A stretch of 64,000 nucleotides of DNA, taken from Lepidostoma basale (Eukaryota > Arthropoda > Insecta > Trichoptera > Lepidostomatidae). Numbering within the stretch: position 1 is the first letter of the stretch; each line of letters opens with the position of its first letter. The position numbers were made by a program, and so were the translations under genes. The notes under the pieces were generated by a model. The model ran no database searches. It was given only the letters and a program-made list of their open reading frames with translations, and was not told the DNA's origin. The DNA is taken from the NCBI GenBank assembly GCA_022606425.2, contig JAHDVF020000067.1, positions 1 through 64,000 on the forward strand, read 5' to 3'. Positions 1 to 64,000 of this stretch are shown piece by piece.

Positions 1-283
1 CAACGCAATCGGTCTATAACAGCAGACTGAATCAGACACACAGTAGATTTCCAAGACCCTTCAATAGGTAAGAAAACACCACAACGCAATCGGTCTATAA
101 CAGCAGACTGAATCAGACACACAATAGATTTCCAAGACCCTTCAATAGGTAAGAAAACACTATAATGCAATCGGTCTAGAGCAGCAGACTGATTCAGACA
201 CACTGTAGATTTCCAAGACCCTTCAATAGGTAAGAAAACACCACAACGCAATCGGTCTAGAGCAGCTGACTGAATCAGACAAA
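1..283. repeat. 81-bp tandem repeat, 3.5 copies
   Basis: Units begin at 1, 82, 163 and 244 with the words CAACGCAATCGGTCTA (TAATGCAATCGGTCTA in the third) and share TTCCAAGACCCTTCAATAGG. The period is 81 bp. The array runs off the left edge of the window, so its full length is unknown. Copies differ at only a few positions. Confidence 0.95.
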
Positions 284-765
284 TTTGTTTTTAAAAACAA
301 CATAATATTATTACATAATCAATTAACAAAACACAGCACCACAAACTAATAATAATTAATTATGCAACAGGTAAATTGGATGTTTAACAAAAGAAATTAT
401 CACAAGGCAACTACATACACCTTATTCTACTATCTATTATCAAAGTAACCACCAATACAAGCATAACATGATTATACGACCATAAAGATATGTATATATT
501 TTCATATAAACACACTAATATCCATTAACTGAATTGTATTGCATGTTGTCATAAAAACACACATACCGTCACGACCGTGAGATTTGCAATTTTTTACAAT
601 CGGTGTAAAAGAGAATTTGAAATCATCCATCACGCCTTTAAATCCCTTGCAATCATTAGTAAAAAAAACTTGCAATCACCCACAATCACAAAAAAAAACC
701 ATTATAATCACAAATTATTATTTTTGTATAATTAATTATAATCACGTATATTATTGGTACATATA
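284..765. other. AT-rich DNA, nothing recognised
   Basis: Very AT-rich spacer between the tandem repeat and the first retrotransposon fragment. I see no codon-like composition, no splice-flanked exon and no repeat shared with the rest of the window. Confidence 0.5.
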
Positions 766-1080
766 AAACTCTTAGACCGGAGGAGAAACAGTGAAATACG
801 TAGAAGATTAGGAGTAACGAATGTCGTCGAAAGAGTGGCCAAACTTAAATGGTTATTTGTGGGACATGTTGGTAGACTGGGAGAACTAAGTGCACTATAA
901 GGATAGTGGAATGGAGACCTTGTGAATATAGAAAAAGTAGAGACTATCACAAGATAGTCAGATGATATAAGGAAAGTTTCTGGTGACCGGATACCGAAGG
1001 CACAAGATAGGAGTGTGTGAAGAAGTATGGTGGAAGCCTATATTCAGCAGTGGACGATGTGGAAAAAATGTTTTTTTAAT
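766..1080 (+). mobile_element. RTE-like non-LTR retrotransposon fragment, 3' coding end
   Basis: With frameshifts and stops this reads as the region after the reverse transcriptase domain. It matches the better copy at 17790-18260 in order and spacing: a run like LRPEEKQ, then a GRRKSG-like block, then WRPCEYRKS, then a YSAVDDVEKMFF-like end. It is broken and cannot make protein. Confidence 0.6.
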
Positions 1081-1212
1081 GTGGCTACCCGATTTACAAT
1101 TATTTTGTCCGTAACATTGAATGTACCTACGAGTATATGTATTGGTACGAATAATTCATAACATTGACGATTACATAACATGCGTGTTAGATAGCGGAAG
1201 TATGCGTTAAAA

Positions 1213-1453
1213 TTACTAGCTAACTAACCATCACGCCGTTTCTCCGAAGGTGTGTCTACACCCATCTCTTGACAACTCTACATTTATGCACGCGCATCGT
1301 CTCCGAAACCTCATAAAGTCGACATTTAAAAATTGATTAGTATGATTGTGCCACATTCTCCTCGATCCATTCGCGCTACATTCACGTCGTCAACGTATAT
1401 TTTCTCCATCATTATTTCGTCATCAATTTTTCCATGTGTCGAAACCATCTTAA
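1213..1453 (-). mobile_element. Retrotransposon 3' end with TTAG tail (minus copy)
   Basis: On the minus strand this ends in the family signature GGCGTGATGGTTAGTTAGCTAG (here read at 1213-1235), preceded by a degraded form of the peptide found intact at 53299-53883. It is a 5'-truncated, decayed copy. Confidence 0.65.
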
Positions 1454-1611
1454 TTTACTTTTTATAATTAAGAAAACTATATTAATTATGATAATAAAAA
1501 AATAAAATATATACGAACATACAAATACTATATACAAATAATAGATTTTTATACGTATATAATATAATACATGTACATTTGTACATCTATATTATATATA
1601 AACACAACATA

Positions 1612-1845
1612 TACGACCTTCGTGGCAGAGTGGTAAGAGCCCTGACCGCCATACCGAAGGTTCCGGGTTCGATTCCCGGCAATGGCAGTGTGATTGTCAC
1701 ACTGTTTTTGGTCTGCTGTAGAATTCTCGTGACAATAAAATGGCGATAGATAAGCTACCTATCACATGTAGCGAGAATCAATATATCAGCTTAAAAAAAT
1801 GTATACAGTAATTGGGTTCAAGCGACCTGTTGTATTCGTAAAAAA
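1612..1845 (+). mobile_element. tRNA-derived SINE, tail type A
   Basis: The head carries an internal RNA polymerase III promoter: A box TGGCAGAGTGG at 1623-1633 and B box GGTTCGATTCC at 1666-1676. The body contains GTGTGATTGTCACACTG and ACAATAAAATGGCGATAGAT. The tail is the GTATACAGTAATTGGGTTCAA type, shared with the copies at 8342 and 34589. It is not a functional tRNA gene: the ends of the tRNA-like part do not form an acceptor stem. Confidence 0.85.
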
Positions 1846-1849
1846 AAGA

Positions 1850-2420
1850 TACATTCGTTAATAGAAAAAAAAATTGGGACAATGGCGACATCAGCGAGTT
1901 TGAATTTTTATCAATACTTTAGTATTACGTATGAATACCGCAATACAAATTAATAAAAAATATATCAAGATATTTATAGTATTGACACGAATTTATCGAC
2001 AGATTCACACCTATTCCGCTTTTGCATACAATATAATTCTAAATAATCCTTCATAACCTAAAAAAACGGGTCTCACGGTAGGTAGCCAACTATAAAAATA
2101 CGGTAGTATGAATACAATATATGTATATTCGCACGTACGGTGAGTGGTGGTAGAGCAACAAATTGCCGAACCGCTTTAACAAGTTCACATTGACACACAT
2201 CACACTGCAAAAGCGAGGTTGTAAATTAATATCAACAAATATAACATATGCATTGTTAAATTTTACACTTTGTTGTAATTTTCTAGACTGCTTGAATCAA
2301 ATTATTCACTTTACTAACAAAAAGGGAATACAAAGACAAAATGTTTTCAGATCATAGAAATAATTAATGACTTCAGCAAATGAATTTAATAAATGTATAT
2401 TTAAATATGTATAATAATGG
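1850..2420. other. AT-rich DNA, nothing recognised
   Basis: No exon, RNA gene or shared repeat could be supported here. Confidence 0.4.
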
Positions 2421-2915
2421 TGTTCTTGTACCGATCATTATGTTTGGAAACCACGGAACTGACACAATAAGGATAGTAGAATAAACGCAGTAGAAATGAT
2501 ATATCTTAGACGAGTGTCTGCATACTTTGTGTATGATCAGAGTGTCGAATGAAAATATAAGAAGCAAATGCGGTGCGAATGATGGTGTTAAATAACAAAA
2601 TAGTGAAAAGATCATTAAGATGGTTTGGACACATGGAAAGAATGAATGAAGAAAGAATGGTAAAAAATATATATGTTAACGATGTAAATGGAACTAGAAA
2701 TAGAAGAAGACCGAGGAAAACGTGTCACGATCAAATAAATCAAATATTGAATGTCGGTCACGTGAGGAGTCAGAGAAATCGACGCGCGTGCATGACACGA
2801 TATATGAATGTTGAGGAATCAAGAGAAATATGTCAGGAAAGAAAACTGTGGCGGTCTATTATTTCTGCCTACCCCTTCGGGGAGACGGCGTGATGGTTAG
2901 TTAGTTAGTTAATTT
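2421..2915 (+). mobile_element. Retrotransposon 3' end with TTAG tail
   Basis: From 2573 the plus strand reads [23 protein letters not shown], then NGTRNRRRPRKTCHDQINQ, then [20 protein letters not shown] and AYPFGETA, followed by (TTAG)n at 2891-2911. This is the post-RT region of an RTE-like non-LTR element, present about twenty times in this window. The upstream part, 2421-2572, is frameshifted. Not a host gene. Confidence 0.85.
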
Positions 2916-3268
2916 ATTATATATAAACCTGGCGACATCGTTGTTATTTATTTTAGGTTACGCATAAAAAACAAGCAAATTGATCACTTGATTACAAACT
3001 TGTGTACCTACCCGTCCCAAGAATCCAGAGGTTAGGACACAAATACGATAAAACCTTGAGTATATTTGGGTCAATCAGGCACAAAACTAACCAAAAAAAT
3101 CAATAACCTATAGTCCGATACATAAATTATTTCAATGATTACTCTAAACAACCATCCACATTTATAAAGCCGCTCTTCTATAATGCAGTACTTGAATAAT
3201 ATTATATAAATAACACCATAAATAAATACCTTAACTTCGATGATTATCTTGATGAAGATAGTTATAGC

Positions 3269-3490
3269 AAAATTAGAATTAAAAACTTTTAAAATGTTGT
3301 ATAAAAACCACTTTATTATGAGAAAGGAACGCCAACCGGTTTCACTCCGTAACGAGCTTCATCGGGGCTACACACAAAAGTTTGCGTATAGCCCTGACGA
3401 AGCTCGTTACAGAGTGAAACCGGTTGGCGTTCCTCTCTCAAAATAAAGTGGTTTTATACAACATTTTAAAAGTGTTTAATTCTAATTTTA
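3269..3490. repeat. 222-bp hairpin element with hammerhead-like cores
   Basis: Two inverted arms of about 100 bp face each other around 3368-3386. The arms match closely (AATTAGAATT..ACTTTTAAAATGTTGT and the reverse). Each arm carries a hammerhead-like core. In the right arm this is CTGACGA at 3394-3400, A, stem GCTC/GAGT, GAAAC at 3416-3420, then CGGTTGG. In the left arm, read on the minus strand, the core is CGATGA with the same stem. The arrangement resembles an inverted pair of Penelope-like terminal repeats. Confidence 0.75.
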
Positions 3491-4395
3491 AATATGTCAA
3501 ACCACCAAGTAATAGCTTCTCTCCGTAGTTATAGCAGTTTCCCAAACTACGAATATTTTGACCCAGAAAAAAAATCTCAAACGGCTCCCTTGTAAATACA
3601 CAATATTTTTTATGTATACAATAAACTCCAATACTTAAAATTATTTATCAAATAATACCCATAGTGGCTTATAATTTGTCCACATTGAGACCTCTGGCTG
3701 AACAGAATATAAGTATTTTTTTAACTATTTCACATCTATTTTCATCTAAACAATCTTAACACTTCATTAATCGCACATGCAATCATTCACATTCTCAAAT
3801 ACCAATATACGCCATTGTTACTTCACCTGGACTAATTCGGTGAAATTAAAGAGCTTGAAACAGTATATGAACATCGATGTTCAAATTTTCGGCGAGTTTC
3901 TCCCTTGCTCTCTAAAGAGGAAGGTTGACGTTGAGGAAAGACAGGTCCATATCATTTAATGAGTAATGCTAGCGTCTTTGCCCGATGACAGCCCACCGTT
4001 ACCACACTTCCTTTGGTACATCAGAATTCTTCCACTCCAGCTCTATTATTCCTTGCACTACTCCAACTTCATCTCTTTGACAGACTAACCACGACCTAAA
4101 TTATTACCATCTTCCTTATAAATAATGACCCTTTACCACCAAGTTATCCACCATCATTCAGTCCTTTACCCCTCCCGCAATCAATGCGGACAAAAAAAAA
4201 TCCTCCCCGATAGCCCACTAAGTACTCCGCCAAACAAAATGGTCTCACGCAGGACGCTATCTCCTACCCCAACTCCATCCAGGCACTGCTCCTCTTATCT
4301 TCTCCTCGTGAACAGACTTTTTTATAAATACAATCCCAACCCTAACTGGTCTTCCATTCCTTGACAATAATGTAAGACTTTATCATAAACCCTAA
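3491..4395. other. Intergenic DNA, nothing firmly recognised
   Basis: AT-rich up to about 3960. From 3960 to 4395 the composition is C-rich and resembles decayed non-LTR sequence leading into the Jockey-like tail at 4396, but no conserved peptide could be read. Confidence 0.35.
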
Positions 4396-4565
4396 ATCCG
4401 CCCCTCGCCCTCTTTCGGAGGGACACTCCGGGCCATACATTTAGCCCCATCTAAAACAACTACCAAATCGCATTCCAACAATGTTTCCTACAGACGTAAG
4501 AGGAATAGCCATTAGAGCTGAACCTCTGTAAGCCAGAAGATCCAAGTCCAAGTCTAAGTTATAAT
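4396..4565 (+). mobile_element. Jockey-like retrotransposon 3' untranslated tail
   Basis: GACGTAAGAGGAATAGCC and GAACCTCTGTAAGCCAGAAG followed by a run of AAGTCC units match the region just downstream of the clear Jockey-like coding fragment at 37957-38439 (there on the minus strand) and the short minus copy at 20357-20415. Confidence 0.65.
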
Positions 4566-5075
4566 GCGTTATAAAAATAAAAACCAGTCGGCAGTCAAAA
4601 TATTCATCGAATATTAATTTTTAAATTTTCATGTAACAAGACTATTTGCCTTGCTCTCGTCGCTATTACTCCGCGAGATTGATGCTTTAGCGATGCTTAA
4701 AAGTGAGGGAAACAGATATAGTGTACATGCAGACACTGAGCAGATGACCAGACATGATTAACGGAGGATAAACATTTGAGCTCAGGTTTGTTTACTCCAG
4801 TTTTAGATACTTAGCGCCGCTATAAGCGATGTTTATGTTAAAAACGCATTATTTAAGAAAAATGTAACACAATTATAGTCGGTAGATACATTGATCTTTA
4901 TAGAAATTACCACGTGCAAAAATCTGTTTATTGTAATTATAAACACACTCTTAACATTGATAGTTTGAAGATTCTCCAGATAGTATGCGGAATAAATTCG
5001 AAACTTCGTTAAAACACATAAATAAGAGTTAAGTAAATAATTCTACTATCCACAAATAGAAATCACATATACAAC
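4566..5075. other. AT-rich DNA, nothing recognised
   Basis: No exon or shared repeat could be supported here. Confidence 0.4.
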
Positions 5076-5077
5076 AT

Positions 5078-5492
5078 AGAGCTGAAAGGGTTGGATGCAG
5101 GTGCCAAATTGAGCAGAGTGTCGGTAAGCTGTCTCTTGTCCGCTGTCCTACTTGCAGGCAACGAGCATGAACTACAAGTTCTGGTGAACAGTATGTATAA
5201 GGTATGCATACGAAATGATCTGATGATGAATGAGAATAAGTCTAATGATTTTTGAAAAAGAAGAAATCACGATAGTCTGCAACATTAGCGTGAATGGTGA
5301 AAATTTGGAGCAAGTAGACGAGGTGTATTTGGGTAGTATGTTTACAAAAAATGGGCGAGTGGAGAGGGATATTGAATGAAGGGTTGGAGCAGGCGAGAGA
5401 AATATGTCAGGATAGAAAAGTGTGGCAGTCCATTCTCTCTGCCTACCCCTTCGGAGAGACGGCGTGATGGTTAGCTAGTTAGTTATACAACA
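5078..5492 (+). mobile_element. Retrotransposon fragment with reverse transcriptase remnant and TTAG tail
   Basis: About 5145-5255 reads NEHELQVLVNSMYKVC then MNENKSNDF, which fits the segment just after the catalytic box of a reverse transcriptase (the usual LADDLVILAE..ELQ.LVN pattern). The rest is frameshifted and jumps to the family 3' end, [24 protein letters not shown], then GGCGTGATGGTTAG. This copy ties the abundant TTAG-tailed 3' ends to a true RT element. Confidence 0.7.
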
Positions 5493-5514
5493 TACCAGAC
5501 CAGTAACAAGAGAA

Positions 5515-5642
5515 TATAATCAGAGGTTTAGTAGGCATCATATTTATAGAGTTCCGAGCATTGGTCAATATTTCATTACTCACAATAGTAATATTATTCA
5601 ACAATTAGATTGCTCTTCCTATTGGCATCACGAGAGGCGGGT
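5515..5642 (-). mobile_element. Fragment of CR1/Jockey-like retrotransposon
   Basis: CATATTTATAGAGTTCCGAG and ATTGCTCTTCC..ATTGGCATCACGAG resemble, on the minus strand, the C-terminal coding region seen in the copies at 24285, 40607 and 46660. Strongly decayed. Confidence 0.4.
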
Positions 5643-5659
5643 TGATTCCGCATGTTGAT

Positions 5660-5765
5660 AAAAAAAAATACGAACGAAAACTTTCGTTTTCAGGAAGCTT
5701 TTTTATATATTTATGGGAATGACATATTTCACCTGCTATGGCGATGTTTCATCATTTGATCATGT
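5660..5765. repeat. Single arm of a hairpin element
   Basis: ACGAACGAAAACTTTCG, GGAAGC..TTTTATATATTTATGGGAATGACATATTTC matches the arms of the hairpins at 33735-33905 and 50288-50465. No partner arm is present. Confidence 0.5.
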
Positions 5766-7260
5766 ATCAATATTTGCACAAAATAGGATTAAGCTCGAAT
5801 TAAAAGCTTCAACAATCAACACTTTAATTTTTATTTTTATACATCAATTGCAAAAAAAATAAACAATATAAAAAGATATTTAAGTGACCACAAAGATAAT
5901 ATTACATAAGAGCATAAAACATGATTATAAGTTTAATCAATTTGTACGTATTTAATTTAAAAACAAAAGACGAATGCGGAAAATGTTATTGGTTGTTTTC
6001 ATTTCCAAAAATACCTTTATCGTATAAAATAATACATGAGTTTACTATATTATATATACACATATGTACATACATGGGCGCGTACATAACTGTCGTGGCA
6101 TTAATAAGTTTTGGTCGGGGTCGGAGATACTTAAAAATTTATTCCGTTTTGTCAAAGGGCCAATATTGATTTCTTCTATAAAAAAATAAAGGGTACATTT
6201 ATATTTTACACGTTCTCCTATGAATCGTAGGTAATGGTTACACCGGGCGAATCTGGTAAAATTTAATTCGAACCTTAGTTCAATAAACACTCATTTCACT
6301 TCAATAGTAACCTTGACCTGATTTACCGAGTTCTTAATTTAATGAGATTATTTTAAAGTGTGAACACCGAATGTGTTCTTTATTTAAACGTTTGTCGGAG
6401 GGAAAATTATGTTGAAATTTAATTTTTGTTTCGAACAATATACGAACAATTCGGTAGTTAAAATAAAATAAAAACACAAAAATATATTACATACGAAAAT
6501 CTTAAAGCAGTTTAAATATTTCAATCATATTTTTGAAAATTGAATTGTAAAAAATGAGCATATGTCAACTTTCTGTGCGTTTTCGTATCTCGCGTACATT
6601 AGGTAAAGAATGATAACACATTAAATCTAACTGGAATCTAAATTCTAACTCGGATTCAATGAGATATCAGAAAAATACAAATAATAAAAACATAGAAAGA
6701 AAAGAAAACTACATATTAAATCGAAACGATAACTTACGATATTAGCTAAAGTAAAATAACGAATTAGTTATGGATCAACAATTGTTATGCGAGTTGAAAA
6801 TTATTTGAACCTGGTACAAAAATACGCGCGACGATATAACAAAAAAAAATGTAAGTGAAAACAAAACATACCGGCATGACAGTCTTGAATTACGAATGCA
6901 GACGGAATAAATTTCAAATTCAAAGTTTTATGGCGGTTATGGGATGTTTAAGAATCATGCGAAATATACGAATCTGGACAAATGAAGAAACCATTTAGAT
7001 AAAAAAAATTACCTTTATCAGTTAACTGGTTTGAAGTATTGGTTGCTAAACAAACAATATTTTCACATATTGGTCACTAACACAAGGAATTACTGAATGA
7101 TTTGGTTTCAAAGATAACTTCGGAATTGAAATAAATTAAATACTAAACCTCTATACACGACACTTCTTTCTGGGAATTTATGGACATCTTGCAAAATAAA
7201 CAAAACAACACGCGGGCAATCAGAGAAATTACAATATTCTTGACAGGAGAGAGATAGATA
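5766..7260. other. AT-rich DNA, nothing recognised
   Basis: No exon with codon bias, RNA gene, or repeat shared with the rest of the window was found on either strand. Confidence 0.4.
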
Positions 7261-7290
7261 ACCGCGGGCGCATGCGCACTCAGTCAAGAA
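7261..7290. promoter_or_regulatory. Possible NRF-1-type palindrome in a GC-rich island
   Basis: GGCGCATGCGCA at 7267-7278 matches the NRF-1/ewg consensus YGCGCAYGCGCR at 11 of 12 positions, within a short GC-rich patch in otherwise AT-rich DNA. Such sites are common in promoters of housekeeping genes. A short ATG-started reading (MSINSQKEVSC) lies just beyond on the minus strand, but no downstream exon could be linked to it. Confidence 0.25.
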
Positions 7291-7299
7291 TCAACATGA

Positions 7300-8340
7300 C
7301 TAGTGTTGTGCCCACATAGCGAAATAATATCGTTTCATAATCGATATTTGGGGTCATTTTGAATAATATAATAAATATTTTGTAATAAGAAGTATCGTTT
7401 TAAAAATTTTAATTTTCTAGATGCACCAACATAAACGCTTCACATCCCAATGAATATACAAATAATACCTAACAATAACCAGATTGGCATTTTTTATTGA
7501 TGATAGGAGGGAGAAAAAAAACGAGATTTCAGGAATAACATTTTAATCGCAATAATTTAGAACAATAAATAACAAAAATTCTACACCATAAAATTACTTT
7601 TCCTTTTCATGTATCACCAGGTCCGCCCAATGTTGACTATCATTTATTCACTGTTCTCAGCTTAGCTAAATAAGCAAGATCATCAACTAATGTACCATAA
7701 CACTCATCTTCTGTACAACTTTAAAACACATTCTGTAAAACTCTTAACATCCCGCAATCCAAGTTGTATCGATGAGTGCTGACCAATTAGTTTGTGTCCC
7801 AAGTAATCAACTAACTTTCAGAATCCAAGGCTCTATTCGTATAAAATTACCCTATTATATAAATAAATAAAAAACTAAATTTTACATAAACCAATCACAT
7901 ATAAAATATGTTTAATAAATACTACATTTTTCAACTTTTCCAGCACCATATATTGAAAATATAATTTATTAACATAGTCACATAAAACTTTCAATTGGGA
8001 CTAAAATTGTGGGGATAGGGGTGTAACATTTATATAGGCATACCGAAATAATAAAACATCAATTAACATTTTGCATTTATACCACAGTTGGAAATATGTA
8101 CAATCCAGAGTAGTGACATCCAACATTTAAGAGCTATTTTGAAACAATTGACTGCACCCATATTTTTCACAGAATTGATGGAATGTGGTACATTATTAAC
8201 ACTCACTTTACCAATAGATGGTAATTATCCAGTGTGTTTAAAGTGTGTTTTAAATTGATTTAAGACAAAGGCTACAAGCTTAATTATTGTAATTAGCTAT
8301 AAGGTTTTAAAGTGAATTAAAAATCGAATAATATGAAATG
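7300..8340. other. AT-rich DNA, nothing recognised
   Basis: No exon, RNA gene or shared repeat could be supported here. Confidence 0.4.
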
Positions 8341-8341
8341 G

Positions 8342-8550
8342 CGGCCTTCGTGGCAGAGTGGCAACAGCTATGACTGCCACACCAATGGTCCCGGGTTCAA
8401 TTCCCACACTTTCTTTGGTCTGGTAGAATTTACGTGACAATAAAAATGGTGATAGACTAGCTACCTATCACAATTTATGAGAATCAATAGCTCAAGAATT
8501 GTATACAGTAATTAAGTTCAAATAACCTGTTGTATACAAAAATGTAGAAA
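8342..8550 (+). mobile_element. tRNA-derived SINE, tail type A, internally deleted
   Basis: A box TGGCAGAGTGG and a one-base variant B box GGTTCAATTCC are present. The GTGTGATTGTCACACTG segment between head and body is mostly lost. The tail is the GTATACAGTAATTAAGTTCAA type. Confidence 0.8.
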
Positions 8551-8810
8551 GCAACAAGAAATTACCATGTTGAAGGCCGAAGTAGCATTCCAAGAATCAG
8601 CAAAGATGTTAGAATTGCTGCAAACCAATCCCTAGAATTGAAACTTAAAAATAATAACAATAATAAATAAGTGCAAAAACGCATGTAAGACAGTCGCAAC
8701 AGGAATGAACTTGAGCATCACTGGTCACTGGTTAATTAAACAGTTACGTTGAGATAAGTATGCGCATATAAAAGAAATATATTACTGCATTTTCGATAAT
8801 ATTTATACAG

Positions 8811-9540
8811 TCGAACTCGGTTATTACGATTACAGAAATAGCGAGATCTCGGATGTAACGAGAGAAAATTTGTTGACATTTTAGTTTATGTTTTTCGCCA
8901 TACTTTTATTCACTTTATTAACGAACTATAATATTTCACGGGCATACCGAGCAAAAATATTCTAAAAATTAAAAACAATTACACAAATCAGTTTATTACT
9001 TTTTAAATTTTACTTAATGATGCATGGAATAAAGTTACTCTGACAACGATGTCCAATTAAATATGTGGAAATGAAATGAATGATTTACGGGTGGAAAACG
9101 AAGCAGACAATTTGTCAATTTGAAATTGTTTTGTTCAATGATAAAATTGACGATTTGATGCTCGACAAAGATGCTGACAGTGATGATGACAATGTGGCCA
9201 GTGAATGTCAAATTGCAAAATCCAAACCAGTAACGACGATCTCCATAGATCATGTTGTGTGACCGCTCCAGATTCTTCATGTCTTCGTGTGATGGGTATG
9301 TTTGTAAGCATTTAAAAATACCTATTATCTGATATAACGAGTAATGCTTATAACAAGCAAATTCAGTCTGTTCCATCTTCTTTGTAATAACAAATTTGCA
9401 GTTAGCATGTTCCTCACAAATTTATTTATTTTAAGTAGGCAAGCAGGGGTCACATTGAATAGCCTTACAATTTCCGGATGCCCATACCGGTTGGAAACCA
9501 AGAGCATCGCACAAATAATATGAATCTGACCTATATATTT
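8811..9540 (+). pseudogene. Pogo/Tigger-type DNA transposon remnant
   Basis: The left end reads CAGTCGAACTCGGTTATTACG followed by GCGAGATCTCGGATGTAACGAG, which is the form of Tigger/pogo terminal repeats. The following 9080-9540 reads in broken frames as an acidic segment (DKDADSDDDN) and further C-terminal transposase-like text. A right terminal repeat was not found, so the right border is approximate. Confidence 0.5.
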
Positions 9541-9949
9541 TCTTTATAAATACATATTAGAAATACATTAAGCTAAAATATATAGAGAGCGTGGATAAGA
9601 GAAAAAAAAAATAAGAATGAGGTTTTTAGAATTATTAGATCCATACACTTCAAAAAGTATGCCCAAATAATATAAATACATTATAATTTGTATAGATAAT
9701 GGCATAATTGCTAATTCCGCCTTAAATTGAATTCAACCAATCTTATGATCAAGGTATGCCTATATGTGAAAGTAAAAACCAACAAATTTTACAAATCAAT
9801 CAATAGATATAATAAAATAGTTATATCACATCACTATTAATATGGTGGTTCTATGTTATTCAATAATATATAACTAATAAAGACTAGTGGGACATCTCAA
9901 GAAGTAATATGTTTTCAATAAATTATTAAATATTCTACTAATAATTATG
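9541..9949. other. Downstream of thiamine pyrophosphokinase, AT-rich
   Basis: This should hold the 3' untranslated region of the gene ending at 9950. I could not find a clear AATAAA on the minus strand close to the stop codon. Confidence 0.4.
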
Positions 9950-10110
9950 TTAACTACAATCATTGTCCACTATTCCATACAAATTAGAAAATAGCGGTAA
10001 GATGTTCATTGACCATAGGAGGAAATCTGATGTGACAATCCGAATAGAGCTGGAGCCATCAAACTCATTAGATGTACTGACGAGTCCTCCGAATTCCATT
10101 GAAGTGTTTT
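9950..10110 (-). CDS. TPK1: Thiamine pyrophosphokinase coding exon 5 and stop
   Basis: Acceptor TTTTTTTTTAG at 10112-10111. Encodes EFGGLVSTSNEFDG and the LLWSMNILPL end; stop TAA at 9952-9950. The C-terminus is about 13 residues longer than in the human enzyme. Confidence 0.92.
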
Positions 10111-13100
10111 CTAAAAAAAAATGAAGAAAAACATTTCAATTATTTGTTTTTTAGTAATTAAAATAGGTAGAATATATTAGATGGTAGAATAATATTTATA
10201 TATTTATTATGAATAATTTTTTTATGTTGTTTAATAAGATAATAAAATTATTGCGAATAAGAATTCCATTATAAGAAGTCAACATTGTGATCAAAATTAA
10301 ATTTTAAAACTCTTTTCACTCCAAACATTTATTTAAGATACAATAAAGCAGAAACGACAGACGACCTTCGTGGCCGAGTGGTAAGTGCATTGACTGCCAC
10401 CCCGAAGGTTCTAGGCTCGATTTCCGACGAGGGCAGTGTGATTGTCACACCGCCTTTAGTCTGGTGTAGAATTCACGTGACAATAAAATGGCGATAGATT
10501 AGCTACCTATCGCAAGTCACAAAAATCACTACGATAGCTATAATAATACCCTTTACATCGATTTTGCTCATGCTGTCATGATGAAAAGAGTGATTCAACA
10601 AAATAAAAAAAATGTAATAATAAAAAAAATTTAAATAAAGGAATGGTCTGCCACACTGTTCATTCCCGACATACTTCTCCTGATTCCTCAACATTCATAC
10701 ATCGTGTCATTCACGCAAGTCGATTTCTCCGATTCCTCACATGGTCGACATTCAATATTTGATTTATTTGATCTTACCACGTTTTCCTTGGTCTTCCTCA
10801 ACAATCAAACAGGTGTAAACCAGTGTATTATGCATTCAGGGCCTCGGGGTTGGAAAAGCCTCCAGAAAATATAAATAATAGCTGAAACACTTACTAAGAT
10901 TCCATTTTAGTCCGCAAGTGGAGATATTCTCACATTTGCCTCCCAGTGGAATGAGTGCACACCAGGAGTGCTTGACTCCCACCATAGATTCAGGGACCGT
11001 AATAATATTTTCACCTTTATTGAGCAGCCAGCTCAAAGAATTGTCAGATAAGAGGTAGATAGGAACACCATTCATTAGGTTTTCTTTTAAACATTTGTAC
11101 ATTGTGTTAATATTTGCCATTATTTGATCAAGACGTCCCGAAGTTTGACACAACACAAACACAGCATCTGTGGACACAAAAAAAATTAAATAGTTTGAAA
11201 AGTTTGTCCTTGGTAAATGATCACAAAATAATACACATAATGTAGTTCAAAATAACAAATATAATAAATTATTTATTTCATCAACAAGTTTCAATGCATA
11301 AATAAAATAAAATACTTTTTTTTTAATATTGCAATTTATCTAATGAACTTATTAAAAATATGTTTGTATGATTTGTTAGTTTTATTCAATTTTTTTAGTA
11401 ATGACTGGTTTAGCACATCGCTGTCATTGGTCTATAAAAAAATAAGCAGCTGAAACCGGTTAGAACTTTAAAAAAAAGCCAACATTTTAAATTCAATTAT
11501 GATTTAATGTAACAAAATCATTACTTGATGATCCAAATAAAATATAAATTGCATGTCTGTTGGGAATGTGTAAAATAATAATACATATATTATATTTCTT
11601 TAAATGCTGCATTACTTCCAAAGGATTTGGGGACATAATATTTATATAATTCCATACATATTAATTATCCATGCATATTAATAAAACAAACCTAATTTTG
11701 TTTTCTTAAGTGAACAATGTGAAGACAATTCCCTCAATGCTTTTGTGAAATCTGTTTCATCCTGATCCGGTGTGTGGATTATCTTAAAAAAATTTGTATA
11801 AAAAAAATTAATTACATTAATTTCTAGACATGGTAGGAATAATCTCACAAATACAAAGTGTTGTGAACTACATTTTTCTGTCATTATTAAAATTAAGATA
11901 CAAAACTTTGTTAAAACAATTCAATATATTTTTTAACCCATCTGTTTACCCGATGCCTGGATGCAATATGCTTCAATACGAAGAAGGAACAAATACTTAT
12001 TTTCCTGTAAACCAATGGGTTTTCCCAGTTTCCAGTGAACCTACCCTATTTAGGTGGAGATTTAATTCAATACATATTAAGAATTTTACTTTCAATGCAT
12101 TGAGATAGTGGTGCTAAGAACGTTTTCATTTTAGAATATTACGGGAATAGTGAAAAGATAAATAAAATGAGGTTTGTGGTTAACTTCATCAAGTGGTTTA
12201 TCAAATTCTTTTTAGATTTTCTTAACCACCCTAGGTATATGAACGTACGTGATACATTTACTTTGACTGTACCATTCTGCACTATCCCGTATCACGTACA
12301 CGCTTAAGAAACAGTAATGTATGTGTGTGTGTGTGTGTGCCAACAACACTTGAGTACAAGTCTTCACAAATATGATAGTTTTACAAGGGGCAGGCAAAGT
12401 GTGCGGTCGAGTCTTTGACGTTTCGTAATTTATAAAATTAAAATAATATATAATATAATTTAATTAATAAAAAACCTGCTTTTTTTGCATGTTTCTCAGA
12501 AAATTATCTGGACGTAGGGCAGTTAATATTAAAAACTACGAGTATTATATTTAGACATTAAAAATATACTTAAATATGCATCTGACATTAACAATGGTAC
12601 ATAATTTTCTTTTAGAATAATTACAATTTACATACAATCTTCAATGTGCGCATAAAATAATAGCTTATTATTATGAAGAAGAAACCGGGTCATCTCCAAA
12701 ATTAAATCGAAATACCCTGAATCTACCATATTTCTATCTGACATGTCACCACCCACTCTGTAATTTAGTATACTAATATTATTTCATAAATATTACTTCA
12801 GATGAATTGAGAAAAATAGTTACCTCTGCATTTTGCAATTTTGCTTTCAGCAAACTTTCGTCATGTATAGAATCAAAATCTCCACAAACAATATCTATTT
12901 TTGACAAATTCTCATAAGACAGCTGGTTTTCATTTAAATATGTCAACCATCGGTTGGTGCCTCCATCAACAGTAATGCGGAAAGCAGCTAAAAATAGAAA
13001 GCAAAAATATAAATGTTAAAGAAATTAGATAAAAATGGATGACTTGTTAGAAAATGTTCACCTTCACTACAAATTTTACTGAACATTAGTTCTAAGGGGC

Positions 13101-14721
13101 CACACCAACTTGGCGCTCAGAAAAATAGGTATAAAAATAAACCTCTTTTTATAAAATCCATTATATACATATAAAGTAATCTTTATTTTATACATGTACA
13201 TAGTGTTTTTTTTTTTAAATTACAATATTATATATGAAAAGAAAAAAAATTAAATGGCGGAAATACAAGCCGATATGTAGAGCCCTGTTTTGAAAATCTT
13301 TGCTGATGGTGTACATGATTTCTTTATATTGCATTATCCGAAATCAAAAAAACAAATTGTTTATTATTAATAATTGTAATAGCTATCGAGTGACGTAGGG
13401 ATACGGATTTTTTTGTAGAAATAGTAGCTGTTTGAAAAAAAACCCTCAAATTTTGAGTTTAAAAAATTTATAACTTATGAACATGACAGCCAATCAAAAG
13501 CCTGGGTCACATTGTAGACAATATTATGGAAAATAACTATTGTAAATTTCAACCAAATCGGGTGAATAGATCGGGAGATATCGTGTACATAATTTTGAAA
13601 AAAGTAGTTTCGAGAAAAACACAATAGAAAAAAAATTATGACGTCAGCGTCTTTAAATAAAATATTTTTTTAAATTACATTTAGTCTGTGATTCCTGAAC
13701 CGTACATGAGGTATTCTATTGTTGCTGTGATGTCCTCTGATTCCTTTTGATCTTCACTGATTTTTTTTAAATTTCAAGGTGGTATAACCCCTTAAATAGA
13801 TCGAAATGAACAAATTCTAAAATAGATATAAAATAATGATTTCTGATGGATAGTAGGGCTACAATGGTGTATGTTCCGAGAGGAAGTATTTCTCTATAAA
13901 ATGTCAAAATGCGTCATGTTGCAATGACACCATCAACACCAGGCAATGGACTACTGACATTACCATGTGTCACAGCAAATAGAGAGACGAATGATGAATT
14001 CCCAGCACCATAAAACTGGATTCACCCAGCTAAACGAAGGCAACTCTAACAGAAAACCCTCCAGAGAAGGCAGTGGGAAACCACTCTGGTTATATTCTCC
14101 AGGTCATCACTATGAAGAGGATGGCCCCGATATAACGGATCTCTATTTAACGAACTTCGGATATAACGGACAAAAAATCTGATCAAATTTAAAAAAATTA
14201 AAAACACATTTTTGTAATTTTAGAGAGTTGATTATAAAAAAAGGCAAACTTCAAAAGTACAAACAAAACTTGATTTCTTTTTCAAAGCAGGATTACTGAA
14301 ATTAAGCGCGTTGATATCAAACAGCGACGTCATTTCACAAGTGTCCGAAGGTAATAAATAGAATTTTGTTTGTGTTTTTAAAAATATATATTTTGATTCA
14401 TTTTAAACCTATTTTTATATAATGAACTTTCAGCTTTAACGGATACCCCCTTCCCCCAATTAGTCGTTTTATCGAGGTTTTACTGAATTTTTATTATGTC
14501 AATAGTAACATAAGATAATAGATGATATAATTAAGAAAAATAAATTTTTGATACATACCATTATTCCAAAAGGGTATTAGAAAGTCAACAGGAGAATTTA
14601 TCGGCCTATTCAATATTAAAACGGCATAGGCTAAGGTATTTTCTACTGCTAGCAGACTTTCTGGCACAAAAACTGACTTTTGTGAAGAGAACCCGTTGGT
14701 TATTGAAGAAGAACCGTTCAT
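9950..14721 (-). CDS. TPK1: Thiamine pyrophosphokinase (5 exons, 283 aa)
   Basis: Transfers pyrophosphate from ATP to thiamine to make the cofactor thiamine diphosphate, in the cytosol. Coding exons on the minus strand: 14721..14559, 12987..12824, 11782..11692, 11167..10895, 10110..9950; phases 1, 0, 1, 1 all agree and total 852 nt. Family motifs in order: VILNRPIN (N-terminal strand, about residue 36), DGGTNRW at 62-68, GDFDS at 90-94, HTPDQDETDF at 112-121, SGRLDQIM near 147-156, CGLKWNL near 224-230, and FGGLVSTSN after the last junction. Human TPK1 is 243 aa; the extra length is at the N-terminus, in the middle, and as about 13 residues after the usual LLW.MAIK end. The start ATG directly follows a splice acceptor, so a non-coding first exon upstream is likely. 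Introns contain a SINE, a retrotransposon 3' end and a Tigger-type MITE. Confidence 0.95.
10362..10612 (+). mobile_element. tRNA-derived SINE, tail type B
   Basis: Lies in intron 4 of the thiamine pyrophosphokinase gene, opposite in strand. A box TGGCCGAGTGG, degraded B box, GTGTGATTGTCACAC, body, and the type B tail (ACTACGATAGCTATAATACC.. ATGCTGTCATGATG). Confidence 0.85.
10635..10800 (-). mobile_element. Retrotransposon 3' end, TTAG-tailed family, internal piece
   Basis: On the minus strand it reads as the family text around the REICQE..VW, RRACMTR and WHDQINQ blocks, heavily decayed. It lies directly after the SINE in the same intron. Confidence 0.6.
10895..11167 (-). CDS. TPK1: Thiamine pyrophosphokinase coding exon 4
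   Basis: Acceptor GTGTCCACAG, donor GTAAGTG. Encodes TSGRLDQIMANINTMY (usual GG.GGR.DQ) through the C-terminal thiamine-binding domain to GLKWNL. Confidence 0.95.
11692..11782 (-). CDS. TPK1: Thiamine pyrophosphokinase coding exon 3
   Basis: Acceptor TTTTTTTAAG, donor GTTTGTTT. Encodes IIHTPDQDETDFTKALREL, the conserved HTPDQD.TDF motif. Confidence 0.95.
12215..12432. repeat. Interspersed repeat with (GT)n core, copy 1
   Basis: Shares TTAACCACCC, GAACGTACGTGATAC, CTTGAGTACAAGTCTTC and TTTTACAAGGGGCAGGC with 52395-52640, where it lies in the opposite orientation. Contains a (GT)n run at about 12322-12339. No terminal inverted repeat or coding sequence seen; type unknown. Confidence 0.8.
12824..12987 (-). 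CDS. TPK1: Thiamine pyrophosphokinase coding exon 2
   Basis: Acceptor AG at 12989-12988, donor GTAACT from 12823. Carries VDGGTNRW and CGDFDSI, the nucleotide- and metal-binding motifs of the family. Confidence 0.95.
14128..14487. mobile_element. Tigger/pogo-like MITE
   Basis: Both sides carry tandem ATATAACGGA-type words, and the right end TATCGAGGTTTTACTG is the complement of a Tigger-like end (CAGTAAAACCTCGATA). The left tip is missing or altered. Lies in intron 1 of the thiamine pyrophosphokinase gene. Confidence 0.55.
14559..14721 (-). CDS. TPK1: Thiamine pyrophosphokinase coding exon 1
   Basis: Starts MNGSSSITNG at an ATG immediately after TTTGTTTTAG and ends ..IPFWNN before GTATGTAT, phase 1. 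It covers the N-terminal strand of the catalytic domain. Confidence 0.9.
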
Positions 14722-14829
14722 CTAAAACAAATTAAGTATGTATCAATTATAAAGAACTACATAAATAAATAAAAATTTCAAAGAGTTTTATTTTTTTACT
14801 GATGCTTAAAAATTAAGTTGAACTCCATA

Positions 14830-15200
14830 TAGCACAACATCTCAAAAAACTTCATTGGCTTAAAAGTTCAGAAAGAATCTGGTATAAACTCTGCTGGACA
14901 ATCTTCAAAGGGTTGCATGGAATTGCATCAAGTTATATATCCGAACTCTGTATAATGGAGAGCCCCAGGAATTCAAGAAAATCCACACTTCGCTAGGTGA
15001 ACTCCTCAGAAATAGGAAGATTAGTTGAGCCGATGCGATGCCCTAGTACAAATTTCAGGAATCGAGCATTTGCAGTAGCCGGTCTATCAGCTTGGAACAA
15101 TCTCCCTTCATACCTTAGATGCATAAATGATCCAACAGATTACAGATCTATGCTGAAAACTCATCTTTTCATATTTCATACCCAAATTTAAATAAATACC
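14830..15200 (+). mobile_element. CR1/L2-like retrotransposon C-terminal fragment
   Basis: Reads in broken frames HLKKLHWLKV, then from 14997 PSTNFRNRAFAVAGLSAWNN, LPSYLRC and LKTHLFIF. This is the usual closing text of CR1/L2-type RT proteins (R..R.FSVAAP..WN.LP..IR......FK..LK..LF). Only the last part keeps an open frame. Confidence 0.75.
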
Positions 15201-16005
15201 CAAATTTAAACCCAATTTGTATATTATACAGAGTCCAAATTTAGATTTATTAGATTTAAACCATGTCATAATGCGCCCTTGAAGTGATTACATCATAACA
15301 TAAGTAAGTATATAATTATTATTAATACATTGCCGTTTACTGAACTCGTGGTGGCCGGTAGGAAGCGTATAAATACATTGTTCGCAGACTCATCAACTGT
15401 TGAAAGTGTATTTTTACGCATAATTTAAGTGACATTTTTATCACATGTAGAATTATCCATTTAGCTAAATGTTATCAGTGTATCTCAGCTACATGTTATG
15501 TGTGGCAATTAGCATGCGAATTGGCTCACAGACAAAGTGCTAAGTATTTAAAATCAACGAAAACTTAAAACCTGCAAGGCGAAATTCACTCTTATAAAAT
15601 ATAATAAAATGCCTGTTATTTTAGCTGTACATTTGTGTGTAACCTTGATGAGATTTTATCAGTGTAGTGATAATTATAAATGTATTGATTTATACAAAAA
15701 GTACAGAGTGAGGTTAATCTAATACGAAATTTAAATTGATTGTATCTATAAATATTGAAGGACTGAAAAATAAAAAAACAGTTATAGTTTATGGAAATTT
15801 ACGAAATTTGAATTTAACCCTCTTCCAGGGTATTAATACTTTGAGGTTGATATTAATACTTTACTTTTGGTGGTTCTTTTATGTTAAACAGAGGAAAGGA
15901 AGATAGCCAAAACAATAGTTACAGATCTAATAGAGATAATTAAAGTTGGTGTCTGTAATTCACTGAATAGTTTTAATACTTGTTCGATAATACCCTAGAT
16001 ATAAA
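15201..16005. other. AT-rich intergenic DNA, nothing recognised
   Basis: Lies upstream of the thiamine pyrophosphokinase gene, so it may hold its promoter and first non-coding exon, but neither could be placed. Confidence 0.35.
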
Positions 16006-16009
16006 TCTA

Positions 16010-16400
16010 TTTTTACTGGCAAAAGAACTTAGACAAATGTGTGGAAAATCTGTGTATCATAGAGTCTCGAATGAAAATATACGAAGTGAATGTGGTGCGA
16101 ATGAAAGTGTTACGAACAAAATAATGAAAGGAACATTAAGATAGTTTGGACTCATGGAAAGAATGAATGAAGAAAGTAAAAGAAACTAGAAATTAACTAG
16201 ATTAACCAGAAACTCGATGAAGACCGAAGATAACATGGCATAATAAACCAAATTAATTAATGTCGGCCACGTGAGGAATCAGAAAAATCAATGTACGTGG
16301 ATGAAACAATATATGAATGTTGTGAAAGTGAGAAAAGTGTGGCAGTCTATTCTTTCTGCCTACCGGTTCGGAGAGAGGGCGTGATGGTTACTTAATTTCA
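16010..16400 (+). mobile_element. Retrotransposon 3' end, TTAG-tailed family
   Basis: Reads [20 protein letters not shown] with frameshifts, then GHMERMNEE, then the family end before GGCGTGATGGTTA. Decayed. Confidence 0.75.
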
Positions 16401-16504
16401 ATTTATGCTTTACACAAAAAAAATGTCTGTACATAAATTTAAAGTTGTGAATGTGTGCACAAATATAATTCAGTTAAAATTGTTTTCACATATTGGAGTA
16501 TTCT

Positions 16505-16770
16505 TATATTAAAAAATTATATGTTAATGATGTAAATGGAACCAGAAATAGAGGAAGACGGAGGAAAACGTGGCACGATCAAATAAATCAAATATTGAAT
16601 GTCGGCCATGTGAGGAGTCAGAGAAATCGACGCGCGTGCATGACACGATGTATGAATGTTGAGGATGCGAGAGAAATATGTCAGGAAGGAAAAGTGTGGC
16701 AGTCCATTATTTCTGCCTACCCCTTCGGGAAGACGGCGTGATGGTTAGTTAGTTAGTTAGTTAGAGTATT
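16505..16770 (+). mobile_element. Retrotransposon 3' end with (TTAG)n tail
   Basis: An open frame reads [64 protein letters not shown], then stop and four TTAG units. One of the best preserved short copies, so probably younger than its neighbour at 16010. Confidence 0.85.
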
Positions 16771-17785
16771 CTTAAAATTTAACAATTACAGATGTGATAT
16801 TTTCCAAAAATATTTCTTATTTTTTTTTTACTGTGCACTTTAAAAAAAAGGAAATGAAACATGATTATTAAAATATATATTGTGATATATAAACAATTGG
16901 TTAGTGTTCAAAACTAGTTTCAAAACAAAACCAAGGAAAAAATTATTTTATTATATTTTATAGTCACCAAAAAACAAACTCTAAGAATCTGCTTTAGCGG
17001 AAAATAAAAATTTGGCTTCCTCATTGTGGTAGTAGGAAGGCAAAATCTTGAATAATTATTTGCGCATTTATATCATATGAAATTACACATAAGCAAAATA
17101 TTTAAAATATCACATATTTAAAATACAACTACCACAGACTAAACATAAAAGTGAAGGGTATGTTAATGACAGGTGTACTTAATTTAAAATAAATCGAAAT
17201 AAAGTACTTACTTTGAAATTATAATAGGTGATGGATGCACGCGAACTTTTTCAATGTACGTATATTTGAGAGGTCAGAAAGTAACTGGTGGCAGTTGATA
17301 ATATTGGAAGTTAGGTTATAAATAGATACACGTAAATAGGTCTTTAGAGATAAAATACTTTCGTGATAAAATCAACGAATTTCTCAAACATTCCTGATCA
17401 AGATTTGAATTTCAAGAATGTTACTAAAATTCACACGCTTTCTAAATGATACTGAAACATAATAATGCGGTTTCAAAATAGTAAACTTGACATTTTATTT
17501 GCGAAAATATGCATTTTTTGTACATCAAGATTTACTTAACATATTGGCCATAGATTATGTCGAAATGTCGACACAAAAACAGAATATTTAAAGAATTTAT
17601 AAATACATTTTTAAACAAGAACTCGTGTGGTTCTGTCATTTTTTTGACAGCAGATAACTATAGACAAACTCGGGTATCAAAGACAATGGTCAGGTACCCT
17701 GTTACACAATTCTGTTATTATAGGAACATTTTTAATTCGTTTTATTATAATCGCGCAGAGAAAAAGCAATGCATGCGCTCTTGAA
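16771..17785. other. AT-rich intergenic DNA, nothing recognised
   Basis: No supported exon or shared repeat. Confidence 0.35.
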
Positions 17786-17789
17786 AGTA

Positions 17790-18260
17790 TTTACCAGACC
17801 GTAATGTTAAATCACAACACATTACTTTCCAGAGATAATCAGACTGCTGAGCTTCAGAGGAGAAACGGTCTTGGGTAGGCGGCATATGGCAATTTGTGAC
17901 AATAACATTCCCCAATGCCTGAAACGCTAAATGTATGATCAATGTGTACTTCCAGTACTGACACATGGAGCAGAAATGCTAACTCTCACCAAGTTGACCA
18001 TAAAGAGACTCCGTGTAGCACAGAGGAAACGCGAAAGAGCCATGCTACATGTAAGACTCTCAGACCGGATAAGGAATACTGAAATACGTAGAAGGTCGGG
18101 AATAACAGATGTCGCCAAAAGGGGGGCTAAGTTTAAATGGTAATTTGCGGGACCCGCTGCCAGATTGGTAGACGATAGATGGACCAGAAGGGTGGTGGTG
18201 TGGAGACCCTGCGCATATAAAAGAAAGAGAGGGAGACCCCCCACACGACCGTCTTGGTTT
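17790..18260 (+). mobile_element. RTE-like retrotransposon, post-RT coding fragment
   Basis: From 17931 the frame reads MYDQCVLPVLTHGAEMLTLT, then RLRVAQRKRERAMLHV and RIRNTEIRRRSGITDVAKR. This is the standard region after the RT domain in RTE-type elements (YGSE.W.L......RLE..E....R..LG......R..N). It breaks by frameshift near 18140. Confidence 0.85.
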
Positions 18261-18690
18261 TTACAAATATTATATCTTATAATGACAGTTATTTTTCGAG
18301 TAAATGTTTAATTATGAAATTCTGGATTATAAACACAAACCTACTATAACACGTATATTCGAAATGTTATCGATCCACGATTAATCCCCTTATGAAGCAG
18401 GTGCATGGTATTTAATGTGTTTAAATAATTAGGTGTTTATTAGCATGTTTAAAAAAAATATTGTACTATAAAGGAGAACGCTAGAGCCAATTGTGAAAAG
18501 TATTATAAAAATAGTATAAATACTTTTACTTAGTTTTTATTATATACTGTTTTTTTTCTTGTTGTTTCTTTTCCAATGCATAAAAAAGTGCTGCCTCATT
18601 AATTCAAGTAATAAAAAAATCTAGTAATAAAAATAACATTAAATTTTATTTTCAATAAAACACAGTAAATCTTTATAATAAAGTACAAAT
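18261..18690. other. AT-rich DNA downstream of the aminopeptidase-like gene
   Basis: No gene or repeat recognised. Confidence 0.35.
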
Positions 18691-18692
18691 GC

Positions 18693-18698
18693 TTTATT
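18693..18698 (-). terminator. Polyadenylation signal of the aminopeptidase-like gene
   Basis: AATAAA on the minus strand, about 150 bases after the stop codon at 18847. A second AT-rich hexamer lies slightly further on. Confidence 0.55.
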
Positions 18699-18846
18699 AT
18701 TACAGTTTGAACAGAAATAAAATAAATATACATTGCATGTCACCAAATAAAAAAGTAACGTAACAAACCATTCGTCAATGTGGGTAAATATACACAAAAT
18801 ATATTACAAAGTAATCCGTAGGGATTGCTAGGCTAAGATGTTTCAA

Positions 18847-19120
18847 TCATTGTTCGTATCCGATAAACTTCTTGTCTTCAACTTTGATTGCACTCAGATA
18901 ATTATCTAGCCACTTCTCGATTACAGGCAAATTGTCATCGCTCCATTTGGTTTCTTCCCGAATGTTCTTCAGCGACTTCTCGATTATGTGTTCCGCACTT
19001 CCAAACTCTCCCTGGCGGTCCACATACAACTTGGTAACCATGTCCAAACCTTCCTGGGTGGTGAAAACGCTGGTAGCTGAAGAAATCAAGCTGTTCCAGA
19101 GGTTCGTATTATTTTCAAAT
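18847..19120 (-). CDS. Aminopeptidase-like exon 14 and stop
   Basis: Acceptor TTTAATCTCTTGCAG. Encodes the last helices ([15 protein letters not shown]) and ends KFIGYEQ with stop TGA at 18849-18847. No serine/glycine omega site or hydrophobic tail follows, in contrast to GPI-anchored insect aminopeptidases. Confidence 0.95.
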
Positions 19121-22100
19121 CTGCAAGAGATTAAAAAAGTGATGAAATATTTTTTTCATTAGATATTTTTATTACGGTACGGCCACACCGGAGTGCCTGG
19201 GTAGGAGTCAAGACACAGTTCGATTGTGATCACGCCCTGTAGCGCGGGGCGTATAGTGTAGCCGGTCCCATAGTGCGCCATACGTTGGCGTTGCACAGTG
19301 GGCTGAAAATGAAGCTCCATAGACTTAGCGTCGCACACTGGATCCATTTGGCAAAAACAGGGACTTAGGGGTCGAACTCAGAACTTTGTCCTGATTTTTT
19401 AAATTAGGTCCTTTGTAAGATTCCAAACCACTTTTACATTTGAACTTTTCTTGATATAACTGCTAATTTCCAAGAAAAAAAATGTTATTGTTTTTTTTGT
19501 ATGAAGCAAAACTGATTTTTGCAATTATTTCGAAATCGGGTGGATACGTCAAAACCAAACTTAGTAGGGATTATAGAGGACATAATCCTCTACATTACTT
19601 GTTCCGACATTTACTTCAAATCTCTGCCCGTTTAAAAGCAGCAGACATTATAAATTTAATTAATGGTTACGAGTATAAAGTGGTTTCAGATTTTTTGTTA
19701 GATGCATAAATATGCTTGAATCACTCCATTCGTTTGTAAAGGAACGCGATGATCATTTATGCATCTAACAAAAAATCCGAAACCACTCGTAAGAATCAAT
19801 TAAAAATTATAATCTCTGCTGCTTTTAAACGGGCAGAGATATGAAGTAGATGTCGGAACAAGTAATGTAGAGGATTATGTCCTCTATAATCCATACTAAG
19901 TTTGGTTTTGACGTATCCACCCGATTCCGAAATAATTGCAAAAATCAGTTTTGCTTCATACAAAAAAAACAATAACATTTTTTTTCTTGCATATTTACAG
20001 TTATATCAAGAAAAGTTCAAATGTAAAAGTGGCCTGGAATCACACAAAGGACCTAATTTAAAAAAATCAGGACAAAATTCGGAGTTCGACCCCTAAATCC
20101 CTGTTTATGCCAAATGGATCCAGTGTGCGTCGCTCGAAAATCAAGTACCTAATTTGGAGAAAAAAAATATGCCCGCGTATTTCTTTACTGAATAGCAATA
20201 TTTTATGTCAAGTAACTTTTTTTGATAAAGCTATTATCAAAGATTTTCGAGCGACGCTAAGTCTATGGAGCTTCAATTTCAGCCCACTGTGCGTTGGTTC
20301 GTCGGGTGTTCATCTTGACTCCTACTCTAGCACTTCGGTGTGGCCATATCCTTATGGACTTGGACTTGGACTTGGATCATCTAGCTTACAGAGGTTCAGC
20401 TCTAATGGCGATTAAACAAATCTTTTGAATATTGTGTATAATATTTTGATGATAAAAAAACATTAATTTCATACGATTTTATTAGAAGAAATTATGTGTT
20501 TTGGCTTCATGGCAATGTCAGGTTTAAAACTTGAAAAATATTATCCTAAAATAAGGAATCCATGATGATCAATTATAAGATAATGCTTTAAAAGATGTCA
20601 TTTGTTAGTAATAATGAATATGGCGCAGTTCAAGCGAAAGTAAAATAAAATCGATCTTACCTAAGCCTTATGGTATCCCAGTTATCTTGTAAGAAGTCAA
20701 AGAGTGTTGTGTATCCCCTGGAACCACCAGTAAGCATGCTGAAGATCAAATAGATGTCGTTCTCGGTAAAGTTGCCATTTTCTTCTAAAATTGTGATGTT
20801 GAGCAGTTTTTGTATTTTCCAGCTAGTAATGGGACACCCAGCCAGAGTTTTCAGCAAGTAGGTCCTCTCACTCGCCTTCCTGCCGGGTGGGAAGTTAATT
20901 ATCCTCTGCAGACCAAAGTCCCACTCCTCTTGAGACCCCCATTTAAAAACGGGGCAGATGTATTGGTTATTAACTCTGAAAATCATCATTTGAAGAATTA
21001 ATTTCTCATGCATTTGCTGTTCGTTTAGTAAATGTTGGTTTCCGTTTTATTTTATTTTTCATTGTATATTCAAGTTAAACTATTATTATTAAAATGTCTA
21101 CTCTGAGGAAGGGCATCTGTATCCCGAAACATGTTTGTGAAAAATGCAAAAAGTGTTATGATAATACAATGTTTTCAAAAAACACAAAGTGATGGCGAAT
21201 ATAAATGAAATATTTTAGGATAGATTTATTTTTGTATAGTTTTATAAATATATTTTTTATTTAGATTATCTCATCAATGATTACTGACTTTAATAATAAT
21301 AATTAACCCAAAAAATATATTCTTATATTCCAACTATACACACCGATGAATGTATTATTGTTTTTTTTTTTTCTACAACAAGCGAGTTAGTGAATTTTTT
21401 TCGGGAACTTTTTTATATAATTTATTATTACTACTGTCAGATACATAAACTTTTAATTAGATTTTCAATAAATTTACTTTTGTATTCGAGTGAAAACTCT
21501 TGATTATAAGTTAAAATAATAATATTAAAAATTAAAACAGTTTTTTTAACCTTTAAATTGTATTTGGATTTATGGAATTTTGAAAAATATTAATAAATTA
21601 ATTTCTAGGCATATTTCTGCTTACGGATTTCCTTCGTCGGGATTTACCGCATCCATCCATTGCTTGAAAGCAGTTTGAGCTTCCTCAATACATGGTCTGT
21701 ATCCAGCTCTACACAGGAATGTTTTGGACATACTCCTGAGATTGATCTTCCACCCTTCGTCGTCATTGGTTTGAACTCCTAACTCTTCATATAGTGGTGT
21801 GAGCAGTATTCGGACGTACGTCTACAAACAGTTACAATCATCATCAGCACTTCGAGATATTTAAAATATAACCATGTCATCAACATCAACAAGAACACAC
21901 AAAATAAATTACGATCTGCGATATTTTTTTGTTTTTTTCACCTCGAATTTTTTGTGAACTTCCGAAGAATCAATGTGCCTCCCGATGTGATCGATCATTG
22001 TGAAGACAGGGTCCCAGACAAGGTGATTCCTCTCGTCCTTCAGGAAGAGGGTCATGTTGAGGGCTGTGGCGAAGCTCAGATCTCCAGCGTAGGCAAGGTT

Positions 22101-25100
22101 CCAGGCGTCATGCAGGAGCTTGGCTCGCGTGTACACCGGGATGTGGAGGCGAGATTCAGAGGTCAGATACTTGGCTAGCATATTCCAATTTCTGACGTCG
22201 TAGTTGACGGGGAACGGACCTGAATTACGTATAAATACTTTTAGCTTAATATTACACAAACGAATTAAATTAAAGAAAATGATTTTTGTTTTAACTTATA
22301 GTTAAACCTTATAGGGGGAGTAAAGGGGATTCTATTGACTCTTCGAGCGGTGCATGGCCATCACCGTGGTGATGGCCATGCTACGCTGGAGGATTGATCT
22401 GATCCCAAGTACCTATCCACACCTCCTCGACTTTGTTCTCCCCTGGAAACTATGCGAAATGTTAGAGATCGAGTGTGAATAACCTCGGTGGATAATATTG
22501 ATGCATAGGCTAACGTGGAAGGACACCTCGCCAACCCGTCTGACAAGCGTGGCGTTGTAATGCCAACCACCCCCCGTATGACATGTCATACATGGAGAAG
22601 TATGGGGGAGGCCTATGTCCAAAGAAGGGGAAGAAGAAACCTTATAATTAAATAGATATAGAACTTATTATTAAAAACACCACCGGTACAATATAGATGC
22701 GTGTTATCGAGGATTGACAGACATGGAAGCAGATGGATGAGGCCATCGCCCAGGAATGAACAGATACGGGCTAATGATGATGATGAGAAGAAAGAAAGCA
22801 TAAATTATTTTTCTTGAATCTGAAAAGTTGTACCTATTTCTTCCGGATTGACAATGATGAATTTATCACTCGACGGTAAATCTGTAATCTTAGTCTCCTT
22901 TTCTTTCTTCATCCAAATCTGCGGGACCGTGTCGGAGAAATTCAGTTTATCCTCTTTCACAATTACCAATGGAATCCACCAGATCAGCTTGTCTTGCCCG
23001 GGTACATCGTGGGGTCTCTCTCGCAGGTAAACCCTCTGAATAAAAATATATATGAATAAATATAATTATATTTCGGTTACAAGGAACATTTATACATATA
23101 CACAATTTTAACAATCAAATAAAACAGAGTGGTCACTTATAAACTAAAAGGAGGTGGAGTTATGTAAAAAAGTGGAGGGGGTATAATTAGGATTGAGGAG
23201 AGAGGAGATGTAACGGGAACATTTCGAACATGGGAATTGAATTCAAATTAAACTGGTTGTTTATTATATTTAAATTATTTTTTATGGGTTTTTTAATTTC
23301 TAAAATTAAAAAAAAATGTATTGTTAGGTTTTCATTATAAATTTACAAAAAAATTCTTTGTAATCGAAACATAATATTAAGTGTGTAATACAAAGGACAT
23401 ATAATTATATTTATTCAAATATAAATCCACAACACAAAATGAAGGCGAATATAGACGAGCGAATATAGAAAATTAAATGTTTTCTTTTCATTTCTTAGAT
23501 GGAAGATTTTACTACAGTAGCACCTTACTTGTTTCGCGGTGGCAGATTTGGATTCATAATTCCTCTCTACAGAGATGACCGGAAGACGATCCTTGGAAAT
23601 CCAAGATGAACCAATATCGATAACGCTCATATCTTTGGAGATGGATTTATCTTCGTGAGCTACGCTGTCCAGTGCTTTCCAAATATCATCCGCGGTAAAT
23701 GTTCCATATTTCCTAAAAATAAAATTAAAAAATAAGATCATAAGGTACATATCATTATTTATGCTATACTCGTTAATTCGTGTATATATGCAAATATGAA
23801 ATCTTTTATAGAATACGGTGAAAACAGTAAGAACTTTTATTGAAATTACATTTTGAAAACGTTGTATATAGTATTTGATAAGAGAGATTGATAATATATA
23901 TAAAATAAAATAAATTAAACGCATGAGAGATATTTAGATAAGATAGATAGATTGTGGCGATGAGGTTGGCAACCCATCACACCGCGTATCTCGCGGGGGC
24001 GAAAAGAGAAAGATGGAGTGTCGCATAAAGTGTGCGGTCCATTCTTTCTGCCTACCCTTTCGGGGAGACGGCGTGATGGTTAGTTAGTTAGTTAGTTAGA
24101 TTGATATGAGTCGATTTTTTTTAACTTGTCTATTAGCGAGCATGGATGAAGAATACAATTCAATTATTTATTTAGAACTCTGAAAACAATTGTGAGTATA
24201 TGCGCGTGTGTATAAAACAAAAAAATCATTTTTGTTTTCATTTAGCATGGTGTGATGGAGGATTGTTTCGAGTTCTATAAATCAAATCAAATCAGTTTAT
24301 TTCATCAATAGACATTACAAAATTAAGGTTTAAGGCATCTATTGAGAACAGGTAAAATAATATATTGTATACTCGTATAGTATACTACCAGAAGCGCATG
24401 AGAGATGGTGCGATATTAGGAAGACAAGATACTCTCCAAAATCAAGATTATTTGCCTTCTGAACGTACTTTCACTAATATGAAAAACGTCGATCTCCGAG
24501 GAGACCTCGTTCAGCAGATTAATTGCTCTTCCCACCGGTGTCACCAGAGCCAGGTTGGTTCTGGCGGCCGGTAGCAAAACAATCTATGCTGTAGCTGTCG
24601 GAGATATCTATCAGGGACAAAAAGCCGAACACCCTCCAGCACGGCCGAGTTCTCGAAATATCCCCTGAGTAATCTAAAGAGATGGGTTACGAAATACCCA
24701 TATTTTCGGAGCTGCAGAGCACAAAGAAAATGAGTATTTTTTAAATTGCGTATAGATAAATATAGTTTAAAATATTTGTTTATGGGATATATAAAATAAT
24801 ATTTATAAAACGCTATTTATCGATACACAAAATATGGTTTCAATTAATCTTACAAACTGAAAATGGCTATAAATTCTCACTTTTCATTGATAAACTTCTG
24901 AAGGCCCTTGGTGAAGGTCTTCTCTCCGAGGGTGTAGTTCAGCATCCGGAATACCAGCTCGATCTTGCTGCACGCTGTTTCTTGCTTCATGCCCGTGATT
25001 CTGGAGTGAGGATACCGCTTACTGAACTCGTAGTACAGAGAATACAGTATCGTCATAGGCCACTTTCCGTCCATTTCCAAACCATTGTCGATCTATAAAA

Positions 25101-28100
25101 CATTTGAATTTTAACACGTTACCTTTTTATGGAAAACAAAATTCAAATTCATCAATATTAAATATTTAATACGGAGTTTTACATCATTTCAACAAAAAAA
25201 TAGTTTCGAACCCCAAATAAACTATGATGGTTTAAAAATATTTAAACTTTTTTTGATATTTGAATTGATATCTCCGGCATGGAAAGAATAAGAATGACTT
25301 TCTTTGAAATAATTTCGGTTCCAAAACAACGACTATTGATTTCTTTAGAAGTAAAGATATACATTATGAATAGGAAACTCCATTGGCTGGATGGAGATGT
25401 GGGTGATTGCCACATCCTAGGCCAAACAACCCGGTGATTAACCCATTCTTCTTCTTTATATCAGCATTCTGTCGTCCACTACTGAACGTAAGCCTCTCTC
25501 AAAGAACGCCATTGCCCCCTATCAATTGCCGCTCTCTTCCATCCACATCCAATCCTTATTATATTGTCGGTCTAGCGGGCAAGGGAACGTCCAACTCTGC
25601 GGAATCTTGTGCATGTCTCCACTCCAGAATCCGTCTTCCCCATCGGCTGTCGGTTCTCCGAGAAATGTATCCAGCCCACCGCCACTTCAGCCAGCCTAAC
25701 TACAGAGTCACCTCAATCACCTTGGTTGTGGAGGGGGATCTGAGGGCAGGTGGTGTTCTCTTCTTCTCTGGTTTCAATCCTGGGATTGGTTTGCAGCAAT
25801 TTCCTCCATTATTCTCTTCCATTTTTCCCTGTCTTGTGCGGCTCTTTTGAGATCTGCATATGATGAGCAGCGTACGTCCACTAACAGGTCCTCCAGGTAC
25901 TCTCGGCGTGGGCGTCCCCTAGAGTTTGTCCCCTCGATCATACCCTCCATTATGGCATGCAAGAGACCTTCTTGACGTATTACATGGCCGATCCATCTTG
26001 CACGCCTTTCGGACAAGGTCCTGAGCAGGTGCCTTCCTCCTTCGATTCCTTGAAGAACTTCCTCATTCGTGATATGGTCTCTCCAGGAAATTCCAAAGAG
26101 TCTTCTATAGGACCACATCTCAAAAGCCTCTAGTCTCCGCTTATCCCTTCCGGATAGGCACCATGTCTCGCAGCCGTACATCAAGACACTCCATACATAG
26201 GTCTTGATGAGGAGTATTCTCAGTTTTAGGTCTATATTATTTGATTCTATTATTTTCGACCTTTTATTAAATGCAAGCCTAGCCTGATGTATACGGCTGT
26301 CGACCTCGCTCTTAGACCAACCGTCCCATGTTATTTTGCTCCTGAGGTAGACAAACTCCTTGGTGTTCTTTAGTAGAACTCCTGACATCACTACTCTCAT
26401 CTGATGTTGCGTTCGGCCTACAGTCAGCAGCTTTGTTTTGTCCTTATTATATTTATAGGTGGTGTTATAAACTGGAGAATGCGACTGATGGGCCGGAGAG
26501 TGGCAAAGAATTCTGGAGGAGACCGAGACCCATAGGGGGCTGTAGCGCCACTGTTGTTGTTGTTGTGCAGCTGACGTCATTTGCAATAAAAAAATGTCTT
26601 GAACTGCGGTTGAGAAAATTTACAGCTCAGACAGATAGTCCCAACTTATCATAATATTACGTACAATTTATTAGAAAGGAACTGAAGTTAAAAGGTTTAT
26701 AAGATATATTAAATTATCAACTGCAAATTTAGTTTCGGGATTCTCGAGTTTGCGGGAGCTTTGAGGCATAGGACCAACCAAGAGATCCATACGATGACCC
26801 AGCAGCCCCTTATAACGAGCACCGAAAGAGCCTGTCGCCTAGCATGGATTGGGCACGTATGCCGAGCCGAAGAGACCAGAGCAATCAAGACCCTGTACGC
26901 GCCTAGACCGACTGGAGTAAGACCTCTAGGAAGGCCTAGACAGCGCCTAATGGACAATGTTCTGGCTGATTTGGCTAGGTTGGGCGAATCGGACTGCTGG
27001 GAATAAAAGGCCCAGGATTGAGGAGCTTGGCGAAAAATCATCAAGGAGGCTAAAACTCTTCAAGAATTTTATGGCCATATGAAGTTAGTAAGTAAATTTA
27101 GTTTCCCGTACTTAAGTTAGAAACCATTTTTTTCTTGCAAATTTAGTTAGTCGTACTACAAGAGTTAATAAATTCATTTCTGTTTTTGTCACTCATGTAT
27201 GGCTCTCTCCATGGCGCGCTGGGTGAGACCAGGAACTTGTACCCCACACACCTTGTCAGCAACCACGTCTCGGCTTCATATGATTAACCCCACTGGATTG
27301 GAACTGGTGGAGGGGTGATTGATTGAGGGTGTGAATGATGGAATTACCTTGATAGCTGTAGCAGCAGATAGGTATCCCACCAACGCCTTGTTGATGTGGG
27401 CATCGCTCCACCACACAGGGGTCACCAGCCCTCCCAACCACTGGTAGTTCAGCTCCTGCGATAGTTGAAGGAACCCGCGGGAGGCAAGTTCACTCTCCCT
27501 GAGGTAAATATTATATAGCAATCATTTTTTAATAATATTCACAAACTTTTTCTAATTTAAAATAATAATTAATTAATACGATGTTTTTAAGAATGACTTC
27601 TACTTTTGTCTTTATTTCGACAGCGACCGGTTTCGCCAGGCTCGAAACGAAACCGGTCGCTGTCGAAATAAAGACACAAGTGGAAGTAGTTCTTAAAATA
27701 CATCGTTTTTTTAAATTATGATTTAAGATTAATTTCCATCAAAAGAGACTTCAGTGAAATCACTAGATTATTACTGATTTCTTGGACAATGACGTAAAAC
27801 TATATATTATGCATTAATTCTTGTTGAGAACGTGCATTTTATAGAAGTTGTATTATATCATGTGGGGTAACGTGCCATATATTGCATTGCTAGATAATTA
27901 TCAAATGATATTTCCCTTTAACAATTAGAAGCATATAATCACTCCCTTAAAAACAATCGTAATAAAACTTATCAATTACGTACGAACGTATTGACGACCT
28001 TCGTGGCCGAGTGATAAGTGCATTGACTACCACCCCGAAATTTCCGGGTTCCATTCCCGGCGAGGGCAGTGTGATTGTCACACTGTCTTTGGTCTGGTGT

Positions 28101-31100
28101 AGAATTCACGTGACAATAAAATGGCGATAGATTAGCTACCTATCACATGTCACGAGAATCACTATAATAGCTATAATACCCTTTACATCGATTGGACTCA
28201 TGCTGTCATGATGTAAAGAGCGATTCAACAAAATAATAAGAAATAATAATAAGAACCCCCCAATGTTAAATACTTAATACAATAATAGCAAAAATATATT
28301 TTTTACCTCTTTTTCGTATTATCCTTTCCTATTATTACAATATATAGGTACAAAGAGTGTATATAGTCTTTTTTTACTTTTATTTCTACAGCATTAAAAA
28401 AAATTGTATAAGAAAAAATATATATATTTCAATTTAAATCTGAAAGTAATTTATTCGTATCACCAAAATTGGGTTATTAACCAATCTACCTTACAAAAAA
28501 CCTTTATGATATTACTTTACTTTATAAATATTAAAATATGTCAGAACTTTAATAACATATAGATTTATATTATAATAGTTTAGTAATGCTTCCGATCGAA
28601 ACACCCCTTGCAAAGTCGGCTTCCGAAAGACGGCTTCCGCAACCTGTTGAAGTTTTACGTAGGACACTTGTAATGTGACATTTCTGGTGGAATATAAAAA
28701 GAAAAGGTGAAATGAATTACTTGAAAACGATGAGGCCCCAAGTATCTGCAGGCTTCACTCCTTGGTAGTTTGGCAATGCCACAAGGTCAAGCTTACTCAT
28801 GGGTAGTGGGAGTTGCCAAAATTCAGATATATGCGTGAAAGTTTTTTCAACCTTCTCAATTACTCCTTCAAGTGCGGCTGCGAAGTCAGTTCTACCCCAG
28901 ATGGTTATTTCTGTAACAATAAATATATACATATATATTCACTGTGTAAAAATATCTATCTAAACCGAATCAGAAAGTACACAAAAACGATTTTTGAGAT
29001 ATTTATACCTCAGAAAATATAATTAGGTACTAATGTCTTATATCCCTTACTAAAAACGGACGACTCAGTTCTTAATGAACTCAAAATAACAGGAAGACTA
29101 TCTATAATATGAAGTCGGCGAGTATTGAGTTTCTTTGGTCACATTGTCTGAAGAGAGCTTGGTAGCCTGGAAAAGGGTATTGTCACAAGAATTGTTCCAG
29201 GCAAAAGAATTAGAGGCAGATCTCCTACGCGGTGGTATAACCAGATTAAGGAGATGAACGAGGGAAACCTATACTCGGCGGTATGAGCTGCGGAGAACAG
29301 AGAGGGATTGGAGGCGTTTTGTTTTAGTCACGAGCAATTCCATAGATCACAAGCATCAGTAATGAGGAAACGAAGAAAGAAGAGAAGAAGATATCCTTCA
29401 CTATACAGGTATACTCTTGAAACATATCTAGGTAAGAATTTTTTAAACTTTTATCTGAGGATATTTACAGTATAGGAAAATTGAGAGAACTTAATCTGTA
29501 GTTTCCTTACATAAGAAATGAGCACGATACGCATGGCCGTGATCATTTATAGATAATTTTTGTTCTGATTATTGTTATATGACAGTAGCGTTGAAAACAA
29601 TTTGGTATTGTTAATTGTGAAATTTTTAACCGGTTTTCAAAAAAAATTAACACTTATTACGATTACTAAAATTTTTAAAAGCTTAAAATTCTGTACAACT
29701 AGTAATAATATTAATAAAAAATAATTGCTAAGTAGATACTTACCAATTTCTTGTCCAAACATCGTTAGATTAGTTTTGTTAACGCTTTCCAAATCTGAAA
29801 CGATCAATCCAACGGCGAATGTAGGGATTGGAGGAGTTGTTTCGAAGTGGTCCCAAACGCATTTGGACACTTCAACACTAAAAATAAAAATTACATGTAA
29901 GTTTATTACAACCCAAAGTTAAACAAAGTAGCATTCATTATATATTTTATGATTTTGTTTTAACCGCTGGTAATTTTCTTATTATTCGTTAATAATAATA
30001 ATACAATTTGTAGTTTTAGCGAGTGAGCACAAAGTTAATGCTAATAAAACAACGACCGGCCTATATTTTTTTTAGATGAACCGTTTAAAAGAAAATTTTA
30101 TTTGAAAATCATTTTAAATTTGTTGACAGATTCGTTTAGCTTGGATCATTGATCGAGATTAAAAAAAAGATTAGGGTATGAAGAGTTTATTAAAAGGTTG
30201 CTACTCCGATCTAATACGCTAGTCGAAATCGCAAAAATTACAATACTATTTAAAACATAAAGTTAAATCTGATATTTGAAGGTTCAAAAACCGTTCATCT
30301 CTGTTCTTAGTTATTATTATTAAATATTATTTATTAGTTCTAACTGATAAAAAAGAATTATTAGTACCTACTTATAAAAAATAGCACAGGTTAATTTTTA
30401 AATTTGAATTATTATATCGAATTTTAAATACGTTTTTTATTAGTCTTTCTTTGTTTAGTTTTTTTTATATATTTTTACACCTGAAGATGGAGGTAGGTTA
30501 GAGTGATATAAAAAACGTGTCACGGGTGGAGCATAAAGCAAACGTTTTTATGTACGGAAGTATCGCCGACTTTATCGCCTGTTACTTTACGTGTGATTTA
30601 GCAAGAGCATTTTGAGAAATTTACCAAAAATTAAATGGTCATACGAATTATAGAACAGAGTGTCCCAAAAATAGCAGACCAATTTTATTATTTTTAATTG
30701 TTTTGTTTTTCATTAAATCGTGTACTTAATCCATGCACGTGGAAGTTTATCAGTTTAACTAATTTTATTTTTTTATTTTATAAATACGTTAAAAAAAAAT
30801 TCAGAGTAGCTAGTCAGTCCTGAGAAAAAATGGTCAGAGTGCAAAAGGTTAAGAAACAGGCCACAAGGCCTACACTAAGAAGAAGAAAATCCGGATTTTA
30901 TTATCTCAAATATTAGGTCCGTTTATTCTTTGCTAATTTTAATATATAACATCGTATTCTTACGGTTCTTCGGTTGAGACCTGGAGAGGCATGTTCGACA
31001 GACTGTGCATATAAGCTGGTCTCAAGACGCTGATTTCAAATGGAGTCTTGTAGGAGGGTTCGTCAAAGCAAGGAAATACTCTTCTGGCATTGTTGGGCCT

Positions 31101-34100
31101 CAGGTGTAGCGCCACAGTAGACCTAATCAAATAAAAATATGATTTCAATTTATGTTAGTGCGTTAGTATGTAGTAATGCGTTAGTATGTACATTAAATAT
31201 AGAGTAATCTTAAAAAGATTAACATATGTAATCAAAATCTTCATAGATGGCACATTGAAACTGACATGTGAAATCTTTCATAGGACTTTAACATACTCGT
31301 ACATACAACTTCCAAAAATTTGTCATACAAGGTCGTAAAGAAATGTGGAATGGGGAATGTTGTAATTACATAAAGCGTGCGCTTAACCCAACCAATGACA
31401 GGTCATAAGTCCTGTAAACACCTTGATCAACCATATTCAGTTTCCAATTTGCATCTTCGTCTCTATTGAGATACAATTAAATACAATACAATTAAATCTT
31501 CAATTTATTTGTTTCTTTTTCAATTGTATAAAATTAGATGGCATATTTAGAGCGACGTTTAAACTAGATTATATTTTTCAATCACTTTGCACCTTTGCAC
31601 GCTTATTGGCCTTTATGTTTTACACCAATTGTGATCAAAAACTAATTTTTGACTCTATTGAGACTTAACAACTTTGTAATATCTAATCCTCAATTGATTC
31701 GATGGAATCAAATTGAATTTGGATAAATCGAACAATTTTATATTTTTTATCAGGATTAATTGTACCTCAATAGAGACGAAGATGTAAATTATTTTCTAGG
31801 GACAGAATATGGTGGTCGAGACGCTCACAGAACTTATGACCTGTCATTGGTTGGGTTAAGCGATCGCTTTATGTTAACAACATTCCCCATTCCGCCCTTC
31901 TTACGACCACCACGTCTGACAATTTTTTGGAAGATGTATATATGCTACAATGTTGAGGAACACTTCACATTTTTTAGTTCAATCTACACTAGCGCCATCC
32001 ATTAAGAATTTTTTTTATACCACATGGTTGTATTGTATTTAACCCTTAATTAGACTCACATAATAAACAATTTTGTAAATATAAAATGAAAAAATAATCA
32101 ATTAATAAAAATAAAAATAATTCAGAAGAATAACCTTAACAGATTGTTTTCGATATTTATTTTGTACCTTTCTTTTTTTTCTAAGCGTTTTAATTTATTT
32201 TAAAATATTACATATGACACTACAAATTTAGTGAACTAACTAACTAAAGTAAAGTTAATACTTAACAAAAAAGAAAAGTCAATATGTGATTCAGAATTTT
32301 CTCCGTTCAATATAATTTATCTTGAATTTTGAATCTTTTTACGTATTTCATTCTATGTACATACAATGGTTCATTTTTAACCAACCGGTTTCGACACAAT
32401 ATGACGTTTGTCACAATGAACGAAGCCAGAATTACTGCTGAAGCCGGTCTGTGCATAGAACAGAACACGACTAATTAATTTGTCTCACTCACACTCGCGA
32501 ATATAGAGAAGTGAGTAAACTTCAATATGTGACATTGCGATACAGTGAAATATCATTTGAATTTATTGGTAATCTATAAAAAATATAATGTAAATGAATA
32601 AATACAGTAGAACTCCAATCATCCGATCTCCGACTATCCGACTGACCGAGATGTTCGGTAAGCAATGACTTTCATTTACAGTACAGTACGTATAATAAAT
32701 ACTTGTAACTTTGCGTAACATGGAAATTGTTGTCTTTTCATTAAATTAATTAAAAAGCCATTTTTCTTTAAATATAGTTTTTTTTTCTCCCATTTTCAAA
32801 ATACATACAGTAATTAATTAAAATAGATAATTTTTTCGGAAAAAATCCAATTATCTGAATAGTGTCTGGTCCCAATTGATTAGGATAATGGACGTTCTAC
32901 TGTGAGTATTTATTATATTTATAATGATTATTAGAAGAAATATGTATTAGCTACCCAGCACAGGTTAGAAAAGGTTGACATTGTTTTTTTTTACCTCGCT
33001 TTATCATCGGCCACAGATGGCGCCCTGAAGAATGCTTCCGTCTTTTCTGTCTCCAATTTTCCCTCGAATGATATTTCTATACTCCCGACGGTACCATTAG
33101 GTATATCCTTAGCCAGACGAATGACTATAATTGGCCTCTTGGGATTCCTGTCAGTTCGGATAATGGGAAGTGGTGCCAGTTTGTAAAGTCTTGTCCTTAA
33201 AAAACATATTTGATTCAATTAAATCATAACAAAATTCGACGAAACTGTTCGGAACACAAGGAAAATAGCATATATAAGTTATTCAGGTGGGTTTTCTATA
33301 ATTTTCATCTTTCTAATATAAACAAATGTTTCAGACATACACCTAAAATTTCAAATCGATGATATTAGAATTTAATTAATACGAATGAAAATGGGTCGAC
33401 ACTGTGCGAACCAAGGGACTTCTAAAAACATCGGAGATGAAGGTCCTTAGATCAATTACTGGAAAAACTCTCCGAGATCGTGTCCGCAACGTAGACATAA
33501 GAAAAACTTGCGAAATAGAGGATATCGTTCAGTGGAGTGGATCCAGAAGAAGATACTGGAGGGACCATGTAGCCCGAATGGTGACAGACTTGCATATACA
33601 GCCGCTTATGAAATCCCCTCCGGACACCGCCCACCTGGAAGACAGCCTAAGAGATGGAGGGACAGCTGGACCTCATCATCCGGACGAGACATGATTTCTG
33701 TGTCACGGATCGTCAGATCTATTAATAGAAGAAGAAGAAGAATGAAAATGTATTGTTGGGAATTTATTATACTTTAAGGGAATGACATATTTCGCCTTTC
33801 TAAAGCATTATCAAATTACTTTTGATAATGCCTATGCAATGCGAAACATGTCGTTGCCATAAAATACAACATAATAAAAATTAGACGTTTTCATTCGTAT
33901 TAATGATTTACCTTATTGTTCAAGAAACTATATTCAGTGTTAGAATGTAATTAATTCGAATGAAAACGTCTGTTTTCTAGAAGTTTTATTATGTTTTAAG
34001 TGAATGACATGTTTCGTCTGCCTAAGGTATTATCAAAACATTTTATTAAACATTATCAAATTGATAACAAAATTGAAGAAAATAAAAAGTAAATCTTTCA

Positions 34101-37100
34101 AAAAAATTATGAAGATACATTTAAAATCAAATGATGGAAAGACGACGTACAAGCATGACGCATTATAGAATAAGAAAGAGACGTCAAGATATAAAAATGT
34201 GACAGGTCGTGTTCTCTGCCTCTCCGTCTAAAGAAACAGCGTGATGGAGAGTTGGTTAATAAAAACCATATTACGTATTAATGTTATATGGTCATCATTG
34301 CAGCAATATAGGGGGGCGAATTGAATCAACAAATAAAAAAATATAGCCGAAATAATAATATATTTTATTAGTATTCAAATAACCGTAATTACGAAGGAAA
34401 GTCCTTCAATAAATGGTATATTAAGTTAATTAATTAATTTAATATTTTTTTGTGTTATCTCTTTTATTAGGACGATCCATTGTCACCGGTAAAACATTGA
34501 TTTATTAAAATATAATTCCGCACTGTAAACAAATTTTTATTATTTCTTTATTAACTATGTTTAACTCCATATTAATCACTTAATATCGATGACCTTTGTA
34601 GCAGAGTGGCAAAATAAATGAAGACTGAAGGTCCCGAGTTAGATTCCCGGCAATGGCAGTGTGATTGTCACTGTCTGTAGTGTGGTGTAGATATCACCTG
34701 ACAATAAAATGGCTATAGATTAGCTTCCTATCACATGTCATAAGAATCAATAGCTAAAAAGTTGTATACAGTAATTTGGTTCAAATAATCTGATGACATC
34801 CCATGGACTGATATGGTAACCAACAATTAGGTGTTGCAAAGAGCTAGAGCAGAAAGAGAAATGTTGTCCAATACAAAGATTAGAAAAATGGCATATTTGG
34901 GACACATTATCCACAACGAAAAATACGGTTTGCTATACCTCATCATTAAAGGAAAGATTAAGGGTAGTCGTGGTGTATAAAGACGACAAATATCCTGACT
35001 AAGAAAAAATAGAGAGTGGACCAGAATCTAAAGCACGACCCGAGAGCACGTGAACACGCTGTGGGAAAACAGGTACGAAGAAAGCGCCACCGGAAGTGGG
35101 ACCAAGAGTTTTCTCCCCTCCGTAAGAGATGCCAAAGAGCTGAGGAAGAGAATAACACCTTCATTCCAGCTCACGCAAATTCTCACTGGACACGGTGCCA
35201 CGCTTTCGTACCTACACAGGTTCAAGCTCAAATATGCGCCGTTCTGCCCCTGCGATATAACAGCAGAGTAGACGGTAGACCATGTCATCATCCACTGCCC
35301 CGTCTACGCGCGAGAGAGATGGAGACTAAAGAAGGAGTGTCAACGGAGGAACATCGACCTCATCGACCTCCCAGCCATCCTGCGCAACAGAGAGACATTG
35401 GAGATCTTCGTTGACTTCGCAACCACTGTGGTCGATCGGTTGCGGGCAGCCAACAAATAATATTGCCTTCCACATTCTGATTAATGAATATTTTTCCACA
35501 GGCACGCCGCATCCTAGCTGAGTCATGTCTTGTAAATAAAGATCACTTCCCAATATAAATGTATTTTTTCCCACAGGTACACCGCATCCCAGCTGAGGTT
35601 TCCATGGTTCCCTCAGCTGTCAGACGAATGTCGGGTTGCTAGGTAGCTAGCCCATGGAATCACAAGCCAGGCACACTTACAAACACTAAGATAAAATCGC
35701 ACACAAAGACACTCTTCCAACTTAGCTTACACCGTCTTGAACAATTACAAAATCGAGACATTAAGACATAAAGACAATCAAGTAAAAAAAAAAACAGAAT
35801 CTAAAGAGTGTAGAAGTTAGCAATGGCTAGCACAGGACAGAGTAACCTACGCCAAGTAAAAACCGACGTCGGGGGGACCTGACATGGCACTTTAAAAATA
35901 AGATATATAATAATTTAATAAAACGATGTTTTCAACGACTTTCATTTTTGTCTTTATTTCGACAGCGAATAGTTTCGCCAGGCTCGCTGGCATCGACAGA
36001 CCGGTGATCAGGGGTGATTAAAATAATTACGTAAAATTTACTGAATTTAAATATTGGTTTATTTTTTATGTACTTTGTATACAACACACACTTTATTTAA
36101 AAAAATTAAATTAAAAAACCAAACACGTTTTGGACACACAAGTCCTTCATCGGTGATATATAAATATTACTAATATTTTTATGAATTTACGAATTTGGTC
36201 AGTTTTGACAGATATTAAAATTATTTATTTCGGAATGTTTATGCTTTTGTTTTAACAAATATAGTGAATAAATGTAAATTTAAAATAATAATTTAAAGTT
36301 CTTATTGGGGTCCAGATATTATCTTACAAAAAAGGAAATAAATCAAATATTGAATTTGATGTTAAATTTATTTAATTCTTTTAAACATTTTCTTTATTTT
36401 TAATTGCTTTTTTAATTTCTAAAATTTCGAGATTGTATTAAATGTTGGTATTAAATGCCAGCGAGCCTGGCGAAACCGGTCGCTATCGAAATAAAAACAA
36501 AAGTGGATGTTGTTAAAAAAAACATCGTTTTATTTCATTTTTATTTAAAATGAACTTCCATCAAGAGACTTCAGTAAAATCATTTGTTTTTTTAAAAAGA
36601 AGATATAAGTTTTTTAAATTGCATACTTAGGGTCTAATACTACGCCTTGGACATCAATGTGGAGGATATTCAAGTCCTGGTGTGCGTGGAGTGATATCTC
36701 AGAGCTGTCCTTGACCCAGGTGATGTTGATGAGCACGTTTCCCTTGAAGGTGCCCTCCCCAATGAAAGGGTCCAGATCGAGCTTGTACCGGGTAGGAACC
36801 ACCTCGCCGTCCAGCTTGGGCTCATTTATTAAACTGTGGGCCGCGCTCAGATCAATACTGCGTGGAAACCTCAAAATATTTGGCTAAAAAATATATAATC
36901 AAAGTTACATTGATTTAGATTTTTGTTTGCGATGACAACTTTAAGTACACCATTCACTTTGTTGCCTGCTCCAAACCTTCTTTCAGTTGGCTAGAAAGAC
37001 AGTGCACAATGGTGTTCTTCTACCGACCCTTATGTATGGAAGCAAAGCATGGAACTGGCAAAAGAAGGATGAAAGTAGAATAAATGCACTTAAAATGAGA

Positions 37101-38724
37101 TCTCTTAGAATAATGTGTGGATACTCTGTGTATGATAGAGTGTCGAATGAAAATATAAGAAGTGAATGCGGTGCGAATGATATAAGTGTGTAAGTAAGTA
37201 AAAAATAATGAAAGGATCATTAAGATGGTTTGGACATATGGAATGAATGAATGAAGAAAGAATGGTAAAAAAAATATATGTTAATGATGTAAATGGAACC
37301 AGAAATCCAACCGAAGACCGAGGAAAACGTGGCACGATCAAATAAATCAAATATTGAATGTCGGCCATGTGAGGAGTCAAAGAAATCGACGCGCGTGCAT
37401 GACACGATGTATGAATGTTGAGGAAGCGAGAGAAATATGTCAGGAAAGAAAAGTGTGGCAGTCCATTATTTTTGCCTACCCCTTCGGGGAGACGGCGTGA
37501 TGGTTAGTTAGTTAGTTAGTTAGTTACATTGATTTAATTTTGGAGTAAAATAGACTGAACATTTTTTTTTCATAAAAAACGCTCACTTAAAATTAAATAT
37601 CGTAATCATGTCTGTCCAGGGAATTCTAAGCATTCAGCGATAGAGGCACATTTCAAATGCTTCCAGTCTGTTTATTGAGTTGACTTTTAAGGTCCACGTT
37701 TCAGATCCATACAATAAAACAGACCACACATAGCATTTGTTTATTCTCTGGCGGAGTTTCAAATTTATGTTATCATTGCAGAAGAGCGATTTCATTTTAT
37801 TAAATGTAGCTTTTGCTGCCTCAATTCGACATTTTATCAAAACTTGGACTTGGACTTGGACTTGGATCTTCTGGCTTACAGAGGTTCAGCTTATGTGGCT
37901 ATTCCTCTTACGTCTGATGGGAACATTGTTGGAAGGTGATTTGGTGGGTTTTTAGTTTATTCGGGGGCATGATTTGTGTGGCCCGGAGTGTTCCTCTCAA
38001 GGAGAATTGATTTTGGGCGCTTGTGGCGGCTGGAAGTGTTTGAGTCGTAATTAGAGAGGTCTTTTATTGTGGGGTTGGGATGTGAAGGGAGTCCTTTGTA
38101 AAAACGTTCGGCAAGTTTCAGAATGAATTCATCTGTCATCGGGATTCCCGATTCTAGGTGCAGTTGTGTAATCCTGGTCCATGAAGGCGCACCAAGCGAT
38201 AAACGGATAGCCTTATTTTGCAGGATTTGGAGTTTTTGTATGTGACTCGAAGCTGCATAGTCCCAGATTGGGGCTGCATAAGTGAAGATCGGCTTTATAA
38301 CCGTTTTGTATATCAGGAGTTTATTGTCGATGCTTCGTTTACTGTTTCTAGCTAACATTGGGTAGAGGGCTGAGATTGCTTTTGACGCAGCTTTGACTTT
38401 ATTTGTAATGTGTGGCCTCCATGTCAGCTTAGAATCCAAGGTAACCCCATTTTATCAAAACGAAACATTATATTTATATGAATAAACAAAATGTATTTTT
38501 CCCATATTACATTTCGCAATAGATAACTGAAAACATTTTTTTATTAAAAAAAAATCATGCATAGAATGTTTAAGAAACAATTTCTCATAAATGAAAATTT
38601 GAAACTTCAATGTGTGAGTTTTATTTAAAAAAAATTACATAGCACTTACCCTGTTTGCTTTTAGAACACTAGCCGATACGCAGGCCACAGCGATCAGTAG
38701 TATTGTGGCACTAAGTGCCGTCAT
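18847..38724 (-). CDS. M1 aminopeptidase N-like protein without active site (14 exons, 942 aa)
   Basis: Peptidase family M1 fold, but predicted not to be a peptidase. The 14 coding exons join with every phase agreeing (2829 nt). Residues 1-18 form a signal peptide ([18 protein letters not shown]). Family text follows in order: [22 protein letters not shown] (190-200), [16 protein letters not shown] (315-322), [14 protein letters not shown] (358-371), [10 protein letters not shown] (437-446), the WWIPL block, [19 protein letters not shown], the C..A.Y.PC cysteine pair near 710, and a complete C-terminal helical domain. HEXXH is QELNY (353-357), the third zinc ligand Glu is K376, the catalytic Tyr is C430, and GAMEN is replaced by a segment one residue longer ending ADTWG (330-334). 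Only E354 of the catalytic set remains. The C-terminus (KKFIGYEQ) is polar, so no GPI anchor: a secreted soluble protein. Several N-glycosylation sites. A role as binding protein or decoy is inference only. Confidence 0.93.
19175..20356. repeat. 1.2-kb palindromic element in aminopeptidase intron 13
   Basis: The two halves are near-mirror images around about 19711-19760. The ends begin GGTACGGCCACACCGGAGTG and the complement of CACTTCGGTGTGGCCATATCC. Further in, GGAGTCAAGA, the CCAAATGGATCCAGTGTG words and a roughly 60-codon open frame ([16 protein letters not shown] ...) occur in both arms in opposite orientation. The right arm has an extra 125 bp (about 20130-20255) that is itself a small hairpin bounded by CGCTCGAAAATC. 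A related short element is at 62286-62455. Confidence 0.8.
20357..20415 (-). mobile_element. Jockey-like 3' tail, short minus copy
   Basis: Tandem GGACTT units followed by GCTTACAGAGGTTCAGCTC match the complement of the tail at 4396-4565 and the sequence next to 37957. It abuts the palindromic element's end. Confidence 0.65.
20661..20975 (-). CDS. Aminopeptidase-like exon 13
   Basis: Acceptor ATGATTTTCAG, donor GTAAGATC. Encodes [14 protein letters not shown] ... [11 protein letters not shown] ... [13 protein letters not shown], the usual repeat-like helices near the C-terminus. Confidence 0.95.
21100..21200 (+). repeat. Hammerhead-like motif in a Penelope-type terminal repeat
   Basis: CTGAGGA at 21103-21109, A, stem GGG/CCC (21111-21113 with 21123-21125), GAAAC at 21126-21130, then ATGTTT. 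The following TGCAAAAAGTGTT..GATAATACAATG..GATGGCGAATATA words recur, reversed, at 42830-42960 and in part at 47505-47660. Lies in aminopeptidase intron 12. Confidence 0.55.
21625..21821 (-). CDS. Aminopeptidase-like exon 12
   Basis: Acceptor ACTGTTTGTAG, donor GTAAGC. Encodes a helical segment ending with [14 protein letters not shown], the conserved cysteine pair of insect and vertebrate aminopeptidase N. Confidence 0.94.
21942..22219 (-). CDS. Aminopeptidase-like exon 11
   Basis: Acceptor ATACGTAATTCAG, donor GTGAAAAA. Encodes [14 protein letters not shown], then [20 protein letters not shown], the start of the C-terminal helical domain. Confidence 0.95.
22310..22645 (+). mobile_element. 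RTE-like retrotransposon 3' fragment
   Basis: High-GC island in aminopeptidase intron 10. Near its end the plus strand reads [20 protein letters not shown] text, a common close of RTE-type ORFs (YGGGLCP), after a disrupted GRPR-type region. Confidence 0.6.
22834..23035 (-). CDS. Aminopeptidase-like exon 10
   Basis: Acceptor TATTTTTATTCAG, donor GTACAACT. Encodes [12 protein letters not shown] and the beta-sandwich; ends FIIVNPEEI, phase 1. Confidence 0.93.
23529..23712 (-). CDS. Aminopeptidase-like exon 9
   Basis: Acceptor TTTTATTTTTAG, donor GTAAGG. Encodes [16 protein letters not shown], then [11 protein letters not shown] ... LPVISVER, the helix and strand before the C-terminal domain. 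Confidence 0.93.
23945..24105 (+). mobile_element. Retrotransposon 3' end with TTAG tail, second subfamily
   Basis: GTGGCGATGAGGTTGGCAACCC, ACACCGCGT..CGCGGG and CGAAAAGAGAA are shared with the minus copy at 58953-59125 and absent from the main subfamily. Both end in the same GGAGACGGCGTGATGGTTAG and TTAG units. Confidence 0.7.
24285..24725 (-). mobile_element. CR1/Jockey-like retrotransposon C-terminal fragment
   Basis: The minus strand reads [30 protein letters not shown] and so on with stops: the end of an RT-type ORF with the PAGRTN-like block seen better at 40690-40881. The 3' tail has AATCAAATCAAATCAG words. Lies in aminopeptidase intron 8. Confidence 0.65.
24881..25092 (-). CDS. Aminopeptidase-like exon 8: lost catalytic tyrosine
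   Basis: Acceptor AATGTTTTATAG, donor GTGAGAAT. Encodes [19 protein letters not shown] where active members read ISY.KGA.VLRML...LGE; the Tyr position is C430. Confidence 0.94.
25440..26450 (-). mobile_element. RTE-like retrotransposon, post-RT region, longest open frame
   Basis: The minus frame 26445-25774 is open and reads [98 protein letters not shown] and [11 protein letters not shown]. This is the classic C-terminal half of an RTE/BovB-type protein. The catalytic RT part is missing, so it is a 5'-truncated copy in aminopeptidase intron 7. The part at 25440-25740 resembles a second decayed 3' end. Confidence 0.9.
26760..27110 (+). mobile_element. RTE-like retrotransposon 3' fragment (plus)
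   Basis: Plus frame reads [39 protein letters not shown] then a stop and [16 protein letters not shown] different RTE lineage from the one just left of it and in the opposite orientation. Confidence 0.85.
27348..27498 (-). CDS. Aminopeptidase-like exon 7: lost zinc site
   Basis: Acceptor TATTTACCTCAG, donor [18 protein letters not shown] stands where HELAHQWFG is usual, and HINKALVGY where the W.NEGFA.Y with the third ligand is usual. Flanking WW.D and spacing (23 residues from Q353 to K376) are kept, so the alignment is unambiguous. Confidence 0.96.
27575..27710. repeat. Hairpin element, about 135 bp
   Basis: Arms TTTGTCTTTATTTCGACAGCG and its complement around CCAGGCTCGAAACG. Right arm contains GAAACCGGTCGCTGTCG, the 3' half of a hammerhead-like core (GAAAC, CGG, TC). 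The same family is found with widely separated arms at 35921-36535. Confidence 0.8.
27994..28240 (+). mobile_element. tRNA-derived SINE, tail type B
   Basis: A box TGGCCGAGTGA, B-box-like GGTTCCATTCC, GTGTGATTGTCACACTG, then the type B tail TACCCTTTACATCGATTGG..GCTGTCATGATGTAAAGAG. Lies in aminopeptidase intron 6. Confidence 0.9.
28721..28910 (-). CDS. Aminopeptidase-like exon 6: altered GAMEN region
   Basis: Acceptor ATTGTTACAG, donor GTAATTCA. Encodes [13 protein letters not shown] ... [11 protein letters not shown], then GVKPADTWG where active members read ..GAMENWG. One residue longer and no Glu or Asn at the substrate-binding positions. Confidence 0.95.
29060..29400 (+). mobile_element. 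RTE-like retrotransposon 3' fragment
   Basis: Reads in broken frames [48 protein letters not shown] and ends in GAAGAAAGAAGAGAAG. Lies in aminopeptidase intron 5. Confidence 0.7.
29744..29877 (-). CDS. Aminopeptidase-like exon 5
   Basis: Acceptor TTTATTTTTAG, donor GTAAGTAT. Encodes [20 protein letters not shown], matching the W..FE.TP.MSTY..A..V block. Confidence 0.93.
30964..31122 (-). CDS. Aminopeptidase-like exon 4
   Basis: Acceptor TTTATTTGATTAG, donor GTAAGAAT. Encodes [20 protein letters not shown], the conserved M1 AR..FPCFDEP block. Confidence 0.95.
31222..32004. mobile_element. MITE-like element with about 240-bp inverted ends
   Basis: Left and right parts are long imperfect inverted repeats sharing ATAGATGGC/GATGGCGCTAG, ACTTCCAAAAATTTGTCA, GGAATGGGGAATGTTGT, CAATGACAGGTCATAAG and CATCTTCGTCTCTATTGAG. 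A unique middle (about 31500-31740) separates them. Partial copies are at 51350-51455, 54180-54480 and inside 41332-41702. Lies in aminopeptidase intron 3; no transposase seen. Confidence 0.8.
32605..32902. mobile_element. Tigger/pogo-like MITE
   Basis: Left end CAGTAGAACTCCAATCATCCG follows TA; right end ATAATGGACGTTCTACTG is its imperfect complement. About 298 bp, no coding sequence. The right TA duplication is altered (TGA). Lies in aminopeptidase intron 2... that is, the intron between exons 2 and 3 or just after exon 3 on the minus strand (coordinates place it downstream of exon 3, in intron 3). Confidence 0.7.
32995..33195 (-). CDS. Aminopeptidase-like exon 3
   Basis: Acceptor ATGTTTTTTAAG, donor GTAAAAAA. 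Continues the N-terminal domain ([13 protein letters not shown] ... [14 protein letters not shown]), at the place of the usual GFYRSSY segment. Confidence 0.9.
33385..33745 (+). mobile_element. RTE-like retrotransposon 3' end with (GAA)n tail
   Basis: Plus frames read [39 protein letters not shown], then after a frameshift [12 protein letters not shown] and [13 protein letters not shown], ending in AGAAGAAGAAGAA. Same family as 60320-60780 (plus) and 63605-63870 (minus). Lies in the intron between aminopeptidase exons 2 and 3. Confidence 0.85.
33746..34060. repeat. Hairpin element plus an extra single arm
   Basis: Arms TTTAAGGGAATGACATATTTCG and its partner CGAAACATGTCGTTGCCATAAA flank 33800-33850; a third partial arm GAAAACGTCTGTTTTCTAG..AATGACATGTTTCG lies at 33955-34030. 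The 3' halves of the cores (GAAACATGTC) remain, while the CTGANGA part is worn down to TTGATAA. Same family as 50288-50465. Confidence 0.7.
34130..34260 (+). mobile_element. Retrotransposon 3' end, TTAG-tailed family, decayed
   Basis: Ends CTGCCTCTCCGTC..GAAACAGCGTGATGG, a worn version of the family end. Confidence 0.5.
34589..34795 (+). mobile_element. tRNA-derived SINE, tail type A, damaged head
   Basis: GACCTTTGTAGCAGAGTGGC, B-box-like AGTTAGATTCC, GTGTGATTGTCAC, then the type A tail GTATACAGTAATTTGGTTCAA. Confidence 0.8.
34796..35900 (+). mobile_element. RTE-like fragment joined to an R1-like retrotransposon 3' end
   Basis: 34820-35030 reads [34 protein letters not shown] (RTE type). 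From about 35040 a different element follows: [39 protein letters not shown], stop, [16 protein letters not shown], then [15 protein letters not shown]. The C.C.....T..H....CP..A..R pattern and G.G....YLHRF are typical of R1-clade elements, here with one in-frame stop. 35461-35900 looks like its untranslated tail. Confidence 0.75.
35921..36535. repeat. Hairpin family with separated arms
   Basis: Left arm ACGATGTTTTCAACGACTTTC..GTCTTTATTTCGACAGCG..TTTCGCCAGGCTCGC (35932-36000) and right arm GCCAGCGAGCCTGGCGAAACC..ATCGAAATAAAAAC..AACATCGT (36460-36533) belong to the same family as 27575-27710. The 450 bp between includes a minus-strand hammerhead-like remnant near 36110-36165 with stem AGGAC/GTCC and AAAAC in place of GAAAC. 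Confidence 0.65.
36627..36883 (-). CDS. Aminopeptidase-like exon 2
   Basis: Acceptor TATTTTTTAG, donor GTATGC from 36626, phase 2 out. Starts PNILRFPRS and covers the N-terminal beta domain ([19 protein letters not shown]). Confidence 0.92.
36985..37526 (+). mobile_element. Retrotransposon 3' end with (TTAG)n tail
   Basis: Reads [54 protein letters not shown], then frameshifts, [20 protein letters not shown] and [12 protein letters not shown] text, stop and five TTAG units. Second best copy of the family. Lies in aminopeptidase intron 1. Confidence 0.88.
37615..38445 (-). mobile_element. Jockey-like retrotransposon C-terminal ORF fragment, with an RTE piece at its tail
   Basis: 38439-37957 on the minus strand is an open 160-codon frame: [72 protein letters not shown]. 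This is the end of a Jockey-clade ORF2 after the RT core. Its tail with AAGTCC units follows to 37846. From 37845 to 37615 an RTE-type piece ([19 protein letters not shown]) abuts it. Both lie in aminopeptidase intron 1. Confidence 0.88.
38650..38724 (-). CDS. Aminopeptidase-like exon 1: signal peptide
   Basis: ATG at 38724-38722, 25 codons, donor GTAAGTGC from 38649. The hydrophobic leader followed by ACVSA-S fits signal peptidase cleavage. A likely acceptor (GCTTTTTTTCCAG) lies 25-30 bases before the ATG, so the 5' leader is probably spliced. Confidence 0.88.
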
Positions 38725-38913
38725 TTTTTTGGGTTTTCCTTTCTGGAAAAAAAGCATCAATTATCAAAACATATTTTTAAGCATTTCAGTTACAATACTT
38801 TTCGCTAAAAAATACGAGTATAATCTAGGTTATTTGATAAATAAATTTTGTAATTTTATAACTTACTAACTAACAAAATGTTTAGAAGCTAAGAAACCGG
38901 TGTTGATTTAAGG

Positions 38914-39523
38914 CAGGGATGGCGAACCTTTTTCGCATGTGGGTCTAATTTAAAAACAAAAAACCGGCTAGGGGTGGGCAAACTTGAATTATCTATTTTC
39001 TCAGGAGACGTTGGCGACCTTTTTTTAGCTCCTTCGTGAAAATCGGTCGGCGTTCGACTTTTCGAAATGAGCAAAAAAAAGGTCGCATATGAAAAATATC
39101 CCTGGAAATGTCTATCAATTGTGTATTTATGTATCAATTGTGTATTTTCTTTTGCTGTTGTATTGCTATGTGTACGGCGGGACATCGAGGGAGAGTAGCG
39201 TAGCTTAAATGTGGTCTGGGTTCCCCTTGGTTGCAAATATACATATATTATTATTAATATTTTTTAACATATCCCGCATGGATGGGGGACGGGGCTAGGG
39301 AGTGCATGAGTGAAGCTGACGAAAGGCGCCGCTGCGCCTATAACAGCTTCGCCCTCAATGGTTCGGCCATTAAAAATCCCTGAAAACGACCCAGAATTCG
39401 GTATCGACCTTTTTTTCTTGCTCATTTCGAAAAATCAGGTTCCGAGTTCCCGTCAGGCGTCATTTCTTAAAATTCAAGCCGGTCAGATAATTTCTCCCGC
39501 GGGTCCCTCGTTCGCCATCCCTG
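38914..39523. mobile_element. hAT-type MITE with perfect 8-bp target duplication
   Basis: Ends CAGGGATGGCGAAC and its complement GTTCGCCATCCCTG, flanked on both sides by ATTTAAGG (38906-38913 and 39524-39531). 610 bp, no transposase. The CAG..CTG ends and 8-bp duplication are diagnostic for hAT elements. It sits 190 bp upstream of the ATG of the aminopeptidase-like gene, in the promoter or a leader intron. Confidence 0.92.
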
Positions 39524-39690
39524 ATTTAAGGAATAGGTTGCTTAGCTCCTGATCCAGGGGATTTAGGTCCAGGCCTGGATAGGGCCAGGTTCCTTCTTTA
39601 TAAAAATGAGCTATTTTCTACTAATATTGGAGATTGCATAACAAATTGTAATACCTTTGATTAAAATCAACGGTGTTAGTCTATAATTAA

Positions 39691-40181
39691 AGCCGTGCCA
39701 CACTGTTTTAAACAAGCTCTCCACATCGGTCTCCACCGGCGGTTTAAAACTGTGTGGGCACATGTTTGAAACCAAAATTTGTGGACGGACGCGCATAGTA
39801 TGCGTGTGGATCCACAGTTGTAAACACGCATTCCACCAGTCAAGGTCAGTTGCATAGCGGGCATAGCGGCATCGGTGGAGTGCGGATGTATGAACGAAAA
39901 TGGTGTCTACGCGAGAAAAAGAAGTGATCAGTGAATTTATTGAACTGTATAGGAACATGCCCTGTCTTTGGGACCTAGTCGACAACACACTGAGGTGGGG
40001 AGCCTTGTTTTAAAAAGTGTGGACGCCACACCAACCGTGGGCTCCACATCGCTCCACAAAGGTGACCCCTGTGGAGAGCTTGTTTTAAACCAAGTGTGGA
40101 CGCTACACCAACCGTGGGCTGTACAGCTCTCCACCAAGGTCACCCCTGTGGAAAGGTTGTTTCAAACAGTGTGGCACGGCC
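39691..40181. mobile_element. TTAA-flanked MITE (piggyBac-like target)
   Basis: Inverted ends AGCCGTGCCACACTG..AAACAA and complement TTGTTT..CAGTGTGGCACGGC, flanked by TTAA at 39687-39690 and 40182-40185. 491 bp, with internal repeats of GTGTGGACGC.ACACCAACCG and a CTGTGGA.AG.TTGTTT word near the right end. No coding sequence. TTAA duplication points to piggyBac-type mobilisation. Confidence 0.82.
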
Positions 40182-40239
40182 TTAAATGACAGATTAGAAG
40201 ATTGTGAAAATCTTTCCGTTCTGCCTATCCTGTCGGAGA

Positions 40240-41000
40240 ATCAAATCAACTCGGTTTATTTTTTCAACACACTACAAACAAAATTAAGGTTTAAGACATC
40301 TATTGAGAATAGGTAAAATATAATAACTTTCGTATGAAGCACTTAATTTGTGGTGTGACATTATTAAATAAAATTATAATACACTTTTAGTATTTGTATC
40401 AACGCCACTTTATTTGGTAACACCAACCGGTTTCGCTCCCGCAGGAGTTTCGACAGGGTGAAAGAGTAAACTATATGTAAGTTGGTTATAATTTATATTT
40501 AGTTTACACTCTCATCCTGAAGAAGCTCCGGCGGGAGCGAAACCGGTTGGTGTTACCATATAAAGTAATGTTGATACAAATACTAAAAGTATATTATTAT
40601 TTTATTTAAAATATAATACATATATAATACCAGGAACGCATGAGAGATGATTCAACTTCAGGAAGAATAGATACTCTACAAAGTCAAGATTACTGTCTTC
40701 TGAACATACTTTCGCTAATATAAAAAACGTCGATCTCCGTGGACACCGCATTAAGCATACTAATTGCTCTTCCCACCGGTGTCACCAGAGGCAGATTGGT
40801 TCTGCCGGCCGGTAGGTAAAACAATCTATGCTGTCGCTGTCGGTAATATCTGTCAGGAACGAAAAAGCCAACATTCACCAAGAAGGCCGTATTCTCGAAA
40901 TATCCCCTGATTAATATGAAGAAATGGATTATGAGATACCCATCTCTTCAAAGCTGCAGGGAGTTGGTCTCCAACATTCCCAAAATAATGAAAGGAGAAA
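40240..41000 (-). mobile_element. CR1/Jockey-like retrotransposon C-terminal fragment, interrupted
   Basis: Minus frame 40881-40690 reads [40 protein letters not shown] and AVSTEIDVFYISESMFRRQ: the end of a CR1/Jockey-type ORF (R....P..RTN....SP..R....N). Its tail is split by the hairpin insertion at 40326-40606. Related copies at 24285-24725 and 46660-46945. Confidence 0.75.
40326..40606. mobile_element. 281-bp hairpin insertion with hammerhead-like core and 12-bp target duplication
   Basis: Flanked by perfect TAAAATATAATA repeats at 40314-40325 and 40607-40618, splitting the tail of a retrotransposon copy whose relatives at 24350 and 46735 are uninterrupted. Inverted arms from 40381 to 40593. 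The right arm holds CTGAAGA (40517-40523), A, stem GCTC/GAGC (40525-40528 with 40535-40538), GAAAC (40539-40543), CGGTTGG. The left outer 55 bp (CTTTCGTATGAAGCACTTAA, GTGGTGTGACATTATTAAA) match the end of the single unit at 59465-59625. No protein. Consistent with a mobile Penelope-type terminal unit. Confidence 0.85.
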
Positions 41001-41029
41001 TGTAATAATAATTAATTAGTTTATTTATA

Positions 41030-41032
41030 TTA

Positions 41033-41064
<32 letters not shown>

Positions 41065-41070
41065 TTATCA
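41030..41070. repeat. (ATT)n microsatellite
   Basis: About twelve TTA/ATT units in a row between the retrotransposon remnant and the SINE. Confidence 0.9.
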
Positions 41071-41084
41071 AATCGCTATTTACA

Positions 41085-41290
41085 TCATTACAGCGCGAGC
41101 CAAATCGATGTAAAGGGCATAGCTATCATAGCGATTATCGTGACATATAATAGATAGCTAATCTATCGGCATTTTATTGTCACATGAATTCTTCAAAGTG
41201 ACAATCACACTGCCATCGCCGGGAATCGAACCCGGGACTTTCGGGGTGCCAGTCAAAGCACTAACCACTCGACCACGAAGGTCGTCATTT
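41085..41290 (-). mobile_element. tRNA-derived SINE, tail type B (minus)
   Basis: Complement of GGTTCGATTCC (B box, intact) and TGGTCGAGTGG (A box). Type B tail words at the left end (GAGCCAAATCGATGTAAAGG). Best preserved head of the minus copies. Confidence 0.9.
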
Positions 41291-41331
41291 ATCTTTGATA
41301 CAAAATACGTTTGTGGTTTTGGCTGTATATA

Positions 41332-41702
41332 GGTCCATTTACGCTGGACAGTCATCAGCCGATACCGACACGTCAAGATAAAAATAGCCTTGAATCTCAC
41401 CGACTCATAAAATTGACACTTAATTAAAATGAACAATATTATTCAGATTTTAATTGTATCTCAATAGAGACGAAGACGCAAACTGGAAACTGAACTGAAC
41501 TGTGTTTCCTACAGTATATAATTCTCGTTTACAGAATACCATTTTTACTACCATTTAACTTCGCCGTGGAGAAGGCGATTATCTCGGAATTTAAATATAA
41601 TATGAACGGAATCGGCATTAATTAAAAGTAACAAGACTATTTGCTCAACGCAAACGCGTGACGTGTCGGTATCGGCTGATGACGGTCCAGTGTAAATGGA
41701 CC
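41332..41702. mobile_element. 371-bp MITE with inverted ends
   Basis: Ends GGTCCATTTACGCTGGAC..CATCAGCCGATACCGACACG and complement CGTGTCGGTATCGGCTGATG..GTCCAGTGTAAATGGACC. The inside contains TCTCAATAGAGACGAAGACGC from the 31222-type element. No target duplication could be recognised. Confidence 0.85.
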
Positions 41703-41720
41703 TTTAGTCTTAGCTATTAT

Positions 41721-41755
41721 GATTTATTTATTTATTTATTTATTTATTTATTGAG
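41721..41755. repeat. (TTTA)n microsatellite
   Basis: Seven or more TTTA units. Confidence 0.85.
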
Positions 41756-42076
41756 GGTAACATACAGCGATATCAATAACATAAATATAAAAGAAAAATT
41801 TAGAATAATTAAAATAAGGCCAATTACATGCTACCACAAATATAAAATAAAAGTTAACAATTAACAAATGATAGTGTGAAACGAGATTGAAGTTAAACTA
41901 AGACAAAATAAGGTATACATAATATTTAAGAGTTAAAATACTTATAGTACTGGAAATAAAAAATTAAATTAAGATAAAAAAAAAGTAATATATGAGTATT
42001 ATAATATCACGTTACATCGTGGTCACATCCGCGCCGAAATGAAAGACGTTATTAAAATGTTATTAAAGTAAACTAT

Positions 42077-42314
42077 ATGATGTTATTAAAATAAACAAAA
42101 GTTGTTTAAAAATAGAATAACTAAAAATTCTATAAATGATATGAAATATTCACGACACGTGTTTCGTCTTATGAGGACATCTTCGAGTGTCCTCGAGTAT
42201 CACTCGAAGATGTCCTCATAAGACGAAACACGTGTCGTGAATATTTCATACCATTTATAGAATTTTTAGTTTTTCTATTTTTAAACAACTTTTGTTTATT
42301 TTAATAACATCATT
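42077..42314. repeat. Near-perfect 238-bp hairpin with hammerhead-like core
   Basis: Arms of about 113 and 114 bp (42077-42189 and 42201-42314) differ at two or three positions only. Right arm: TCGAAGA (42204-42210), T, stem GTC/GAC (42212-42214 with 42222-42224), GAAAC (42225-42229), ACGT, GTC (42234-42236), with stem I TCAC/GTGA (42200-42203 with 42237-42240). The first base pair of CTGANGA is altered. The arm similarity suggests a young element. Confidence 0.85.
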
Positions 42315-42590
42315 ATGGAATTCTATACACTTAATCATACATCGATTAATATTATGATTTAGTTTTTTACTGAAATTTTGGTTCAGAGATAATACCCGAT
42401 CTAAGCTGTCATATGTGGAAAATACCAGGTAAGCTGTTTTAGGAAACCAAAGAAAATTTCCAGATTCAAGCAGGTCAAGAGTAACGGCGCTATCGGAGAT
42501 CAACAGGCCAGATAAGGTTTGCTCCATTAACGTATTTCGGAAGCCTCGAGTGGCCAACAATAACACTGTGTTGACGCTATTAATTTAGCT
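42315..42590 (-). pseudogene. Unrecognised open reading fragment next to a hairpin element
   Basis: Minus frame reads LLLATRGFRNTLMEQTLSGL, LISDSAVTLDLLESGNF, LWFPKTAYLVFSTYDSLDRV. It has higher GC than its surroundings and codon-like texture, but the frame runs on into the hairpin arm. I do not recognise it. It could be part of the mobile element that left the hairpin, or a decayed host exon. Confidence 0.25.
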
Positions 42591-42829
42591 TTCATACTAA
42601 AAGCATTTTAGCTAGAGTCAATTCGGTTTATCCAAACATATAAAAATGACCGACAAACGATGTTTTGCTGCTCTCCCGTGGAGTACAAAAGGTTATCAAA
42701 TCCTGAGATTTATTATTATTATACTCTGAAATGGAAAATTTTCGTTCATAATAACCCAACCCCAAAACAAAACGAACAGAATCTATGTAAGAGTAATCTT
42801 ATCTAAATTGTTTAAATATCTCTTCTACA

Positions 42830-42965
42830 TTCGCCATCATTTTATGTTGTGCACATTTGGATAACATTGTATTATCTAAACACTTTTTTGCACTTTTCGC
42901 AAATATTTTTTTCTGAACACAAACTTCTCTTCTTCAGAATATGAATTTTAAAAGTTAAATGAAAA
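42830..42965 (-). repeat. Penelope-type terminal repeat remnant (minus)
   Basis: On the minus strand: TCTGAAGAAGAGAAG, TTGTGTTCAG, GTGCAAAAAAGTG..GATAATACAATGTTATCC and GATGGCGAATGTAG, the same word order as 21100-21200. The GAAAC half of the core is lost. Confidence 0.55.
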
Positions 42966-43355
42966 TGAGTTATTACTTATATATTATTAATACTAAATGA
43001 CGAGTGAAAACGTGTAGGAAGGGGGGAAATTAAATTTAGATGCAGGGTAAATTGTTGTATAGTTGGAATTATGAGACAGAGGAAATAAATCAATTATGGG
43101 ACTAGAAGTGAAGTTTAGTTTGTTGTTTATAATATCTTAATTATTTTTAGTGGCCTTTTTAATATCAAAATTATTAGATTATTTTATAGTAATATTTTTA
43201 TTATTTATGTGTAAAATTTCAACGACGTTATCTTTGTTAAACGAATGATTTCTTTCAATGAGATGATTTGCAAATTACGAAAAGTTATTATTAGATGACC
43301 TTCTTAAATGTTCTTTAAAGAAAAGCATAACTTCATTCGATGTATCTTGAAATAT
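42966..43355. other. AT-rich DNA, nothing recognised
   Basis: No exon or shared repeat could be supported. Confidence 0.35.
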
Positions 43356-43359
43356 AGAT

Positions 43360-43470
43360 GTGATAGAGGAAGTTCGAGAAGTATGCTAGAATAAAACAGT
43401 ATAGCTATCCATCCTCTCTGCCCTCCTCCGGGGATACTGCGTGATGGTTAGTTATTCAGTTACTTATCAA
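43360..43470 (+). mobile_element. Retrotransposon 3' end, TTAG-tailed family, decayed
   Basis: GATAGAGGAAGTTCGAGAAG, CTCTGCCCTCCTCCGGGGATAC and GCGTGATGGTTAG follow the family end. Confidence 0.6.
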
Positions 43471-43779
43471 AAATACAAATTACGTTTTACTTGGATTTTT
43501 TTCATATACTTTTTTTATGATATCCTGGCGTTGTTTGTTATGAAAGTGCCATTTTCAACAGAAATAAATATTTGGTAAAGCCATTGCAAGACGAAATGAT
43601 ACTAACTTAAAATACAAAGAATCTTTTAGTAAATTATTATCAAATACTTACTGAAAAAAGCTTTCTTCTATAATTTGTTATGAGCATTGAGCATTGGTAT
43701 ATGATTTTTTTTTTTATTTCTAAGCAATAATGGTGATAGCTTAAAGGTCTCTATGTATCTAAAATTAGACACGTTCTTC

Positions 43780-43965
43780 TTCTTTTTCGTCTTATCAAGT
43801 TTCCCCGATATTATCCATTCCTTCTGCTAGGGCCTCTCTGTCTTGTGCCACCCGGAATAATTCCTCTACACTCTTTTTATTCCAGTCCGTTCTCTTATAT
43901 TGCACATCCAAGACTTTTGGCTTCTGCAAGGTCAATATTGTTGTTCAATCTTTACCATTATCATA
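43780..43965 (-). mobile_element. RTE-like 3' end with (GAA)n tail (minus)
   Basis: TTCTTCTTCTTT at the left is the complement of a GAA-type tail; the following text on the minus strand fits a decayed post-RT end. Confidence 0.45.
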
Positions 43966-44389
43966 AATTAGAAAATCTCATACTCTCTCCATGCCGGATA
44001 TAACTCATATAGAACATTTAAAGGACCTCAATGCATTTCATCATATTCCTACTAAATTAACTTTCTTTAAGACTACTTAATTGTTGACCAAATCTGCCGA
44101 ATGATAGAACCATTAACCCGTTTATAGTATGCACTCAGAGTCCAAGTTTCAGATTCAAACAACATACCAAACACAGCAATCTTTATCTAAGTTTCTTTAT
44201 CAATCTTTATCTAAGAGAAATCTTGTGCTTAGATTCTTGAATGTTATGCAGAAAAGTATAGACTGGTAATAGTAACATCTTTGCTAGTTCTTGAGATGCG
44301 ACATTATGTTGCTTTCCAATTTTTTGTATACAACAGGTTATAACTCAATCAATATATAAATTTTTAGCTATTGACCAGCTATCCTTCTA

Positions 44390-44960
44390 TCTTTTTGGTG
44401 GTCTTCCGGGAGGACGGTAGTCAACAAGAATCTGATGCATCACAACGTGTGGGATTCTGGAATGATCCATCCTCTGCACGTGCGTATGCCAGTGTCTTCT
44501 GCGTTGTCTGCCCCATCTGACAATATCCTCCACCTAACAAATTTCGCGTATAGCCGTGTTTCTTACGCTATCTCGAAGAGTATTGCCCGTTATTGTCATC
44601 ATCGTCCGCATCTCTGCCACCTGCACCTTAACCTTCGTGCTTATGGTATCCGCTCTGGTCTCAATGCCATATGTCAATATCGGCCTTACGTTTTGTATGT
44701 TTTGACCTTACTGATCTCTTTGAGACAACCTGATGCCGCGAAATCTCTGTTAAGTTGTTTCATTATTTTGCTGACAATTTCATTTTGCCAAAGCAGATCC
44801 ACTGCCAGATCATCTCATCATCTTCTCGGCGCTACATCCCGGTGTGGGACTTGGCCTCCTCCACAACGGTCCTCCACTGACTTCTGTCCCTGACCATCTC
44901 CCTCCACCAGTAAAGGCCATTGTGTCAGTGTTCGTAATCCTGTTCTTTTTTTTTACCATG
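44390..44960 (-). mobile_element. RTE-like post-RT fragment (minus)
   Basis: On the minus strand: GNTLRDSVRNTAIRE, then a DNAEDTGIRTCRG-like run and TTVLPEDHQK, matching the order in 33385-33745. The 152-codon plus-strand frame over this stretch is its shadow. 44820-44960 may be a second decayed fragment. Confidence 0.6.
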
Positions 44961-45835
44961 CAGGGTGATTAGACCTGCGATGAACCCTCCTTTATTCACA
45001 AATTGTTACTGAATGATGTTTTTGTATTGTCAGGCTGTTTAAATGTTTGTAACACATTAGTGAATTTTTGATCGATAACAATTTTGATGCCGTTAAGTAC
45101 CTACTTTATAACAAAATAATTCAATTTTGATTTTAAATTATTCTAAACAGTTCTAAAAAATTTCTAAAATACACTTTTGACAGAAATGTCCACTTGAACA
45201 AATTTTTTATTGATTTAATCATAAAAAATAGTTTAGTTTTACACTGCAATTTTATTAAATATCACAAAAACCTTCATTTTTATTAGATGCACAACTGTTC
45301 ACTAAATTTAACTTCATTAATACACAAAAAACACAAACATTCTCAACAGCCACACATATAAGTCATCACCGTGCGGTGTCTAGGGAAAAAAATCCACTCC
45401 CAGATATTGAAATTTATTCATCTGTTCCAGCATTCTGTCATTATGGATAGCGTAATACATTGAAAATCGTGATTTCCATGACATGTTTCGCTTCAATTTC
45501 ATTTGTGATTCTTGGATAATGCGAGGCTCTGTAGTCCGGCGCGTCAATGGCCAGCGATGGGTCCTAAGGTCATATTCATGAATCTACATCCTGCTCACAC
45601 AACAGGTCGGGAGATTGACGAATGAGAATTGGAACGCCGGGAGCGCGAGATAAGTCGACACCACAACAGGAACATTGTTCATCTCCGTACATTCATTCAA
45701 AGACTGTTACACCTCATAATAGGTTGGAAAATATTTTTCAGCGATTCATTAACTACGGTACTGACGTCATCAATATTTTATGCACACCGAAAAACGTACA
45801 ACAAAATATAATTATAAATATACGAACGGGAAGGC
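44961..45835. other. Intergenic DNA, nothing firmly recognised
   Basis: AT-rich to about 45500; 45530-45720 is more GC-rich (GCGTCAATGGCCAGCGATGG), which hints at an old repeat, but no relative is present in the window. Confidence 0.3.
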
Positions 45836-45837
45836 AG

Positions 45838-46380
45838 AAATAATGGACCGTCACATTGTTCTTTACTGACATACATCTCTCGATTCCTCAACATTCATAC
45901 ATCGTGTCATGCGCGCACGTCGATTTCTCAGACTCCTCACGTGGCATTTCCTTATTTAATATTTCGTTGATTCACGTACAGTACACGTTCTACAACCCAT
46001 ATGTAAGGAAAAGAAGCATGAAACTGACAGAAGAAAGATGAGAGCAGAAGAAATGCGGTAGAGATGAGATCCCTTACGACAGAGTTTCAAATGCTGATAT
46101 TAGGAAAAAGTGTATGAAATTAACAAAATTATGAAAAGATCACTGCAATGGTTTGGTCACATGGAACGCATGGATGAAAAAAGAATGGTTAAGAATATAA
46201 ACTTCAACGATGTGAATTGAGTACGGAATCGAGGAAAAGCATGTTAGAAATCGGAAAAATCGACGTAAGTGTATGACTCGCTGTATGAATGTGGAGGATG
46301 CTAAAGAGGTGTGTCAGAATAGAGTAGTGTGGCGGTGCATTATCTCTGCCTACCCTTTCGGGGACACGGCGTGATGATTT
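45838..46380. mobile_element. Two TTAG-family 3' ends, minus (45838-45960) and plus (46000-46380)
   Basis: The left one is read on the minus strand (complement of ..CGACGTGCGCGCATGACACG). The right one on the plus strand reads [39 protein letters not shown] and the family end GGGGACACGGCGTGATG. They are head to head. Confidence 0.75.
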
Positions 46381-46418
46381 TTTTTCTCAAATAGATTGCA
46401 GTATGTACATTCATACGA

Positions 46419-46645
46419 CGACCTTCGTGGCCGAGTGGTATTGACTGCCACCCCGATAATTCCAGGTTCGATTCCCGACGAGGGCAGTGTGATTGTCACA
46501 CTGTCTTTGATCTAGTGTAGAATTCACGAAACAATAAAATGGCGATAGTTTAGCTACCTATCACATGTCACGAGAATCACTATGATAGCTCTAATACCCT
46601 TTACATCGATTTGGCTCATACTGTCGTGATGTAAAGAGCGATTCA
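46419..46645 (+). mobile_element. tRNA-derived SINE, tail type B
   Basis: A box TGGCCGAGTGG; B box GGTTCGATTCC intact; about 12 bp of the head between the boxes deleted; type B tail. Confidence 0.9.
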
Positions 46646-46659
46646 ATTTTTTAAAAATA

Positions 46660-46945
46660 AATCAAATCAAATCAAATCAGTTTATTTCATCAACAGACAT
46701 TACAAAATTTATTTTTAAGGCATCTATTGAGAACAGGTAAAATAATATATTATATTATATATAGTATACTACCAGAAACGCATAGGAGATGGTTCAACAT
46801 TAGGAAGACAGGATAGGTACTCTCCAGAATTAAGAGTATTTGCCTTCTGAACGTGCTTTCACTAACATGAAAGACGTCGATCTCCGAGGAGACCGCGTTC
46901 AGCAGACTAATTGCTCTTCCCACCGGTGTCACCAGCTGGTTGCTC
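46660..46945 (-). mobile_element. CR1/Jockey-like retrotransposon C-terminal fragment
   Basis: Minus strand reads [32 protein letters not shown]; tail with AATCAAATCAAATCAG. It lies immediately next to the SINE. Confidence 0.75.
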
Positions 46946-47223
46946 ATTGTGTACCTATCTATAATACACAGTTCTCAATGCTCTAGTAAAAGTATATGCT
47001 TGAAAATTTCTACCTTGTCACCGCAAACGAATGCATTTTGTATAAGCGCGCATAGCTTTTTAATTTCAAAACATTGCATCGTGTGAATACGCAATAGATA
47101 AACTCGATACACATTCTACAAGTTACAAGCTATCGCATTTAAATCCGTTGAATGGGGTATAAATGAATGTCAGTTAATAACCGTAAAACAATAAGCACTT
47201 GTTAAATCTAATGCAGTGGTTTA

Positions 47224-47427
47224 TTATCTCAGTACATGTCCGGATAATGTAATAAAACTAAGTAAACACATTCCCGGCTCTGTTATCTCCAGGGAGTAGC
47301 AGGTGGCTACACCGGCAGATCTTTCCATTGGCATAGGCACTGCCAAACCCGCTGCACGAACTGAGAACATCGTTGTATCGAGTAAAACCGTGTTACCACA
47401 ACAAGGAAAGAAGTGCGTATTCAAATA
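47224..47427 (-). CDS. Possible terminal exon of an unidentified gene
   Basis: On the minus strand a good acceptor (TTTTCACATCAATTTTCAG) is followed by an open frame YLNTHFFPCCGNTVLL ... SAGVATCYSLEITEPGMCLL .. SGHVLR with stop, and AATAAA overlaps the stop region (GAGATAATAAAC). GC is higher than in the flanks. The C.....I......C.L pattern faintly recalls CUB-like domains of insect secreted proteins, but I do not recognise the protein, and no upstream exon could be found before the next repeats. Could equally be a stray old coding fragment. Confidence 0.3.
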   Translation of the reverse strand, partial: YLNTHFFPCCGNTVLLDTTMFSVRAAGLAVPMPMERSAGVATCYSLEITEPGMCLLSFITLSGHVLR

Positions 47428-47504
47428 CTGAAAATTGATGTGAAAATCATGTAGAGTTTAAGTGATATCAGAAAAAAAATTAAGTAAGATATATTTTTTT
47501 TCAA

Positions 47505-47770
47505 ATAATTTAAAACACTTCGCCATCTTTGTGTTGTAGATGTAAAATTAAATTAAACTTCTAGAAAACAGCCATTTTAAATTAATCCATTATTTTTTAT
47601 TTTCCAAAACATTATGAATTTCTTCTATGTTCGCCATACTTTGTGTTGTAGATGTTTAATATTTATCTTTTTTTATATACTTTGTATTCAACACTAGCTT
47701 TTAAAAAAAATCAAATTAAATATCAAACATGTTTCGGACTACCCAGCCCTTCCTCAGTGATATTTTATAG
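47505..47770 (-). repeat. Penelope-type terminal repeat with hammerhead-like core (minus)
   Basis: Minus strand: CTGAGGA (47757-47751), A, stem GGG/TCC, GAAAC, ATGTT. Upstream words TTCGCCAT..TTTGTGTTGTAGATG occur twice (47520-47545 and 47628-47655), so two units may be joined. Confidence 0.55.
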
Positions 47771-47807
47771 GTAAACAATAACAACAACAACAAACTATTC
47801 TATCCAC

Positions 47808-47975
47808 CGACCGCCACACTACTCTATCCAGGCACACCTCTCTAGATTCATACAGCGAGTCATACACGCACGTCGATTCTTCCGACTTCTAACATGACCA
47901 ACCTTTAGAATTTGATTAATTTGGTCATGCCATGTTTTTCTCGGTCTACCTCGACTCCGTACTCCATTTACATTA
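47808..47975 (-). mobile_element. Retrotransposon 3' end, TTAG-tailed family (minus)
   Basis: Complement of the [13 protein letters not shown] and RRACMTR region, with typical decay. Confidence 0.65.
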
Positions 47976-48235
47976 TTAATGTATACATTCTATATATACT
48001 TTCGGTTTTAGATTTTTAAAATTATTTATAATAAAATACAATATTCATTGCTTATATTACATATTTTTTAATCTAGATATTATCAAATTGCTGTAAAATT
48101 TAAACGCCGTTTTTAAATTACAAGTTTTTTTTTTCAAATAATTTAAAACACTTTTATATTTTGTTTTTAAACATTTTACACATTTTTTATTGAATCAAAC
48201 AGTTTTAGATTTTTTACTTCAACATTATTATCTGT

Positions 48236-48385
48236 TAAAGTAAACGCTGTTATGGTATCACATTTTTTTAAAACGAAAAAATATTTTAACACCTGATGAT
48301 GTTAACACAGGTTGGCATAACAGGTGTCGCAAAAAATAAATAAATTAATTAAAATTGTGATACCATAACAGCGTTTAAATTTTAA
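48236..48385. repeat. 150-bp hairpin with worn hammerhead-like core
   Basis: Arms AAACGCTGTTATGGTATCACA and complement. Between them CTGATGA at about 48295 and TGTCGC, but the GAAAC block is missing. Confidence 0.65.
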
Positions 48386-48599
48386 CGTGTAATATTCAAA
48401 GAAAGGTTTTACTTCGATAAAATACAAAAGTCAGTACAAAATGATGATCCTCGTATACGAGTATATCATACTCGTATGTTTCTCTAAAACCATACATGTT
48501 GGCATCAATTAAAAGAAAATTTAAAAAACCCAAATTTTTTTTTTCACCTCTAAAATACTGTTTTATTAACTACTCGTATTTCATTATAATTAACTAAAT

Positions 48600-48715
48600 A
48601 ACTAAGGGTAGGCAGAGAGGATGGACCGCCATACTGCTCTGTTCTGACATACCTCTCGAGCTTCTTCGACATTCATACATCGTAACACTCGTTGATTTTT
48701 CGGACTATATAGAGA
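48600..48715 (-). mobile_element. Retrotransposon 3' end, TTAG-tailed family (minus, decayed)
   Basis: GGGTAGGCAGAGAGGATGGACC followed by CATACCTCTCGAGCTTCTTC is the complement of the family end. Confidence 0.65.
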
Positions 48716-49320
48716 AATTTGAATTAATACGGGGAAAAATCATTTTAATGCTATTTTTGTATATATTTTCTAATCTGATTTATTATTTTTAATGTAAACA
48801 TTTTTTTAATATTTTAATATAAGTAATATTTTTATTTTGAATGTTTAGTAAATGCAGAAAAACCTTTCTAATTTGTTTATTCTTAGGCCATTCTATTTAT
48901 TACTTTAAGCATATATTTAAATCAAATCACGTCATACAAAAATGTAATTACTAAGACAAATTCGTTATCTATACTGCAATGCGCGTAGATCAAAGGTCGC
49001 AAGGAAGCTGTTTCCATAAGACAAATTGATTTTCTTTCTTAATTAAGGTTCGTGGATTTGCATTTTTACTTCTAATTACTAAAAATATGGGCTTATCGGA
49101 TATTATAAAAATGGGATCATGGACCATTGTGGATGCATTCAGAAAAGCTTATGATTGCTTTTATCACGTTCTCGTCATCGAAATCACTTATTAATTACAA
49201 TATTATATTCGGAGAATTCTAATATTGATTGTTGTGATATCAAAGATATAAAAAAATAAATATGATTAAGGTTTTCGACATAGTATTCTATTATGTACGT
49301 TTTTTTATTTATACATTTTC
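48716..49320. other. AT-rich DNA, nothing firmly recognised
   Basis: No supported exon. A short minus-strand reading FDDENVIKAIISFSECI at about 49100-49190 ends in a stop and lacks splice context. Confidence 0.3.
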
Positions 49321-49324
49321 TTGT

Positions 49325-49950
49325 CAAAACGCAGAAGAAATGAAATCTCTTAGACGAATGTGTGGAAAATCTTTATATGAGTACCTATATCAAATGCAAA
49401 TATAAGAAGTGAAGAACAAAATAATTAAAAGACGATTAAGATGGTTTGGACACATGGAATAAATGAACGGAGAAAGAATAGTAAAGAAAGTATATAGCAC
49501 CGTGAGTGTAAAACCGAGATAAGTGCAAATATACATTTTGGAGATATGGGAGTTTAAAGACTTCATATTGCTCGGAAAAACTGTTTTTTTAAATAAACCA
49601 ATGATTTTCGGTTTATAGTAATATACCTATAAACCGAAAATCATTGGTTTATTAAAAAAAAAACAGTTTTTCCAAGCAATATGAAGTCTTTAAATTCCCA
49701 TATCTCCAAAATTTAAATTTGTAGTTATCTCGGTTTTACACTCACGGTGCGATATATAAACCAAGGGAAGTCCGAAGAAAACGTGTCTCGATCAAATTAA
49801 TCAATATTAAACGTAAAGAGTCGGAGAAATCGACGTGCGTGCATGACATGATGTATGAATGTCGAGGATCGAGAGAAATATGTCAGGAAAGAACAGTGTG
49901 GCGGACCATTATTTCTGCCTACCCCTTCGAGGAGACGGCATGATGGCTAA
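49325..49950 (+). mobile_element. Retrotransposon 3' end split by a 254-bp hairpin
   Basis: Left part: [30 protein letters not shown] up to 49496. Right part from 49751: the WH-like, RRACMT, GSREICQERTVWRTII, AYPFEETA-like end. The hairpin 49497-49750 lies between, so it was inserted after the retrotransposon. Confidence 0.82.
49497..49750. repeat. 254-bp hairpin, nested in a retrotransposon
   Basis: Ends GCACCGTGAGTGTAAAACCG and its complement. Arms of about 120 bp with roughly 90 percent identity run right up to a small loop (TAGTAATATACCTA). No hammerhead-like core and no coding sequence, so a different class from the other hairpins. TATATA lies on both sides. Confidence 0.85.
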
Positions 49951-50038
49951 GTTAGTTATGTTTTGTTGTTTAATTTAAACTTTTTTATTGTTTCTTGATA
50001 AATTATGAAATACTCCAAATTATAATCTGTTTAAGTGA

Positions 50039-50232
50039 AAAAGTTTGTTATAAGTATCACATTTCATTATATTTAATCGCGACATTATATTTAGCATCGT
50101 CAGATCTTACAATCAACTAGCAATCAATCTAGTTGATTGTAAGACTTGACGATGCTAACATCGGTTAGCGAAACAGCTGTCGGCACTAAATATAATGAAA
50201 TGTGATATTCATAATAAAGTTTTTCATTTAAT
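50039..50232 (+). repeat. Hairpin with well-formed hammerhead-like core
   Basis: Arms ATCACATTTCATTATATTTA and complement, with a second inverted word pair AATCAACTAG/CTAGTTGATT at the centre. Core on the plus strand: TTGACGA (50146-50152), T, stem GCTAAC/GTTAGC (50154-50159 with 50164-50169) closing ATCG, GAAAC (50170-50174), AGCT, GTC (50179-50181). Confidence 0.8.
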
Positions 50233-50287
50233 AATAATATTGAAATATCGAAGTGTTTCCGCCAAAACAATGAATTATCTAACTCCA

Positions 50288-50465
50288 AATTATGTTATAA
50301 TACGACTGAAAACGTCTACTAAAAAAATATTATAATTTATGCGAATAACATATTTCGCCTTTCTAAGTATTATTCGATTTGATAATGTCTTAAACAGGCG
50401 AAACATGTTATTCCCATAAATTATAATAAAACTTCTAGAAAACGGACGTTTTCATTCGTATTAAT
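50288..50465. repeat. Hairpin, same family as 33746-33905
   Basis: Arms AATACGACTGAAAACGTC.. ATTATAATTTATG.GAATAACAT and complement ending CGTTTTCATTCGTATTAA. Core worn: GAAACATGTTA kept, CTGANGA replaced by TTGATAA. Confidence 0.75.
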
Positions 50466-50639
50466 TTTAAGGGAAGATATTAAATATTATAAGAAATTGT
50501 AAGTAGACACGAATGAGCTTAAATGGCAGATATTTATAAATTAGCAGTTTTAATTAATTTGAACATGCGGTTGTAATACAAGTTGGTTGAAATTATAATG
50601 AAATGATATTACCTATTTGGGTACGTAAGTAAATATTTA

Positions 50640-51065
50640 ATAATGGCTTGGAGATGGCAAAAGAAGGATGAAAGTAGGATAAAAACGATACACGACGAAC
50701 GACGAGTAAGGAAGAAATGTATGGCAGATGATTGCATCATAAGTTAAATTAAAACAGGATAGCTGGGAAGGTTTGGAAATATGGAATGAATGGACAAGAG
50801 AAGATTGGTTAAAATGTTGTATGCAGGTCGTGAGAGTGGAAAAGAAGCCATGGAACACCAAGGAAAGCATGACGTGACCAAGTTAATCAAATACTTCGAC
50901 CACATTCGGGAAAATCGACGAGCGTGCATGTTATGATGTATGAATGTAGATGAAGCTCGAGAGTTATGTCAGGATAGAGTAGTATGACGATCCATCCTCT
51001 ATACCTATTAAGTTATTAAGTTAGGAAATCTTACTCTTTGAGATATGGCGTGATGCTAAGTTAGT
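50640..51065 (+). mobile_element. Retrotransposon 3' end, TTAG-tailed family, decayed
   Basis: [38 protein letters not shown] and DEARELCQDRVV lead to a worn GGCGTGATG end. Confidence 0.7.
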
Positions 51066-51349
51066 TTAATAGAAGTATATCCGAAATGATTTAAACTTGC
51101 AAAGATTAGAATACTTTTATCCTACCGAATATTTGTTGGGTTCTAAAACCAACAAAGTCTTACAAACAAATAAGATAAGCTTTTGAAATTTATTGTTCGT
51201 GAATTCATTATTGACTGAGAAAATAAATTTCTGTGGGATTTAATAAATATACATGATTGTGAAATACCTGAAATAGGTAAATTTTGGCTTGTGAATAGTT
51301 TTCATCCTTATAATTAAACTGTGAAATTGATTTTTTAGTTAATTGAACT

Positions 51350-51455
51350 TTAAGGATTAATTGTATCTCAATAGAGACGAAGATGCCAATTGGAAACAGA
51401 ATATGGTGGTCGAGGTGTTTACAGGACTTATGACCTGTCATTGGTTGGGTGGGAA
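51350..51455. mobile_element. Fragment of the 31222-type MITE
   Basis: TATCTCAATAGAGACGAAGATGC, CAGAATATGGTGGTCGAGG and GACCTGTCATTGGTTGGG match its right-hand end. Confidence 0.75.
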
Positions 51456-51789
51456 ATGATAACCCGCAATGGGTAAAATCCAGTATTCGTCTACAAGTAT
51501 TTGTATACATACAAAATGTTGTTAATTGAACTTTGTAAATTACAATATATAAGTTTTTTTTAACTAGAAACCTACCAAATCTATAATAGTTTCTTTCATC
51601 ATCAGTAGGTATATAGACAATAAACTGGATTATATAATTTTTTTAACTTGTTTTAAAAGTGCCGTACGGTTATTTAGTTTTTTTTCACAATTTTAATATT
51701 TTTCGTATATTTTAAAATAAAAATGAACACTAGAAAAAGAATTTTAGATAAACTTGCCTGTACAGCTTGTAAGTAAAAAATTTACAGTT

Positions 51790-51850
51790 TATATCGTTCT
51801 CCCGATGATGAAGGTGTAAAGCCTTCGAAACATGTCGAGAAAAATGAACT
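51790..51850 (+). ncRNA. Hammerhead-ribozyme-like motif, best folded copy
   Basis: Stem I TTCTC (51797-51801) pairs with GAGAA (51837-51841). Core CCGATGA (51802-51808, canonical CTGATGA with one change), extra T, stem II GAAGG/CCTTC (51810-51814 with 51822-51826), GAAA (51827-51830), CATG as minimal stem III, then TC with the expected cut after C51836. All three helices fall in the right order for a type I hammerhead. Known in Penelope-like element termini; activity is not shown. Confidence 0.5.
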
Positions 51851-52129
51851 CAAATGTGGAAAAAACAGTGTTTTAATTCATAAAAAATTCGTCACTCTAA
51901 AACCACTTCAATGAAATTCCACATTATTAGCGCCATGAGTACGAATAAAGTATAATATTTAAATACCATGTGAGATGTTTCTTGTTATTAATGTTATTTA
52001 AGTTAATATTATGTTATTTAAGTTAATAATTAATCCTGTTAAAATTGCTCATAAATAGAAGTGATAATAATAAAATTATTTTATATGACATTTTCAGTTT
52101 TAATAATAATAATGTGATAACTTTTAAAG

Positions 52130-52280
52130 AACCGCTTTTGTGAGGTAATCACCTCAGTTTCATTCCACTTGTTCTTTAGTTTTGACCGGTTTCTTCAGCT
52201 AGCTACCTAGAAGTCAACAACAAGCTGCCAAAATCGGTTGAAACTAATGTTTATAAAAGTAGAATGAAACTAAAAATAAA
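52130..52280. repeat. Worn hairpin remnant
   Basis: GACCGGTTTCTTCAGC and AAATCGGTTGAAAC are half-cores of the hammerhead-like family in opposite orientation, without intact stems. Confidence 0.4.
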
Positions 52281-52394
52281 AGAAACTTAATAAAAACAAA
52301 TTAACCGCCCTACCTTCAGGTTATTTTCCGAGAAACGTGCAAGAAATAAGCTGGTTTTTTATTAATGAAATTTAATTATATATTTATTTTATTT

Positions 52395-52640
52395 TTTTAA
52401 ATTACGAAACGTCAAATATTCGGCCGCACACTTCGCCTGCCCCTTGTAAAACTATCACATTTATGAAGACTTGTACTCAAGTTTTGTTGGCACACGCGCG
52501 TATCCCTAACAGTTTGTACATTTTAGGTACATTACTTTTTCTCAAGCGCGTACGTGGTACGGGATAGCACAGAATGGTGCAGTCACAGTGAACGTATCAC
52601 GTACGTTCAAATGCGTAGGGTGGTTAATTATTTGTATATT
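52395..52640. repeat. Interspersed repeat, copy 2 (inverted to 12215-12432)
   Basis: ATTACGAAACGTCAAA, CACACTTCGCCTGCCCCTTG, GAAGACTTGTACTCAAG, GTATCACGTACGTTC and GGGTGGTTAA are the complement of copy 1. Ends about 270 bp before the GPCR start codon. Confidence 0.8.
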
Positions 52641-52910
52641 ATTATCGTTATTTACAATGAACATCTACCAAGAGATTTTTTTTAATGTAAATTCAGCAAC
52701 TAAATTCTTTGAATTGAGTAATATATGATATTAATGAAAGGTCATAATTGCGCCAGAATTTTTATAGATCACAGTGTTCTTGCATCATTGCTTAAGTGAA
52801 ACTAATCTAATGGATTATATTCAATGTATCTATGAATCATTTTGCAGGCATGGTTGTTTTTTTAAATGAGCACTTGACTCTGAATCTCACGTCTATTTCT
52901 TGTTTCAGAA

Positions 52911-52982
52911 ATGTATATCATTGCAGCGTATCTTATTTGCTTTGTGATTGGAGAGGATTTGGTGGCGGGAGACGTAATTAAG
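52911..52982 (+). CDS. Adhesion GPCR coding exon 1 (signal peptide)
   Basis: 24 codons, acceptor CTTGTTTCAG ending at 52908, donor GTATGTTT at 52983. Short signal-peptide exons before a large body exon are common in secreted and membrane proteins. Confidence 0.82.
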
Positions 52983-55900
52983 GTATGTTTTGTGTACAAC
53001 TTAAAAAAAACAATATTCACGTGTCTTCTCTTGTTTATACATAGCACTTATACACCTTCAAAACGTTCCATTTTAATTTAAACAGATACAAATTATACTT
53101 TGATATAATAGAAAAATAAGAGTAAACTGGATATTTACGCGTCGTCCAGAAATAACAGGCAGATATAATAGACCGCCACAATGTTCTTTCCTGACATACT
53201 TCTCTCGATTCTTCAACATTCGTTCATCGTGCAATGCACTCACATTGATTTGTCCAACATTTTTTTTTTTGTAATTTAACTAACTAACTAACTAACCATC
53301 ACGCCGTCTCCCCGAAGGGGTAGGCAGAAAGAATGTACTGCCACACTTTTCTTTCCTGACATATTTCTCTCGCTTCCTCAACATTCATACATCGTGTCAT
53401 GCACGCGCGTCGATTTCTCTGACTCCTCACATGGCCGACTTTCAATATTTGATTTATTTGATCGTGCCACGTTTTCCTCGGTCTTCCTCTATTTCTGGTT
53501 CCATTTACATCATTAACATATAATTTTTTTACCATTCTTTCTTCATTCATTCTTTCCATATGTCCAAACCATCTTAATGATCCTTTCATTATTTTGTTCA
53601 TGACACCATCATTCGCACCGCATTCACTTCTTATATTTTCATTCGACACTCTATCATACACAAAGTATCCACACATTCGTCTAAGAGATCTCATTTCTAC
53701 TGCATTTATTCTACTTTCATCCTTCTTTTGCCAGTTCCATGCTTCGCTTCCATACATAAGGGTCGGTAGAAGAACACCATTGTGCACTGCCATTCTACCT
53801 TTTTTGGATAGGTTTTTGTTTGCGATGACAACTTTAAGTGCACTGCAAATGTAATTTAATACTTGGTAAATCGATTGTGCCACATTTTCTTCGATCTTCC
53901 TATATTTCTTGCACCATTCACATCGTTAACGTAAACTTTTTTTAGCATTCGTTATTCATTAGTTATATGCATGTATCTAAACTACAATATATTAATGAAT
54001 CTTTCATTGTTTGGTTGATAACGCATGTTACGGAGAATAAGAATTTCGATAATTGTATTTTATTTAAATTGTTTTGAATTGACATAATTACCAAATATGT
54101 TTAAAACAATGAAGCGAAATGTTAAAATAATAATTAAATTAATACCAACATTTTGAATGTATACAAATACTTGTAGACGAATCTTCTGCTTAATACTTAA
54201 TCCAATCTCCATAGATGGCGCTAGTATGTAGATTGAAATAGAACATGTGAAGTGTGGTGTTACATAGTAGCATATATACAACTTCCAAAAATTTGTCAGA
54301 CATGGTGGTCGTAAGAAGGGTGGAATGGGGAATGTTGTATTACATAAAGCGTGCTAAAACCTTAACCCAACTTAACGCTTAACCCAATCAATGACAGGTC
54401 ATAAGTCCTGTAAACACCTCGATCACCATGTTCTGTTTCCAATTTGCATCTTCGTCTCTATTGAGATACAATTTATCCTTAAAATTAATACCGATTGTTG
54501 ATCTTGTTGTAAAGGCGAGGCCGTCGATAGAAACATGACGTTATAAAAATAAATGGTAGATTCCGATGTATTTATATAGCTCATAATAATCGTGCATTGT
54601 GATAAATTTTTGGGCCTAATATATGTACATATTTTTTTAGATTTGTTCGGAAGAGTCGACAAACGAAAAAAATCCCGTTGTGTGGCCAAGCTCATTTGGA
54701 AACGACAATAAGTTGGTGTCTTCTAGACCTCTCTGCTTATCTGAGACGCAAGAACTGATCACTCGAACGTGCACCAAAGAAGGCTGGAGTCCACGCCGCG
54801 ATGAGGTCCCTGACTGCTTCAGCATCCAATCTAGAGCTTCCATCGAGCAATGTCCCCCAGGATACAGTTCCATCATCAACCAATACGGGAAAATAAATTT
54901 CTGTTATCAGCTAACTAATGGGACAAGTTGGGACTATCCTTGCTTTCATTCTGGGTCGTCTTTGACCATCTTCGATCTAGAATTCGAGGATATGGAAGAA
55001 CTTCTCAATAAACTTAACTTCGAAGACAGAAAACTCGTTTGGTTGCCTGCAAAACGAAGCATCCCTTATGGTCCACTCGTGTGGACGCTTCCAGGTGAGA
55101 AATGGGGAGAATCCGTGGAAATCGGTGATAACTATATAACGAGACTCCCAGTCGTTCACAGTTGCTTGCTGGCAGAACTTGGAAAGTATTCTGTAAAGAC
55201 CGAAAATTGTTCTTTTGTTTACCCGGCGCTTTGTTTGTTCGAGAAAAATCATTTGCTCACCCTTCATTGCCCAAGAGGGTACAAGGCTGCCAAGTATGGT
55301 CACAATGATGGCATGTGTTATGGTCTGGAAATACAGGACGAGGGTGCCCCGTGGCAAGAGTTTAAAACATCCAGCTGTTCGGAACCTTTACAAATTCTAA
55401 GTAAAGTAGAAAACTATCTAGTCGGTGAATTGGCGGAGGTCTACAATTATAAAATGAGGAATTTGTGCTGGACAGGTCTTATGCAGACTGAACACAAATA
55501 CTATTGGTATCCAAATACCACCGTCACGTATGTCAACTGGGACGCAAGGACATTGTTTAATAACGCAAGCAATGCGAAAGGAGTTCTGAGCAGAGAAAGT
55601 CGGTGGTTATTGAAAGATGAAAACTCTAGTTTGTCGTGCATGGCTTGTCAGATGAGGGTGAATTTCAAGTCGGCTGAGATCACTCTGCAGGTAACATCGG
55701 ATTCAGATATCATTCACCTTGTAATTTATAATCCAAACACACTCTGGAAGGAAAAAACAGATGATCCTGGTGTAAGTTGCTTCACGAATGCAGGTGGTTT
55801 CGTGCGAAAAGTGGAAATAGAAGACGAGCCCTACAGGATGGTCAAGTTACGGTTCCAACAATTGCTGATGGACGAGGAAAACTTAACGAAGAATTTTCAT

Positions 55901-58516
55901 GTATACAGCGAGATGTATACTTCCTTTATGTCGCGTTTCATTACATATTCAAACAATAGTCGTAGTTACGATGTAGAAAAGGTGGTGTTCGAGATATATC
56001 GTATCAATGACGAATCGGGAGAATATTGGTGCGAAGGGCACAACTCTCATAACTTCTCTTCAGTTCAATCTTCCAAAATTACAGTTGCGTCGAAGAAAAC
56101 AGAAAGACATGATTTCGTACTGAAAGTGAAAATTTTTAACATTTGTTCAGACATATCCACGTGTAAACCCGATTGGGATGAAGAGGCAGAAGATATTGAA
56201 AAAATCTTAAACATAAAAAGTGCTAAATTTATGAAAATAGAAAACTTTGATTCGGCTTACTCTCTGGAAGCAACACTACATATAAATGTGATGTTAATTG
56301 ATAGTTACAACTGTGTGAGTAAGCAGTGCAAAATTACCAAAACGTATCAAGTGTTGTTATCAGTAAGCCAAGCGATTTTTGCCCGAAGTGAAAAGTATGA
56401 TCTTATCCACATAAAGAGCACCGAGTTCTGTCTGCCTTTTGACGAGGATGACGCCTGTCCACTCCACTGGGGACTTACGCCCATCGGAGGGAACGTGGCG
56501 CCCGAAGAGTTCTGCATGCAGAGTAACGGCCTGCCAGTGACGAGGAAGTGCAAGGGGAACTTCTTGGAAGGGGCAACGTGGGGCCCCGTAGACGGCAGGT
56601 GCAGCGAAAATTACGAACCAACAAACAGAACGACATTTTTATATCGCCTCGCAAAAGGTTGGGAAGGACTGTCGACGGCGTCCATGTTCCTCACGCACGA
56701 TCTAATAACCATTTTAGATGACAAAGCTGACCTCATACCTGCCGACATATATTTCTTAGCTATGTCCTTAAAAACCATCGTAGAGATATCAGACTACAAT
56801 GGCAGTCTCATTGAATTGGGAGATTCTTCGAACCTAGCTAATGCAATTAATAGTATCATGGACATTGATGCGAATTTTCTCAATTTGGCTCAAACAATGA
56901 ATTCTTCGAATATTCTTCTCGAATCCGTTGACATAATATTATCTAAAATTGCATTGAACGATACTTTTGTCGAATCAGAAGATAGCGGAATCGACATTGC
57001 GGTAACCCCCCAATTTCTAACGCATATATCGAGTCCCTATATTAATAATATTTCCGGCATAGCTCTGGCTCGCCGGTCGGATGCGAATTCGTCTTTATTT
57101 ACCGATCTAGATGTCATTTCATTAACCACCAATATGTCCTTATTCGAAATATTGGCTATCCCTAATTTAGAGATTGCAACTTGGCTGACTCAAGACTTAA
57201 TAGATAGCATCAAATTTGTTAATAGGACAAATGAAACGCTCGACATAATAGTGCAGCCTAAAATTCTTATCCAAGCGTTTTACAGCGATGTTATTTTTCA
57301 AGAGACGAAAACAGAAAGAGATATTATTAACAGTAGGGTAATCAGTGTCTCGGTTCCGGGCTACGAATCAGATCTTCCACTACCACTGATAATGATATAC
57401 AGACGGTTGAACAAGAATGTCAGTTCTGAAAGGGCGTGCGCTTTTTGGGATTTTGGAAACAGCCCCCATTCCGAAGGCCAATGGTCCAAGAAGGGCTGCT
57501 ATCACTTGGCCAGTCACGACGATCTAGATGTATGTGCATGTCTCCACCTCACTCACTTTGCACAGCTGGTCATCGGATCTCACGGAAGCGGAGAAAACGG
57601 AGGAGGTGTGATTATTCTTTACTACCACGGCCGAGCGCTAAACGCCATCACGATGGTGGGCTGCTCCTTGTCTTTGGTGGGAGTGGCGGGGATAGCTGCC
57701 ACCGCTTTGGTATTCCCCGCCTGGAGGCAGAAAGCAGGTTCTAAGGTCTTACTGCAACTCTCTGCCGCCCTTGGATTACAGTCTATTATGATGCTTTCAC
57801 AGGATGGTCTTCACAACACGGACACGGAATGCATCGCTCTAGGGGCCTTGCTGCATTATTCGGTGCTGGCCGCATTTATGTGGATGTTACTAACGGCGCT
57901 TTTGCAGTTTGCGCGATACGTCCGTGTGCTGGGAGTGCAACGTCCGGTGAGATTTATGCTAAAGTTCTCCCTTGCCGGATGGGGGCTGCCTATCTTGCCA
58001 GTAGCCATCCTTTTAATTATAGACCCGCGAGCCTACTTGCCGCCGCCAACATTTATTCCCGTTTCGGACACCAATTCTTCTAATCTAATAAGAGATCCAT
58101 CCGCGCTATGCTACCCTCAAGGGTTAAACTTGTATCTCACGGTTCTGCTGCCTGTTGTATGCATCGTCATAACAAACCTGACGGTGTTCGTGCTGGTGAT
58201 GAGATCCATTCTTCGAGGACCCGATGGCAAGCGACGCTCCGTGGATCCTGAACTTGTCATCTCTCAGTTGAGACTCTCAGTTCTATTATTCTTCTTACTT
58301 GGATTATCGTGGATTTTTGGACTGCTGGCTGCTACAGGAGGTCAGATAGTGTTTTCTTATCTATTCTGTCTTACGGCCACTCTGCAAGGATTTGTATTGT
58401 TTATATACTTCATCGTGTGCGACCCCGCAACACGGGTCCTGTGGGTCTCGTTGGTAAGAGAGCGGTCTCGAACTTCTAACAACTCGACTAGGGAAATCAG
58501 TAGTGTTAATAAATAA
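52911..58516 (+). CDS. Adhesion G protein-coupled receptor with lectin-like modules (2 coding exons, 1315 aa)
   Basis: Plasma-membrane receptor of the adhesion (B2) class. Coding exons 52911..52982 and 54641..58516, phase 0. Residues 1-19 form a signal peptide (MYIIAAYLICFVIG). Then: C-type-lectin-like module 1 (about 95-225; CPPGYS, FCYQL, WDYPC, LVWLPAK), lectin-like module 2 (233-342; CPRGY, MCYGL, LCWTGL), a divergent Ig-like region ending SGEYWCEGHN (to about 490), hormone-receptor motif (627-678; CPLHWG ... C ... TWGPVDGRCS), GAIN domain (690-940) and GPS (957-1001; AFWDF, GQWSKKGCYH, CACLHLTHFA). The HL|T autoproteolysis site is intact (L994/T995), so a tethered agonist starting THFAQLVIG can form. 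Seven hydrophobic segments lie at 1025-1290, with TM3 and loop-2 cysteines and GWGLP in TM4. The tail is only about 28 residues. Ligand unknown. The start follows a leader-intron acceptor directly (TTGTTTCAG, AA, ATG). Confidence 0.93.
53150..54030 (-). mobile_element. TTAG-tailed retrotransposon 3' ends, including the best copy, in the GPCR intron
   Basis: 53883-53299 on the minus strand is one open frame of 194 codons: [126 protein letters not shown]. It is followed by stop and five TTAG units (53278-53298). This is the post-RT region of an RTE-like element. Decayed pieces of two more copies lie at 53150-53270 and 53860-54030. Antisense to the receptor. Confidence 0.92.
54180..54480. mobile_element. 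Single end of the 31222-type MITE in the GPCR intron
   Basis: ATAGATGGCGCTAGTATG, ACTTCCAAAAATTTGTCAGAC, GGAATGGGGAATGTTGT, ATGACAGGTCATAAGTCCTG and CATCTTCGTCTCTATTGAG in the left-arm order. It ends about 160 bp before the large exon. Confidence 0.8.
54641..58516 (+). CDS. Adhesion GPCR coding exon 2 (body)
   Basis: Acceptor CATATTTTTTTAG ending at 54640; an uninterrupted frame of 1291 codons plus TAA at 58514-58516 holds all ectodomain modules and the seven membrane segments. It contrasts with the finely split aminopeptidase-like gene nearby. Confidence 0.95.
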   Translation: MCSEESTNEKNPVVWPSSFGNDNKLVSSRPLCLSETQELITRTCTKEGWSPRRDEVPDCFSIQSRASIEQCPPGYSSIINQYGKINFCYQLTNGTSWDYPCFHSGSSLTIFDLEFEDMEELLNKLNFEDRKLVWLPAKRSIPYGPLVWTLPGEKWGESVEIGDNYITRLPVVHSCLLAELGKYSVKTENCSFVYPALCLFEKNHLLTLHCPRGYKAAKYGHNDGMCYGLEIQDEGAPWQEFKTSSCSEPLQILSKVENYLVGELAEVYNYKMRNLCWTGLMQTEHKYYWYPNTTVTYVNWDARTLFNNASNAKGVLSRESRWLLKDENSSLSCMACQMRVNFKSAEITLQVTSDSDIIHLVIYNPNTLWKEKTDDPGVSCFTNAGGFVRKVEIEDEPYRMVKLRFQQLLMDEENLTKNFHVYSEMYTSFMSRFITYSNNSRSYDVEKVVFEIYRINDESGEYWCEGHNSHNFSSVQSSKITVASKKTERHDFVLKVKIFNICSDISTCKPDWDEEAEDIEKILNIKSAKFMKIENFDSAYSLEATLHINVMLIDSYNCVSKQCKITKTYQVLLSVSQAIFARSEKYDLIHIKSTEFCLPFDEDDACPLHWGLTPIGGNVAPEEFCMQSNGLPVTRKCKGNFLEGATWGPVDGRCSENYEPTNRTTFLYRLAKGWEGLSTASMFLTHDLITILDDKADLIPADIYFLAMSLKTIVEISDYNGSLIELGDSSNLANAINSIMDIDANFLNLAQTMNSSNILLESVDIILSKIALNDTFVESEDSGIDIAVTPQFLTHISSPYINNISGIALARRSDANSSLFTDLDVISLTTNMSLFEILAIPNLEIATWLTQDLIDSIKFVNRTNETLDIIVQPKILIQAFYSDVIFQETKTERDIINSRVISVSVPGYESDLPLPLIMIYRRLNKNVSSERACAFWDFGNSPHSEGQWSKKGCYHLASHDDLDVCACLHLTHFAQLVIGSHGSGENGGGVIILYYHGRALNAITMVGCSLSLVGVAGIAATALVFPAWRQKAGSKVLLQLSAALGLQSIMMLSQDGLHNTDTECIALGALLHYSVLAAFMWMLLTALLQFARYVRVLGVQRPVRFMLKFSLAGWGLPILPVAILLIIDPRAYLPPPTFIPVSDTNSSNLIRDPSALCYPQGLNLYLTVLLPVVCIVITNLTVFVLVMRSILRGPDGKRRSVDPELVISQLRLSVLLFFLLGLSWIFGLLAATGGQIVFSYLFCLTATLQGFVLFIYFIVCDPATRVLWVSLVRERSRTSNNSTREISSVNK

Positions 58517-58527
58517 TAAAGTAAGTG
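58508..58527 (+). promoter_or_regulatory. Poly(A) signal overlapping the GPCR stop, followed by a donor-like GTAAGT
   Basis: AATAAA occurs at 58508-58513 and again at 58515-58520, the second overlapping the TAA stop (58514-58516). Directly after it, GTAAGTGATG (58521-58530) is a strong splice-donor match. Either the 3' end is very short, or the 3' untranslated region is spliced. Confidence 0.35.
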
Positions 58528-58530
58528 ATG

Positions 58531-58950
58531 TAACCGTACCTTGAAGAGGAGAAACAGCAGCGCACGGCAGCCGGAGAGTTAGTGTGACCCGCGGCGGTTG
58601 CACTAATCTGCTCAATAGACCCCTCATTATCTTGGTCCTCACCTCTCTACCGAGTGAACAGAAACTACCGAACACTTTTAAATTCGTTGGCTTAATAATT
58701 CTTCAGTTCTTGAGTATATCCATGTTTTTGGTGTGCTCTTCGATAGATAGGTACACGTCAATCACACTTAAGATGGATGTAACTATGATCTCCGGAACAT
58801 TGATCAATGGAGACACCATGAGCCTCAGACATTCCTATGAGCTACTTTTAAATACACTTTAATACTATGTAATATTGTAGGAAACGTACATTTTCTTTAA
58901 GTTTTATAATGATTCGATAGTAAACCCTTTTAAGGTAAACGAGTTCATAT
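58531..58950. other. Downstream of the GPCR, nothing firmly recognised
   Basis: Fairly balanced base composition to about 58700, consistent with 3' untranslated sequence; no conserved peptide on either strand. Confidence 0.35.
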
Positions 58951-58952
58951 AA

Positions 58953-59125
58953 CTAACTAACCATCACGCCGTCTCCCCGAAAGGGTAGGCCGAAAGAATG
59001 GACTGTCACACTTTAACCGATGCGGCACTCCATCCTTCTCTTTTCGCCCGCGGGAAACGCGGTGTTATGGGTTGCGATCCTCATCGCCACCAATAGGCAT
59101 CTCCCGCGCACACTTCGATCGTAAA
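58953..59125 (-). mobile_element. Retrotransposon 3' end, second TTAG subfamily (minus)
   Basis: CTAACTAACCATCACGCCGTC, then the complement of CGAAAAGAGAAGGATGGAG and the CGCGGGAAACGCGGTG..GCGATCCTCATCGCC block shared with 23945-24105. Confidence 0.75.
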
Positions 59126-59464
59126 ACATCTACAAAATAAATCTAAAACAAATAATATAAAATACAATGATATAAAATAAAATAACAAAATAACAAGTTC
59201 ATATCTTATCTGAATACATATGTGGAAACCTCAATTTGAATTACGTTTTTTTCTAAATATTCAATATTTAATTGAGAATGTCATTAGATAGATATATTCT
59301 AGTCATTTGACAATTGATTTAGATAGCGCTTGGAACAATACTGTAAAAATAATATCGCATCATCTTTCCCCTCCTATCCTCTCGTTCTCTTCCTTAGACA
59401 TTAGCCCACATCCTTACTGGTTAAAATGCACGTATTATGTGTTTCTCCGTTAATCATTTACTTT

Positions 59465-59625
59465 ATTTTGTAACTCTGACGAAACTCCGGTGAGAGCGAA
59501 ACCCGTTGGTTTAAAAATAAAACAATTAAAGTGGTGTTAAAACGTATTAAGTGAGAGTTTTAAATTACTTTTAATAATGTCACACCACACATGTTGTGCT
59601 TAATATGAAAGTATGGGTATATTTT
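59465..59625 (+). repeat. Single Penelope-type unit with hammerhead-like core
   Basis: CTGACGA (59476-59482), AA, CTC/GAG stem, GAAAC, CCGTTGG, then about 100 bp ending AATGTCACACCACAC..TGCTTAATATGAAAGT. That end is the complement of the outer left 55 bp of the 40326-40606 insertion, which helps to define one unit of about 155 bp. Confidence 0.65.
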
Positions 59626-60300
59626 TTAAATTTATTTATATGGTTTTAAGTGTTTTCTACACATGTTTGGTTTATTTACATATATTTGAGTATAGTTGTA
59701 TTGAAACACTAATACGATTCCTTATTTTTATGTAAATACGTGGGTGTGTTTTATATGATGGTGGCAAAGCTACTTTAAATAAATAAAAAATATATATAAA
59801 TTGTTAGGTTATGTTTATAATAAAGACACACATATTAAACATAGATAATTCAGCCATTGATAATATAAAGTACAATTAGTATGTAAGATTATTTTAAAAT
59901 ATAATAATTAATTTATTGTTTGGTCTACTTAACTCTTTGTATGTGATGTAAAAATCAATAAATAATAAATAATTTTTCCTTTATATTTAAATGGAGACTT
60001 CTTTAAAATATGTGTTTTTGTGTATTTCCTTGTATTTCTTTCTTACAATAAATAACATTAAAAATACGTATAATTTTGAATTAAAACAAATGTTTGTTTA
60101 GATAATATCTGATCTCATACTTGTGACTTGGAAAAGGTTTTTTTAAAGAAAATGTATTGAAGTATTTTCTTCTTTTCTTTGTATTTAAAAATTTAACTAA
60201 ACATTAATACTAACATATTTACAAATATTTTTTTTATTGCTTTAATAGCAAAAATTTAACATTTATTAATAGAATTTCTAAAGTGACACATTTTAAAACG
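59626..60300. other. AT-rich DNA, nothing recognised
   Basis: No supported exon or shared repeat. Confidence 0.35.
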
Positions 60301-60314
60301 TGTTTTTGATGAGT

Positions 60315-60782
60315 GACATTTTTATCGAAGTAGGAGATCAAGTCAGTAAAGCCTCAGCCGTGTCAGGGTGTTTGAAGAATCTGATATGGAAGAACAAGCA
60401 CATGCGTATCGACAGCAAGATCAGAATTTATAAGACATGCATGCGACCTATCACTGTGCGAACCAAGGGACTACTAAGAACATCGGAGATGAAGGTCCTA
60501 AAATCAACTCCTGGAAAAACTCTCCGTGATCGTGTCCGCTACGCAGACAAAAGAAAAATTTTCGATATAGAGGATATCCAAAAGAAGATAATGGAGGGAC
60601 CATGTAGACCGAATGGATCGTGACAGACTCGCATATACAGCTGCTTATGATATCCCCTCCGGATACCGCCCACCTGGAAGACCGCCTAAGAAATGAAGGG
60701 ACAGCTGGACCTCATCATCCGATGAGACATGATTCCTGTGTCACAGATCGTTAGATCTATTAATAGAAGAAGAAGAAGAATT
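60315..60782 (+). mobile_element. RTE-like 3' end with (GAA)n tail
   Basis: Open start FIEVGDQVSKASAVSGCLKN, IRIYKTCMRPI, TKGLLRTSEMKVLKSTPG, LRDRVRYADKRKIFDIEDI; then frameshifts and AGAAGAAGAAGAA. Longer at the 5' side than the copy at 33385. Confidence 0.85.
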
Positions 60783-62285
60783 TTAATATATTTAATAATA
60801 ATATAAGTACAATATAAAATATCTTATTTATTCGAGTAGGTATTTATTTAGGTAATAGAAAAAATAAAATGATTAAAATATCATAATATTTCTAAAGTGA
60901 CACTTACCGAAAACGTGATGTTGACTTGTATCACATTAAAAATGCTACTGTAAATTGTATTTGTTTTTTTTTATTTAAATAATATGTCAAATTAAATATA
61001 TTCTATGTATTGGTTTATACATTATACAATTAGTTGACATTCAATATTTTGTGTGTTAATCGTAGTGGAGAACTCTTTTCTTTTGATCATGGAATTTCAC
61101 ATATCCTTCAGCTTATTTACTATATTTCATAACAGTTTTTTAATAACTGTATATTTTTTTAATAATCGTTATCATATGTGTTCGTATAAAGAATCATCAA
61201 TCAAGAATCAAAATTTATATTCAAGAAAAAATATAATGTTTATACCATTCGCGTGTTTTTAATAACCCTTACATGCCTCCAAGTTATTATATACTCGTAT
61301 ACCATATTAAAACGAAGTTAAAGATTTAAAACTAAAAAATGTTTTCCCAAAAATAATTTTTTACTAGAGGTAACTTTGTCTGTCCTTGCTGGTGAATAAT
61401 CAGCCTATTGTTTACCTTATTTTAATGGGATTTTATAAAAGAGTTATTTTCGCAAATTACATATATTTAAAAAAACACAGTAAATTTCACGTGAATCCGA
61501 CAAATATTTTTGAAGTTATTCACATATTTGTAAAGACGTATAGGAGGGTTTACACGTATGTACAATAGTTGTGCTTTTGACGCGCGTTTTTCTCAAAACT
61601 GTGTGTATAAAGACGGCAAGCGAGATTTCTCAGAAACGGCTAAACCAATCATACTCAAATTTGTTCACAAGCATTAAAAATATAATATATTTTTTTAAAT
61701 TTATTTTTTATTTTATAAACAATTTAAGGCCAAAATTTTGATCGAAAAACGTTTTTTTGTTGTTTGAAAAGGTGCCATTTTATTTAAAAAAAATATGTTT
61801 TGCTGATTTCTTTAATTAAATACTAGACAAAACCGAATATATTAAGGATGCTTTTTGTTTTTTAATTTCAGAATATCGAATCTAGAGATATCGTGCTCAT
61901 TGCAAGATGCCTTTTTAGAGAAGGATTTTATACATTATTATTTTTACAAATATATTTTTTAATCAAAGATAAAAGTGACAACAATTTACGTATACATTTT
62001 TACTTTAATAAATTGAAACGTCTTTTCAGGAAAAATTCCCTGAAAAATCGCTTTGTTTCAGCTTCGGTTTTTTCCTGACTGTTTTAAACCACTTAATACA
62101 CCGATTAATATTTTCCTCTTTTTCTGCGACTGAGTACATAAAAATTGCAATTGGAATCATATCTATACAAAAGGCTTATTATTAAGGTCAGATTTGATGG
62201 TGCATAAATAAAACCTCTGAACGAATTACTTTTGGTGAGAAAAACTGCCCTAATGCGTTAATTAATTATGTATTAAAATCTCTCA
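60783..62285. other. AT-rich DNA, nothing recognised
   Basis: No supported exon, RNA gene or shared repeat on either strand. Confidence 0.35.
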
Positions 62286-62455
62286 GGGTACGGCCACACC
62301 GGAATGCAAGAGTAGGAGTCAAGATGAGTACCTGGCGAACCAACGTATGGCGTACTATGTCACCGGCCACACTATACGCTTCGCGCCACAGTAGGTAAAC
62401 ACAAGCCACCTGTGTCTTGACTTCTACTCTGCCACTCCGGTGAGACCATACCTTC
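62286..62455. mobile_element. Short MITE, relative of the 19175-20356 palindrome
   Basis: Inverted ends GGTACGGCCACACCGGAATG..AGAGTAGGAGTCAAGA and complement TCTTGACTTCTACTCTGCCACTCCGG..ACCATACC. About 170 bp. Inside, CCAACGTATGGCGTACTATG and GCCGGCCACACTATACG-like words are shared with the arms of the large palindrome. Confidence 0.85.
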
Positions 62456-62590
62456 ACTGTGCGTTACTTGTGCATTAATTGTATCTACTATATATTCATA
62501 GTTTCACTAGATTAGGAGTTCTTCATAGTCTTAAAGTATTGCAATTAAGGATGCCTAACTTAAATGCTGTAGGGGAAAATGTTGAATAGT

Positions 62591-62612
62591 CATCATCATC
62601 ATCATCATCATC
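62591..62612. repeat. (CAT)n microsatellite
   Basis: Seven CAT units. On the minus strand it is the source of an Asp-run reading frame that is not a gene. Confidence 0.95.
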
Positions 62613-63600
62613 GGTTGTCCCTGGTGTCCAAGAAAGACTGTACTTCACGGTTGTGGATCTACATGTGACTAAAGAACCCAATCCTGGACCCACACATTCT
62701 GGGGCATCTGAGGGATGGAAAGGCGTTGGTAGTGAAGTCGCCACCGTCTCATGTTAGTCTCTCCTTTCTCCTACTCCTCTCTGCGGCTTCGTCTCTGCGC
62801 TGTGCTTCAAAGTCCTGCGTGCCTTTATGTACTGTTATTTTCCACCTAGTTCTGTCTTCTGCAATATTTTCTCAGCAATCACTATCGATGTTAGTCCATT
62901 GGCTGTATATCAAGGTTAATAAGTAAGATATTTACTTTATTTTTTATGATAAAAATTTCTGGGAAGCGTGTAGACAAGTCCAATGTACGAAATCTGAACC
63001 GCAGAGGATTTGATTCATTGCGGAGTATGGAAATTGGACAATCATTCCATTAACATTCATGCCGGGACGGGAGACGGAATCCGTGGAGGGATGGAGCCGG
63101 ACAAGAGCTCCACACAAGATCAACAAGAGAATTACTCTTGACTTATCTGGAATCTTATTAGGGTTAACAGTTTCCAATAAGCAATGCCTCGAAAATGTAA
63201 CGATCCTAAAACTTTGATAATATCCGATATACTTTTAAAATAAACAAATCCGAACTACTTAGAAAACTGACACTCAATACCCATATGTTCTGCACAAAAC
63301 ACACCGCAAGCCAAGTTTTAACAAACCTACGCAAACCTTCCCGCTTATCGCACTAACTACGCTCAAAGCGCGGTAATGTATCGTATTTGCGACAACTACA
63401 ATAAGTTTATTATTTATTAATATCGATGTAATATCGGCGTAGATGAAAACATAATATTACTTTCCTTTTTTTATTCCATTATTAATATTATTTTTAACTC
63501 TTAAAAATATTTTAATTGTATTTGCTTAACTTCCATTTCTATTCATAAGTATGTACTGTTCATTATTTTAATCATTTATGTTTGTGGTAGCATGTAATTG
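62613..63600. other. Unassigned, mixed composition
   Basis: 62620-62900 and 62950-63180 are more GC-rich than their surroundings. A minus-strand frame at 63177-62944 (LILCGALVRLHPSTDSVSRP ...) ends at a stop followed by AAAATAAAG and could be an old exon or repeat. I do not recognise it. Confidence 0.3.
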
Positions 63601-63604
63601 TCTT

Positions 63605-63870
63605 CTTCTTCTTTTTAATAGATCTGACGATCTATCGCACGGGAATCCATGATGAGAACCAGCTGTCCTATTTCTTAGGTGGTCTTTCAGGTGGACTCTG
63701 TCCAGGGGGATTTCGTTAGCGGTTGTATATGCGAGTCTGTCACTATCCATTCTGGCTACATGGTCCCTCCAGTATCTTCTTCTGGATCTACTCCACCGAA
63801 CGATATCCTCTATTTCGCAAGTTTTTCTTGTGTCTGCGTTACGGCCACGATCTTGAAGAGTTTTTTAGCA
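63605..63870 (-). mobile_element. RTE-like 3' end with (GAA)n tail (minus)
   Basis: TTCTTCTTCTT at the left is the tail complement; the minus strand reads the [23 protein letters not shown], [12 protein letters not shown] and DSDRLAYTTANEIPLD blocks. Same family as 33385 and 60315. Confidence 0.8.
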
Positions 63871-64000
63871 TATAAGAACAAGCTGAATTCATTTATCAGG
63901 CCTTATTTTTTTATTTCTTTGTGTTTTTATATATGTATTACAGTTGCTGTTATCCTAAATAATTAAATATTATAAATTTTTAATTAATCATTTCGTACGT

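Follow-up and report, generated by a model that had tools for sequence, protein, structure and literature searches.

A Branch of Insect M1 Aminopeptidase Relatives Without the Catalytic Set, Best Conserved in Domain IV, as Represented by a Gene of Lepidostoma basale

The stretch of DNA under analysis, hereafter the window, comprises 64,000 nucleotides of Lepidostoma basale (Insecta; Trichoptera; Lepidostomatidae), taken from contig JAHDVF020000067.1 (positions 1 to 64,000, forward strand) of GenBank assembly GCA_022606425.2; its features are located in Table 1. The M1-like gene was rebuilt from the raw sequence as 14 exons encoding a stop-free protein of 942 amino acids, with all 13 introns of the GT...AG type and in compatible phases, which bears out the in-frame, consensus-spliced model proposed in an earlier, sequence-only reading of this DNA. 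When ten M1 proteins (the protein itself, four relatives, and five active enzymes) were used as tblastn queries against the window, no match to a second M1 copy or fragment appeared outside the 14 exons at E values up to 1; the window is also without an Rfam match at gathering scores. Elsewhere in the window, a 1291-codon open frame carries the GPS and 7tm_2 domains of an adhesion-type GPCR and is preceded by an acceptor-like T-rich AG, while an exon-like frame matches thiamin pyrophosphokinase, with the B1-binding domain above the cut-off and the catalytic domain just below it. Three long frames resemble reverse-transcriptase remnants by eye and have no Pfam match at 1e-3, and the arms of an inverted repeat in intron 13 of the M1-like gene are 263 nt long and 95% complementary.

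Table 1. Location of features in the window (coordinates of the forward strand).
Feature	Position	Strand	Content
M1-like gene	18847..38724	-	coding part 38724-18850
Exon 1	38650..38724	-	start codon; hydrophobic N-terminus resembling a signal (aa 1-25)
Exon 2	36627..36883	-	domain I start
Exon 3	32995..33195	-	domain I
Exon 4	30964..31122	-	domain I; PCFDEP; pocket position R186
Exon 5	29744..29877	-	domain I end to domain II start
Exon 6	28721..28910	-	domain II; GVKPAD (aa 326-331) replacing GAMEN
Exon 7	27348..27498	-	QELNY (353-357) replacing HEXXH; K376 replacing ligand Glu
Exon 8	24881..25092	-	class-specific helix block (about 401-417); C430 replacing catalytic Tyr
Exon 9	23529..23712	-	domain II end
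Exon 10	22834..23035	-	domain III; conserved 10-residue block 524-533
Exon 11	21942..22219	-	domain IV (ERAP1_C) start
Exon 12	21625..21821	-	domain IV
Exon 13	20661..20975	-	domain IV
Exon 14	18847..19120	-	domain IV end; C-terminus without hydrophobic tail; stop TGA 18849-18847
Inverted repeat, intron 13	19395..19657 and 19803..20065		
GPCR-type open frame	54641..58516	+	
Thiamin pyrophosphokinase-like frame	10836..11246	-	
Reverse-transcriptase-like frame	25774..26619	-	
Reverse-transcriptase-like frame	53299..53925	-	
Reverse-transcriptase-like frame	37957..38451	-	

The encoded protein is recognized by Pfam as Peptidase_M1_N at residues 54–251 (103.7 bits against a cut-off of 25.8), Peptidase_M1 at 294–482 (61.4 against 27.7), and ERAP1_C at 580–906 (217.5 against 38.2). 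NCBIfam was uninformative, in that both a relative (P0001) and one active protein fell below its curated cut-offs. The M1 fold is retained in a predicted model, which is that of P0001 (61% identical) and not of the Lepidostoma protein. A simple hydropathy profile would fit a putative signal peptide and the lack of a GPI-type tail; the hydrophobic N-terminus is absent in 12 of 126 relatives.

In M1 peptidases, zinc is bound by two His and a Glu, and a Tyr stabilizes the transition state. In the Lepidostoma protein, Q353 and Y357 of QELNY are the residues at the zinc-site positions of HEXXH, K376 (in NKALV, 375–379) lies exactly 23 residues past the first-His position at the place of the third ligand, and C430 (in ACSK, 429–432) stands at the position of the transition-state Tyr, all as described in the sequence-only reading. 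The segment that replaces GAMEN is one residue longer, and the GAMEN Glu has become a conservative Asp (D331). Hence, the HEXXH-X18-E zinc site, the GAMEN exopeptidase motif, and the transition-state Tyr of an active M1 peptidase are missing and the general-base Glu is present (E354); the earlier statement that every catalytic residue is replaced thus holds for the zinc ligands and the Tyr and fails for this Glu. Two active-site loops are also shortened: between the GAMEN Trp and the position of the first His there are 21 residues against 32 in the active rows (five of five printed), and between the positions of the third ligand and the Tyr there are 55 against 64 (again five of five printed), the damselfly relative having 28 and 57, respectively. 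Neither the altered GAMEN nor the shorter loops figured in the sequence-only reading.

Relatives were collected through two protein searches, the first using the best 120 of 503 matches and the second, queried with a Drosophila relative, the best 120 of 310; the 151 different proteins listed by both together were all aligned to the Lepidostoma protein. Wherever an organism is named among these relatives it is an insect, from Lepidoptera, Neuroptera, Coleoptera, and Diptera to two sawflies, a cockroach, and two damselflies; the orders named are those among the best 120 matches per search, and absence from Apocrita, Hemiptera, or others is not implied. Identity to the lacewing relative and to the skipper butterfly relative is 61% each. 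The five catalytic positions could be scored in 149 of the 151 relatives listed (P0137 and P0145 are gapped there), among which none has all three zinc ligands, two have two, 20 have one, and 127 have none. The catalytic Tyr is likewise absent from all 149, as against its presence in 15 of 15 scored proteins outside the branch. The sequence-only reading had proposed a check for orthologues with a normal HEXXH active site, and no complete site occurs in the 149 scorable relatives listed. Of the acidic residues of the cavity, Glu is found at position 354 in 147 of 150 rows (146 of the 149 scorable relatives) and Asp at position 331 in 125 of 147 relatives.

The rows closest to a zinc site are P0094 and P0140. 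In P0094 (Parnassius mnemosyne), HEXXH is present as HEVLH, perhaps by chance return, yet it is accompanied by Lys376 and Ser430; in P0140 (the sawfly Athalia), the first His and Glu376 occur together with Phe357 and Ala430. Over the alignment, 16 rows contain the first His and six the second, and both sawflies have Glu376, so that the ligands may have been lost stepwise and a single step is not required. Because the damselflies and the cockroach have Lys376 whereas the sawflies have Glu376, the third ligand must have been regained or lost more than once. The signatures of the class look looser in P0121–P0138 (mostly Drosophila), in which PADNWG and Q353 are often altered; the D. melanogaster gene does not appear under its name and may be among the 11 members of a 90% cluster headed by D. 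mauritiana (P0127). The Blattella row, P0146, with its 1579 amino acids, looks like an uncertain gene model.

The boundary of the branch was sought by means of a third search, queried with a damselfly relative (best 120 of 207 matches). The proteins that follow outside it begin with P0152 and come from cricket, damselfly, crayfish, crab, and other animals. HEXXH, Glu, and Tyr are intact in 15 of 15 scored cases, and by eye in the other 24 of P0152–P0190, the 39 proteins covered among P0152–P0261. A tree of 59 rows was then built from the Lepidostoma protein, 43 of the 151 relatives (picked for taxon spread), and the 15 outside proteins, using a quick LG+G4 run on 873 columns from which the catalytic stretches had been removed; some outside branches are long. 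All 44 branch rows fall on one side (SH-aLRT 100), with the Lepidostoma gene as sister to 15 Lepidoptera (SH-aLRT 99), a place that would suit a caddisfly or a basal moth. With the outside proteins as root, Odonata, Blattella, and sawflies branch off in that order, followed by lacewing, beetles, flies, and moths, with the lacewing–beetle fork left unresolved; the gene tree broadly agrees with insect phylogeny. The Lepidostoma gene is therefore a member of an ancient M1 branch that lacks the catalytic set and is common to many insects, and not the oddity of a single species.

The loss of the metal ligands is accompanied by basic residues in the old pocket. At position 186, Arg or Lys occurs in 136 of 146 branch rows but in none of the 15 active rows, which have Glu, Ser, or Gln there; the ligand Glu at position 376 has given way to Lys or Arg in 115 of 150 rows; and every one of the 146 relatives with letters at both positions has a basic residue at one or the other, or at both. 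Gln178 and Glu180 of PSA are named, in the available text of PMC10343166, as N-terminal-domain residues at the active site. From the alignment, position 186 would correspond to the residue lent by the N-terminal domain to the active site, presumably Glu180 of PSA, and the basic side chains may substitute for the charge of the metal.

Constraint on the branch is also distributed differently from that on active M1 proteins. Mean identity among eight distant branch members is 0.40 in domain I, 0.48 in domain II (catalytic), 0.48 in domain III, and 0.65 in domain IV, compared with 0.47, 0.56, 0.36, and 0.39, respectively, among six active APN-type proteins. The branch–active difference of differences (domain IV versus II) amounts to 0.33 (site bootstrap 0.27 to 0.39), or 0.31 (0.26 to 0.36) against all 15 active rows. 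Identity is higher in domain IV than in domain II for 913 of 946 branch pairs versus none of 105 active pairs, counts that are not independent tests because pairs share sequences; the rows that recur most in the 33 contrary pairs are moths and butterflies, and these pairs differ little where printed and never involve the Lepidostoma gene, which shares 0.79 identity with the fly Condylostylus in domain IV and 0.53 in domain II. Similarly, domain IV is the better conserved in none of 77 pairs across five active groups (PSA-like, GluAP-like, fungal, plant, and APN), which were assembled and labelled by the author and overlap in part with the other active comparison. At the level of single positions, 129 of 345 in domain IV are fixed at at least 90% in the branch, including 61 that the 15 active rows seldom or never share, and 51 of 245 in domain II, including 23 class-specific ones; since diversity is greater among the active rows, these counts are to be compared between domains and not between groups. 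In comparison with the active M1 proteins examined, constraint has shifted from the catalytic domain to the C-terminal ERAP1_C domain (domain IV).

On this basis, the Lepidostoma protein is probably a secreted, soluble protein, devoid of catalytic zinc and of peptidase action, that has been selected for binding an extracellular partner through its domain III/IV arm. In such a protein, the emptied and more basic cavity (R186 and K376 beside E354 and D331) would be held by putative salt bridges replacing the metal, no peptide would be cleaved, and the conserved arm would serve as a ligand, co-receptor, or scaffold. The sequence-only reading had supposed that the gene was retained for a different function, for instance as a binding protein, decoy, or scaffold; this fits the shift of constraint to domain IV, which makes binding the likeliest of the three. 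A wider proposal, which is advanced tentatively, is that all winged insects have in common a pseudo-aminopeptidase acting outside the cell, the role of which passed some 400 million years ago from its active site to its C-terminal arm. It would serve insects generally as an undescribed ligand, co-receptor, or matrix factor, in which the zinc has been replaced by basic side chains.

The conservation of domain IV could, instead of a foreign partner, serve dimerization or stability. Mammalian APN dimerizes via domain IV, and this, together with the location of the constraint, lends some weight to a dead subunit that forms mixed dimers with active M1 aminopeptidases through domain IV and regulates them; domain IV of the active APN-type comparators, however, is poorly conserved (39%), which is odd for a fixed partner and renders mixed dimers rather unlikely. 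A carrier or sink, in which the old substrate cavity binds peptides or small ligands without cleaving them, is also unlikely: it would suit the kept cavity acids at 354 and 331, and PSA is said, in the title of a 2003 paper by Thompson, to have been made an inactive binding protein by mutating active-site residues, but the basic residues at 186 and 376 reverse the acidic, amine-binding environment, and the best-conserved part is not the catalytic domain. The near-invariant E354 would suit unusual catalytic use of the cavity as well as ligand binding. An enzyme that employs E354 in another mechanism, with no canonical zinc site, might point additionally to the HEXXH of Parnassius and to the two of three ligands in Athalia; it is nevertheless very improbable in view of the complete absence of both the full ligand set and the Tyr from the scorable relatives, the Lys or Asn in most rows at the third-ligand position, the loss of GAMEN, and the departure of constraint from domain II relative to domain IV. 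That the gene is a recent pseudogene, or has stayed open by chance while selection was relaxed, is scarcely credible: a single DNA copy was compared and selection was judged at the level of protein and not of codons, but full-length relatives extend across many insect orders, with the identities to lacewing, skipper butterfly, and fly given above, and such conservation across orders is a strong argument against neutral decay. The earlier view that the gene is not a pseudogene is accordingly upheld by the stop-free gene, the cross-order conservation, and the pattern of constraint.

Dead enzymes under selection reveal non-catalytic uses of a fold. The class is old, extending from damselflies to flies and moths, and most of its database entries are misleadingly called "aminopeptidase N"; members of it may therefore be included where insect APNs are counted as digestive enzymes or as receptors for Bt. 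Moreover, the inverted conservation points to domain IV for a partner search, which could be undertaken in relatives that are workable in flies, beetles, and moths.

Guo et al. are reported to have named the APN classes in 2020. Among open-licence PMC titles and the starts of abstracts, no description of a class of dead APNs spanning the insects was found. The class itself is already in databases and has been partly noticed in print: AgAPN10 of Anticarsia gemmatalis (Lepidopteran APN class 10), according to the accessible part of PMC11554492, has 939 amino acids and a signal peptide, lacks the full GAMENWG and HEXXHX18E motifs, and has no GPI anchor; the lack of both motifs is shared with the Lepidostoma protein. 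By species, length, and missing motifs, AgAPN10 is presumably P0009, an Anticarsia gemmatalis protein of 939 amino acids that falls within the branch in the tree. Transcription, which the sequence-only reading had suggested checking, is documented for this moth member of the class by RT-qPCR in the larval midgut, where Bt exposure brought no significant change (PMC11554492, accessible part). AgAPN10 is treated there as one of eight APNs in a Bt toxin study, and those portions of the paper hold nothing on an insect-wide or dead class or on moved constraint. HaAPN10 of Helicoverpa, which may be of the same class, is reported to have been detected solely as a wild-type transcript, as far as the accessible part of PMC6722899 goes. 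Three things seem to be new: how widespread and how old the loss is, the conserved substitution by basic residues at the metal site, and the constraint that has moved to domain IV.

Active M1 proteins (APN, ERAP1, PSA, and Anopheles APN1) share the domains and the fold of the branch; however, the zinc site, the Tyr, GAMEN, and two loops are altered in the branch, and the pattern of conservation is inverted. Outside insects, MNP-1 is a nematode protein that reportedly, from the title of a cited paper, interacts with the Ror kinase CAM-1. It is described in the available text of PMC10368266 as a presumed-inactive M1 homologue of C. elegans that lacks three of four zinc-binding residues and is needed for the migration of muscle and neuronal cells, and its likeness to the Lepidostoma protein, as an M1 protein with zinc residues missing, is one of description only. 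The PSA–SWELL1 complex (PDB 9o5k), by its title, offers an M1-fold protein solved in association with another protein; PSA is an active enzyme, and the likeness is limited to the notion that an M1 protein can serve as a binding partner.
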